A DNA stretch of 64,000 nucleotides, from assembly GCA_037893245.1 (NCBI GenBank), contig JBAIAA010000698.1, forward strand, positions 248,001 through 312,000. Direction: 5' to 3'. The notes beneath the pieces were generated by a model that searched no databases, was not told where the DNA came from, and worked only from the letters and a program-made list of their open reading frames with translations. Below, one piece after another: positions 1 through 64,000 of this stretch (its first letter is position 1; each line of letters opens with the position of its first letter). The DNA comes from Crossaster papposus (Eukaryota; Echinodermata; Asteroidea; Velatida; Solasteridae). The position numbers were made by a program, and so were the translations under genes.

Positions 1-299
1 TAACGTTAACAAAAATATAGCATGTAAATTGTACATGTACTATAGGCATTACATTCCTTCTTATTCCTCCATGGTGTAAGCAACATACCAGATGCCTGTC
101 TGATTATAGTTTGGGTTATTCCTGCAATAAGCCAATTCACTATTTCCGCGGCGCAAGGCATGCTGGGTAAATTGTCAAAGGTCACGAAAGATAAACAAAT
201 TGCGTTGTCAGCGGTAAAACTCCCTTGCAAAAAACTAACGATAGTGTGGCAATTTCTGGGCATAACATGCGATATTTCTGTTTTGTTTTTTTAAGTAGA
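1..299. promoter_or_regulatory. Promoter-like upstream region
   Basis: No convincing gene is seen here. The stretch holds a CCAAT box (132-136, gCCAATtc), a CG-rich patch (146-153) and a ZNF143/Staf-like site (listed separately), a combination typical of animal promoters. It could drive a gene leaving to the left of the window or a transcript running right. The 85-codon frame on the minus strand across 6-263 has no recognisable motif and is treated as chance. A TACATGTA-type octamer lies near 31-40. Confidence 0.45.
152..169 (-). promoter_or_regulatory. ZNF143/Staf-like binding site
   Basis: The plus strand reads cgcaaggcatgctgggta; on the minus strand this is tACCCAGCATGCCTTGCG. It closely matches the long consensus bound by the zinc-finger factor ZNF143/Staf in animal promoters (CCCA-x-x-ATGC-x-TTGCG core), as recalled from the family. 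A CCAAT box lies 16 bp to its left. Which gene it serves is inference. Confidence 0.6.
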
Positions 300-336
300 A
301 TGGAAGATCTTACATTAGAACTTCTTAGAAGAGACA
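300..336 (+). CDS. Possible short first coding exon, ending at a GTAAGC donor
   Basis: An ATG at 300 opens 12 codons (MEDLTLELLRRD plus one base) and is followed by a good donor, GTAAGC, at 337. It lies about 130 bp downstream of the ZNF143-like site, where a first exon would be expected. It leaves in phase 1 and does not join in frame to the acceptor-like tag at 888-890 just before the transposase ATG, so any partner exon is unknown. This may be chance. Confidence 0.22.
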
Positions 337-893
337 GTAAGCACGTTCGTTTCCACAAATGACAACAAATTATCTAAAATACGGCGACGGTAACGGTGGT
401 CTAAACACATGTAAAAGATACGCGGGTGTACATGTATGTTTATCTTCGAAAAGCAGTCGTCAGGTCATGTAACGGACATGCGCAGTTGCAATAGTGAATC
501 AGCTTATTAAAAAAAAATAGCGTACATGCATAGAGTACTCGTCGTAAGTAAAAATAGTATAGTGGTCGAGTAGAGTACTAATAGTACTCGGTAGCCGTAC
601 TGCTTTTTATTTATTGTTGTATTTACTTTAATTTAGACCTCTGATTTATGTATTGTCAATCCTACAGTACTATAGGCTATAGTCGGAAGAGTATGCTTTT
701 ATAGCTCCCAATTTGGTTTGGTTAGTATTTTACTTTAGTTGAGTCTTTTCAAGCTTTTCCAGTATAAGGCCTAGGCTTTTTTTATGAGGTTTGGTTCCCA
801 GTAACTGTGAGCCCTTGGGACAACTGTGTACATGTATTAACAACGTTGCTTGTTAATTTGAACCGTTGTACTTGCACATACTCACTGTAGAGC
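337..893. other. Non-coding stretch upstream of transposase
   Basis: AT-rich sequence with no convincing coding frame. It contains a perfect short palindrome at 573-589 (arms gagtact/agtactc around aat) inside a patch with several agtactc words, and TACATGTA-type octamers near 429 and 831. A possible acceptor (ctcactgtag, ending 890) lies directly before the transposase start codon, so a 5' non-coding exon is possible. Confidence 0.5.
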
Positions 894-2879
894 ATGGAAA
901 AAGAGCAGTCTTGGTGGACACTGCGCCGTAGAGCCAGAGCTGAAGTGGATCGTCAAAATCAACAGAATGTAGAAATTGAACATGAACAAAATGAGTTGGG
1001 CCAAAACATACATGTAGAGGTAACCCATGTAGGTGACATTGAATCTGACAGCATAAATAATGATTTACATAATCATGATACAGTAGGAGGACTATCAGAC
1101 GTAGAGTCTGTTGTTGGTTTAGAATTGGATAGGCCAACTGAAGTTGTCAACAATTTAGGCATACTTTCTGATTCAGACAGTCTGGAGTTCGAGGGTGATG
1201 ATAATTTCAACCAAGAAGAATTTGAAAGGGCCCTGGAAAATAATATTGGCAGTGATGATGACAGTTTTGATGGAAATGATGACTTTGTCGAGGGTGATAG
1301 GCCTAATCCAGTTGTTGGTCTCGAGCAACGTTTGTCAAGGTGGGCCACTGAATTTCACAACCATGTGTCTCACGCTGCCCTTTCTGGTTTGTTAGCTACC
1401 CTTAGGCCTGATCATCCTAATCTCCCCAAAGATCCCAGGACACTTCTATCTACAGATGTCCGTCAAGATATAATAAGGTTAGCTGGTGGAGAGTACTACC
1501 ATTTTGGGATAAAAGAAAGTGTTTTAGCAAAGCTTTCATCATATCCCCGTGATTATACTGCTAATCTTTTGGAAATATCACTCGATATCAATATAGATGG
1601 TCTACCCCTCTTCAAGAGCTCCTCTGGTCAATTATGGCCTATTCTTGGTTTGATAAAAAACTTACCGGTGAAGGACCCGTTTGTCATAGGTATCTATTAT
1701 GGCATGAGAAAACCAGCTGATGTAACTGAGTATTTGTCATACTTTGTTGAGAATGTACGCTCCCTTGCAGAAAGTGGTCTGAACTTCTCAGGAATTAACT
1801 TCCCTGTAGTCATATCGGCTTTCATCTGTGATGCACCTGCTAGAGCGTTTCTCAAACAGATTAAGGGCCATTCAGGATATTATGCATGTGAGCGGTGCAC
1901 CCAGCGTGGAGTTTATTTGAAAAAGGTAACTTTTCCGTCAACTGATTCACCTCTACGGACTGATGAACTGTTTTCTGAAATGGCATATGAAAATCACCAA
2001 AGTGGGCGTTCTCCACTTTTGAACATACCTGCTGTAAAATTAGTGACACAGTTTCCATTAGACTATATGCATCTAATTTGTCTTGGTGTTACACGAAGAT
2101 TGATCTTGCTATGGAAGAGGGGTCCCTTAAGATGTCGCATCGGTGCTCAGTCTGTCGAGGAGATATCCGAGTTGTTAGTTTCACTGAAAGGTTTTGTCCC
2201 TCGAGAATTTGCCAGGAAGCCTAGGTCTCTAATGGAAAGTGATAGGTGGAAGGCGACCGAGTTTCGGCAGTTTCTGTTGTACTCGGGCCCAGTTGTGCTA
2301 TCACGAACCCTGCCTGATGCAATGTACAAGAACTTCTTGATTTTGTCAGTTGCAGTTCACATCTTGTTGAGTTCTCGCTTGTGTAAACCTACCCTTCTTG
2401 ATCATGCAAAAGTCCTTCTAGTGAATTTTGTTGAACATTTCGGCGACTTGTATGGGAAGGACAACATTGTTTACAATGTGCATAGTCTTATTCATGTTCC
2501 TCAGGATGCTGTTCAGTATGGGCCTCTAGACAATGTATCCGCCTTCCCTTTTGAGAACTATCTAGGGAAGCTAAAAACATTGGTCAGAAAACCCTCTCAA
2601 CCCTTGCAGCAAATTGTACGAAGGCTTTCTGAAAAAAGGGATCATGGTGTTGGTGGGCCAAAAAAGGTTGATCGTTTGAAGGGAAAGCATACAAATGGCC
2701 CTGTACCCCGAGAACTTTCTGATAATATTTGTCAGCAGTATCAAGAGCTAAATGGTAAATTTGGTTGCATAAAAATTACTTGCCATGCTGACAACTGTGT
2801 TGAAGTGCAGGGAAAGGTTGTTGTGGTTAAAAATATAGTTGTGCATGAGGGAACCGAGTACATTGTGTGTGAGGTTTAG
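894..2879 (+). CDS. CACTA-like (Tnp2/DUF4218-type) transposase, main frame
   Basis: A 661-codon frame encodes a DNA transposase of the animal CACTA/EnSpm-like type. It starts with a short basic segment (WWTLRRRAR, residues 7-15), then an acidic, Ser/Asp-rich stretch (about 44-135). The conserved body includes RWATEF (149-154), LPKDPRTLL (177-185), CDAPARAF (312-319), a Cys pair YACERC (C332, C335), DYMHLICLG (390-398), WKATEFRQFLLYSGP (452-466), YNVHSLIHV (527-535) and SAFPFENYLG (549-558). These blocks are recalled from invertebrate transposase-domain proteins. The acidic triad is not assigned. ATG 894 is taken because an in-frame stop lies at 888-890. The family's usual C-terminal end is missing here but appears in the next frame, so the copy is broken or carries a base error. 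Class assignment is less sure than 'transposase'. Confidence 0.85.
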   Translation: MEKEQSWWTLRRRARAEVDRQNQQNVEIEHEQNELGQNIHVEVTHVGDIESDSINNDLHNHDTVGGLSDVESVVGLELDRPTEVVNNLGILSDSDSLEFEGDDNFNQEEFERALENNIGSDDDSFDGNDDFVEGDRPNPVVGLEQRLSRWATEFHNHVSHAALSGLLATLRPDHPNLPKDPRTLLSTDVRQDIIRLAGGEYYHFGIKESVLAKLSSYPRDYTANLLEISLDINIDGLPLFKSSSGQLWPILGLIKNLPVKDPFVIGIYYGMRKPADVTEYLSYFVENVRSLAESGLNFSGINFPVVISAFICDAPARAFLKQIKGHSGYYACERCTQRGVYLKKVTFPSTDSPLRTDELFSEMAYENHQSGRSPLLNIPAVKLVTQFPLDYMHLICLGVTRRLILLWKRGPLRCRIGAQSVEEISELLVSLKGFVPREFARKPRSLMESDRWKATEFRQFLLYSGPVVLSRTLPDAMYKNFLILSVAVHILLSSRLCKPTLLDHAKVLLVNFVEHFGDLYGKDNIVYNVHSLIHVPQDAVQYGPLDNVSAFPFENYLGKLKTLVRKPSQPLQQIVRRLSEKRDHGVGGPKKVDRLKGKHTNGPVPRELSDNICQQYQELNGKFGCIKITCHADNCVEVQGKVVVVKNIVVHEGTEYIVCEV

Positions 2880-3072
2880 GACTTGCAGTGACTTTTTTGT
2901 GTATCCTATTCCTTCCCAGGAAATTGGGATTTTGAAAGTATCTGATTGTCACTGGCGAACTGAATTTACACGTGTGACAGAAATCACTGGGAAAGTTGTT
3001 CTTCTTCCTCTCATAGTTGCAGGTGGTCCAAGACAAACTTATGTAGCTGCCCCGTTTCTGCATTCACCGTAA
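2865..3072 (+). pseudogene. C-terminal end of the transposase in the +1 frame
   Basis: After the stop at 2,877-2,879, coding-like sequence goes on one base out of register: FRTCSDFFVYPIPSQEIGI, then ITGKVVLLPL and TYVAAPFLH, ending with TAA at 3,070-3,072. The pattern of an FF-x-YP-x-PS-x-x-x-GI block, then K-V-x-LP, then a PxLH end is how I recall this transposase family finishing. The upstream frame ends EYIVCEV, exactly where that block should begin, so I infer a single-base frame break between about 2,860 and 2,880. An alternative is a tiny intron, but I see no suitable site pair. Confidence 0.6.
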
Positions 3073-3312
3073 AATTTAGGTTATGTATGCTTTCTGCAAA
3101 TCTGTGGCTATGGCAATTTACATGTACATCATTGCTACACTACATTATATTATCATGCTGAAGTTACTCATTTCAATTTTTTGTAACTGGGAATTCAGGG
3201 AATTCACATCACATTTGTACACATTAACCCTGGTTGTGATGTCTGTTTATACAAACAAGATTGTGACTCCAACAATTATTTTAGTCCATTTATTACTTTT
3301 AAGGAAAAAATC
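3073..3312. other. Spacer between transposase and DUF4806-like gene
   Basis: About 240 bp of AT-rich sequence with no family match. A 100-codon frame crossing it (3,083-3,385) is hydrophobic, matches nothing I know and conflicts with the better-supported exon at 3,313. It must hold the transposase 3' end and the start of the next transcript. No clear TATA box or AATAAA is seen. Confidence 0.4.
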
Positions 3313-3541
3313 ATGGCTGATGAGCTTAAACAATACACGGTGGTTGAATTCACTAAAGAGGATCCAAAAGAGGTGGATGTTGTAGCCAGCAATTGGTTAC
3401 ACGCTTTTCGTTCAAGCGACTTGTGCAAAACCTTCTGGCCTCCAACCAAGAAGCAGGACACACTCAGGAAGCTGGTCATTCAGCGAACAGATCCAACTGA
3501 CTCTTGGATTGAGTGTGACGTCAGGGTTATGTTCAGCACAG
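3313..3541 (+). CDS. DUF4806-type gene, first coding exon
   Basis: Starts MADELKQYTVVEF in a good Kozak setting (atcATGG). It carries the family's N-terminal module: a V-V-E-F strand, an acidic turn, VVASNWL, then CKTFWPPTKK and a W-x-x-x-x-VRVMF strand. The exon ends at 3,541 before a GTATGA donor in phase 1. Without splicing the frame would run only to a stop near 3,609. Confidence 0.7.
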
Positions 3542-6500
3542 GTATGAACTGTTTCCTAAATTACTTCTTAAATTGTATGAATTTATCTAATTTCATTTGG
3601 AGTTTCTAATTTTTGATGAGATTTATTTAAATTATTTATTTAAAGGGGAATAATCTGGATGTACGAGTTCAAATTAGTACTGTGTTGTAGTACAATACTG
3701 TCACACAATACATTGTGTGACAGTATACAAATAATGAATGTTTATGAGTGCGATGGTAAGAATAATTTCATTCGGTGACAGAAGGCATGTTTTATTCCGC
3801 GAAGCAAAGCCCGAGTGGAATAAAATTCTTTCCATCACACGAATGTGAAACATTCATTTTTTGTTTTATACAATGCCTGAATAAATCAGCGTCAGCATCG
3901 CCTACGAGTTCAAATATTTCGTCGTCGGTTAAAAGAACAAACCGCGGCAGTTCGGGTAACTCGGCCGCCATGTGTCAATGACAGCGCTGCTGTAACGTCA
4001 CCACGTGGCAGTGACATTAGAGAAGGTCTTTTGGTTCTATCAATATATGCACCGTTTGATAGAACTATGTTTTATAACGTTTTGGGCGGTGCGGGTGATG
4101 GGTCGCATATAATTCCATGCACGTGGTACTGGACTTGCCCTCTGTATTCCTTTATTATTTTCAATTTACTTTCAGCAATCAGTTTGATTTGATTTTCATT
4201 CCTTCCAGATGAGCACAGAATATGCAAAATTAAGTTTGTAATGCTGTGGAGATGGCTAAGGTTTTTATTAAAAATACTACAGAAAGCCTGCAAAAGCCTG
4301 TTTTGAATAAATTCTACTGTAGGTATAAACACCTTCAAATTGCATGTATTTATTTAAAGTTTGCTTGTCAATTAGTGGCACCTTATATAGCACTGCTATA
4401 AGTGCAAACCAAAAGTGACAGAACCCTGCTCAGATTGCAATCATGTTTGAAACTTGTTTGTTGCAGTACTTGTTTTCATTGGGCATTACATACATGTACA
4501 AAACTGGCAACTTTCAGAAAGTGCAGCAAACTCAAGTCCCTGGATCCACTTCTATCTGACATAAAACGTGAGATTAGCACTGTGCTCTGATTACAAATGA
4601 TTTATAAAACCTAACATTTCAAACATTTTGTGCAGACCAAATCCAAGATATCACAGTGATAGCAGTTCAGAAGATGAAGTAATTCCACGTGCCAAGTCCC
4701 AGAAGAAATCGTCAGTACCTACAAGGCTTCCTGCTCCTCCAGCAATTTCATTTCAAACCCCAAAACGGCGCTTAGGATCGGCACCAAGTCCATTACCCTC
4801 AGGCTCTCAGCATTTCAGATCAGAAAGCCCGTGCACCTCCTCGTCGTTAGGCCTTTTATCAAGGTCTCCATCTCCAGCAGAAAGTGCAGGTAACTATGTC
4901 ATCATTGTAACGTGTTTTCATAGAAAAAAGTCTATATAAGATGTGTCCCAGAAAAAAACGTGTTGATTAATAGGATTCATCACAGCTTGTCTAGTACCAG
5001 TTAGCCAGTACAGTCAACTCTCGTTAATACAAACCCGACTCTGCATGTATGTGCACTGTGAATGGGACCGACTCTTCACCTAAATAAAAAAATTGATATG
5101 ACAAACACTTTTGCTAGATCTGGTTCAGTTTGTATTAAAGTGAGTCGACTGTATTGTCTTCTTCATTAATACAGATCTAAGATCAGTGAACGTCAAGTTG
5201 GAGGAGGTGAAACATGAACTGCGGGAGAACCGGAAGCTTATACGTGCTGTGCTCAACTTCCTTCGCAACCAGGAAGCAGATAAGGCTACAGAAGAGCATG
5301 GTCTTCCGGATGGTCTGGTTCTTCACCTCGTCTGAGCAACTTCAGCACCTTGAAGAACGCCTAGCAAAGGAGGCAGCTGTCCAGAAAACCATGGTACAAA
5401 TTTAACATGTACTCTTGATTTTAAAATAGCAGCTCTCACCGACATGAAATCTGAAGGTTGGTGGCACCTCACGACTCCAAGAACGCCAGGTGTACGTACG
5501 TGCTTGTTGCCGCGAAGTGTGTAGGCAGGTTTCGGTCACTTCGCCCATTTGCCACTTCGCATTTTACCACTTCACCCACGCGCCACTTCGCCCCCGCAAG
5601 TGTACAGATGGATAAACATGTATGATGTATCATGTACATGTATGTATGTACGCATCAGTCATTTACAAAGCAATTTGTTGACTTCAAACAAAATTTTGGC
5701 TTGCAGTACTGACTAAAAATGAAAAACATAAATCCCGATGCGCATTGGAGCTGGAGTTTCCCAAACTAATTGAATTCCATGATTGTAACAATGACCTGTG
5801 TTTAATTAGGTCAACATTTTGGAAAGTGGTTTTGTGAGTTACTACCTTGTTTTTGGTTGTAATCCCTTCTTTACACGTTAAAAGCTTGAAATAACAATGA
5901 TTTATGTATTGTGTGGGCCTAGCTAGCGCCTTGGTGAAATATTTCACATGTGGAAAATCCATCTAGTAACATGCAACATAAAAGTAGACATCATGCCGAT
6001 GATGGAAAGCGGTGAAGGTTCTGAATTAGCTCCATGAGTGGGTGTGTGCGCATGTGCTTACGTTTCTACACGTGCGTAAGAACTTGGGCATTGGCGAAGA
6101 GTGGCGAAAGTGCGGTTGCTGTTAGCAGGCAGAATTCAAAACTTGTACATGTAACCTGTACACAAAATGTTGTCAGTATCCTAAACATGCAAGGATATAT
6201 TTTTAATGAATATTTCCTCTTTTTTCAGGTCATGTACCTCAGTAAATGTGGGGGTCTCAATCTAAAGGATACCATTTCCCGTATTATGGGATCGCTTCTG
6301 ACACCCGAGGTAGCAGTTCTCTACAACTGGTGTGGGCAGCGTGGCCCTAAGCAGAAATTTTCTGGGCTGAAGGCGGTTGTGAATATGATATTTGGTAAGT
6401 ATAAAAATACTATAAATAAGGGTTTTCATTTCCCTGCGTAAAGTATTATTGTAATATTACAACTTGCTCAGTGCATTCAAGGGCAAGTGATGAAATTCAC

Positions 6501-7275
6501 AAGCTGCCCAGGTTTGTCGGGAAAGTATAACACTAACTTTACCATCACACTGACGCAAGATTATAACGATGGTCTAATTTATTCGTAGTCATGATTTTCA
6601 ACAAAATAAATTGTTTGAAGATATGGAATTTTGAGCCTTGTGCATCACTAGCACCGGACGTAAAAAGGTAATGAGGTTCACTTGTTACTAATTCCACAGA
6701 AGACAAACGATGAAGGGATAGATTTGTCTAGTTGTCATGGTATAGGAGGAATCAGATGTTTAGGAATATCAGGGCCACACAAGAGGATGTACAATGTATA
6801 TACATGTATACACGCTGCACACGCACAGTTTTTTCGAGATTCAAAACGGATGACGCATAAACACACCACTGGCAAGGCCAGAAAAGTCTGTCAGCAGTAA
6901 GCGAAACCAAAAATGTCATGGGTGTGCTTCCTGGTACAATCGGCCTGAACTCGCCTTGGATCGAGTTTCGTTAAAAATAGTCCTGCGCCTCGGTGAATGT
7001 TACAATAATCTCGGCGCAAACTGGGAAATGAAAACATTAAGTTGATTTACAATTTTTGGTTTTGTTTTCTTTCAGATTCTGTGTTGCGGAATATTCCGAC
7101 TTCTATGGTAAACTTAGCCCAAGTGGAGGAAGAGGTGCAAACATACCTCAAGTACGTCTATCAGAAGATACGCTACAACAAAGCACAGCGGAAGACGCAG
7201 ACAGGTGGGGTAAGAGGGGAAGCACCTGCAGATATGCCAGCACCGACACACAGCTCGGAATCTGATACCGATTAA
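3313..7275 (+). CDS. Spliced DUF4806-type gene (at least five exons)
   Basis: Conceptual exons: 3,313-3,541; 4,636-4,889; 5,175-5,393; 6,229-6,394; 7,076-7,275, totalling about 355 residues. The N-terminal module (YTVVEF, SNWL, FWPPTKK) and the C-terminal block (YLSKCGGLNLKDTISRIM, LYNWCGQRGPKQKFSGLK) are the hallmarks I recall for DUF4806 proteins, which often accompany transposase genes in invertebrates. The molecular role of the family is unknown; nucleic-acid binding or help in transposition is only inference. Donors are GTATGA, GTAACT, GTACAA and GTAAGT; acceptors end in CAG. Phases agree at the last three junctions (4,889/5,175; 5,393/6,229; 6,394/7,076) but not at the first, so an exon is probably missing from my model between 3,541 and 4,636. 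Exon 5,175-5,393 has a one-base frame break. The gene lies 240 bp downstream of the transposase on the same strand. Confidence 0.7.
3695..3726. repeat. Perfect 32-bp palindrome
   Basis: Two 15-bp arms (atactgtcacacaat and its exact reverse complement) around a 2-bp centre, ac. It directly abuts the foldback element at 3,733 and may be part of it, for example two inverted ends brought together. Confidence 0.85.
3733..3858. repeat. Imperfect foldback (MITE-like) element
   Basis: The left arm begins aatgaatgttt and the right arm ends aaacattcatt, its reverse complement. The match continues inward: a gtg-x-gatgg-x-aagaat block on the left pairs with attctttccatcac on the right. The centre (about 3,797-3,820) reads ccgcgaagcaaagcccgag. 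No coding capacity. A hairpin with 10-bp arms (gttctatcaa 4,034-4,043; ttgatagaac 4,056-4,065) lies 175 bp downstream and may belong to the same or a second small element. Confidence 0.6.
4034..4065. repeat. Hairpin, 10-bp perfect arms
   Basis: Arms gttctatcaa and ttgatagaac enclose a 12-base loop. It sits within the first intron of the DUF4806-type gene. Its role is unknown; it may be the remnant of a small inverted-repeat element. Confidence 0.6.
4636..4889 (+). CDS. DUF4806-type gene, Ser/Pro-rich middle exon
   Basis: Encodes a low-complexity linker: PNPRYHSDSSSEDEVIP, then many Ser, Pro and basic residues (LPAPPAIS, KRRLGSAPSPLPSG, SRSPSPAES). Acidic-Ser followed by Ser-Pro linkers are usual between the two conserved ends of DUF4806 proteins. 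The acceptor ends at 4,635 (ttttgtgcag) and the donor is GTAACT at 4,890, leaving phase 1, which matches the next exon. The true 5' border could instead be 4,671, which would fit exon 1 directly. Confidence 0.6.
5011..5151. mobile_element. pogo/Tigger-like MITE, 141 bp
   Basis: Terminal inverted repeats: left cagtcaactctcgttaat, right attaaagtgagtcgactg, imperfect over about 24 bp. TA dinucleotides flank both ends (5,009-5,010 and 5,152-5,153), the target duplication typical of Tc1/mariner-pogo elements. There is no coding sequence. It lies in an intron, ending about 22 bp before the acceptor at 5,174. Its ends resemble those of the remnant near 8,439. Confidence 0.8.
5175..5393 (+). CDS. DUF4806-type gene, coiled-coil exon with a frame break
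   Basis: Phase-1 entry gives DLRSVNVKLEEVKHELREN, then RKLIRAVLNFLRN and GLPDGLVLHL, a helical segment typical of the part just before the DUF4806 domain. After HL the frame meets TGA, but one base further along the sequence reads SSEQLQHLEERLAKEAAV, which is the expected continuation, and exits in phase 0 at GTACAA. I infer one extra base, or two missing, near 5,317-5,325. It may be a real mutation or a consensus error. Confidence 0.6.
5394..6228 (+). other. Intron with CACTTCGC-type repeats
   Basis: An 835-bp intron between GTACAA and a strong pyrimidine-rich acceptor (cctcttttttcag). It contains a short direct-repeat cluster (5,537-5,592) and, 500 bp further on, the same words inverted (6,091-6,116). 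No exon is needed here because the phases on either side already agree. Confidence 0.6.
5537..5592. repeat. Four copies of (c)cacttcgcc at 15-16 bp spacing
   Basis: Copies start near 5,538, 5,553, 5,569 and 5,584 (cacttcgccc, cacttcgcat, cacttcaccc, cacttcgccc). The reverse-complement words ggcgaag and ggcgaaagtg occur at 6,093-6,112. Together they could be the subterminal repeats of a small element of about 575 bp within this intron; that is inference. Confidence 0.5.
6229..6394 (+). CDS. DUF4806 domain exon
   Basis: Encodes YLSKCGGLNLKDTISRIM, GSLLTPEVAVLYNWCGQRG and PKQKFSGLKAVVNMIF. This is the core signature of DUF4806: a YLS-x-x-GG turn, an NLKD helix, an LLT helix, the Y-N-W-x-G motif and a K-x-F-x-x-LK helix. 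Entry phase 0, exit phase 1 at a consensus GTAAGT. This exon is the strongest single piece of evidence for the family. Confidence 0.8.
6395..7075 (+). other. Intron, 681 bp
   Basis: It runs from GTAAGT to a pyrimidine-rich acceptor (gttttctttcag). No recognisable coding or repeat element. It includes a TACATGTA-type octamer near 6,802 (tatacatgtatac). Frames inside it, for example 6,682-6,900, show no family match. Confidence 0.65.
7076..7275 (+). CDS. DUF4806-type gene, last exon
   Basis: Phase-1 entry gives DSVLRNIPTSMVNLAQVEEE, then VQTYLKYVYQKIRYNKAQRK and a low-complexity tail ending SSESDTD, stop TAA at 7,273-7,275. A final helix with a YL-K-x-x-x-x-K-x-R pattern after the core is what I recall for the end of DUF4806 proteins. 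Confidence 0.65.
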
Positions 7276-7575
7276 TAATGCGAGCAGACGACGTTACGGT
7301 TAAATTTTGGCTTTTTAGATGAAGATAATTAGAAGCTTTTTCAGTGCTTTTGTTTTTATTCCATTCACTATATTAATCTGGTTACATAACGACTTACTAG
7401 GTTTTACCTGATCAAACCAATTGCACAATCAAACATTATTTTGACTTATTAGGTATTTCCAGATTACATGTTGGTTTAAAAAATGCATTTACATTTTGTC
7501 AGTGTATATTGTGTTATATTGTGTATGCGTAAGCTTCATACTTTTGTATAAAGGGGCTTGCTTTAATTCCCTGGG
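7276..7575. other. 3' flank of the DUF4806-type gene
   Basis: AT-rich with no coding signal. No AATAAA lies close to the stop. The nearest candidates downstream are ATTAAA at 7,868-7,873 and AATAAA at 7,905-7,910, beyond the foldback element, so a transcript ending there would carry the foldback in its 3' UTR. Confidence 0.4.
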
Positions 7576-7816
7576 CTATAGACGATGTGCCTCTGTTTAC
7601 ATCTGTATTCAAATGTGCCTGGCAGTATGCGCACGCATCATGTTTTACATACATTTGGTCAAGAGTTGACATCAGGTCACATAATTCAAAGGCGATCTGA
7701 CCTGCGACGTCACTCTTTAAGCAAACTTTATGTAAAACACGATGGGTGCGCATCACTGCCGGGCACATTTGAATACAGATGTAAACACGTGACGTCAGAG
7801 GAAACATCGTCTATAA
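7576..7816. mobile_element. Foldback element (MITE-like), about 240 bp
   Basis: Nearly the whole stretch folds on itself. Outer arms are ctatagacgatg (7,576-) and catcgtctataag (-7,816); further in, tttacatctgtattcaaatg pairs with catttgaatacagatgtaaa, and gttttacata pairs with tatgtaaaac. The match continues weakly to the centre near 7,696 (gagttgacatcaggtca against tgacctgcgacgtcactc). Both strands therefore have short spurious frames (7,514-7,807 minus, 7,585-7,836 plus). No target duplication was identified. Class unknown. Confidence 0.75.
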
Positions 7817-8325
7817 GAAAGGGTTGCCTAAGTTGAGAGACTTAAAAAAGTTCAAAGAAACCCCCCAAATTAAAGATTGTTTTTCTTACAATAATCATAT
7901 CTACAATAAAATGCATTTTGGGGATTTATTTTAACTTGTTCACGTCTCCCATGTTAGGTAACCTTTAACTACTTTTTCGCCCAATTTATGGACACACCAT
8001 TTTCCCTAGTTTTGGTTTGCTGGGCTAAATATCACAATGTTATCATTGTTCATAATGATTTTCAATAAGGTTTTAATATGATAACTGTGCCAGTAAGCAA
8101 GTTGGTGAATTTGAAGCTCACCAATACTGACTACTTGATGGTGTAATGTGCGCACATTTATGGGTTCACAAAGTTGTCATTTTGGATCATTACTATGTTT
8201 ATACATGTATAATTATTTAGTCACTTGTATGTTTTAGAAAATGTTATTGAAGTAAGAATAATAGTAGAATCACCAAAATAAACTTTAAAAAAAAATAAAA
8301 AAATATTATACCCAAATACATGTAT
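7817..8325. other. AT-rich non-coding DNA
   Basis: No gene seen. It contains possible poly(A) signals (7,905-7,910; 8,277-8,282), a small hairpin (ttggtga 8,102-8,108 / tcaccaa 8,118-8,124), an A-rich run near 8,286-8,302 and TACATGTA-type octamers near 8,205 and 8,317. Confidence 0.5.
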
Positions 8326-8439
8326 AGGAATATCCGTTTTCGTTATAAGCGAATATTTTCCCATAGAAACGTGCACAGTTTTGCCGGGACCAAGGATAAT
8401 TTTCGTTATATCCGTTTTCGTACTAACGGGAGTCGACTG
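8326..8439. mobile_element. Truncated pogo/Tigger-like MITE remnant
   Basis: The right end reads actaacgggagtcgactg followed by TA (8,440-8,441). It is the same kind of terminus as in the element at 5,011-5,151, whose end is agtcgactg/cagtcaact. Repeated words ccgttttcgtta and ttcgttata on both sides suggest an old inverted-repeat element whose left terminus is lost; the left flank begins tataggaatatccg and the right flank tataggaatacat. Confidence 0.6.
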
Positions 8440-8441
8440 TA

Positions 8442-8940
8442 TAGGAATACATTGTACATGTAAATATATTACGCGGCAGGGATTAACGATTTATGCAAAT
8501 TAGTCATATTTCCACCACTTTGATTTTGTTAGTGTGTCTAACTAGAGACATATAGTAGAAGTGCACTGTGGTAAAAAATATTATATTGCAATTTGTGCGA
8601 GATCAAAACTTATTTTACCTGGACTGAATTCTTAATCAACTCCGATCGTGTTTATTTTAGAATAATATTTATAGGCAAGGATTGTTTAAAGAATCTTAAT
8701 ACATATAGATGTATAGAGGGACAAAATCGTCCATAATCCTTGGCTGCCAGGCTTTTTTACCTGGCAGTACAAATGACCGTCGATTTCATTTGCAGTATTC
8801 TGTACGTTGTTGGATATAAAATATTGGTTTTTAAATAAACATGAATTACCAGAATATGTTGCATTTATCTATTTAATTACATTTTAAGGAAAAGATAAGT
8901 GGTGACAACACCAGACTATATCGCCTGAAACTGGTCGTTT
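8442..8940. other. Non-coding DNA before the ACGT cluster
   Basis: AT-rich, no gene recognised. It holds a hairpin at 8,744-8,767 (ctgccagg / cctggcag around an 8-base T-rich loop) and a small one near 8,901 (ggtg-acaa-cacc). A TACATGTA-type octamer lies at about 8,455. Confidence 0.45.
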
Positions 8941-8942
8941 TT

Positions 8943-9177
8943 ACGTCATGTTATCACGTGAAAAAGACGGAAAATGTTTTCCAGTAAAAGACGTCATTAT
9001 CACTTTGTTATTACGTGATAAAGACGTCGTATTTTGACCTATAAGACGTAATTATCACGTGAAACGTACAACGTGTTTATGACGTCTTACATCTGTGCAA
9101 ATTTACGTCATAAAGACGTCATCTGAAGACGTCTTAAAGACGTGTAACACGACGTGATAAACACGTGTTTTTTACGT
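8943..9177. repeat. Phased ACGT cluster (17 cores in 235 bp)
   Basis: ACGT begins at 8943, 8956, 8991, 9013, 9024, 9046, 9057, 9064, 9071, 9082, 9105, 9116, 9129, 9140, 9152, 9163 and 9174. Apart from one 7+7 step and one of 35, the spacings are 11-13 or 22-23 bp, so it behaves as a degenerate 11-12-bp tandem repeat with words such as aagacgtc, atcacgtg and ttacgtcat. Such arrays resemble bZIP/bHLH site clusters (TGACGTCA, CACGTG) or the subterminal repeats that CACTA-type transposases bind. It ends 16 bp before the satellite. Confidence 0.8.
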
Positions 9178-9603
9178 GTTTCTGCTATCAGGGATGATGT
9201 CAAAATTGATGTCAAAAATGATGTCAAAAATGATGTCAAAAATGATGTCAAAAATGATGTCAAAAATGATGTCATAAATGATGTCAAAAATGATGTCAAA
9301 AATGATGTCAAAAAAGATAATTTCAGGACAGAAATAGACACCTGATGTCGGAACAAGCCCTCGAGTTAAATATGTTAAGGGAAAGAAGTGTGCATTATAA
9401 ATGTTCAGTCTTACAATCAAAAATGATGTCAAAAATGATGTCAAAAATGATGTCAAAACTGATAATTTCAGGACAGAAATAAACACCTGATGTCGGAACA
9501 AGCCCTCGAGTTAAATATGTAAAGGGAAAGAAGTGTGCATAAGAAATAAACACCTGATGTCGGAACAAGCGCTCGAGTTAAATTTGTAAAGGGAAAGAAG
9601 TGT

Positions 9604-9654
9604 CCTGATGTCGGAACAAGCCCTCGAGTTGAATATGTTAAGGGAAAGAAGTGT
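9604..9654 (+). repeat. Example of the 51-bp T junction monomer
   Basis: Here aagtgt runs straight into cctgatgtcgg: 16 bp (gcataagaaataaaca) of the S monomer are missing. The monomer before the deletion usually reads aatttgtaaa rather than aatatgtaaa, and the one after it carries gttaaggg in every case I checked. The same junction recurs throughout the array, for example near 10,065, 11,460, 13,170, 25,240, 36,630 and 63,390, so it arose once and was spread by duplication. Confidence 0.85.
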
Positions 9655-9658
9655 GCAT

Positions 9659-9811
9659 TTTAAATTTTCAGTCTTACAGTCAAAAATGATGTCAAAAATG
9701 ATGTCAAAAATGATGTCAAAAATGATGTCAAAAATGATGTCAACAATTATGCCAAAAATTATGTCAAAAATTATGTCAAAAATGATAATTTCAGGACAGA
9801 AATAGACACCT
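9659..9811 (+). repeat. Long monomer type with decayed 12-bp tail (catttTAAAT leader)
   Basis: The leader tttcagtcttacagtc is followed by five regular aaaaatgatgtc units. A fixed irregular tail follows (caacaattatgcc, then two aaaaattatgtc units), ending aaaaatgataatttcagg and acagaaatagacacctg. This diagnostic tail recurs near 11,590, 14,070, 17,890, 18,735, 22,540, 25,390, 29,370, 35,970, 40,700, 42,700, 45,510, 47,500, 51,520, 54,665, 57,470 and 59,460. The number of regular units before it varies. Confidence 0.9.
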
Positions 9812-12065
9812 GATGACGGAACAAGCCCTCGAGTTAAATATGTAAAGGGAAAGAAGTGTGCATAAGCAATAAACACCTGATGTCGGAACAAGCCCTAGAG
9901 TTAAATATGTAAAGGGAAAGAAGTGTGCATAAGAAATAAACACCTGATGTCGGAACAAGCCCTCGAGTTAAATATGTAAAGGGAAAGAAGAGTGCATAAG
10001 AAATAAACACATGATGTCGGAACAAGCCCTCGAGTTAAATTTGTAAATGGAAAGAAGTGTCCTGATGTCGGAACAAGCCCTCGAGTTAAATATGTTAAGG
10101 GAAAAAAGTGTGCATTATAAATGTTCAGTCTTACAGTCAAAAATGATGTCAAAAATGATGTCAAAAATGATGTCAAAAATGATAATTTCAGGACAGAAAT
10201 AAACACCTGATGTCGGAACAAGCCCTCGAGTTAAATATGTAAAGGGAAAGAAGTGTGCATAAGAAATAAACACCTGAGGTCGGAACAAGCCCTCGAGTTA
10301 AATATGTAAAGGGAAAGAAATGTGCATAAGAAATAAACACCTGATGACAGAACAAGCCCTCGAGTTAAATATGTTAAGGGAAAGAAGTGTGCATAAGAAA
10401 TAAACACCTGAGGTCGGAACAAGCCCTCGAGTTAAATATGTAAAGGGAAAGAAGTGTGCATAAGAAATAAACACCTGATGACGGAACAAGCCCTCGAGTT
10501 AAATATGTTAAGGGAAAGAAGTGTGCATAAGAAATAAACACCTGATGTCGGAACAAGCCCTCGAGTTAAATATGTAAAGGGAAAGAAGTGTGCATAAGAA
10601 ATAAACACCTGATGTCGGAACAAGCCCTCGAGTTAAATATGTAAAGGCAAAGAAGTGTGCATAAGAAATAAACACCTGCTGTCGGAACAAGCCCTCGAGT
10701 TTAATTTGTAAAGGGAAAGAAGTGTCCTGATGTCGGAACAAGCCCTCGAGTTAAATATGTTAAGGGAAAGAAGTGTGCATTTTTAATTTACAGTAAAAAA
10801 TGATGTCAAAAATGATGTAAAAAATGATGTCAAAAATGATGTAAAAAATGCTGTCAAAAATGAGGTCAAAAATGATGTCAAAAATGATGTCAAAAATGAT
10901 GTCAAAAATGATGTCAAAAATGATGTCAAAAATGATGTCAAAAAAGATAATTTCAGGACAGAAATAGACACCTGATGTCGGAACAAGCCCTCGAGTTAAA
11001 TATGTTAAGGGAAAGAAGTGTGCATTATAAATTTTCAGTCTTACATTCAAAAATGATGTTAAAAATGATGTCAAAAATGATGTCAAAAATGATGTCAAAA
11101 ATGATGTCAAAAATGATGTCAAAAATGATGTCATAAATGATGTCAAAAATGATGTCAAAAATGATGTCAAAAAAGATAATTTCAGGACAGAAATAGACAC
11201 CTGATGTCGGAACAAGCCCTCGAGTTAAATATGTTAAGGGAAAGAAGTGTGCATTATAAATGTTCAGTCTTACAATCAAAAATGATGTCAAAAATGATGT
11301 CAAAAATGATGTCAAAACTGATAATTTCAGGACAGAAATAAACACCTGATGTCGGAACAAGCCCTCGAGTTAAATATGTAAAGGGAAAGAAGTGTGCATA
11401 AGAAATAAACACCTGATGTCGGAACAAGCGCTCGAGTTAAATTTGTAAAGGGAAAGCAGTGTCCTGATGTCGGAACAAGCCCTCGAGTTGAATATGTTAA
11501 GGGAAAGAAGTGTGCATTTTAAATGTTCAGTCTTACAGTCAAAAATGATGTCAAAAATGATGTCAAAAATGATGTCAAAAATGATGTCAAAAATGATGTC
11601 AACAATTATGCCAAAAATTATGTCAAAAATTATGTCAAAAATGATAATTTCAGGACAGAAATAGACACCTGATGTCGGAACAAGCCCTCGAGTTAAATAT
11701 GTAAAGGGAAAGAAGTGTGCATAAGAAATAAACACCTGATGTCGGAACAAGCCCTAGAGTTAAATATGTAAAGGGAAAGAAGTGTGCATAAGAAATAAAC
11801 ACCTGATGTCGGAACAAGCCCTCGAGTTAAATATGTAAAGGGAAAGAAGAGTGCATAAGAAATAAACACATGATGTCGGAACAAGCCCTCGAGTTAAATT
11901 TGTAAATGGAAAGAAGTGTCCTGATGTCGGAACAAGCCCTCGAGTTAAATATGTTAAGGGAAAGAAGTGTGCATTATAAATGTTCAGTCTTACAGTCAAA
12001 AATGATGTCAAAAATGATGTCAAAAATGATGTCAAAAATGATAATTTCAGGACAGAAATAAACAC

Positions 12066-12132
12066 CTGATGTCGGAACAAGCCCTCGAGTTAAATATGTA
12101 AAGGGAAAGAAGTGTGCATAAGAAATAAACAC
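12066..12132 (+). repeat. Example of the 67-bp S monomer
   Basis: A clean copy: ctgatgtcggaacaagccc, then tcgagttaaatatgta, then aagggaaagaagtgtgcat and aagaaataaacac. The next copy starts exactly 67 bp later. It contains one XhoI site (CTCGAG) and two CpGs. Because 67 is not a multiple of three, three successive copies are read in three frames, which gives the recurring 63-codon minus-strand frames. Recurrent variants: ctgaggtcgg, gatgacgg, ccctagag, cctcgattt, gttaaggg and gaagagtgc. Confidence 0.95.
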
Positions 12133-15100
12133 CTGATGTCGGAACAAGCCCTCGAGTTAAATATGTAAAGGGAAAGAAGTGTGCATAAGAAATAAACACC
12201 TGAGGTCGGAACAAGCCCTCGAGTTAAATATGTAAAGGGAAAGAAATGTGCATAAGAAATAAACACCTGATGACAGAACAAGCCCTCGAGTTAAATATGT
12301 TAAGGGAAAGAAGTGTGCATAAGAAATAAACACCTGAGGTCGGAACAAGCCCTCGAGTTAAATATGTAAAGGGAAAGAAGTGTGCATAAGAAATAAACAC
12401 CTGATGACGGAACAAGCCCTCGAGTTAAATATGTTAAGGGAAAGAAGTGTGCATAAGAAATAAACACCTGATGTCGGAACAAGCCCTCGAGTTAAATATG
12501 TAAAGGGAAAGAAGTGTGCATAAGAAATAAACACCTGATGTCGGAACAAGCCCTCGAGTTAAATATGTAAAGGCAAAGAAGTGTGCATAAGAAATGAACA
12601 CCTGCTGTCGGAACAAGCCCTCGAGTTTAATTTGTAAAGGGAAAGAAGTGTCCTGATGTCGGAACAAGCCCTCGAGTTAAATATGTTAAGGGAAAGAAGT
12701 GTGCATTTTTAATTTACAGTCAAAAATGATGTCAAAAATGATGTCAAAAATGATGTCAAAAATGATGTAAAAAATGCTGTCAAAAATGAGGTCAAAAATG
12801 ATGTCAAAAATGATGTCAAAAATGATGTCAAAAATGATGTCAAAAATGATGTCAACAATTATGCCAAAAATTATGTCAAAAATTATGTCAAAAATGATAA
12901 TTTCAGGACAGAAATAGACACCTGATGTCGGAACAAGCCCTCGAGTTAAATATGTAAAGGGAAAGAAGTGTGCATAAGAAATAAACACCTGATGTCGGAA
13001 CAAGCCCTAGAGTTAAATATGTAAAGGGAAAGAAGAGTGCATAAGAAATAAACACCTGAGGTCGGAACAAGCCCTCGAGTTAAATATGTAAAGGGAAAGA
13101 AGTGTGCATAAGAAATAAACACCTGATGTCGGAACAAGCCCTCGAGTTTAATTTGTAAAGGGAAAGAAGTGTCCTGATGTCGGAACAAGCCCTCGAGTTA
13201 AATATGTTAAGGGAAAGAAGTGTGCATAAGAAATAAACACCTGATGTCGGAACAAGCCTTCGAGTTAAATATGTAAAGGGAAAGAAGTGTGCATAAGAAA
13301 TAAACACCTGATGTCGGAACAAACCCTCGAGTTAAATATGTAAAGGGAAAGAAGTGTGCATAAGAAATAAACACCTGATGTCGGAACAAGCCCTCGATTT
13401 AAATATGTAAAGGGAAAGAAGTGTGCATAAGAAATAAACACCTGATGTCGGAACAAGCCCTCGAGTTAAATATGTTAAGGGAAAGAAGTGTGCATTATAA
13501 ATTTTCAGTCTTACATTCAAAAATGATGTTAAAAATGATGTCAAAAATGATGTCAAAAATGATGTCAAAAATGATGTCAAAAATGATGTCAAAAATGATG
13601 TCATAAATGATGTCAAAAATGATGTCAAAAATGATGTCAAAAAGATAATTTCAGGACAGAAATAGACACCTGATGTCGGAACAAGCCCTCGAGTTAAATA
13701 TGTTAAGGGAAAGAAGTGTGCATTATAAATGTTCAGTCTTACAATCAAAAATGATGTCAAAAATGATGTCAAAAATGATGTCAAAACTGATAATTTCAGG
13801 ACAGAAATAAACACCTGATGTCGGAACAAGCCCTCGAGTTAAATATGTAAAGGGAAAGAAGTGTGCATAAGAAATAAACACCTGATGTCGGAACAAGCGC
13901 TCGAGTTAAATTTGTAAAGGGAAAGCAGTGTCCTGATGTCGGAACAAGCCCTCGAGTTGAATATGTTAAGGGAAAGAAGTGTGCATTTTAAATGTTCAGT
14001 CTTACAGTCAAAAATGATGTCAAAAATGATGTCAAAAATGATGTCAAAAATGATGTCAAAAATGATGTCAACAATTATGCCAAAAATTATGTCAAAAATT
14101 ATGTCAAAAATGATAATTTCAGGACAGAAATAGACACCTGATGTCGGAACAAGCCCTCGAGTTAAATATGTAAAGGGAAAGAAGTGTGCATAAGAAATAA
14201 ACACCTGATGTCGGAACAAGCCCTAGAGTTAAATATGTAAAGGGAAAGAAGTGTCCTGATGTCGGAACAAGCCCTCGAGTTAAATATGTTAAGGGAAAGA
14301 AGTGTGCATTATAAATGTTCAGTCTTACAGTCAAAAATGATGTCAAAAATGATGTCAAAAATGATGTCAAAAATGATAATTTCAGGACAGAAATAAACAC
14401 CTGATGTCGGAACAAGCCCTCGAGTTAAATATGTAAAGGGAAAGAAGTGTGCATAAGAAATAAACACCTGATGTCGGAACAAGCCCTCGAGTTAAATATG
14501 TAAAGGGAAAGAAGTGTGCATAAGAAATAAACACCTGAGGTCGGAACAAGCCCTCGAGTTAAATATGTAAAGGGAAAGAAATGTGCATAAGAAATAAACA
14601 CCTGATGACAGAACAAGCCCTCGAGTTAAATATGTTAAGGGAAAGAAGTGTGCATAAGAAATAAACACCTGAGGTCGGAACAAGCCCTCGAGTTAAATAT
14701 GTAAAGGGAAAGAAGTGTGCATAAGAAATAAACACCTGATGACGGAACAAGCCCTCGAGTTAAATATGTTAAGGGAAAGAAGTGTGCATAAGAAATAAAC
14801 ACCTGATGTCGGAACAAGCCCTCGAGTTAAATATGTAAAGGGAAAGAAGTGTGCATAAGAAATAAACACCTGATGTCGGAACAAGCCCTCGAGTTAAATA
14901 TGTAAAGGCAAAGAAGTGTGCATAAGAAATGAACACCTGCTGTCGGAACAAGCCCTCGAGTTTAATTTGTAAAGGGAAAGAAGTGTCCTGATGTCGGAAC
15001 AAGCCCTCGAGTTAAATATGTTAAGGGAAAGAAGTGTGCATTTTTAATTTACAGTCAAAAATGATGTCAAAAATGATGTCAAAAATGATGTCAAAAATGA

Positions 15101-15426
15101 TGTCAAAAATGATGTAAAAAATGCTGTCAAAAATGAGGTCAAAAATGATGTCAAAAATGATGTCAAAAATGATGTCAAAAATGATGTCAAAAATGATGTC
15201 AACAATTATGCCAAAAATTATGTCAAAAATTATGTCAAAAATGATAATTTCAGGACAGAAATAGACACCTGATGTCGGAACAAGCCCTCGAGTTAAATAT
15301 GTAAAGGGAAAGAAGTGTGCATAAGAAATAAACACCTGATGTCGGAACAAGCCCTAGAGTTAAATATGTAAAGGGAAAGAAGAGTGCATAAGAAATAAAC
15401 ACCTGAGGTCGGAACAAGCCCTCGAG

Positions 15427-16992
15427 TTAAATATGTAAAGGGAAAGAAGTGTGCATAAGAAATAAACACCTGATGTCGGAACAAGCCCTCGAGTTTAATT
15501 TGTAAAGGGAAAGAAGTGTCCTGATGTCGGAACAAGCCCTCGAGTTAAATATGTTAAGGGAAAGAAGTGTGCATAAGAAATAAACACCTGATGTCGGAAC
15601 AAGCCTTCGAGTTAAATATGTAAAGGGAAAGAAGTGTGCATAAGAAATAAACACCTGATGTCGGAACAAACCCTCGAGTTAAATATGTAAAGGGAAAGAA
15701 GTGTGCATAAGAAATAAACACCTGATGTCGGAACAAGCCCTCGATTTAAATATGTAAAGGGAAAGAAGTGTGCATAAGAAATAAACACCTGATGTCGGAA
15801 CAAGCCCTCGAGTTAAATATGTAAATGGAAAGAAGAGTGCATAAGAAATAAACACCTGATGTCGGAACAAGCCCTCGATTAAAATATGTAAAGGGAAAGA
15901 AGTGTGCATAAGAAATAAACACCTGATGTCGGAACAAGCCCTCGAGTTAAATATGTAAATGGAAAGAAGAGTGCATAAGAAATAAACACCTGATGTCGGA
16001 ACAAGCCCTCGAGTTAAATTTGTAAATGTAAAGAAGTGTCCTGATGTCGGAACAAGCCCTCGAGTTAAATATGTTAAGGGAAAGAAGTGTGCATTGTAAA
16101 TGTTCAGTCTTACAGTCAAAAATGATGTCAAAAATGATGTCAAAAATGATGTCAAAAATGATAATTTCAGGACAGAAATAAACACCTGATGTCGGAACAA
16201 GCCCTCGAGTTAAATATGTAAAGGGAAAGAAGTGTGCATAAGAAATAAACACCTGATGTCGGAACAAGCCCTCGAGTTTAATTTGTAAAGGGAAAGAAGT
16301 GTCCTGATGTCGGAACAAGCCCTCGAGTTAAATAGGTTAAGGGAAAGAAGTGTGCATAAGAAATAAACACCTGATGTCGGAACAAGCCTTCGAGTTAAAT
16401 ATGTAAAGGGAAAGAAGTGTGCATAAGAAATAAACACCTGATGTCGGAACAAACCCTCGAGTTAAATATGTAAAGGGAAAGAAGTGTGCATAAGAAATAA
16501 ACACCTGATGTCGGAACAAGCCCTCGATTTAAATATGTAAAGGGAAAGAAGTGTGCATAAGAAATAAACACCTGATGTCGGAACAAGCCCTCGAGTTAAA
16601 TATGTAAATGGAAAGAAGAGTGCATAAGAAATAAACACCTGATGTCGGAACAAGCCCTCGATTAAAATATGTAAAGGGAAAGAAGTGTGCATAAGAAATA
16701 AACACCTGATGTCGGAACAAGCCCTCGAGTTAAATATGTAAATGGAAAGAAGAGTGCATAAGAAATAAACACCTGATTTCGGAACAAGCCCTCGAGTTAA
16801 ATTTGTAAATGGAAAGAAGTGTCCTGATGTCGGAACAAGCCCTCGAGTTAAATATGTTAAGGGAAAGAAGTGTGCATTGTAAATGTTCAGTCTTACAGTC
16901 AAAAATGATGTCAAAAATGATGTCAAAAATGATGTCAAAAATGATAATTTCAGGACAGAAATAAACACGTGATGTCGGAACAAGCCCTCGAG
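15427..16992 (+). repeat. 783-bp tandem duplication
   Basis: Copy one is about 15,427-16,209 and copy two about 16,210-16,992, sharing the same series of variants (tttaatttg, gccttcgag, aaaccctcg, cctcgattt, cctcgattaaaa, gaagagtgc). Few differences were noticed, for example aatatgtt versus aataggtt near 16,335. The second copy recurs with offset 3,020-3,032 at about 19,230-20,640. Confidence 0.8.
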
Positions 16993-19075
16993 TTAAATAT
17001 GTAAAGGGAAAGAAGTGTGCATAAGAAATAAACACCTGATGTCGGAACAAGCCCTCGAGTTAAATATGTAAAGGGAAAGAAGTGTGCATAAGAAATAAAC
17101 ACCTGAGGTCGGAACAAGCCCTCGAGTTAAATATGTAAAGGGAAAGAAGTGTGCATAAGAAATAAACACCTGATGACGGAACAAGCCCTCGAGTTAAATA
17201 TGTTAAGGGAACGAAGTGTGCATAAGAAATAAACACCTGATGTCGGAACAAGCCCTCGAGTTAAATATGTAAAGGGAAAGAAGTGTGCATAAGAAATAAA
17301 CACCTGATGTCGGAACAAGCCCTCGAGTTAAATATGTAAAGGGAAAGAAGTGTGCATAAGAAATAAACACCTGATGTCGGAACAAGCCCTCGAGTTAAAT
17401 ATGTAAGGGTAAAGAAGTGTTCATAAGAAATAAACACCTGATGTCGGAACAAGCCCTCGAGTTAAATATGTAAAGGGAAATAAGTGTGCATAAGAAATAA
17501 ACACCTGATGTCGGAACAAGCCCTCGAGTTAAATATGTAAAAAGAAAGAAGTGTGCATAAGAAATAAACACCTGATGACGGAACAAGCCCTCGAGTTCAA
17601 TATGTTAAGGGAAAGAAGTGTGCATAAGAAATAAACACATGATGTCGGAACAAGCCCTCGAGTTAAATATGTAAAGGGAAAGAAGTGTGCATAAGAAATA
17701 AACACCTGATGTCGGAACAAGCCCTCGAGTTAAATATGTAAAGGGAAAGAAGTGTCCTGATGTCGGAACAAGCCCTCGAGTTAAATATGTTAAGGGAAAG
17801 AAGTGTGCATTTTAAATTTTCAGTCTTACAGTCAAAAATGATGTCAAAAATGATGTCAAAAATGATGTCAAAAATGATGTCAAAAATGATGTCAACAATT
17901 ATGCCAAAAATTATGTCAAAAATTATGTCAAAAATGATAATTTCAGGACAGAAATAGACACCTGATGTCGGAACAAGCCCTCGAGTTAAATATGTAAAGG
18001 GAAAGAAGTGTGCATAAGAAATAAACACCTGATGTCGGAACAAGCCCTAGAGTTAAATATGTAAAGGGAAAGAAGTGTGCATAAGAAATAAACACCTGAT
18101 GTCGCAACAAGCCCTCGAGTTAAATATGTAAAGGGAAAGACGAGTACATAAGAAATAAACACATGATGTCGGAACAAGCCCTCGAGTTAAATTTGTAAAT
18201 GGAAAGAAGTGTCCTGATGTCGGAACAAGCCCTCGAGTTAAATATGTTAAGGGAAAGAAGTGTGCATTATAAATGTTCAGTCTTACAGTCAAAAATGATG
18301 TCAAAAATGATGTCAAAAATGATTTCAAAAATGTTAATTTTAGGACAGAAATAAACACCTGATGTCGGAACAAGCCCTCGAGTTAAATATGTAAAGGGAA
18401 AAAAGTGTGCATAAGAAATAAACACCAGATGTCGGAACAAGCCCTCGAGTTAAATATGTAAAGGGAAAGAAGTGTGCATAAGAAATAAACACCTGATGTC
18501 GGAACAAGCCCTCGAGTTAAATATGTAAAGGAAAATAAGTGTGCATAAGAAATAAACACCTGATGTCGGAACAAGCGCTCGAGTTAAATTTGTAAAGGGA
18601 AAGAACTGTCCTGATGTCGGAACAAGCCCTCGAGTTAAATATGTTAAGGGAAAGAAGTGTGCATTTAAAATGTTCAGTCTTACAGTCAAAAATGATGTCA
18701 AAAATGATGTCAAAAATGATGTCAAAAATGATGTCAACAATTATGCCAAAAATTATGTCAAAAATTATGTCAAAAATGATAATTTCAGGACAGAAATAGA
18801 CACCTGATGTCGGAACAAGCCCTCGAGTTAAATATGTAAAGGGAAAGAAGTGTGCATAAGAAATAAACACCTGATGTCGGAACAAGCCCTATAGTTAAAT
18901 ATGTAAAGGGAAAGAAGTGTGCATAAGAAATAAACACCTGATGTCGGAACAAGCCCTCGAGTTAAATATGTAAAGGGAAAGAAGAGTGCATAAGAAATAA
19001 ACACCTGAGGTCGGAACAAGTCCTCGAGTTAAATATGTAAAGGGAAAGAAGTGTGCATAAGAAATAAACACCTGA

Positions 19076-22000
19076 TGACGGAACAAGCCCTCGAGTTAAA
19101 TATGTTAAGGGAAAGAAGTGTGCATAAGAAATAAACACCTGATGTCGGAACAAGCCCTCGAGTTAAATATGTAAAGGGAAAGAAGTGTGCATAAGAAATA
19201 AACACCTGATGTCGGAACAAGCCCTCGAGTTAAATATGTAAAGGGAAAGAAGTGTGCATAAGAAATAAACACCTGATGTCGGAACAAGCCCTCGAGTTTA
19301 ATTTGTAAAGGGAAAGAAGTGTCCTGATGTCGGAACAAGCCCTCGAGTTAAATATGTTAAGGGAAAGAAGTGTGCATAAGAAATAAACACCTGATGTCGG
19401 AACAAGCCTTCGAGTTAAATATGTAAAGGGAAAGAAGTGTGCATAAGAAATAAACACCTGATGTCGGAACAAACCCTCGAGTTAAATATGTAAAGGGAAA
19501 GAAGTGTGCATAAGAAATAAACACCTGATGTCGGAACAAGCCCTCGATTTAAATATGTAAAGGGAAAGAAGTGTGCATAAGAAATAAACACCTGATGTCG
19601 GAACAAGCCCTCGAGTTAAATATGTAAATGGAAAAAAGAGTGCATAAGAAATAAACACCTGATGTCGGAACAAGCCCTCGATTAAAATATGTAAAGGGAA
19701 AGAAGTGTGCATAAGAAATAAACACCTGATGTCGGAACAAGCCCTCGAGTTAAATATGTAAATGGAAAGAAGAGTGCATAAGAAATAAACACCTGATGTC
19801 GGAACAAGCCCTCGAGTTAAATTTGTAAATGGAAAGAAGTGTCCTGATGTCGGAACAAGCCCTCGAGTTAAATATGTTAAGGGAAAGAAGTGTGCATTGT
19901 AAATGTTCAGTCTTACAGTCAAAAATGATGTCAAAAATGATGTCAAAAATGATGTCAAAAATGATGTCAAAAATGATAATTTCAGGACAGAAATAAACAC
20001 GTGATGTCGGAACAAGCCCTCGAGTTAAATATGTAAAGGGAAAGAAGTGTGCATAAGAAATAAACACCTGATGTCGGAACAAGCCCTCGAGTTAAATATG
20101 TAAAGGGAAAGAAGTGTGCATAAGAAATAAACACCTGAGGTCGGAACAAGCCCTCGAGTTAAATATGTAAAGGGAAAGAAGTGTGCATAAGAAATAAACA
20201 CCTGATGACGGAACAAGCCCTCGAGTTAAATATGTTAAGGGAACGAAGTGTGCATAAGAAATAAACACCTGATGTCGGAACAAGCCCTCGAGTTAAATAT
20301 GTAAAGGGAAAGAAGTGTGCATAAGAAATAAACACCTGATGTCGGAACAAGCCCTCGAGTTAAATATGTAAAGGGAAAGAAGTGTGCATAAGAAATAAAC
20401 ACCTGATGTCGGAACAAGCCCTCGAGTTAAATATGTAAGGGTAAAGAAGTGTTCATAAGAAATAAACACCTGATGTCGGAACAAGCCCTCGAGTTAAATA
20501 TGTAAAGGGAAATAAGTGTGCATAAGAAATAAACACCTGATGTCGGAACAAGCCCTCGAGTTAAATATGTAAAAAGAAAGAAGTGTGCATAAGAAATAAA
20601 CACCTGATGACGGAACAAGCCCTCGAGTTCAATATGTTAAGGGAAAGAAGTGTGCATAAGAAATAAACACCTGATGACGGAACAAGCCCTCGAGTTAAAT
20701 ATGTTAAGGGAAAGAAGTGTGCATAAGAAATAAACACCTGATGTCGGAACAAGCCCTCGAGTTAAATATGTAAAGGGAAAGAAGTGTGCATAAGAAATAA
20801 ACACCTGATGTCGGAACAAGCCCTCGAGTTAAATATGTAAAGGGAAAGAAGTGTGCATAAGAAATAAACACCTGATGTCGGAACAAGCCCTCGAGTTTAA
20901 TTTGTAAAGGGAAAGAAGTGTCCTGATGTCGGAACAAGCCCTCGAGTTAAATATGTTAAGGGAAAGAAGTGTGCATAAGAAATAAACACCTGATGTCGGA
21001 ACAAGCCTTCGAGTTAAATATGTAAAGGGAAAGAAGTGTGCATAAGAAATAAACACCTGATGTCGGAACAAACCCTCGAGTTAAATATGTAAAGGGAAAG
21101 AAGTGTGCATAAGAAATAAACACCTGATGTCGGAACAAGCCCTCGATTTAAATATGTAAAGGGAAAGAAGTGTGCATAAGAAATAAACACCTGATGTCGG
21201 AACAAGCCCTCGAGTTAAATATGTAAATGGAAAAAAGAGTGCATAAGAAATAAACACCTGATGTCGGAACAAGCCCTCGATTAAAATATGTAAAGGGAAA
21301 GAAGTGTGCATAAGAAATAAACACCTGATGTCGGAACAAGCCCTCGAGTTAAATATGTAAATGGAAAGAAGAGTGCATAAGAAATAAACACCTGATGTCG
21401 GAACAAGCCCTCGAGTTAAATTTGTAAATGGAAAGAAGTGTCCTGATGTCGGAACAAGCCCTCGAGTTAAATATGTTAAGGGAAAGAAGTGTGCATTGTA
21501 AATGTTCAGTCTTACAGTCAAAAATGATGTCAAAAATGATGTCAAAAATGATGTCAAAAATGATGTCAAAAATGATAATTTCAGGACAGAAATAAACACG
21601 TGATGTCGGAACAAGCCCTCGAGTTAAATATGTAAAGGGAAAGAAGTGTGCATAAGAAATAAACACCTGATGTCGGAACAAGCCCTCGAGTTAAATATGT
21701 AAAGGGAAAGAAGTGTGCATAAGAAATAAACACCTGAGGTCGGAACAAGCCCTCGAGTTAAATATGTAAAGGGAAAGAAGTGTGCATAAGAAATAAACAC
21801 CTGATGACGGAACAAGCCCTCGAGTTAAATATGTTAAGGGAACGAAGTGTGCATAAGAAATAAACACCTGATGTCGGAACAAGCCCTCGAGTTAAATATG
21901 TAAAGGGAAAGAAGTGTGCATAAGAAATAAACACCTGATGTCGGAACAAGCCCTCGAGTTAAATATGTAAAGGGAAAGAAGTGTGCATAAGAAATAAACA

Positions 22001-22260
22001 CCTGATGTCGGAACAAGCCCTCGAGTTAAATATGTAAGGGTAAAGAAGTGTTCATAAGAAATAAACACCTGATGTCGGAACAAGCCCTCGAGTTAAATAT
22101 GTAAAGGGAAATAAGTGTGCATAAGAAATAAACACCTGATGTCGGAACAAGCCCTCGAGTTAAATATGTAAAAAGAAAGAAGTGTGCATAAGAAATAAAC
22201 ACCTGATGACGGAACAAGCCCTCGAGTTCAATATGTTAAGGGAAAGAAGTGTGCATAAGA
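19076..22260 (+). repeat. About 1,599-bp tandem duplication
   Basis: Markers repeat at a constant offset of 1,599 (for example aaaccctcg and cctcgattaaaa blocks, and the aaaaagagtgc variant at 19,633 and 21,232). The junction lies near 20,675, where a monomer with gatgacgg is joined to the block that begins near 19,076, as in an unequal crossover between monomers in register. Confidence 0.8.
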
Positions 22261-22349
22261 AATAAACACATGATGTCGGAACAAGCCCTCGAGTTAAATA
22301 TGTAAAGGGAAAGAAGTGTGCATAAGAAATAAACACCTGATGTCGGAAC

Positions 22350-25300
22350 AAGCCCTCGAGTTAAATATGTAAAGGGAAAGAAGTGTCCTGATGTCGGAAC
22401 AAGCCCTCGAGTTAAATATGTTAAGGGAAAGAAGTGTGCATTTTAAATTTTCAGTCTTACAGTCAAAAATGATGTCAAAAATGATGTCAAAAATGATGTC
22501 AAAAATGATGTCAAAAATGATGTCAAAAATGATGTCAACAATTATGCCAAAAATTATGTCAAAAATTATGTCAAAAATGATAATTTCAGGACAGAAATAG
22601 ACACCTGATGTCGGAACAAGCCCTCGAGTTAAATATGTAAAGGGAAAGAAGTGTGCATAAGAAATAAACACCTGATGTCGGAACAAGCCCTAGAGTTAAA
22701 TATGTAAAGGGAAAGAAGTGTGCATAAGAAATAAACACCTGATGTCGCAACAAGCCCTCGAGTTAAATATGTAAAGGGAAAGACGAGTACATAAGAAATA
22801 AACACATGATGTCGGAACAAGCCCTCGAGTTAAATTTGTAAATGGAAAGAAGTGTCCTGATGTCGGAACAAGCCCTCGAGTTAAATATGTTAAGGGAAAG
22901 AAGTGTGCATTATAAATGTTCAGTCTTACAGTCAAAAATGATGTCAAAAATGATGTCAAAAATGATTTCAAAAATGTTAATTTCAGGACAGAAATAAACA
23001 CCTGATGTCGGAACAAGCCCTCGAGTTAAATATGTAAAGGGAAAAAAGTGTGCATAAGAAATAAACACCAGATGTCGGAACAAGCCCTCGAGTTAAATAT
23101 GTAAAGGGAAAGAAGTGTGCATAAGAAATAAACACCTGATGTCGGAACAAGCCCTCGAGTTAAATATGTAAAGGAAAATAAGTGTGCATAAGAAATAAAC
23201 ACCTGATGTCGGAACAAGCGCTCGAGTTAAATTTGTAAAGGGAAAGAACTGTCCTGATGTCGGAACAAGCCCTCGAGTTAAATATGTTAAGGGAAAGAAG
23301 TGTGCATTTAAAATGTTCAGTCTTACAGTCAAAAATGATGTCAAAAATGATGTCAAAAATGATGTCAAAAATGATGTCAACAATTATGCCAAAAATTATG
23401 TCAAAAATTATGTCAAAAATGATAATTTCAGGACAGAAATAGACACCTGATGTCGGAACAAGCCCTCGAGTTAAATATGTAAAGGGAAAGAAGTGTGCAT
23501 AAGAAATAAACACCTGATGTCGGAACAAGCCCTATAGTTAAATATGTAAAGGGAAAGAAGTGTGCATAAGAAATAAACACCTGATGTCGGAACAAGCCCT
23601 CGAGTTAAATATGTAAAGGGAAAGAAGAGTGCATAAGAAATAAACACCTGAGGTCGGAACAAGTCCTCGAGTTAAATATGTAAAGGGAAAGAAGTGTGCA
23701 TAAGAAATAAACACCTGATGACGGAACAAGCCCTCGAGTTAAATATGTTAAGGGAAAGAAGTGTGCATAAGAAATAAACACCTGATGTCGGAACAAGCCC
23801 TCGAGTTAAATATGTAAAGGGAAAGAAGTGTGCATAAGAAATAAACACCTGATGTCGGAACAAGCCCTCGAGTTAAATATGTAAAGGGAAAGAAGTGTGC
23901 ATAAGAAATAAACACCTGATGTCGGAACAAGCCCTCGAGTTTAATTTGTAAAGGGAAAGAAGTGTCCTGATGTCGGAACAAGCCCTCGAGTTAAATATGT
24001 TAAGGGAAAGAAGTGTGCATAAGAAATAAACACCTGATGTCGGAACAAGCCTTCGAGTTAAATATGTAAAGGGAAAGAAGTGTGCATAAGAAATAAACAC
24101 CTGATGTCGGAACAAACCCTCGAGTTAAATATGTAAAGGGAAAGAAGTGTGCATAAGAAATAAACACCTGATGTCGGAACAAGCCCTCGATTTAAATATG
24201 TAAAGGGAAAGAAGTGTGCATAAGAAATAAACACCTGATGTCGGAACAAGCCCTCGAGTTAAATATGTAAATGGAAAAAAGAGTGCATAAGAAATAAACA
24301 CCTGATGTCGGAACAAGCCCTCGATTAAAATATGTAAAGGGAAAGAAGTGTGCATAAGAAATAAACACCTGATGTCGGAACAAGCCCTCGAGTTAAATAT
24401 GTAAATGGAAAGAAGAGTGCATAAGAAATAAACACCTGATGTCGGAACAAGCCCTCGAGTTAAATTTGTAAATGGAAAGAAGTGTCCTGATGTCGGAACA
24501 AGCCCTCGAGTTAAATATGTTAAGGGAAAGAAGTGTGCATTGTAAATGTTCAGTCTTACAGTCAAAAATGATGTCAAAAATGATGTCAAAAATGATGTCA
24601 AAAATGATGTCAAAAATGATAATTTCAGGACAGAAATAAACACGTGATGTCGGAACAAGCCCTCGAGTTAAATATGTAAAGGGAAAGAAGTGTGCATAAG
24701 AAATAAACACCTGATGTCGGAACAAGCCCTCGAGTTAAATATGTAAAGGGAAAGAAGTGTGCATAAGAAATAAACACCTGAGGTCGGAACAAGCCCTCGA
24801 GTTAAATATGTAAAGGGAAAGAAGTGTGCATAAGAAATAAACACCTGATGACGGAACAAGCCCTCGAGTTAAATATGTTAAGGGAACGAAGTGTGCATAA
24901 GAAATAAACACCTGATGTCGGAACAAGCCCTCGAGTTAAATATGTAAAGGGAAAGAAGTGTGCATAAGAAATAAACACCTGATGTCGGAACAAGCCCTCG
25001 AGTTAAATATGTTAAGGGAAAGAAGTGTGCATTATAAATGTTCAGTCTTACAGTCAAAAATGATGTCAAAAATAATGTCAAAAATGATGTCAAAACTGAT
25101 AATTTCAGGACAGAAATAAAAACCTGATGTCGGAACAAGCCCTCGAGTTAAATATGTAAAGGGAAAGAAGTGTACATAAGAAATAAACACCTGATGTCGG
25201 AACAAGCGCTCGAGTTAAATTTGTAAAGGGAAAGAAGTGTCCTGATGTCGGAACAAGCCCTCGAGTTAAATATGTTAAGGGAAAGAAGTGTGCATTTTAA

Positions 25301-28300
25301 ATTTTCAGTCTTACAGTCAAAAATGATGTCAAAAATGATGTCAAAAATGATGTCAAAAATGATGTCAAAAATGATGTCAAAAATGATGTCAACAATTATG
25401 CCAAAAATTATGTCAAAAATTATGTCAAAAATGATAATTTCAGGACAGAAATAGACACCTGATGTCGGAACAAGCCCTCGAGTTAAATATGTAAAGGGAA
25501 ATAAGTGTGCATAAGAAATAAACACCTGATGTCGGAACAAGCCCTAGAGTTAAATATGTAAAGGGAAAGAAGTGTGCATAAGAAATAAACACCTGATGTC
25601 GGAACAAGCCCTCGAGTTAAATATGTAAAGGGAAAGAAGAGTGCATAAGAAAGAAACACCTGATGTCGGAACAAGCCCTCGAGTTTAATTTGTAAAGGGA
25701 AAAAGTGTCCTGATGTCGGAACAAGCCCTCGAGTTAAATATGTTAAGGGAAAGAAGTGTGCATTTTTAATTTACAGTCAAAAATGATGTCAAAAATGTTG
25801 TCAAAAATGTTGTCAAAAATGATGTCAAAAATGATGTCAAAAATGATGTCAAAAATGAGGTCAAAAATGATGTCAAAAATGATGTCAAAAATGATACTTT
25901 CAGGACAGAAATAGACACCTGATGTCGGAACAAGCCCTCGAGTTAAATATGTTAAGGGAAAGAAGTGTGCATTATAAATTTTCAGTCTTACATTAAAAAA
26001 TGATGTCAAAAATGATGTCAAAAATGATGTCAAAAATGATGTCAAAAATGATAATTTCAGGACAGAAATAGACACCTGATGTCGGTACAAGCCCTCGACT
26101 TAATTATGTTAAGGGAAAGAAGTGTGCATTAGACATTTTCAGTCTTACAGTCAAAAATGATGTCAAAATTGATGTCAAAAATGATGTCAAAAATGATGTC
26201 AAAAATGATGTCAAAAATGATGTCAAAAATGATGTCAAAAATGATGTCAAAAATGATGTCAAAAATGATGTCAAAAATGATGTCAAAAAAGATAATTTCA
26301 GGACAGAAATAGACACCTGATGTCGGAACAAGCCCTCGAGTTAAATATGTAAAGGGAAAGAAGTGTCCTGATGTCGGAACAAGCCCTCGAGTTAAATATG
26401 TTAAGGGAAAGAAGTGTGCATTTTAAATTTTCAGTCTTACAGTCAAAAATGATGTCAAAAATGATGTCAAAAATGATGTCAAAAATGATGTCAAAAATGA
26501 TGTCAAAAATGATGTCAACAATTATGCCAAAAATTATGTCAAAAATTATGTCAAAAATGATAATTTCAGGACAGAAATAGACACCTGATGTCGGAACAAG
26601 CCCTCGAGTTAAATATGTAAAGGGAAAGAAGTGTGCATAAGAAATAAACACCTGATGTCGGAACAAGCCCTAGAGTTAAATATGTAAAGGGAAAGAAGTG
26701 TGCATAAGAAATAAACACCTGATGTCGCAACAAGCCCTCGAGTTAAATATGTAAAGGGAAAGACGAGTACATAAGAAATAAACACATGATGTCGGAACAA
26801 GCCCTCGAGTTAAATTTGTAAATGGAAAGAAGTGTCCTGATGTCGGAACAAGCCCTCGAGTTAAATATGTTAAGGGAAAGAAGTGTGCATTATAAATGTT
26901 CAGTCTTACAGTCAAAAATGATGTCAAAAATGATGTCAAAAATGATTTCAAAAATGTTAATTTCAGGACAGAAATAAACACCTGATGTCGGAACAAGCCC
27001 TCGAGTTAAATATGTAAAGGGAAAAAAGTGTGCATAAGAAATAAACACCAGATGTCGGAACAAGCCCTCGAGTTAAATATGTAAAGGGAAAGAAGTGTGC
27101 ATAAGAAATAAACACCTGATGTCGGAACAAGCCCTCGAGTTAAATATGTAAAGGAAAATAAGTGTGCATAAGAAATAAACACCTGATGTCGGAACAAGCG
27201 CTCGAGTTAAATTTGTAAAGGGAAAGAACTGTCCTGATGTCGGAACAAGCCCTCGAGTTAAATATGTTAAGGGAAAGAAGTGTGCATTTAAAATGTTCAG
27301 TCTTACAGTCAAAAATGATGTCAAAAATGATGTCAAAAATGATGTCAAAAATGATGTCAACAATTATGCCAAAAATTATGTCAAAAATTATGTCAAAAAT
27401 GATAATTTCAGGACAGAAATAGACACCTGATGTCGGAACAAGCCCTCGAGTTAAATATGTAAAGGGAAAGAAGTGTGCATAAGAAATAAACACCTGATGT
27501 CGGAACAAGCCCTATAGTTAAATATGTAAAGGGAAAGAAGTGTGCATAAGAAATAAACACCTGATGTCGGAACAAGCCCTCGAGTTAAATATGTAAAGGG
27601 AAAGAAGAGTGCATAAGAAATAAACACCTGAGGTCGGAACAAGTCCTCGAGTTAAATATGTAAAGGGAAAGAAGTGTGCATAAGAAATAAACACCTGATG
27701 ACGGAACAAGCCCTCGAGTTAAATATGTTAAGGGAAAGAAGTGTGCATAAGAAATAAACACCTGATGTCGGAACAAGCCCTCGAGTTAAATATGTAAAGG
27801 GAAAGAAGTGTGCATAAGAAATAAACACCTGATGTCGGAACAAGCCCTCGAGTTAAATATGTAAAGGGAAAGAAGTGTGCATAAGAAATAAACACCTGAT
27901 GTCGGAACAAGCCCTCGAGTTTAATTTGTAAAGGGAAAGAAGTGTCCTGATGTCGGAACAAGCCCTCGAGTTAAATATGTTAAGGGAAAGAAGTGTGCAT
28001 AAGAAATAAACACCTGATGTCGGAACAAGCCTTCGAGTTAAATATGTAAAGGGAAAGAAGTGTGCATAAGAAATAAACACCTGATGTCGGAACAAACCCT
28101 CGAGTTAAATATGTAAAGGGAAAGAAGTGTGCATAAGAAATAAACACCTGATGTCGGAACAAGCCCTCGATTTAAATATGTAAAGGGAAAGAAGTGTGCA
28201 TAAGAAATAAACACCTGATGTCGGAACAAGCCCTCGAGTTAAATATGTAAATGGAAAAAAGAGTGCATAAGAAATAAACACCTGATGTCGGAACAAGCCC

Positions 28301-30340
28301 TCGATTAAAATATGTAAAGGGAAAGAAGTGTGCATAAGAAATAAACACCTGATGTCGGAACAAGCCCTCGAGTTAAATATGTAAATGGAAAGAAGAGTGC
28401 ATAAGAAATAAACACCTGATGTCGGAACAAGCCCTCGAGTTAAATTTGTAAATGGAAAGAAGTGTCCTGATGTCGGAACAAGCCCTCGAGTTAAATATGT
28501 TAAGGGAAAGAAGTGTGCATTGTAAATGTTCAGTCTTACAGTCAAAAATGATGTCAAAAATGATGTCAAAAATGATGTCAAAAATGATGTCAAAAATGAT
28601 AATTTCAGGACAGAAATAAACACGTGATGTCGGAACAAGCCCTCGAGTTAAATATGTAAAGGGAAAGAAGTGTGCATAAGAAATAAACACCTGATGTCGG
28701 AACAAGCCCTCGAGTTAAATATGTAAAGGGAAAGAAGTGTGCATAAGAAATAAACACCTGAGGTCGGAACAAGCCCTCGAGTTAAATATGTAAAGGGAAA
28801 GAAGTGTGCATAAGAAATAAACACCTGATGACGGAACAAGCCCTCGAGTTAAATATGTTAAGGGAACGAAGTGTGCATAAGAAATAAACACCTGATGTCG
28901 GAACAAGCCCTCGAGTTAAATATGTAAAGGGAAAGAAGTGTGCATAAGAAATAAACACCTGATGTCGGAACAAGCCCTCGAGTTAAATATGTTAAGGGAA
29001 AGAAGTGTGCATTATAAATGTTCAGTCTTACAGTCAAAAATGATGTCAAAAATAATGTCAAAAATGATGTCAAAACTGATAATTTCAGGACAGAAATAAA
29101 AACCTGATGTCGGAACAAGCCCTCGAGTTAAATATGTAAAGGGAAAGAAGTGTACATAAGAAATAAACACCTGATGTCGGAACAAGCGCTCGAGTTAAAT
29201 TTGTAAAGGGAAAGAAGTGTCCTGATGTCGGAACAAGCCCTCGAGTTAAATATGTTAAGGGAAAGAAGTGTGCATTTTAAATTTTCAGTCTTACAGTCAA
29301 AAATGATGTCAAAAATGATGTCAAAAATGATGTCAAAAATGATGTCAAAAATGATGTCAAAAATGATGTCAACAATTATGCCAAAAATTATGTCAAAAAT
29401 TATGTCAAAAATGATAATTTCAGGACAGAAATAGACACCTGATGTCGGAACAAGCCCTCGAGTTAAATATGTAAAGGGAAATAAGTGTGCATAAGAAATA
29501 AACACCTGATGTCGGAACAAGCCCTAGAGTTAAATATGTAAAGGGAAAGAAGTGTGCATAAGAAATAAACACCTGATGTCGGAACAAGCCCTCGAGTTAA
29601 ATATGTAAAGGGAAAGAAGAGTGCATAAGAAAGAAACACCTGATGTCGGAACAAGCCCTCGAGTTTAATTTGTAAAGGGAAAAAGTGTCCTGATGTCGGA
29701 ACAAGCCCTCGAGTTAAATATGTTAAGGGAAAGAAGTGTGCATTTTTAATTTACAGTCAAAAATGATGTCAAAAATGTTGTCAAAAATGTTGTCAAAAAT
29801 GATGTCAAAAATGATGTCAAAAATGATGTCAAAAATGAGGTCAAAAATGATGTCAAAAATGATGTCAAAAATGATACTTTCAGGACAGAAATAGACACCT
29901 GATGTCGGAACAAGCCCTCGAGTTAAATATGTTAAGGGAAAGAAGTGTGCATTATAAATTTTCAGTCTTACATTCAAAAATGATGTCAAAAATGATGTCA
30001 AAAATGATGTCAAAAATGATGTCAAAAATGATAATTTCAGGACAGAAATAGACACCTGATGTCGGTACAAGCCCTCGACTTAATTATGTTAAGGGAAAGA
30101 AGTGTGCATTAGACATTTTCAGTCTTACAGTCAAAAATGATGTCAAAATTGATGTCAAAAATGATGTCAAAAATGATGTCAAAAATGATGTCAAAAATGA
30201 TGTCAAAAATGATGTCAAAAATGATGTCAAAAATGATGTCAAAAATGATGTCAAAAATGATGTCAAAAAAGATAATTTCAGGACAGAAATAGACACCTGA
30301 TGTCGGAACAAGCCCTCGAGTTAAATATGTTAAGGGAAAG
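22350..30340 (+). repeat. 3,980-bp tandem duplication, almost identical copies
   Basis: Copy one is about 22,350-26,340 and copy two about 26,340-30,340. In the stretches I compared, all block lengths and private variants agree at an offset of exactly 3,980. The only difference I noticed is at 25,995 (a) versus 29,975 (c). The left part is also related at an offset of 4,631-4,643 to about 17,530-20,300. Confidence 0.85.
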
Positions 30341-30349
30341 AAGTGTGCA

Positions 30350-33300
30350 TTATAAATGTTCAGTCTTACAGTCAAAAATGATGTCAAAAATGATGTCAAA
30401 AATGATGTCAAAACTGATAATTTCAAGACAGAAATAAACACCTGATGTCGGAACAAGCCCTCGCGTTAAATATGTAAAGGGAAAGAAGTGTGCATAAGAA
30501 ATAAACACCTGATGTCGGAACAAGCGCTCGAGTTTAATTTGTAAAGGGAAAGAAGTGTCCTGATGTCGGAACAAGCCCTCGAGTTAAATATGTTAATGGA
30601 AAGAAGTGTGCATTTTTAATTTACAGTCAAAAATGATGTCAAAAATGATGTCAAAAATGATGTCAAAAATGATGTCAAAAATGATGTCAAAAATGATGTC
30701 AAAAATGAGGTCAAAAATGATGTCAAAAATGATGTCAAAAATGATGTCAAAAATGATACTTTCAGGACAGAAATAGACACCTGATGTCGGAACAAGCCCT
30801 CGAGTTAAATATGTTTAGGGAAAGAAGTGTGCATTATAAATTTTCAGTCTTACATTCAAAAATGATGTCAAAAATGATGTCAAAAATGATGTCAAAAATG
30901 ATGTCAAAAATGATGTCAAAAATGATAATTTCAGGACAGAAATAGACACCTGATGTCGGAACAAGCCCTCGACTTAATTATGTTAAGGGAAAGATGTGTG
31001 CATTAGACATTTTCAGTCTTACAGTCAAAAATGATGTCAAAATTGATGTCAAAAATGATGTCAAAAATGATGTCAAAAATGATGTCAAAAATGATGTCAA
31101 AAATGATGTCAAAAATGATGTCAAAAATGATGTCAAAAATGATGTCAAAAATGATGTCAAAAATGATGTCAAAAAAGATAATTTCAGGACAGAAATAGAC
31201 ACCTGATGTCGGAACAAGCCCTCGAGTTAAATATGTTAAGGGAAAGAAGTGTGCATTATAAATGTTCAGTCTTACAGTCAAAAATGATGTCAAAAATGAT
31301 GTCAAAAATGATGTCAAAAATGATGTCAAATATGATGTCAAAAATGATGTCAAAAATGATGTCAAAAATGATGTCAAAAATGATGTCAAAAATGATGTCA
31401 AAAAAGATAATTTCAGGACAGAAATAGACACCTGATGTCGGAACAAGCCCTCGAGTTAAATATGTTAAGGGAAAGAAGTGTGCATTATAAATGTTCAGTC
31501 TTACAGTCAAAAATGATGTCAAAAATGATGTCAAAAATGATGTCAAAAATGATGTCAAAACTGATAATTTCAGGACAGAAATAAACACCTGATGTCGGAA
31601 CAAGCCCTCGAGTTAAATATGTAAAGGGAAAGAAGTGTGCATGAGAAATAAACACCTGATGTCGGAACAAGCGCTCGAGTTTAATTTGTAAAGGGAAAGA
31701 AGTGTCCTGATGTCGGAACAAGCCCTCGAGTTAAATATGTTAATGGAAAGAAGTGTGCATTTTTAATTTACAGTCAAAAATGATGTCAAAAATGATGTCA
31801 AAAATGATGTCAAAAATGATGTCAAAAATGATGTCAAAAATGAGGTCAAAAATGAGGTCAAAAATGATGTCAAAAATGATGTCAAAAATGATGTCAAAAA
31901 TGATACTTTCAGGACAGAAATAGACACCTGATGTCGGAACAAGCCCTCGAGTTAAATATGTTTAGGGAAAGAAGTGTGCATTATAAATTTTCAGTCTTAC
32001 ATTCAAAAATGATGTCAAAAATGATGTCAAAAATGATGTCAAAAATGATGTCAAAAATGATAATTTCAGGACAGAAATAGACACCTGATGTCGGAACAAG
32101 CCCTCGAGTTAAATATGTTAAGGGAAAGAAGTGTGCATTATAAATGTTCAGTCTTACAGTCAAAAATGATGTCAAAAATGATGTCAAAACTGATAATTTC
32201 AGGACAGAAATAAACACCTGATGTCGGAACAAGCCCTCGCGTTAAATATGTAAAGGGAAAGAAGTGTGCATAAGAAATAAACACCTGATGTCGGAACAAG
32301 CGCTCGAGTTTAATTTGTAAAGGGAAAGAAGTGTCCTGATGTCGGAACAAGCCCTCGAGTTAAATATGTTAATGGAAAGAAGTGTGCATTTTTAATTTAC
32401 AGTCAAAAATGATGTCAAAAATGATGTCAAAAATGATGTCAAAAATGATGTCAAAAATGATGTCAAAAATGATGTCAAAAATGAGGTCAAAAATGATGTC
32501 AAAAATGATGTCAAAAATGATGTCAAAAATGATACTTTCAGGACAGAAATAGACACCTGATGTCGGAACAAGCCCTCGAGTTAAATATGTTTAGGGAAAG
32601 AAGTGTGCATTATAAATTGTCAGTCTTACATTCAAAAATGATGTCAAAAATGATGTCAAAAATGATGTCAAAAATGATGTCAAAAATGATGTCAAAAATG
32701 ATAATTTCAGGACAGAAATAGACACCTGATGTCGGAACAAGCCCTCGACTTAATTATGTTAAGGGAAAGAAGTGTGCATTAGACATTTTCAGTCTTACAG
32801 TCAAAAATGATGTCAAAATTGATGTCAAAAATGATGTCAAAAATGATGTCAAAAATGATGTCAAAAATGATGTCAAAAATGATGTCAAAAATGATGTCAA
32901 AAATGATGTCAAAAATGATGTCAAAAATGATGTCAAAAATGATGTCAAAAAAGATAATTTCAGGACAGAAATAGACACCTGATGTCGGAACAAGCCCTCG
33001 AGTTAAATATGTTAAGGGAAAGAAGTGTGCATTATAAATGTTCAGTCTTACAGTCAAAAATGATGTCAAAAATGATGTCAAAAATGATGTCAAAAATGAT
33101 GTCAAATATGATGTCAAAAATGATGTCAAAAATGATGTCAAAAATGATGTCAAAAATGATGTCAAAAATGATGTCAAAAAAGATAATTTCAGGACAGAAA
33201 TAGACACCTGATGTCGGAACAAGCCCTCGAGTTAAATATGTTAAGGGAAAGAAGTGTGCATTATAAATGTTCAGTCTTACAGTCAAAAATGATGTCAAAA

Positions 33301-33920
33301 ATGATGTCAAAAATGATGTCAAAACTGATAATTTCAGGACAGAAATAAACACCTGATGTCGGAACAAGCCCTCGAGTTAAATATGTAAAGGGAAAGAAGT
33401 GTGCATAAGAAATAAACACCTGATGTCGGAACAAGCGCTCGAGTTTAATTTGTAAAGGGAAAGAAGTGTCCTGATGTCGGAACAAGCCCTCGAGTTAAAT
33501 ATGTTAATGGAAAGAAGTGTGCATTTTTAATTTACAGTCAAAAATGATGTCAAAAATGATGTCAAAAATGATGTCAAAAATGATGTCAAAAATGATGTCA
33601 AAAATGATGTCAAAAATGATGTCAAAAATGATGTCAAAAATGATGTCAAAAATGATGTCAAAAATGATGTCAAAAATGATACTTTCAGGACAGAAATAGA
33701 CACCTGATGTCGGAACAAGCCCTCGAGTTAAATATGTTTAGGGAAAGAAGTGTGCATTATAAATTTTCAGTCTTACATTCAAAAATGATGTCAAAAATGA
33801 TGTCAAAAATGATGTCAAAAATGATGTCAAAAATGATAATTTCAGGACAGAAATAGACACCTGATGTCGGAACAAGCCCTCGACTTAATTATGTTAAGGG
33901 AAAGAAGTGTGCATTAGACA
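30350..33920 (+). repeat. Minisatellite-rich segment, period 1,776-1,788 bp
   Basis: Here long monomers predominate and 67-bp monomers are few. The series of leader types (tttttaatttacagtc; ttataaattttcag...cattc; ttagacattttcag; ttataaatgttcag) is repeated at an offset of 1,776, or 1,788 where one more 12-bp unit is present. A shorter version lacking some members lies at 31,735-32,390. Confidence 0.8.
31027..31170 (+). repeat. One of the longest 12-bp runs (12 units)
   Basis: Twelve head-to-tail 12-bp units (aaaaatgatgtc; the second unit is aaaattgatgtc) between the leader ttttcagtcttacagtc and the end aaaaaagataatttcagg. An 11-unit run is at 33,540-33,671. Since 12 is a multiple of three, most frames stay open, giving spurious Met-Met-Ser-Lys, Asn-Asp-Val-Lys, Thr-Ser-Phe-Leu and Asp-Ile-Ile-Phe repeats. 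Confidence 0.95.
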
Positions 33921-34079
33921 TTTTCAGTCTTACAGTCAAAAATGATGTCAAAATTGATGTCAAAAATGATGTCAAAAATGATGTCAAAAATGATGTCAAA
34001 AATGATGTCAAAAATGATGTCAAAAATGATGTCAAAAATGATGTCAAAACTGATAATTTCAGGACAGAAATAAAAACCT

Positions 34080-36250
34080 GATGTCGGAACAAGCCCTCGA
34101 GTTAAATATGTAAAGGGAAAGAAGTGTGCATAAGAAATAAACACCTGATGTCGGAACAAGCCCTCGAGTTAAATATGTAAAGGGAAATAAGTGTGCATAA
34201 GAAATAAACACCTGATGTTGGAACAAGCCCTCGAGTTAAATATGTAAAAAGAAAGAAGTGTGCATAAGAAATAAACACCTGATGACGGAACAAGCCCTCG
34301 AGTTCAATATGTTAAGGGAAAGAAGTGTGCATAAGAAATAAACACATGATGTCGGAACAAGCCCTCGAGTTAAATATGTAAAGGAAAAGAAGTGTGCATA
34401 AGAAATAAACACCTGATGTCGGAACAAGCGCTCGAGTTAAATATGTAAAGGGAAAGAAGTGTGCATAAGAAATAAACACCTGATGTCGGAACAAGCCCTC
34501 GAGTTAAATATGTTAAAGGAAAGAAGTGTGCATAAGAAATAAACACCTGATGTCGGAACAAGCCTTCGAGTTAAATATGTAAAGGGAAAGAAGTGTGCAT
34601 AAGAAATAAACACCTGATGTCGGAACAAACCCTCGAGTTAAATATGTAAAGGGAAAGAAGTGTGCATAAGAAATAAACACCCGATGTCGGAACAAGCCCT
34701 CGATTTAAATATATAAAGGGAAAGAAGTGTGCATAAGAAATAAACACCTGATGTCGGAACAAGCCCTCGAGTTAAATATGTAAATGGAAAGAAGAGTGCA
34801 TAAGAAATAAACACCTGATGTCGGAACAAGCCCTCGAGTTAAATTTGTAAATGGAAAGAAGTGTCCTGATGTCGGAACAAGCCCTCGAGTTAAATATGTT
34901 AAGGGAAAGAAGTGTGCATTATAAATGTTCAGTCTTACAGTCAAAAATGATGTCAAAAATGATGTCAAAAATGATGTCAAAAATGATAATTTCAGGACAG
35001 AAATAAACACGTGATGTCGGAACAAGCCCTCGAGTTAAATATGTAAAGGGAAAGAAGTGTGCATAAGAAATAAACACCTGATGTCGGAACAAGCCCTCGA
35101 GTTAAATATGTAAAGGGAAAGAAGTGTGCATAAGAAATAAACACTTGAGGTCGGAACAAGCCCTCGAGTTAAATATGTAAAGGGAAAGAAATGTGCATAA
35201 GAAATAAACACCTGATGACGGAACAAGCCCTCGAGTTAAATATGTTAAGGGGAAGAAGTGTGCATAAGAAATAAACACCTGAGGTCGGAACAAGCCCTCG
35301 AGTTAAATATGTAAAGGGAAAGAAGTGTGCATAAGAAATAAACACCTGATGACGGAACAAGCCCTCGAGTTAAATATGTTAAGGGAACGAAGTGTGCATA
35401 AGAAATAAACACCTGATGTCGGAACAAGCCCTCGAGTTAAATATGTAAAGGGAAAGAAGTGTGCATAAGAAATAAACACCTGATGTCGGAACAAGCCCTC
35501 GAGTTAAATATGTAAAGGGAAAGAAGTGTGCATAAGAAATAAACACCTGATGTCGGAACAAGCCCTCGAGTTAAATATGTTAAGGGAAAGAAGTGTGCAT
35601 TATAAATGTTCAGTCTTACAGTCAAAAATGATGTCAAAAATAATGTCAAAAATGATGTCAAAACTGATAATTTCAGGACAGAAATAAAAACCTGATGTCG
35701 GAACAAGCCCTCGAGTTAAATATGTAAAGGGAAAGAAGTGTGCATAAGAAATAAACACCTGATGTCGGAACAAGCGCTCGAGTTAAATTTGTAAAGGGAA
35801 AGAAGTGTCCTGATGTCGGAACAAGCCCTCGAGTTAAATATGTTAAGGGAAAGAAGTGTGCATTTTAAATTTTCAGTCTTACAGTCAAAAATGATGTCAA
35901 AAATGATGTCAAAAATGATGTCAAAAATGATGTCAAAAATGATGTCAAAAATGATGTCAAAAATGATGTCAACAATTATGCCAAAAATTATGTCAAAAAT
36001 TATGTCAAAAATGATAATTTCAGGACAGAAATAGACACCTGATGTCGGAACAAGCCCTCGAGTTAAATATGTAATGGGAAAGAAGTGTGCATAAGAAATA
36101 AACACCTGATGTCGGAACAAGCCCTAGAGTTAAATATGTAAAGGGAAAGAAGTGTGCATAAGAAATAAACACCTGATGTCGGAACAAGCCCTCGAGTTTA
36201 ATTTGTAAAGGGAAAGAAGTGTCCTGATGTCGGAACAAGCCCTCGAGTTA
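34080..36250 (+). repeat. Segment dominated by 67-bp monomers
   Basis: A run of S monomers (34,080-34,870 and 35,030-35,600) interrupted by a few long monomers. It has its own variants (gatgttgg near 34,216; aatatataaag near 34,710; cacccgatg near 34,680). Parts match 17,400-17,700, 24,700-25,150 and 10,300-10,560 in order of variants, so it looks like a mosaic of older blocks. Confidence 0.7.
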
Positions 36251-38147
36251 AATATGTTAAGGGAAAGAAGTGTGCATTAGACATTTTCAGTCATACAGTC
36301 AAAAATGATGTCAAAAATGATGTCAAATATGATGTCAAAAAAGATAATTTCAGGACAGAAATAGACACCTGATGTCGGAACAAGCCCTCGAGTTAAATAT
36401 GTTAAGGGAAAGAAGTGTGCATTATAAATGTTCAGTCTTACAGTCAAAAATGATGTCAAAAATTATGTCAAAAATGATGTCAAAACTGATAATTTCAGGA
36501 CAGAAATAAACACCTGATGTCGGAACAAGCCCTCGAGTTAAATATGTAAAGGGAAAGAAGTGTGCATAAGAAATAAACACCTGATGTCGGAACAAGCGCT
36601 CGAGTTAAATTTGTAAAGGGAAAGAAGTGTCCTGATGTCGGAACAAGCCCTCGAGTTGAATATGTTAAGGGAAAGAAGTGTGCATTTTAAATTTTCAGTC
36701 TTACAGTCAAAAATGATGTCAAAAATGATGTCAAAAATGATGTCAAAAATGATGTCAAAAATGATAATTTCAGGACAGAAATAGACACCTGATGTCGGAA
36801 CAAGCCCTCGAGTTAAATATGTAAAGGGAAAGAAGTGTGCATAAGAAATAAACACCTGATGTCGGAACAAGCCCTAGAGTTAAATATGTAAAGGGAAAGA
36901 AGTGTGCATAAGAAATAAACACCTGATGTCGGAACAAGCCCTCGAGTTAAATATGTAAAGGGAAAGAAGAGTGCATAAGAAATAAACACCTGATGTCGGA
37001 ACAAGCCCTCGAGTTAAATATGTAAAGGGAAAGAAGTGTGCATAAGAAATAAACACCTGATGTCGGAACAAGCCCTCGAGTTAAATATGTAAAGGGAAAG
37101 AAGTGTGCATAAGAAATAAACACCTGATGTCGGAACAAGCCCTCGAGTTTAATTTGTAAAGGGAAAGAAGTGTCCTGATGTCGGAACAAGCCCTCGAGTT
37201 AAATATGTTAAGGGAAAGAAGTGTGCATTAGACATTTTCAGTCATACAGTCAAAAATGATGTCAAAAATGATGTCAAATATGATGTCAAAAAAGATAATT
37301 TCAGGACAGAAATAGACACCTGATGTCGGAACAAGCCCTCGAGTTAAATATGTTAAGGGAAAGAAGTGTGCATTATAAATGTTCAGTCTTACAGTCAAAA
37401 ATGATGTCAAAAATTATGTCAAAAATGATGTCAAAACTGATAATTTCAGGACAGAAATAAACACCTGATGTCGGAACAAGCCCTCGAGTTAAATATGTAA
37501 AGGGAAAGAAGTGTGCATAAGAAATAAACACCTGATGTCGGAACAAGCGCTCGAGTTAAATTTGTAAAGGGAAAGAAGTGTCCTGATGTCGGAACAAGCC
37601 CTCGAGTTGAATATGTTAAGGGAAAGAAGTGTGCATTTTAAATTTTCAGTCTTACAGTCAAAAATGATGTCAAAAATGATGTCAAAAATGATGTCAAAAA
37701 TGATGTCAAAAATGATAATTTCAGGACAGAAATAGACACCTGATGTCGGAACAAGCCCTCGAGTTAAATATGTAAAGGGAAAGAAGTGTGCATAAGAAAT
37801 AAACACCTGATGTCGGAACAAGCCCTAGAGTTAAATATGTAAAGGGAAAGAAGTGTGCATAAGAAATAAACACCTGATGTCGGAACAAGCCCTCGAGTTA
37901 AATATGTAAAGGGAAAGAAGAGTGCATAAGAAATAAACACATGATGTCGGAACAAGCCCTCGAGTTAAATTTGTAAATGGAAAGAAGGGTCCTGATGTCG
38001 GAACAAGCCCTCGAGTTAAATATGTTAAGGGAAAGAAGTGTGCATTATAAATGTTCAGTCTTACAGTCAAAAATGATGTCAAAAATGATGTCAAAAATGA
38101 TGTCAAAAATGATAATTTCAGGACAGAAATTAACACCTGATGTCGGA
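36246..38147 (+). repeat. 951-bp tandem duplication
   Basis: The pair 36,246-37,196 / 37,197-38,147 is marked by the private leader cagtcatacagtc (instead of cagtcttacagtc) at 36,287 and 37,238. A third copy of that leader is at about 38,787. Confidence 0.75.
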
Positions 38148-38620
38148 ACAAGCCCTCGAGTTAAATATGTAAAGGGAAAGAAGTGTGCATAAGAAATAAA
38201 CACCTGATGTCGGAACAAGCCCTCGAGTTAAATATGTAAAGGGAAAGAAGTGTGCATAAGAAATAAACACCTGAGGTCGGAACAAGCCCTCGAGTTAAAT
38301 ATGTAAAGGGAAAGAAATGTGCATAAGAAATAAACACCTGATGACAGAACAAGCCCTCGAGTTAAATATGTTAAGGGAAAGAAGTGTGCATAAGAAATAA
38401 ACACCTGAGGTCGGAACAAGCCCTCGAGTTAAATATGTAAAGGGAAAGAAGTGTGCATCAGAAATAAACACCTGATGACGGAACAAGCCCTCGAGTTAAA
38501 TATGTTAAGGGAAAGAAGTGTGCATAAGAAATAAACACCTGATGTCGGAACAAGCCCTCGAGTTAAATATGTAAAGGGAAAGAAGTGTGCATAAGAAATA
38601 AACACCTGATGTCGGAACAA
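37764..38620 (+). repeat. Distant copy of 11,693-12,549
   Basis: The order of variants here (ccctagag, gaagagtgc, cacatgatg, aatttgtaaatgg, the T junction, a long monomer, ctgaggtcgg, gaaatgtgc, gatgacagaac, ctgaggtcgg, gatgacgg) matches 11,693-12,549 at a constant offset of 26,071 bp. The DNA between is of different blocks, so this is a transfer or duplication across 26 kb of array. Confidence 0.75.
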
Positions 38621-39238
38621 GCCCTCGAGTTAAATATGTAAAGGGAAAGAAGTGTGCATAAGAAATAAACACCTGATGTCGGAACAAGCCCTCGAGTTTA
38701 ATTTGTAAAGGGAAAGAAGTGTCCTGATGTCGGAACAAGCCCTCGAGTTAAATATGTTAAGGGAAAGAAGTGTGCATTAGACATTTTCAGTCATACAGTC
38801 AAAAATGATGTCAAAAATGATGTCAAATATGATGTCAAAAAAGATAATTTCAGGACAGAAATAGACACCTGATGTCGGAACAAGCCCTCGAGTTAAATAT
38901 GTTAAGGGAAAGAAGTGTGCATTATAAATGTTCAGTCTTACAGTCAAAAATGATGTCAAAAATTATGTCAAAAATGATGTCAAAACTGATAATTTCAGGA
39001 CAGAAATAAACACCTGATGTCGGAACAAGCCCTCGAGTTAAATATGTAAAGGGAAAGAAGTGTGCATAAGAAATAAACACCTGATGTCGGAACAAGCGCT
39101 CGAGTTAAATTTGTAAAGGGAAAGAAGTGTGCATAAGAAATAAACACCTGATGTCGGAACAAGCCCTCGAGTTAAATATGTTAAGGGAAAGAAGTGTGCA
39201 TAAGAAATAAACACCTGATGTCGGAACAAACCCTCGAG

Positions 39239-41380
39239 TTAAATATGTAAAGGGAAAGAAGTGTGCATAAGAAATAAACACCTGATGTCGGAACAAGCCC
39301 TAGAGTTAAATATGTAAAGGGAAAGAAGTGTGCATAAGAAATAAACACCTGATGTCGGAACAAGCCCTCGAGTTAAATATGTAAAGGGAAAGAAGAGTGC
39401 ATAAGAAATAAACACCTGATGTCGGAACAAGCCCTCGAGTTAAATTTGTAAATATAAAGAAGTGTCCTGATGTCGGAACAAGCCCTCGAGTTAAATATGT
39501 TAAGGGAAAGAAGTGTGCATTATAAATGTTCAGTCTTACAGTCAAAAATGATGTCAAAAATGATGTCAAAAATGATGTCAGAAATGATAATTTCAGGACA
39601 GAAATAAACACGTGATGTCGGAACAAGCCCACGAGTTAAATATGTAAAGGGAAAGAAGTGTGCATAAGAAATAAACACCTGATGTTGGAACAAGCCCTCG
39701 AGTTAAATATGTTAAGGGAAAGAAGTGTGCATAAGAAATAAACACCTGAGGTCGGAACAAGCCCTCGAGTTAAATATGTAAAGGGAAAGAAGTGTGCATA
39801 AGGAATAAACACCTGATGACGGAACAAGCCCTCGAGTTAAATATGTAAAGGGAAAGAAGTGTGCATAAGAAATAAACACCTGATGTCGGAACAAGCCCTC
39901 GAGTTTAATTTGTAAAGGGAAAAAAGTGTCCTGATGTCGGAACAAGCCCTCGAGTTAAATATGTTAAGGGAAAGAAGTGTGCATTTTTAATTTACAGTCA
40001 AAATGATGTCAAAAATGATGTCAAAAATGATGTCAAAAATGATGTCAAAAATGATGTCAAAAATGAGGTCAAAAATGATGTCAAAAATGATGTCAAAAAT
40101 GATACTTTCAGGACAGAAATAGACACCTGATGTCGGAACAAGCCCTCGAGTTAAATATGTTAAGGGAAAGAAGTGTGCATTATAAATTTTCAGTCTTACA
40201 TTCAAAAATGATGTCAAAAATGATGTCAAAAATGATGTCAAAAATGATGTCAAAAATGATGTCAAAAATGATGTCAAAAATGATAATTTCAGGACAGAAA
40301 TAGACACCTGATGTCGGAACAAGCCCTCGACTTAATTATGTTAAGGGAAAGAAGTGTGCATTAGACATTTTCAGTCTTACAGTCAAAAATGATGTCAAAA
40401 TTGATGTCAAAAATGATGTCAAAAATGATGTCAAAAATGATGTCAAAAATGATGTCAAAAAGGATGTCAAAAATGATGTCAAAAATGATGTCAAAAATGA
40501 TGTCAAAAAAGATAATTTCAGGACAGAAATAGACACCTGATGTCGGAACAAGCCCTCGAGTTAAATATGTTAAGGGAAAGAAGTGTGCATTTTAAATTTT
40601 CAGTCTTACAGTCAAAAATGATGTCAAAAATGATGTCAAAAATGATGTCAAAAATGATGTCAAAAATGATGTCAAAAATGATGTCAAAAATGATGTCAAC
40701 AATTATGCCAAAAATTATGTCAAAAATTATGTCAAAAATGATAATTTCAGGACAGAAATAGACACCTGATGTCGGAACAAGCCCTCGAGTTAAATATGTA
40801 AAGGGAAAGAAGTGTGCATAAGAAATAAACACCTGATGTCGGAACAAGCCCTAGAGTTAAATATGTAAAGGGAAAGAAGTGTGCATAAGAAATAAACACC
40901 TGATGTCGGAACAAGCCCTCGAGTTAAATATGTAAAGGGAAAGAAGAGTGCATAAGAAATAAACACCTGATGTCGGAACAAGCCCTCGAGTTAAATTTGT
41001 AAATATAAAGAAGTGTCCTGATGTCGGAACAAGCCCTCGAGTTAAATATGTTAAGGGAAAGAAGTGTGCATTATAAATGTTCAGTCTTACAGTCAAAAAT
41101 GATGTCAAAAATGATGTCAAAAATGATGTCAAAAATGATAATTTCAGGACAGAAATAAACACGTGATGTCGGAACAAGCCCACGAGTTAAATATGTAAAG
41201 GGAAAGAAGTGTGCATAAGAAATAAACACCTGATGTCGGAACAAGCCCTCGAGTTAAATATGTTAAGGGAAAGAAGTGTGCATAAGAAATAAACACCTGA
41301 GGTCGGAACAAGCCCTCGAGTTAAATATGTAAAGGGAAAGAAGTGTGCATAAGAAATAAACACCTGATGACGGAACAAGC
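39239..41380 (+). repeat. 1,551-bp repeat, first copies of the 'aatataaag' block
   Basis: The block with aatttgtaaatataaag, cacgtgatgtcgg and agcccacgag starts near 39,239 and again near 40,790 (offset 1,551). It is the founder-like module of the right-hand 24 kb of the array, where these three linked variants recur regularly. They are not seen left of about 39,200. Confidence 0.75.
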
Positions 41381-44300
41381 CCTCGAGTTAAATATGTAAA
41401 GGGAAAGAAGTGTGCATAAGAAATAAACACCTGATGTCGGAACAAGCTCTCGAGTTAAATTTGTAAATATAAAGAAGTGTCCTGATGTCGGAACAAGCCC
41501 TCGAGTTAAATATGTGAAGGGAAAGAAGTGTGCATTATAAATGTTCAGTCTTACAGTCAAAAATGATGTCAAAAATGATGTCAAAAATGATGTCAAAAAT
41601 GATAATTTCAGGACAGAAATAAACACGTGATGTCGGAACAAGCCCACGAGTTAAATATGTAAAGGGAAAGAAGTGTGCATAAGAAATAAACACCTGATGT
41701 CGGAACAAGCCCTCGAGTTAAATATGTTAAGGGAAAGAAGTGTGCATAAGAAATAAACACCTGAGGTCGGAACAAGCCCTCGAGTTAAATATGTAAAGGG
41801 AAAGAAGTGTGCATAAGAAATAAACACCTGATGACGGAACAAGCCCTCGAGTTAAATATGTAAAGGGAAAGAAGTGTGCATAAGAAATAAACACCTGATG
41901 TCGGAACAAGCCCTCGAGTTTAATTTGTAAAGGAAAAAAAGTGTCCTGATGTCGGAACAAGCCCTCGAGTTAAATATGTTAAGGGAAAGAAGTGTGCATT
42001 TTTAATTTACAGTCAAAAATGATGTCAAAAATGATGTCAAAAATGATGTCAAAAATGATGTCAAAAATGATGTCAAAAATGATGTCAAAAATGATGTCAA
42101 AAATGAGGTCAAAAATGATGTCAAAAATGATGTCAAAAATGATACTTTCAGGACAGAAATAGACACCTGATGTCGGAACAAGCCCTCGAGTTAAATATGT
42201 TAAGGGAAAGAAGTGTGCATTATAAATTTTCAGTCTTACATTCAAAAATGATGTCAAAAATGATGTCAAAAATGATGTCAAAAATGATGTCAAAAATGAT
42301 AATTTCAGGACAGAAATAGACACCTGATGTCGGAACAAGCCCTCGACTTAATTATGTTAAGGGAAAGAAGTGTGCATTAGACATTTTCAGTCTTACAGTC
42401 AAAAATGTTGTCAAAATTGATGTCAAAAATGATGTCAAAAATGATGTCAAAAATGATGTCAAAAATGATGTCAAAAATGATGTCAAAAATGATGTCAAAA
42501 ATGATGTCAAAAATGATGTCAAAAATGATGTCAAAAAAGATAATTTCAGGACAGAAATAGACACCTGATGTCGGAACAAGCCCTCGAGTTAAATATGTTA
42601 AGGGAAAGAAGTGTGCATTTTAAATTTTCAGTCTTACAGTCAAAAATGATGTCAAAAATGATGTCAAAAATGATGTCAAAAATGATGTCAAAAATGATGT
42701 CAACAATTATGCCAAAAATTATGTCAAAAATTATGTCAAAAATGATAATTTCAGGACAGAAATAGACACCTGATGTCGGAACAAGCCCTCGAGTTAAATA
42801 TGTAAAGGGAAAGAAGTGTGCATAAGAAATAAACACCTGATGTCGGAACAAGCCCTAGAGTTAAATATGTAAAGGGAAAGAAGTGTGCATAAGAAATAAA
42901 CACCTGATGTCGGAACAAGCCCTCGAGTTAAATATGTAAAGGGAAAGAAGAGTGCATAAGAAATAAACACCTGATGTCGGAACAAGCCCTCGAGTTAAAT
43001 TTGTAAATATAAAGAAGTGTCCTGATGTCGGAACAAGCCCTCGAGTTAAATATGTTAAGGGAAAGAAGTGTGCATTATAAATGTTCAGTCTTACAGTCAA
43101 AAATGATGTCAAAAATGATGTCAAAAATGATGTCAAAAATGATAATTTCAGGACAGAAATAAACACGTGATGTCGGAAAAAGCCCACGAGTTAAATATGT
43201 AAAGGGAAAGAAGTGTGCATAAGAAATAAACACCTGATGTCGGAACAAGCCCTCGAGTTAAATATGTTAAGGGAAAGAAGTGTGCATAAGAAATAAACAC
43301 CTGAGGTCGGAACAAGCCCTCGAGTTAAATATGTAAAGGGAAAGAAGTGTGCATAAGAAATAAACACCTGATGACGGAACAAGCCCTCGAGTTAAATATG
43401 TAAAGGGAAAGAAGTGTGCATAAGAAATAAACACCTGATGTCGGAACAAGCCCTCGAGTTAAATTTGTAAATATAAAGAAGTGTCCTGATGTCGGAACAA
43501 GCCCTCGAGTTAAATATGTTAAGGGAAAGAAGTGTGCATTATAAATGTTCAGTCTTACAGTCAAAAATGATGTCATAAATGATGTCATAAATGATGTCAA
43601 AAATGATAATTTCAGGACAGAAATAAACACGTGATGTCGGAACAAGCCCACGAGTTAAATATGTAAAGGGAAAGAAGTGTGCATACGAAATAAACACCTG
43701 ATGTCGGAACAAGCCCTCGAGTTAAATATGTTAAGGGAAAGAAGTGTGCATAAGAAATAAACACCTGAGGTCGGAACAAGCCCTCGAGTTAAATATGTAA
43801 AGGGAAAGAAGTGTGCATAAGAAATAAACACCTGATGACGGAACAAGCCCTCGAGTTAAATATGTAAAGGGAAAGAAGTGTGCATAAGAAATAAACACCT
43901 GATGTCGGAACAAGCCCTCGAGTTAAATATGTTAAGGGAAAGAAGTGTGCATTTTTAATTTACAGTCAAAAATGATGTCAAAAATGATGTCAAAAATGAT
44001 GTCAAAAATGATGTCAAAAATGATGTCAAAAATGATGTCAAAAATGAGGTCAAAAATGATGTCAAAAATGATGTCAAAAATGATACTTTCAGGACAGAAA
44101 GAGACACCTGATGTCGGAACAAGCCCTCGAGTTAAATATGTTAAGGGAAAGAAGTGTGCATTATAAATTTTCAGTCTTACATTCAAAAATGATGTCAAAA
44201 ATGATGTCAAAAATGATAATTTCAGGACAGAAATAGACACCTGATGTCGGAACAAGCCCTCGACTTAATTATGTTAAGGGAAAGAAGTGTGCATTAGACA

Positions 44301-47300
44301 TTTTCAGTCTTACAGTAAAAAATGATGTCAAAATTGATGTCAAAAATGATGTCAAAAATGATGTCAAAAATGATGTCAAAAATGATGTCAAAAATGATGT
44401 CAAAAATGATGTCAAAAATGATGTCAAAAAAGATAATTTCAGGACAGAAATAGACACCTGATGTCGGAACAAGCCCTCGAGTTAAATATGTTAAGGGAAA
44501 GAAGTGTGCATTATACATTTTCAGTCTTACAGTCGAAAATGATGTCAAAATGATGTCAAAAATGATGTCAAAAATGATGTCAAAAATGATGTCAAAAAAG
44601 ATAATTTCAGGACAGAAATAGACACCTGATGTCGGAACAAGCCCTCGAGTTAAATATGTTAAGGGAAAGAAGTGTGCATTATAAATGTTCAGTCTTACAG
44701 TCAAAAATGATGTCAAAAATGATGTCAAAAATGATGTCAAAAATGATAATTTCAGGACAGAAATAGACACCTGATGTCGGAACAAGCCCTCGACTTAATT
44801 ATGTTAAGGGAAAGAAGTGTGCATTAGTCATTTTCAGTCTTACAGTCAAAAATGATGTCAAAAATGATGTCAAAAATGATGTCAAAAATGATGTCAAAAA
44901 TGATGTCAAAAATGATGTCAAAAATGATGTCAAAAATGATGTCAAAACTGATAATTTCAGGACAGAAATAAACACCTGATGTCGGAACAAGCCCTCGAGT
45001 TAAATATGTAAAGGGAAGGAAGTGTGCATAAGAAATAAACACCTGATGTCGGAACAAGCGCTCGAGTTAAATTTGTAAAGGGAAAGAAGTGTCCTGATGT
45101 CGGAACAAGCCCTCGAGTTAAATATGTTAAGGGAAAGAAGTGTGCATTATAAATGTTCAGTCTTACAGTCAAAAAAGATGTCAAAAATGATGTCAAAAAT
45201 GATGTCAAAAATGATGTCAAAAATGATAATTTCAGGACAGAAATAAACACCTGATGTCGGAACAAGCCCTCGAGTTAAATATGTAAAGGGAAAGAAGTGT
45301 GCATAAGAAATAAACACCTGATGTCGGAACAAGCGCTCGAGTTAAATTTGTAAAGGGAAAGAAGTGTCCCGATGTCGGAACAAGCCCTCGAGTTAAATAT
45401 GTTAAGGGAAAGAAGTGTGCATTTTAAATGTTCAGTCTTACAGTCAAAAATGATGTCAAAAATGATGTCAAAAATGATGTCAAAAATGATGTCAAAAATG
45501 ATGTCAACAATTATGCCAAAAATTATGTCAAAAATTATGTCAAAAATGATAATTTCAGGACAGAAATAGACACCTGATGTCGGAACAAGCCCTCGAGTTA
45601 AATATGTTAAGGGAAAGAAGTGTGCATTATAAATTTTCAGTCTTACATTCAAAAATGATGTCAAAAATGATGTCAAAAATGATGTCAAAAATGATGTCAA
45701 AAATGATGTCAAAAATGATAATTTCAGGACAGAAATAGACACCTGATGTCGGAACAAGCCCTCGACTTAATTATGTTAAGGGAAAGAAGTGTGCATTAGA
45801 CATTTTCAGTCTTACAGTCAAAAATGATGTCAAAATTGATGTCAAAAATGATGTCAAAAATGATGTCAAAAATGATGTCAAAAATGATGTCAAAAATGAT
45901 GTCAAAAATGATGTCAAAAATGATGTCAAAAATGATGTCAAAAAAGATAATTTCAGGACAGAAATAGACACCTGATGTCGGAACAAGCCCTCGAGTTAAA
46001 TATGTTAAGGGAAAGAAGTGTGCATTTTAAATTTTCAGTCTTACAGTCAAAAATGATGTCAAAAATGATGTCAAAAATGATGTCAAAAATGATGCCAAAA
46101 ATTATGTCAAAAATTATGTCAAAAATGATAATTTCAGGACAGAAATAGACACCTGATGTCGGAACAAGCCCTCGAGTTAAATATGTAAAGGGAAAGAAGT
46201 GTGCATAAGAAATAAACACCTGATGTCGGAACAAGCCCTAGAGTTAAATATGTAAAGGGAAAGAAGTGTGCATAAGAAATAAACACCTGATGTCGGAACA
46301 AGCCCTCGAGTTAAATATGTAAAGGGAAAGAAGAGTGCATAAGAAATAAACACCTGATGTCGGAACAAGCCCTCGAGTTAAATTTGTAAATATAAAGAAG
46401 TGTCCTGATGTCGGAACAAGCCCTCGAGTTAAATATGTTAAGGGAAAGAAGTGTGCATTATAAATGTTCAGTCTTACAGTCAAAAATGATGTCAAAAATG
46501 ATGTCAAAAATGTTGTCAAAAATGATAATTTCAGGACAGAAATAAACACGTGATGTCGGAACAAGCCCACGAGTTAAATATGTAAAGGGAAAGAAGTGTG
46601 CATAAGAAATAAACACCTGATGTCGGAACAAGCCCTCGAGTTAAATATGTTAAGGGAAAGAAGTGTGCATAAGAAATAAAAACCTGAGGTCGGAACAAGC
46701 CCTCGAGTTAAATATGTAAAGGGAAAGAAGTGTGCATAAGAAATAAACACCTGATGACGGAACAAGCCCTCGAGTTAAATATGTAAAGGGAAAGAAGTGT
46801 GCATAAGAAATAAACACCTGATGTCGGAACAAGCCCTCGAGTTAAATTTGTAAATATAAAGAAGTGTCCTGATTTCGGAACAAGCCCTCGAGTTAAATAT
46901 GTTAAGGGAAAGAAGTGTGCATTATAAATGTTCAGTCTTACAGTCAAAAATGATGTCAAAAATGATGTCAAAAATGATGTCAAAAATGATAATTTCAGGA
47001 CAGAAATAAACACGTGATGTCGGAACAAGCCCACGAGTTAAATATGTAAAGGGAAAGAAGTGTGCATAAGAAATAAACACCTGATGTCGGAACAAGCCCT
47101 CGAGTTAAATATGTTAAGGGAAAGAAGTGTGCATAAGAAATAAACACCTGAGGTCGGAACAAGCCCTCGAGTTAAATATGTAAAGGGAAAGAAGTGTGCA
47201 TAAGAAATAAACACCTGATGACGGAACAAGCCCTCGAGTTAAATATGTAAAGGGAAAGAAGTGTGCATAAGAAATAAACACCTGATGTCGGAACAAGCCC

Positions 47301-50300
47301 TCGAGTTTAATTTGTAAAGGAAAAAAAGTGTCCTGATGTCGGAACAAGCCCTCGAGTTAAATATGTTAAGGGAAAGAAGTGTGCATTTTTAATTTAAAGT
47401 CAAAAATGATGTCAAAAATGATGTCAAAAATGATGTCAAAAATGATGTCAAAAATGATGTCAAAAATGATGTCAAAAATGATGTCAAAAATGATGTCAAC
47501 AATTATGCCAAAAATTATGTCAAAAATTATGTCAAAAATGATAATTTCAGGACAGAAATAGACACCTGATGTCGGAACAAGCCCTCGAGTTAAATATGTA
47601 AAGGGAAAGAAGTGTGCATAAGAAATAAACACCTGATGTCGGAACAAGCCCTAGAGTTAAATATGTAAAGGGAAAGAAGTGTGCATAAGAAATAAACACC
47701 TGATGTCGGAACAAGCCCTCGAGTTAAATATGTAAAGGGAAAGAAGAGTGCATAAGAAATAAACACCTGATGTCGGAACAAGCCCTCGAGTTAAATTTGT
47801 AAATATAAAGAAGTGTCCTGATGTCGGAACAAGCCCTCGAGTTAAATATGTTAAGGGAAAGAAGTGTGCATTATAAATGTTCAGTCTTACAGTCAAAAAT
47901 GATGTCAAAAATGATGTCAAAAATGATGTCAAAAATGATAATTTCAGGACAGAAATAAACACGTGATGTCGGAAAAAGCCCACGAGTTAAATATGTAAAG
48001 GGAAAGAAGTGTGCATAAGAAATAAACACCTGATGTCGGAACAAGCCCTCGAGTTAAATATGTTAAGGGAAAGAAGTGTGCATAAGAAATAAACACCTGA
48101 GGTCGGAACAAGCCCTCGAGTTAAATATGTAAAGGGAAAGAAGTGTGCATAAGAAATAAACACCTGATGACGGAACAAGCCCTCGAGTTAAATATGTAAA
48201 GGGAAAGAAGTGTGCATAAGAAATAAACACCTGATGTCGGAACAAGCCCTCGAGTTAAATTTGTAAATATAAAGAAGTGTCCTGATGTCGGAACAAGCCC
48301 TCGAGTTAAATATGTTAAGGGAAAGAAGTGTGCATTATAAATGTTCAGTCTTACAGTCAAAAATGATGTCATAAATGATGTCATAAATGATGTCAAAAAT
48401 GATAATTTCAGGACAGAAATAAACACGTGATGTCGGAACAAGCCCACGAGTTAAATATGTAAAGGGAAAGAAGTGTGCATAAGAAATAAACACCTGATGT
48501 CGGAACAAGCCCTCGAGTTAAATATGTTAAGGGAAAGAAGTGTGCATAAGAAATAAACACCTGAGGTCGGAACAAGCCCTCGAGTTAAATATGTAAAGGG
48601 AAAGAAGTGTGCATAAGAAATAAACACCTGATGACGGAACAAGCCCTCGAGTTAAATATGTAAAGGGAAAGAAGTGTGCATAAGAAATAAACACCTGATG
48701 TCGGAACAAGCCCTCGAGTTAAATATGTTAAGGGAAAGAAGTGTGCATTTTTAATTTACAGTCAAAAATGATGTCAAAAATGATGTCAAAAATGATGTCA
48801 AAAATGATGTCAAAAATGATGTCAAAAATGATGTCAAAAATGAGGTCAAAAATGAGGTCAAAAATGATGTCAAAAATGATACTTTCAGGACATAAATAGA
48901 CACCTGATGTCGGAACAAGCCCTCGAGTTAAATATGTTAAGGGAAAGAAGTGTGCATTATAAATTTTCAGTCTTACATTCAAAAATGATGTCAAAAATGA
49001 TGTCAAAAATGATGTCAAAAATGATAATTTCAGGACAGAAATAGACACCTGATGTCGGAACAAGCCCTCGACTTAATTATGTTAAGGGAAAGAAGTGTGC
49101 ATTAGACATTTTCAGTCTTACAGTAAAAAATGATGTCAAAATTGATGTCAAAAATGATGTCAAAAATGATGTCAAAAATGATGTCAAAAATGATGTCAAA
49201 AATGATGTCAAAAATGATGTCAAAAATGATGTCAAAAATGATGTCAAAAAAGATAATTTCAGGACAGAAATAGACACCTGATGTCGGAATAAGCCCTCGA
49301 GTTAAATATGTTAAGGGAAAGAAGTGTGCATTATACATTTTCAGTCTTACAGTCGAAAATGATGTCAAAATGATGTCAAAAATGATGTCAAAAATGATGT
49401 CAAAAATGATGTCAAAAAAGATAATTTCAGGACAGAAATAGACACCTGATGTCGGAACAAGCCCTCGAGTTAAATATGTTAAGGGAAAGAAGTGTGCATT
49501 ATAAATGTTCAGTCTTACAGTCAAAAATGATGTCAAAAATGATGTCAAAAATGATGTCAAAAATGATGTCAAAAATGATAATTTCAGGACAGAAATAGAC
49601 ACCTGATGTCGGAACAAGCCCTCGAGTTAATTATGTAAAGGGAAAGAAGTGTGCATAAGAAATAAACACCTGATGTCGGAACAAGCCCTAGAGTTAAATA
49701 TGTAAAGGGAAAGAAGTGTGCATAAGAAATAAACACCTGATGTCGGAACAAGCCCTCGAGTTAAATATGTAAAGGGAAAGAAGAGTGCATAAGAAATAAA
49801 CACCTGATGTCGGAACAAGCCCTCGAGTTAAATTTGTAAATATAAAGAAGTGTCCTGATGTCGGAACAAGCCCTCGAGTTAAATATGTTAAGGGAAAGAA
49901 GTGTGCATTATAAATGTTCAGTCTTACAGTCAAAAATGATGTTAAAAATGATGTCAAAAATGATGTCAAAAATGATAATTTCAGGACAGAAATAAACACG
50001 TGATGTCGGAACAAGCCCACGAGTTAAATATGTAAAGGGAAAGAAGTGTGCATAAGAAATAAACACCTGATGTCGGAACAAGCCCTCGAGTTAAATATGT
50101 TAAGGGAAAGAAGTGTGCATAAGAAATAAACACCTGAGGTCGGAACAAGCCCTCGAGTTAAATATGTAAAGGGAAAGAAGTGTGCATAAGAAATAAACAC
50201 CTGATGACGGAACAAGCCCTCGAGTTAAATATGTAAAGGGAAAGAAGTGTGCATAAGAAATAAACACCTGATGTCGGAACAAGCCCTCGAGTTAAATTTG

Positions 50301-53300
50301 TAAATATAAAGAAGTGTCCTGATGTCGGAACAAGCCCTCGAGTTAAATATGTGAAGGGAAAGAAGTGTGCATTATAAATGTTCAGTCTTACAGTCAAAAA
50401 TGATGTCAAAAATGATGTCAAAAATGATGTCAAAAATGATAATTTCAGGACAGAAATAAACACGTGATGTCGGAACAAGCCCACGAGTTAAATATGTAAA
50501 GGGAAAGAAGTGTGCATAAGAAATAAACACCTGATGTCGGAACAAGCCCTCGAGTTAAATATGTTAAGGGAAAGAAGTGTGCATAAGAAATAAACACCTG
50601 AGGTCGGAACAAGCCCTCGAGTTAAATATGTAAAGGGAAAGAAGTGTGCATAAGAAATAAACACCTGATGACGGAACAAGCCCTCGAGTTAAATATGTAA
50701 AGGGAAAGAAGTGTGCATAAGAAATAAACACCTGATGTCGGAACAAGCCCTCGAGTTTAATTTGTAAAGGAAAAAAAGTGTCCTGATGTCGGAACAAGCC
50801 CTCGAGTTAAATATGTTAAGGGAAAGAAGTGTGCATTTTTAATTTACAGTCAAAAATGATGTCAAAAATGATGTCAAAAATGATGTCAAAAATGATGTCA
50901 AAAATGATGTCAAAAATGATGTCAAAAATGATGTCAAAAATGAGGTCAAAAATGATGTCAAAAATGATGTCAAAAATGATACTTTCAGGACAGAAATAGA
51001 CACCTGATGTCGGAACAAGCCCTCGAGTTAAATATGTTAAGGGAAAGAAGTGTGCATTATAAATTTTCAGTCTTACATTCAAAAATGATGTCAAAAATGA
51101 TGTCAAAAATGATGTCAAAAATGATGTCAAAAATGATAATTTCAGGACAGAAATAGACACCTGATGTCGGAACAAGCCCTCGACTTAATTATGTTAAGGG
51201 AAAGAAGTGTGCATTAGACATTTTCAGTCTTACAGTCAAAAATGTTGTCAAAATTGATGTCAAAAATGATGTCAAAAATGATGTCAAAAATGATGTCAAA
51301 AATGATGTCAAAAATGATGTCAAAAATGATGTCAAAAATGATGTCAAAAATGATGTCAAAAAAGATAATTTCAGGACAGAAATAGACACCTGATGTCGGA
51401 ACAAGCCCTCGAGTTAAATATGTTAAGGGAAAGAAGTGTGCATTTTAAATTTTCAGTCTTACAGTCAAAAATGATGTCAAAAATGATGTCAAAAATGATG
51501 TCAAAAATGATGTCAAAAATGATGTCAACAATTATGCCAAAAATTATGTCAAAAATTATGTCAAAAATGATAATTTCAGGACAGAAATAGACACCTGATG
51601 TCGGAACAAGCCCTCGAGTTAAATATGTAAAGGGAAAGAAGTGTGCATAAGAAATAAACACCTGATGTCGGAACAAGCCCTAGAGTTAAATATGTAAAGG
51701 GAAAGAAGTGTGCATAAGAAATAAACACCTGATGTCGGAACAAGCCCTCGAGTTAAATATGTAAAGGGAAAGAAGAGTGCATAAGAAATAAACACCTGAT
51801 GTCGGAACAAGCCCTCGAGTTAAATTTGTAAATATAAAGAAGTGTCCTGATGTCGGAACAAGCCCTCGAGTTAAATATGTTAAGGGAAAGAAGTGTGCAT
51901 TATAAATGTTCAGTCTTACAGTCAAAAATGATGTCAAAAATGATGTCAAAAATGATGTCAAAAATGATAATTTCAGGACAGAAATAAACACGTGATGTCG
52001 GAAAAAGCCCACGAGTTAAATATGTAAAGGGAAAGAAGTGTGCATAAGAAATAAACACCTGATGTCGGAACAAGCCCTCGAGTTAAATATGTTAAGGGAA
52101 AGAAGTGTGCATAAGAAATAAACACCTGAGGTCGGAACAAGCCCTCGAGTTAAATATGTAAAGGGAAAGAAGTGTGCATAAGAAATAAACACCTGATGAC
52201 GGAACAAGCCCTCGAGTTAAATATGTAAAGGGAAAGAAGTGTGCATAAGAAATAAACACCTGATGTCGGAACAAGCCCTCGAGTTAAATTTGTAAATATA
52301 AAGAAGTGTCCTGATGTCGGAACAAGCCCTCGAGTTAAATATGTTAAGGGAAAGAAGTGTGCATTATAAATGTTCAGTCTTACAGTCAAAAATGATGTCA
52401 TAAATGATGTCATAAATGATGTCAAAAATGATAATTTCAGGACAGAAATAAACACGTGATGTCGGAACAAGCCCACGAGTTAAATATGTAAAGGGAAAGA
52501 AGTGTGCATACGAAATAAACACCTGATGTCGGAACAAGCCCTCGAGTTAAATATGTTAAGGGAAAGAAGTGTGCATAAGAAATAAACACCTGAGGTCGGA
52601 ACAAGCCCTCGAGTTAAATATGTAAAGGGAAAGAAGTGTGCATAAGAAATAAACACCTGATGACGGAACAAGCCCTCGAGTTAAATATGTAAAGGGAAAG
52701 AAGTGTGCATAAGAAATAAACACCTGATGTCGGAACAAGCCCTCGAGTTAAATATGTTAAGGGAAAGAAGTGTGCATTTTTAATTTACAGTCAAAAATGA
52801 TGTCAAAAATGATGTCAAAAATGATGTCAAAAATGATGTCAAAAATGATGTCAAAAATGATGTCAAAAATGAGGTCAAAAATGATGTCAAAAATGATGTC
52901 AAAAATGATACTTTCAGGACAGAAAGAGACACCTGATGTCGGAACAAGCCCTCGAGTTAAATATGTTAAGGGAAAGAAGTGTGCATTATAAATTTTCAGT
53001 CTTACATTCAAAAATGATGTCAAAAATGATGTCAAAAATGATAATTTCAGGACAGAAATAGACACCTGATGTCGGAACAAGCCCTCGACTTAATTATGTT
53101 AAGGGAAAGAAGTGTGCATTAGACATTTTCAGTCTTACAGTAAAAAATGATGTCAAAATTGATGTCAAAAATGATGTCAAAAATGATGTCAAAAATGATG
53201 TCAAAAATGATGTCAAAAATGATGTCAAAAATGATGTCAAAAATGATGTCAAAAAAGATAATTTCAGGACAGAAATAGACACCTGATGTCGGAACAAGCC

Positions 53301-53815
53301 CTCGAGTTAAATATGTTAAGGGAAAGAAGTGTGCATTATACATTTTCAGTCTTACAGTCGAAAATGATGTCAAAATGATGTCAAAAATGATGTCAAAAAT
53401 GATGTCAAAAATGATGTCAAAAAAGATAATTTCAGGACAGAAATAGACACCTGATGTCGGAACAAGCCCTCGAGTTAAATATGTTAAGGGAAAGAAGTGT
53501 GCATTATAAATGTTCAGTCTTACAGTCAAAAATGATGTCAAAAATGATGTCAAAAATGATGTCAAAAATGATAATTTCAGGACAGAAATAGACACCTGAT
53601 GTCGGAACAAGCCCTCGACTTAATTATGTTAAGGGAAAGAAGTGTGCATTAGTCATTTTCAGTCTTACAGTCAAAAATGATGTCAAAAATGATGTCAAAA
53701 ATGATGTCAAAAATGATGTCAAAAATGATGTCAAAAATGATGTCAAAAATGATGTCAAAAATGATGTCAAAACTGATAATTTCAGGACAGAAATAAACAC
53801 CTGATGTCGGAACAA
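40790..53815 (+). repeat. 8.84-kb higher-order repeat
   Basis: 40,790-44,990 is matched by 49,627-53,815 at an offset of 8,837, dropping to 8,825 after one 12-bp unit is lost in a minisatellite block near 42,480/51,310. Shared private features include gtgaaggg (41,515; 50,351), cataaatgatgtcat (43,572; 52,397) and gcatacgaa (43,681; 52,506). Confidence 0.85.
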
Positions 53816-56800
53816 GCCCTCGAGTTAAATATGTAAAGGGAAAGAAGTGTGCATAAGAAATAAACACCTGATGTCGGAACAAGCCCTCGAGTTTAATTTG
53901 TAAAGGAAAAAAAGTGTCCTGATGTCGGAACAAGCCCTCGAGTTAAATATGTTAAGGGAAAGAAGTGTGCATTTTTAATTTACAGTCAAAAATGATGTCA
54001 AAAATGATGTCAAAAATGATGTCAAAAATGATGTCAAAAATGATGTCAAAAATGATGTCAAAAATGATGTCAAAAATGAGGTCAAAAATGATGTCAAAAA
54101 TGATGTCAAAAATGATACTTTCAGGACAGAAATAGACACCTGATGTCGGAACAAGCCCTCGAGTTAAATATGTTAAGGGAAAGAAGTGTGCATTATAAAT
54201 TTTCAGTCTTACATTCAAAAATGATGTCAAAAATGATGTCAAAAATGATGTCAAAAATGATGTCAAAAATGATAATTTCAGGACAGAAATAGACACCTGA
54301 TGTCGGAACAAGCCCTCGACTTAATTATGTTAAGGGAAAGAAGTGTGCATTAGACATTTTCAGTCTTACAGTCAAAAATGTTGTCAAAATTGATGTCAAA
54401 AATGATGTCAAAAATGATGTCAAAAATGATGTCAAAAATGATGTCAAAAATGATGTCAAAAATGATGTCAAAAATGATGTCAAAAATGATGTCAAAAAAG
54501 ATAATTTCAGGACAGAAATAGACACCTGATGTCGGAACAAGCCCTCGAGTTAAATATGTTAAGGGAAAGAAGTGTGCATTTTAAATTTTCAGTCTTACAG
54601 TCAAAAATGATGTCAAAAATGATGTCAAAAATGATGTCAAAAATGATGTCAAAAATGATGTCAACAATTATGCCAAAAATTATGTCAAAAATTATGTCAA
54701 AAATGATAATTTCAGGACAGAAATAGACACCTGATGTCGGAACAAGCCCTCGAGTTAAATATGTAAAGGGAAAGAAGTGTGCATAAGAAATAAACACCTG
54801 ATGTCGGAACAAGCCCTAGAGTTAAATATGTAAAGGGAAAGAAGTGTGCATAAGAAATAAACACCTGATGTCGGAACAAGCCCTCGAGTTAAATATGTAA
54901 AGGGAAAGAAGAGTGCATAAGAAATAAACACCTGATGTCGGAACAAGCCCTCGAGTTAAATTTGTAAATATAAAGAAGTGTCCTGATGTCGGAACAAGCC
55001 CTCGAGTTAAATATGTTAAGGGAAAGAAGTGTGCATTATAAATGTTCAGTCTTACAGTCAAAAATGATGTCAAAAATGATGTCAAAAATGATGTCAAAAA
55101 TGATAATTTCAGGACAGAAATAAACACGTGATGTCGGAAAAAGCCCACGAGTTAAATATGTAAAGGGAAAGAAGTGTGCATAAGAAATAAACACCTGATG
55201 TCGGAACAAGCCCTCGAGTTAAATATGTTAAGGGAAAGAAGTGTGCATAAGAAATAAACACCTGAGGTCGGAACAAGCCCTCGAGTTAAATATGTAAAGG
55301 GAAAGAAGTGTGCATAAGAAATAAACACCTGATGACGGAACAAGCCCTCGAGTTAAATATGTAAAGGGAAAGAAGTGTGCATAAGAAATAAACACCTGAT
55401 GTCGGAACAAGCCCTCGAGTTAAATTTGTAAATATAAAGAAGTGTCCTGATGTCGGAACAAGCCCTCGAGTTAAATATGTTAAGGGAAAGAAGTGTGCAT
55501 TATAAATGTTCAGTCTTACAGTCAAAAATGATGTCATAAATGATGTCATAAATGATGTCAAAAATGATAATTTCAGGACAGAAATAAACACGTGATGTCG
55601 GAACAAGCCCACGAGTTAAATATGTAAAGGGAAAGAAGTGTGCATACGAAATAAACACCTGATGTCGGAACAAGCCCTCGAGTTAAATATGTTAAGGGAA
55701 AGAAGTGTGCATAAGAAATAAACACCTGAGGTCGGAACAAGCCCTCGAGTTAAATATGTAAAGGGAAAGAAGTGTGCATAAGAAATAAACACCTGATGAC
55801 GGAACAAGCCCTCGAGTTAAATATGTAAAGGGAAAGAAGTGTGCATAAGAAATAAACACCTGATGTCGGAACAAGCCCTCGAGTTAAATATGTTAAGGGA
55901 AAGAAGTGTGCATTTTTAATTTACAGTCAAAAATGATGTCAAAAATGATGTCAAAAATGATGTCAAAAATGATGTCAAAAATGATGTCAAAAATGATGTC
56001 AAAAATGAGGTCAAAAATGATGTCAAAAATGATGTCAAAAATGATACTTTCAGGACAGAAAGAGACACCTGATGTCGGAACAAGCCCTCGAGTTAAATAT
56101 GTTAAGGGAAAGAAGTGTGCATTATAAATTTTCAGTCTTACATTCAAAAATGATGTCAAAAATGATGTCAAAAATGATAATTTCAGGACAGAAATAGACA
56201 CCTGATGTCGGAACAAGCCCTCGACTTAATTATGTTAAGGGAAAGAAGTGTGCATTAGACATTTTCAGTCTTACAGTAAAAAATGATGTCAAAATTGATG
56301 TCAAAAATGATGTCAAAAATGATGTCAAAAATGATGTCAAAAATGATGTCAAAAATGATGTCAAAAATGATGTCAAAAATGATGTCAAAAAAGATAATTT
56401 CAGGACAGAAATAGACACCTGATGTCGGAACAAGCCCTCGAGTTAAATATGTTAAGGGAAAGAAGTGTGCATTATACATTTTCAGTCTTACAGTCGAAAA
56501 TGATGTCAAAATGATGTCAAAAATGATGTCAAAAATGATGTCAAAAATGATGTCAAAAAAGATAATTTCAGGACAGAAATAGACACCTGATGTCGGAACA
56601 AGCCCTCGAGTTAAATATGTTAAGGGAAAGAAGTGTGCATTATAAATGTTCAGTCTTACAGTCAAAAATGATGTCAAAAATGATGTCAAAAATGATGTCA
56701 AAAATGATAATTTCAGGACAGAAATAGACACCTGATGTCGGAACAAGCCCTCGACTTAATTATGTTAAGGGAAAGAAGTGTGCATTAGTCATTTTCAGTC

Positions 56801-59800
56801 TTACAGTCAAAAATGATGTCAAAAATGATGTCAAAAATGATGTCAAAAATGATGTCAAAAATGATGTCAAAAATGATGTCAAAAATGATGTCAAAAATGA
56901 TGTCAAAACTGATAATTTCAGGACAGAAATAAACACCTGATGTCGGAACAAGCCCTCGAGTTAAATATGTAAAGGGAAGGAAGTGTGCATAAGAAATAAA
57001 CACCTGATGTCGGAACAAGCGCTCGAGTTAAATTTGTAAAGGGAAAGAAGTGTCCTGATGTCGGAACAAGCCCTCGAGTTAAATATGTTAAGGGAAAGAA
57101 GTGTGCATTATAAATGTTCAGTCTTACAGTCAAAAAAGATGTCAAAAATGATGTCAAAAATGATGTCAAAAATGATGTCAAAAATGATAATTTCAGGACA
57201 GAAATAAACACCTGATGTCGGAACAAGCCCTCGAGTTAAATATGTAAAGGGAAAGAAGTGTGCATAAGAAATAAACACCTGATGTCGGAACAAGCGCTCG
57301 AGTTAAATTTGTAAAGGGAAAGAAGTGTCCCGATGTCGGAACAAGCCCTCGAGTTAAATATGTTAAGGGAAAGAAGTGTGCATTTTAAATGTTCAGTCTT
57401 ACAGTCAAAAATGATGTCAAAAATGATGTCAAAAATGATGTCAAAAATGATGTCAAAAATGATGTCAACAATTATGCCAAAAATTATGTCAAAAATTATG
57501 TCAAAAATGATAATTTCAGGACAGAAATAGACACCTGATGTCGGAACAAGCCCTCGAGTTAAATATGTTAAGGGAAAGAAGTGTGCATTATAAATTTTCA
57601 GTCTTACATTCAAAAATGATGTCAAAAATGATGTCAAAAATGATGTCAAAAATGATGTCAAAAATGATGTCAAAAATGATAATTTCAGGACAGAAATAGA
57701 CACCTGATGTCGGAACAAGCCCTCGACTTAATTATGTTAAGGGAAAGAAGTGTGCATTAGACATGTTCAGTCTTACAGTCAAAAATGATGTCAAAATTGA
57801 TGTCAAAAATGATGTCAAAAATGATGTCAAAAATGATGTCAAAAATGATGTCAAAAATGATGTCAAAAATGATGTCAAAAATGATGTCAAAAATGATGTC
57901 AAAAAAGATAATTTCAGGACAGAAATAGACACCTGATGTCGGAACAAGCCCTCGAGTTAAATATGTTAAGGGAAAGAAGTGTGCATTTTAAATTTTCAGT
58001 CTTACAGTCAAAAATGATGTCAAAAATGATGTCAAAAATGATGTCAAAAATGATGCCAAAAATTATGTCAAAAATTATGTCAAAAATGATAATTTCAGGA
58101 CAGAAATAGACACCTGATGTCGGAACAAGCCCTCGAGTTAAATATGTAAAGGGAAAGAAGTGTGCATAAGAAATAAACACCTGATGTCGGAACAAGCCCT
58201 AGAGTTAAATATGTAAAGGGAAAGAAGTGTGCATAAGAAATAAACACCTGATGTCGGAACAAGCCCTCGAGTTAAATATGTAAAGGGAAAGAAGAGTGCA
58301 TAAGAAATAAACACCTGATGTCGGAACAAGCCCTCGAGTTAAATTTGTAAATATAAAGAAGTGTCCTGATGTCGGAACAAGCCCTCGAGTTAAATATGTT
58401 AAGGGAAAGAAGTGTGCATTATAAATGTTCAGTCTTACAGTCAAAAATGATGTCAAAAATGATGTCAAAAATGTTGTCAAAAATGATAATTTCAGGACAG
58501 AAATAAACACGTGATGTCGGAACAAGCCCACGAGTTAAATATGTAAAGGGAAAGAAGTGTGCATAAGAAATAAACACCTGATGTCGGAACAAGCCCTCGA
58601 GTTAAATATGTTAAGGGAAAGAAGTGTGCATAAGAAATAAAAACCTGAGGTCGGAACAAGCCCTCGAGTTAAATATGTAAAGGGAAAGAAGTGTGCATAA
58701 GAAATAAACACCTGATGACGGAACAAGCCCTCGAGTTAAATATGTAAAGGGAAAGAAGTGTGCATAAGAAATAAACACCTGATGTCGGAACAAGCCCTCG
58801 AGTTAAATTTGTAAATATAAAGAAGTGTCCTGATTTCGGAACAAGCCCTCGAGTTAAATATGTTAAGGGAAAGAAGTGTGCATTATAAATGTTCAGTCTT
58901 ACAGTCAAAAATGATGTCAAAAATGATGTCAAAAATGATGTCAAAAATGATAATTTCAGGACAGAAATAAACACGTGATGTCGGAACAAGCCCACGAGTT
59001 AAATATGTAAAGGGAAAGAAGTGTGCATAAGAAATAAACACCTGATGTCGGAACAAGCCCTCGAGTTAAATATGTTAAGGGAAAGAAGTGTGCATAAGAA
59101 ATAAACACCTGAGGTCGGAACAAGCCCTCGAGTTAAATATGTAAAGGGAAAGAAGTGTGCATAAGAAATAAACACCTGATGACGGAACAAGCCCTCGAGT
59201 TAAATATGTAAAGGGAAAGAAGTGTGCATAAGAAATAAACACCTGATGTCGGAACAAGCCCTCGAGTTTAATTTGTAAAGGAAAAAAAGTGTCCTGATGT
59301 CGGAACAAGCCCTCGAGTTAAATATGTTAAGGGAAAGAAGTGTGCATTTTTAATTTAAAGTCAAAAATGATGTCAAAAATGATGTCAAAAATGATGTCAA
59401 AAATGATGTCAAAAATGATGTCAAAAATGATGTCAAAAATGATGTCAAAAATGATGTCAACAATTATGCCAAAAATTATGTCAAAAATTATGTCAAAAAT
59501 GATAATTTCAGGACAGAAATAGACACCTGATGTCGGAACAAGCCCTCGAGTTAAATATGTAAAGGGAAAGAAGTGTGCATAAGAAATAAACACCTGATGT
59601 CGGAACAAGCCCTAGAGTTAAATATGTAAAGGGAAAGAAGTGTGCATAAGAAATAAACACCTGATGTCGGAACAAGCCCTCGAGTTAAATATGTAAAGGG
59701 AAAGAAGAGTGCATAAGAAATAAACACCTGATGTCGGAACAAGCCCTCGAGTTAAATTTGTAAATATAAAGAAGTGTCCTGATGTCGGAACAAGCCCTCG

Positions 59801-61750
59801 AGTTAAATATGTTAAGGGAAAGAAGTGTGCATTATAAATGTTCAGTCTTACAGTCAAAAATGATGTCAAAAATGATGTCAAAAATGATGTCAAAAATGAT
59901 AATTTCAGGACAGAAATAAACACGTGATGTCGGAAAAAGCCCACGAGTTAAATATGTAAAGGGAAAGAAGTGTGCATAAGAAATAAACACCTGATGTCGG
60001 AACAAGCCCTCGAGTTAAATATGTTAAGGGAAAGAAGTGTGCATAAGAAATAAACACCTGAGGTCGGAACAAGCCCTCGAGTTAAATATGTAAAGGGAAA
60101 GAAGTGTGCATAAGAAATAAACACCTGATGACGGAACAAGCCCTCGAGTTAAATATGTAAAGGGAAAGAAGTGTGCATAAGAAATAAACACCTGATGTCG
60201 GAACAAGCCCTCGAGTTAAATTTGTAAATATAAAGAAGTGTCCTGATGTCGGAACAAGCCCTCGAGTTAAATATGTTAAGGGAAAGAAGTGTGCATTATA
60301 AATGTTCAGTCTTACAGTCAAAAATGATGTCATAAATTATGTCATAAATGATGTCAAAAATGATAATTTCAGGACAGAAATAAACACGTGATGTCGGAAC
60401 AAGCCCACGAGTTAAATATGTAAAGGGAAAGAAGTGTGCATAAGAAATAAACACCTGATGTCGGAACAAGCCCTCGAGTTAAATATGTTAAGGGAAAGAA
60501 GTGTGCATAAGAAATAAACACCTGAGGTCGGAACAAGCCCTCGAGTTAAATATGTAAAGGGAAAGAAGTGTGCATAAGAAATAAACACCTGATGACGGAA
60601 CAAGCCCTCGAGTTAAATATGTAAAGGGAAAGAAGTGTGCATAAGAAATAAACACCTGATGTCGGAACAAGCCCTCGAGTTAAATATGTTAAGGGAAAGA
60701 AGTGTGCATTTTTAATTTACAGTCAAAAATGATGTCAAAAATGATGTCAAAAATGATGTCAAAAATGATGTCAAAAATGATGTCAAAAATGAGGTCAAAA
60801 ATGAGGTCAAAAATGATGTCAAAAATGATACTTTCAGGACATAAATAGACACCTGATGTCGGAACAAGCCCTCGAGTTAAATATGTTAAGGGAAAGAAGT
60901 GTGCATTATAAATTTTCAGTCTTACATTCAAAAATGATGTCAAAAATGATGTCAAAAATGATGTCAAAAATGATAATTTCAGGACAGAAATAGACACCTG
61001 ATGTCGGAACAAGCCCTCGACTTAATTATGTTAAGGGAAAGAAGTGTGCATTAGACATTTTCAGTCTTACAGTAAAAAATGATGTCAAAATTGATGTCAA
61101 AAATGATGTCAAAAATGATGTCAAAAATGATGTCAAAAATGATGTCAAAAATGATGTCAAAAATGATGTCAAAAATGATGTCAAAAATGATGTCAAAAAA
61201 GATAATTTCAGGACAGAAATAGACACCTGATGTCGGAATAAGCCCTCGAGTTAAATATGTTAAGGGAAAGAAGTGTGCATTATACATTTTCAGTCTTACA
61301 GTCGAAAATGATGTCAAAATGATGTCAAAAATGATGTCAAAAATGATGTCAAAAATGATGTCAAAAAAGATAATTTCAGGACAGAAATAGACACCTGATG
61401 TCGGAACAAGCCCTCGAGTTAAATATGTTAAGGGAAAGAAGTGTGCATTATAAATGTTCAGTCTTACAGTCAAAAATGATGTCAAAAATGATGTCAAAAA
61501 TGATGTCAAAAATGATAATTTCAGGACAGAAATAGACACCTGATGTCGGAACAAGCCCTCGAGTTAATTATGTAAAGGGAAAGAAGTGTGCATAAGAAAT
61601 AAACACCTGATGTCGGAACAAGCCCTAGAGTTAAATATGTAAAGGGAAAGAAGTGTGCATAAGAAATAAACACCTGATGTCGGAACAAGCCCTCGAGTTA
61701 AATATGTAAAGGGAAAGAAGAGTGCATAAGAAATAAACACCTGATGTCGG
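41880..61750 (+). repeat. 11.96-kb higher-order repeat pair
   Basis: 41,880-49,800 is matched by 53,850-61,750. The offset runs 11,973, 11,961, 11,949, 11,937, each step being one 12-bp unit lost or gained in a minisatellite block. Shared private changes include gtcccgatg (45,367; 57,328), gatttcgg (46,872; 58,833), tttaaagtc (47,394; 59,355) and cggaataagccc (49,286; 61,235). Confidence 0.85.
50700..56970 (+). repeat. 3,136-bp tandem duplication inside the larger repeats
   Basis: 50,816-53,815 matches 53,952-56,951 at a constant 3,136 bp. The junction is near 53,830-53,890, where a monomer that elsewhere is followed by the aagggaagg variant is instead followed by the aggaaaaaaagtgtcc T junction. 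This inserted copy turns the 8.8-kb period into the 11.96-kb period. Confidence 0.8.
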
Positions 61751-64000
61751 AACAAGCCCTCGAGTTAAATTTGTAAATATAAAGAAGTGTCCTGATGTCG
61801 GAACAAGCCCTCGAGTTAAATATGTTAAGGGAAAGAAGTGTGCATTATAAATGTTCAGTCTTACAGTCAAAAATGATGTCAAAAATGATGTCAAAAATGA
61901 TGTCAAAAATGATAATTTCAGGACAGAAATAAACACGTGATGTCGGAAAAAGCCCACGAGTTAAATATGTAAAGGGAAAGAAGTGTGCATAAGAAATAAA
62001 CACCTGATGTCGGAACAAGCCCTCGAGTTAAATATGTTAAGGGAAAGAAGTGTGCATAAGAAATAAACACCTGAGGTCGGAACAAGCCCTCGAGTTAAAT
62101 ATGTAAAGGGAAAGAAGTGTGCATAAGAAATAAACACCTGATGACGGAACAAGCCCTCGAGTTAAATATGTAAAGGGAAAGAAGTGTGCATAAGAAATAA
62201 ACACCTGATGTCGGAACAAGCCCTCGAGTTAAATTTGTAAATATAAAGAAGTGTCCTGATGTCGGAACAAGCCCTCGAGTTAAATATGTTAAGGGAAAGA
62301 AGTGTGCATTATAAATGTTCAGTCTTACAGTCAAAAATGATGTCATAAATGATGTCATAAATGATGTCAAAAATGATAATTTCAGGACAGAAATAAACAC
62401 GTGATGTCGGAACAAGCCCACGAGTTAAATATGTAAAGGGAAAGAAGTGTGCATAAGAAATAAACACCTGATGTCGGAACAAGCCCTCGAGTTAAATATG
62501 TTAAGGGAAAGAAGTGTGCATAAGAAATAAACACCTGAGGTCGGAACAAGCCCTCGAGTTAAATATGTAAAGGGAAAGAAGTGTGCATAAGAAATAAACA
62601 CCTGATGACGGAACAAGCCCTCGAGTTAAATATGTAAAGGGAAAGAAGTGTGCATAAGAAATAAACACCTGATGTCGGAACAAGCCCTCGAGTTAAATAT
62701 GTTAAGGGAAAGAAGTGTGCATTTTTAATTTACAGTCAAAAATGATGTCAAAAATGATGTCAAAAATGATGTCAAAAATGATGTCAAAAATGATGTCAAA
62801 AATGATGTCAAAAATGAGGTCAAAAATGATGTCAAAAATGATGTCAAAAATGATACTTTCAGGACAGAAATAGACACCTGATGTCGGAACAAGCCCTCGA
62901 GTTAAATATGTTAAGGGAAAGAAGTGTGCATTATAAATTTTCAGTCTTACATTCAAAAATGATGTCAAAAATGATGTCAAAAATGATGTCAAAAATGATA
63001 ATTTCAGGACAGAAATAGACACCTGATGTCGGAACAAGCGCTCGAGTTAAATTTGTAAAGGGAAAGAAGTGTCCTGATGTCGGAACAAGCCCTCGAGTTA
63101 AATATGTTAAGGGAAAGAAGTGTGCATAAGAAATAAACACCTGATGTCGGAACAAGCCCTCGAGTTAAATATGTAAAGGGAAAGAAGTGTGCATAAGAAA
63201 TAAACACCTGATGTCGGAACAAGCCCTAGAGTTAAATATGTAAAGGGAAAGAAGTGTGCATAAGAAATAAACACCTGATGTCGGAACAAGCCCTCGAGTT
63301 AAATATGTAAAGGGAAAGAAGAGTGCATAAGAAATAAACACCTGATGTCGGAACAAGCCCTCGAGTTAAATTTGTAAATATAAAGAAGTGTCCTGATGTC
63401 GGAACAAGCCCTCGAGTTAAATATGTTAAGGGAAAGAAGTGTGCATTATAAATGTTCAGTCTTACAGTCAAAAATGATGTCAAAAATGATGTCAAAAATG
63501 ATGTCAAAAATGATAATTTCAGGACAGAAATAGACACCTGATGTCGGAACAAGCCCTCGACTTAATTATGTTAAGGGAAAGAAGTGTGCATTAGTCATTT
63601 TCAGTCTTACAGTCAAAAATGATGTCAAAAATGATGTCAAAAATGATGTCAAAAATGATGTCAAAAATGATGTCAAAAATGATGTCAAAAATGATGTCAA
63701 AACTGATAATTTCAGGACAGAAATAAACACCTGATGTCGGAACAAGCCCTCGAGTTAAATATGTAAAGGGAAGGAAGTGTGCATAAGAAATAAACACCTG
63801 ATGTCGGAACAAGCGCTCGAGTTAAATTTGTAAAGGGAAAGAAGTGTCCTGATGTCGGAACAAGCCCTCGAGTTAAATATGTTAAGGGAAAGAAGTGTGC
63901 ATAAGAAATAAACACCTGATGTCGGAACAAGCCCTCGAGTTAAATATGTAAAGGGAAAGAAGTGTGCATAAGAAATAAACACCTGATGTCGGAACAAGCC
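61750..64000 (+). repeat. Right edge: array continues, mosaic of earlier blocks
   Basis: After about 61,750 the order of variants stops following the 11.94-kb partner and switches to the block seen at 47,657-48,700 (ggaaaaagcccacgag, cataaatgatgtcat). From about 63,010 it is joined to an S/T block, and ends with the ttagtcattttcag long monomer also seen at 44,825, 53,650 and 56,785. The array is cut by the window edge within an S monomer. Confidence 0.75.

Follow-up and report, generated by a model that had tools for sequence, protein, structure and literature searches.

The ACGT cluster at the edge of the satellite

The locus raises the question of how a phased cluster of ACGT words is related to the satellite array that begins directly after it. 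The window (the whole stretch of 64 kb analysed here) contains 17 ACGT cores between positions 8,943 and 9,177, with core-to-core spacings of 13, 35, 22, 11, 22, 11, 7, 7, 11, 23, 11, 13, 11, 12, 11 and 11 bp, and the cluster ends 16 bp short of a sharp boundary at 9,193, with satellite beyond. In 2,000 dinucleotide-preserving shuffles of the segment 8,930-9,193, ACGT occurred 6.6 times on average and at most 13 times, and the preceding 8.9 kb had a mean of 0.89 and a maximum of 4 per 264-bp window. The best period of the cluster was 11.5 bp (power 10.6), which none of 2,000 random placements equalled. The cluster and its phasing, as described in the original prediction, therefore withstood both the shuffle and the random-placement tests. 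That prediction had further proposed that the 12-bp TGATGTC repeats of the satellite are an expanded, CpG-decayed descendant of the cluster, which might itself be the subterminal region of a transposon or a cluster of bZIP sites.

Extent, termini and copies of the transposon

A search for the cluster segment gave seven additional copies elsewhere in the genome, spread over five contigs besides C698 (C397, C53, C17 with three, C192 and C355). All seven reach the same tip, where homology stops at ...CTGCTATCAGGG and different DNA follows, although two of the C17 copies, at 510 kb and at 908 kb, have part of their flank in common; in the other direction, the homology covers most of the window's left part. 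The inverted repeat CCCTGATAGCAGA, which begins with CCC, is present at both ends of the transposon, and the termini have the form CCCTGATAGCA. In the 10 kb read upstream of the window, the left terminus (CCCTGATAGCAGACTGACGTCG...) was located at C698:246940, with satellite on its left; with both termini located, the element is 10,254 bp long, 9,193 bp of which lie in the window (Table 1). Since the cluster ends at the inverted repeat, the other end carries an ACGT cluster of its own and the flanks of the copies differ, the proposed subterminal location was borne out. We consider it quite probable that a 10.25-kb TRC-type (CACTA/EnSpm-related) transposon has inserted in a pre-existing satellite and that the cluster, its right subterminal region, provides putative docking sites in the form of ACGT rungs.

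Table 1. Features of the C698 transposon and its surroundings (window positions unless a contig or locus is named)
Feature	Position	Strand	Remarks
TRC-type DNA transposon	1..9193 in window; 10,254 bp total	+	both termini and homologous copies on other contigs
Whole transposon	C698:246940-257193		
Upstream 1,061 bp of the transposon	C698:246940-248000 = L027:8940-10000		outside window
Transposase frame, 662 aa, first Met at 894	891..2876	+	D236, D314, C333-x2-C336, H531-x3-H535, E555
Transposase C-terminal stretch	2872..3066	+	out of frame with 891-2876 here; protein match to C955 relative
Second gene, conserved stretch 1, 72 aa	3328..3543	+	47% identity to C955 element; predicted gene model
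Second gene, conserved stretch 2, 30 aa	5150..5239	+	50% over 34 columns to C955 element; predicted
Second gene, conserved stretch 3, 62 aa	6211..6396	+	48% identity to C955 element
Second gene, conserved stretch 4, 40 aa	7051..7170	+	52.5% identity to C955 element; predicted
Right subterminal ACGT ladder (end A)	8943..9177	.	17 cores, 11.5-bp period
Right terminal inverted repeat	9181..9193	-	reads CCCTGATAGCAGA; left partner at C698:246940
Target site duplication AT, 2 bp, right copy	9194..9195	.	left copy directly before C698:246940
12-bp/67-bp satellite array	9194..64000	+	tandem repeats; empty-site match; predates insertion

It was also noticed that at C53:958756-959300 (L003, L019) end A adjoins an inverted 505-bp piece of end B; this piece is the start of a second copy, whose remainder comes next in the forward direction, and TA stands at each of the two junctions. 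This structure looks like a small inversion produced by reversed-ends transposition that paired the ends of two neighbouring copies; transpositions pairing the ends of neighbouring copies are described in the accessible part of the literature on maize Ac/Ds.

Insertion into a pre-existing satellite

The left flank of the element ends in ...GTCAAAAAT and the right flank starts with ATGATGTC. When the two flanks were joined with one AT removed, the product aligned without a gap, at 99.5% over 600 bp, to an uninterrupted stretch of the left array (L027:2028-2627), while removal of 0, 1, 3 or 4 bases gave a gap in the best match every time. This gap-free empty site, obtained with exactly AT removed, indicates that the array is older than the insertion and that the duplication is AT. 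Duplications of 2 bp were found in all five insertions with both ends read, namely AT in C698, TT in C397, TA in C355, AT in C955 and CA in C146, the two ends of the last (401 bp) being paired by position. The C146 element (L061:201-601) has ends of different types, CCCTGATAGCAGGC and CCCTGATAGCATTG, with CA on both sides. A strict TA target as in Tc1/mariner was rejected, because the duplications include AT, TT and CA. Misassembly is common in satellite arrays, and the junction of cluster and satellite could in principle be an artefact of this kind; we regard this as very improbable, since both junctions fall exactly at the termini and are accompanied by the AT duplication and the gap-free empty site, unlike a chance misjoin.

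The TGATGTC repeats themselves are real, yet they are not the whole unit of the array, being one component of a larger 12-bp/67-bp satellite. In the whole genome there are 58,406 occurrences of a 22-base word from the 67-bp unit and 8,909 of a 24-base word from the 12-bp repeat, and neither a 16-mer nor a 20-mer of the satellite occurred in a text search of the literature. The 27 ACGT words of the array (window 9194-64000) all share one context, AAACACGTGATG, which differs by one base from the 67-bp unit (AAACACCTGATG) and has spread within the array.

Descent of the 12-bp unit from the ACGT cluster was suggested by the similar words, by the junction in step at 23 bp and by the presence of CpG-decayed cores in other copies of the transposon. 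CpG decay is indeed seen at certain cores of other copies (a GACGTC is GATGTC in C53) and makes the likeness of cluster and satellite words natural, but it gave no evidence of descent. The distance of 23 bp, from the start of the last core at 9,174 to the first satellite ATGT at 9,197, was confirmed, but it is no sign of kinship: the distance of the last core from the transposon tip is fixed (17 bp here, 16 in the C192 copy), so the phase is only the register in which the tip landed in the 12-mer, and 3 of the 12 possible registers would give a value within 1 bp of 23. The phase match is thus a coincidence. Against descent stand 1) the satellite on both sides of the transposon together with the empty-site match, 2) the flanks of other copies, as none of three satellite words was found near nine other copies (11 loci, L002-L008, L039, L041, L043 and L044, with about 1.5 kb of flanking DNA beyond the end that was read), nor in longer flanks that were checked, 3) the first 4 kb of the array, which gave no BLAST match to the element, and 4) the array in the window, in which TGATGTCAA occurs 764 times and TGACGTCAA not once, so that there are no ACGT-form intermediates of the 12-mer, set against the abundance of the satellite words genome-wide. 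We therefore give practically no credence to a satellite born from the cluster, and the order of events, array then transposon, replaces this appealing story.

Transposase and second gene

The transposase frame has 69 matching places in the genome. In an alignment of seven members, two of which (L052 and L054) are near-identical, the residues D236, D314, C333, C336, H531, H535 and E555 are invariant, and all seven contain TRC box I and box A, which were present in none of 2,000 shuffled versions of the window protein. With these boxes present, Pfam Transposase_21 (PF02992) gave no match to the transposases at E 1 or 0.1; DUF4218 matches six of the seven members, the match of the window protein being below the curated cut-off, and the alignment profile gave no match to PDB sequences at E 1. 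A comparison was made with an element on C955, the transposase of which is 62% identical to that of C698 and is continuous across the C-terminal break point, but changes frame at a more upstream position. As the frame in C698 is interrupted near the C-terminus, this copy is probably not autonomous.

Four transposase matches with 43-44% identity and open frames of 727-729 aa without stops were found at C423:100707-119287, within 19 kb and on one strand, three of them with equal score. As a separate observation on the assembly, contig C8, which is longer than 5 Mb, has a match to the COX1 family at C8:5208663-5210009 (L048) with a stop-free frame of 682 aa, in addition to the cox1 of the mitochondrial contig C1841; C8 is possibly a bacterial chromosome in the assembly. 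The cox1 on C1841 has 7 AAA codons, and those at familiar Asn positions make sense when AAA is translated as Asn (table 9); frames resembling nad4L and cox2 come after it, and this code and gene order suggest an echinoderm.

Downstream of the transposase, four stretches are conserved in the C955 element in the same order and on the transposase strand, with 47-53% protein identity. From this conservation we infer a second gene. The frame around stretch 3 is weakly DUF4806-like (Pfam E 0.078, below the cut-off), and the product could be a ladder-binding protein.

The ladder at both ends and its conservation

At both ends of the C698 element, the first rungs are 17 and 28 bp from the tip. Counted from the tip, the cores of end A are at 17, 28, 39, 51, 62, 75, 86 and so on, and those of the left end (end B) at 17, 28, 54, 68, 79, 90 and so on, with a best period of 12.0 bp (p 0.0045). 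The density of ACGT is 0.88 per 264 bp in the interior versus 14.0 and 9.1 within the terminal 320 bp of the two ends. When 15 ends from several families were pooled, 49 of 117 successive spacings were exactly 11 bp, and a core was located within one base of 17 in 13 ends and within one base of 28 in 12, with eight of the 15 ends having been found with a pattern that contains the core at 17. Both rungs are present in five of the other seven ends; the exceptions are end B of the short C355 element, where 159 and 211 are the sole core positions, and the end at C17:908333, which has no rungs at 17 and 28.

The tip pattern, at up to two mismatches, had 113 matches in the genome versus 36 for the reversed control. 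Thirteen loci were chosen among the matches listed (the first 100 of the 113), and seven of these, with eight ends, entered the pooled table. In the six unpooled loci (L062, L065, L066, L069, L070 and L073), a core is present at 17 in all six and at 28 in four, and these loci are unbiased only from position 28 on, because the pattern includes the ACGT at 17. L062 and L065-L070, seven loci near CCCTGATAGCAGGCACACGT (of which L067 and L068 belong to the pooled table), are not independent, since about 20 or more bases beyond the presumed tip are common to them; either all are copies of a single composite repeat, or their true tips are further out.

Comparison of end A with the left end of the C955 element, which required no gaps, revealed differences at 1 of 36 core bases versus 33 of 75 other bases (p 2e-6). 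For end B and the C955 right end, 3 of 12 core and 18 of 35 other bases were changed (p 0.18), and for the two C955 ends, 4 of 12 and 13 of 35 (p 1.0), neither being significant; the two C698 ends gave a marginal difference (6 of 16 versus 22 of 31, p 0.03). On these alignments, conservation of the cores is strong for one pair of ends and is unproven for the others. In older copies of the A family, cores were only slightly less changed than the rest (7/65 versus 27/182, 9/65 versus 32/177 and 4/53 versus 20/155). For a relative on C717 with 44% transposase identity, no ladder was found within about 5-6 kb on either side, and its ends were not found there.

Comparison with known transposons

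TRC elements are animal relatives of CACTA/EnSpm; according to the accessible part of the paper that describes them (PMC1636069), they have terminal repeats starting with CCC, 2-bp duplications and a transposase with box I and box A, motifs that describe the Transposase_21 domain in animals. The CCC start, the 2-bp duplication and both boxes are common to SmTRC1 of Schistosoma mansoni, the Tribolium and Aedes TRCs and the C698 element. In our own comparison, 2 of the first 11 bases differ between the terminal repeats of the Tribolium TRC and the C698 element, and an Aedes element, at 9.2 kb, is similar in size; SmTRC1 is about 4.5 kb long and has a 54-bp terminal repeat with an internal repeated motif, the sequence of which is unlike ours (PMC1636069). 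The same part of the paper describes no subterminal ladder and does not contain the word subterminal. We place the C698 element, with its regularly built ends, among the TRC transposons as a further member.

Transposases of the CMCT clade have D, D, C(2)C, H(3-4)H and E in this order (PMC12730594, accessible part), which matches the residue order in C698, and the 2-bp duplication is within their range of 2-5 bp. In contrast, the termini of the C698 element are CC..GG (CCC..GGG) and not CA..TG as in most CMC/CMCT members, and the C698-type duplications are AT, TT, TA and CA, whereas those of ESTA, in the same material, are TA only. Plant CACTA elements need TNPA in addition to the transposase, and TNPA recognises motifs that recur in their subterminal regions (PMC2613891, accessible part). 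The subterminal regions of En/Spm and Tgmt* are asymmetric and repetitive, as here, and the En-1 motif is 12 bp long. The plant elements have two functions, transposase and DNA-binding TNPA, and the product of the second gene might take the binding role here. The plant elements differ in having CACTA termini, a 3-bp duplication in Tgmt* and other motifs (PMC2613891); as the C698 termini are CCCTG and not CACTA, and the duplication is 2 bp and not 3 bp, membership in the plant-type CACTA group was rejected. Literature searches on related ladders and on echinoderm EnSpm elements gave nothing relevant among the matches listed, and a text search with the 12-base terminal repeat gave matches only in four papers that, in their accessible parts, were of unrelated subject.

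Possible function of the ladder

By analogy with the TNPA-bound repeats of plant En/Spm, the most likely role of the ladder is to offer proteins encoded by the transposon a series of binding sites. Either the transposase or the second-gene product would occupy the ACGT rungs, which follow one another at roughly one helical turn along a single face of the DNA, the bound protein would coat and pair the two transposon ends, and the DDE transposase would cut at CCC/GGG and join the ends to a target staggered by 2 bp. Among 50 cores in four ends, 16 are CACGTC/GACGTG, 10 are GACGTC and 6 are CACGTG; the rungs are palindromic cores with variable flanks, which fits binding by a dimer. Since each rung contains a CpG, binding could be methylation-sensitive, although this is speculative.

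The ladder might instead consist chiefly of host bZIP/bHLH sites that drive transcription of the transposon genes, as many of the 50 cores lie in words that we take to be CRE-like or E-box-like. We consider this unlikely, because the ladder is counted from the tip at both ends and also in short derivatives such as C146, and because the flanks vary, with no single host consensus dominant. Dual use, in which such a host role accompanies docking, is possible. Returning to docking by transposon proteins, a wider proposal is that these TRC families share a two-component end machine, in which a one-helical-turn ACGT ladder counted from the tip is bound cooperatively by a DUF4806-like protein of the second gene, with the rung CpGs acting as a methylation switch on mobility. 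We advance it tentatively, as doubtful but with some chance of being right.

The original TRC paper reported a sea urchin transposase match, the ends of which could not be characterised (PMC1636069, accessible part); for the present TRC element, from a probable echinoderm, both ends and their regular architecture are now described, as are 2-bp duplications and a conserved second gene. The ladder yields a testable prediction on end recognition by animal CACTA-type transposons, and the two-component machine, if true, would be the animal counterpart of maize TNPA and its subterminal repeats, built from an unrelated protein and an unrelated motif.
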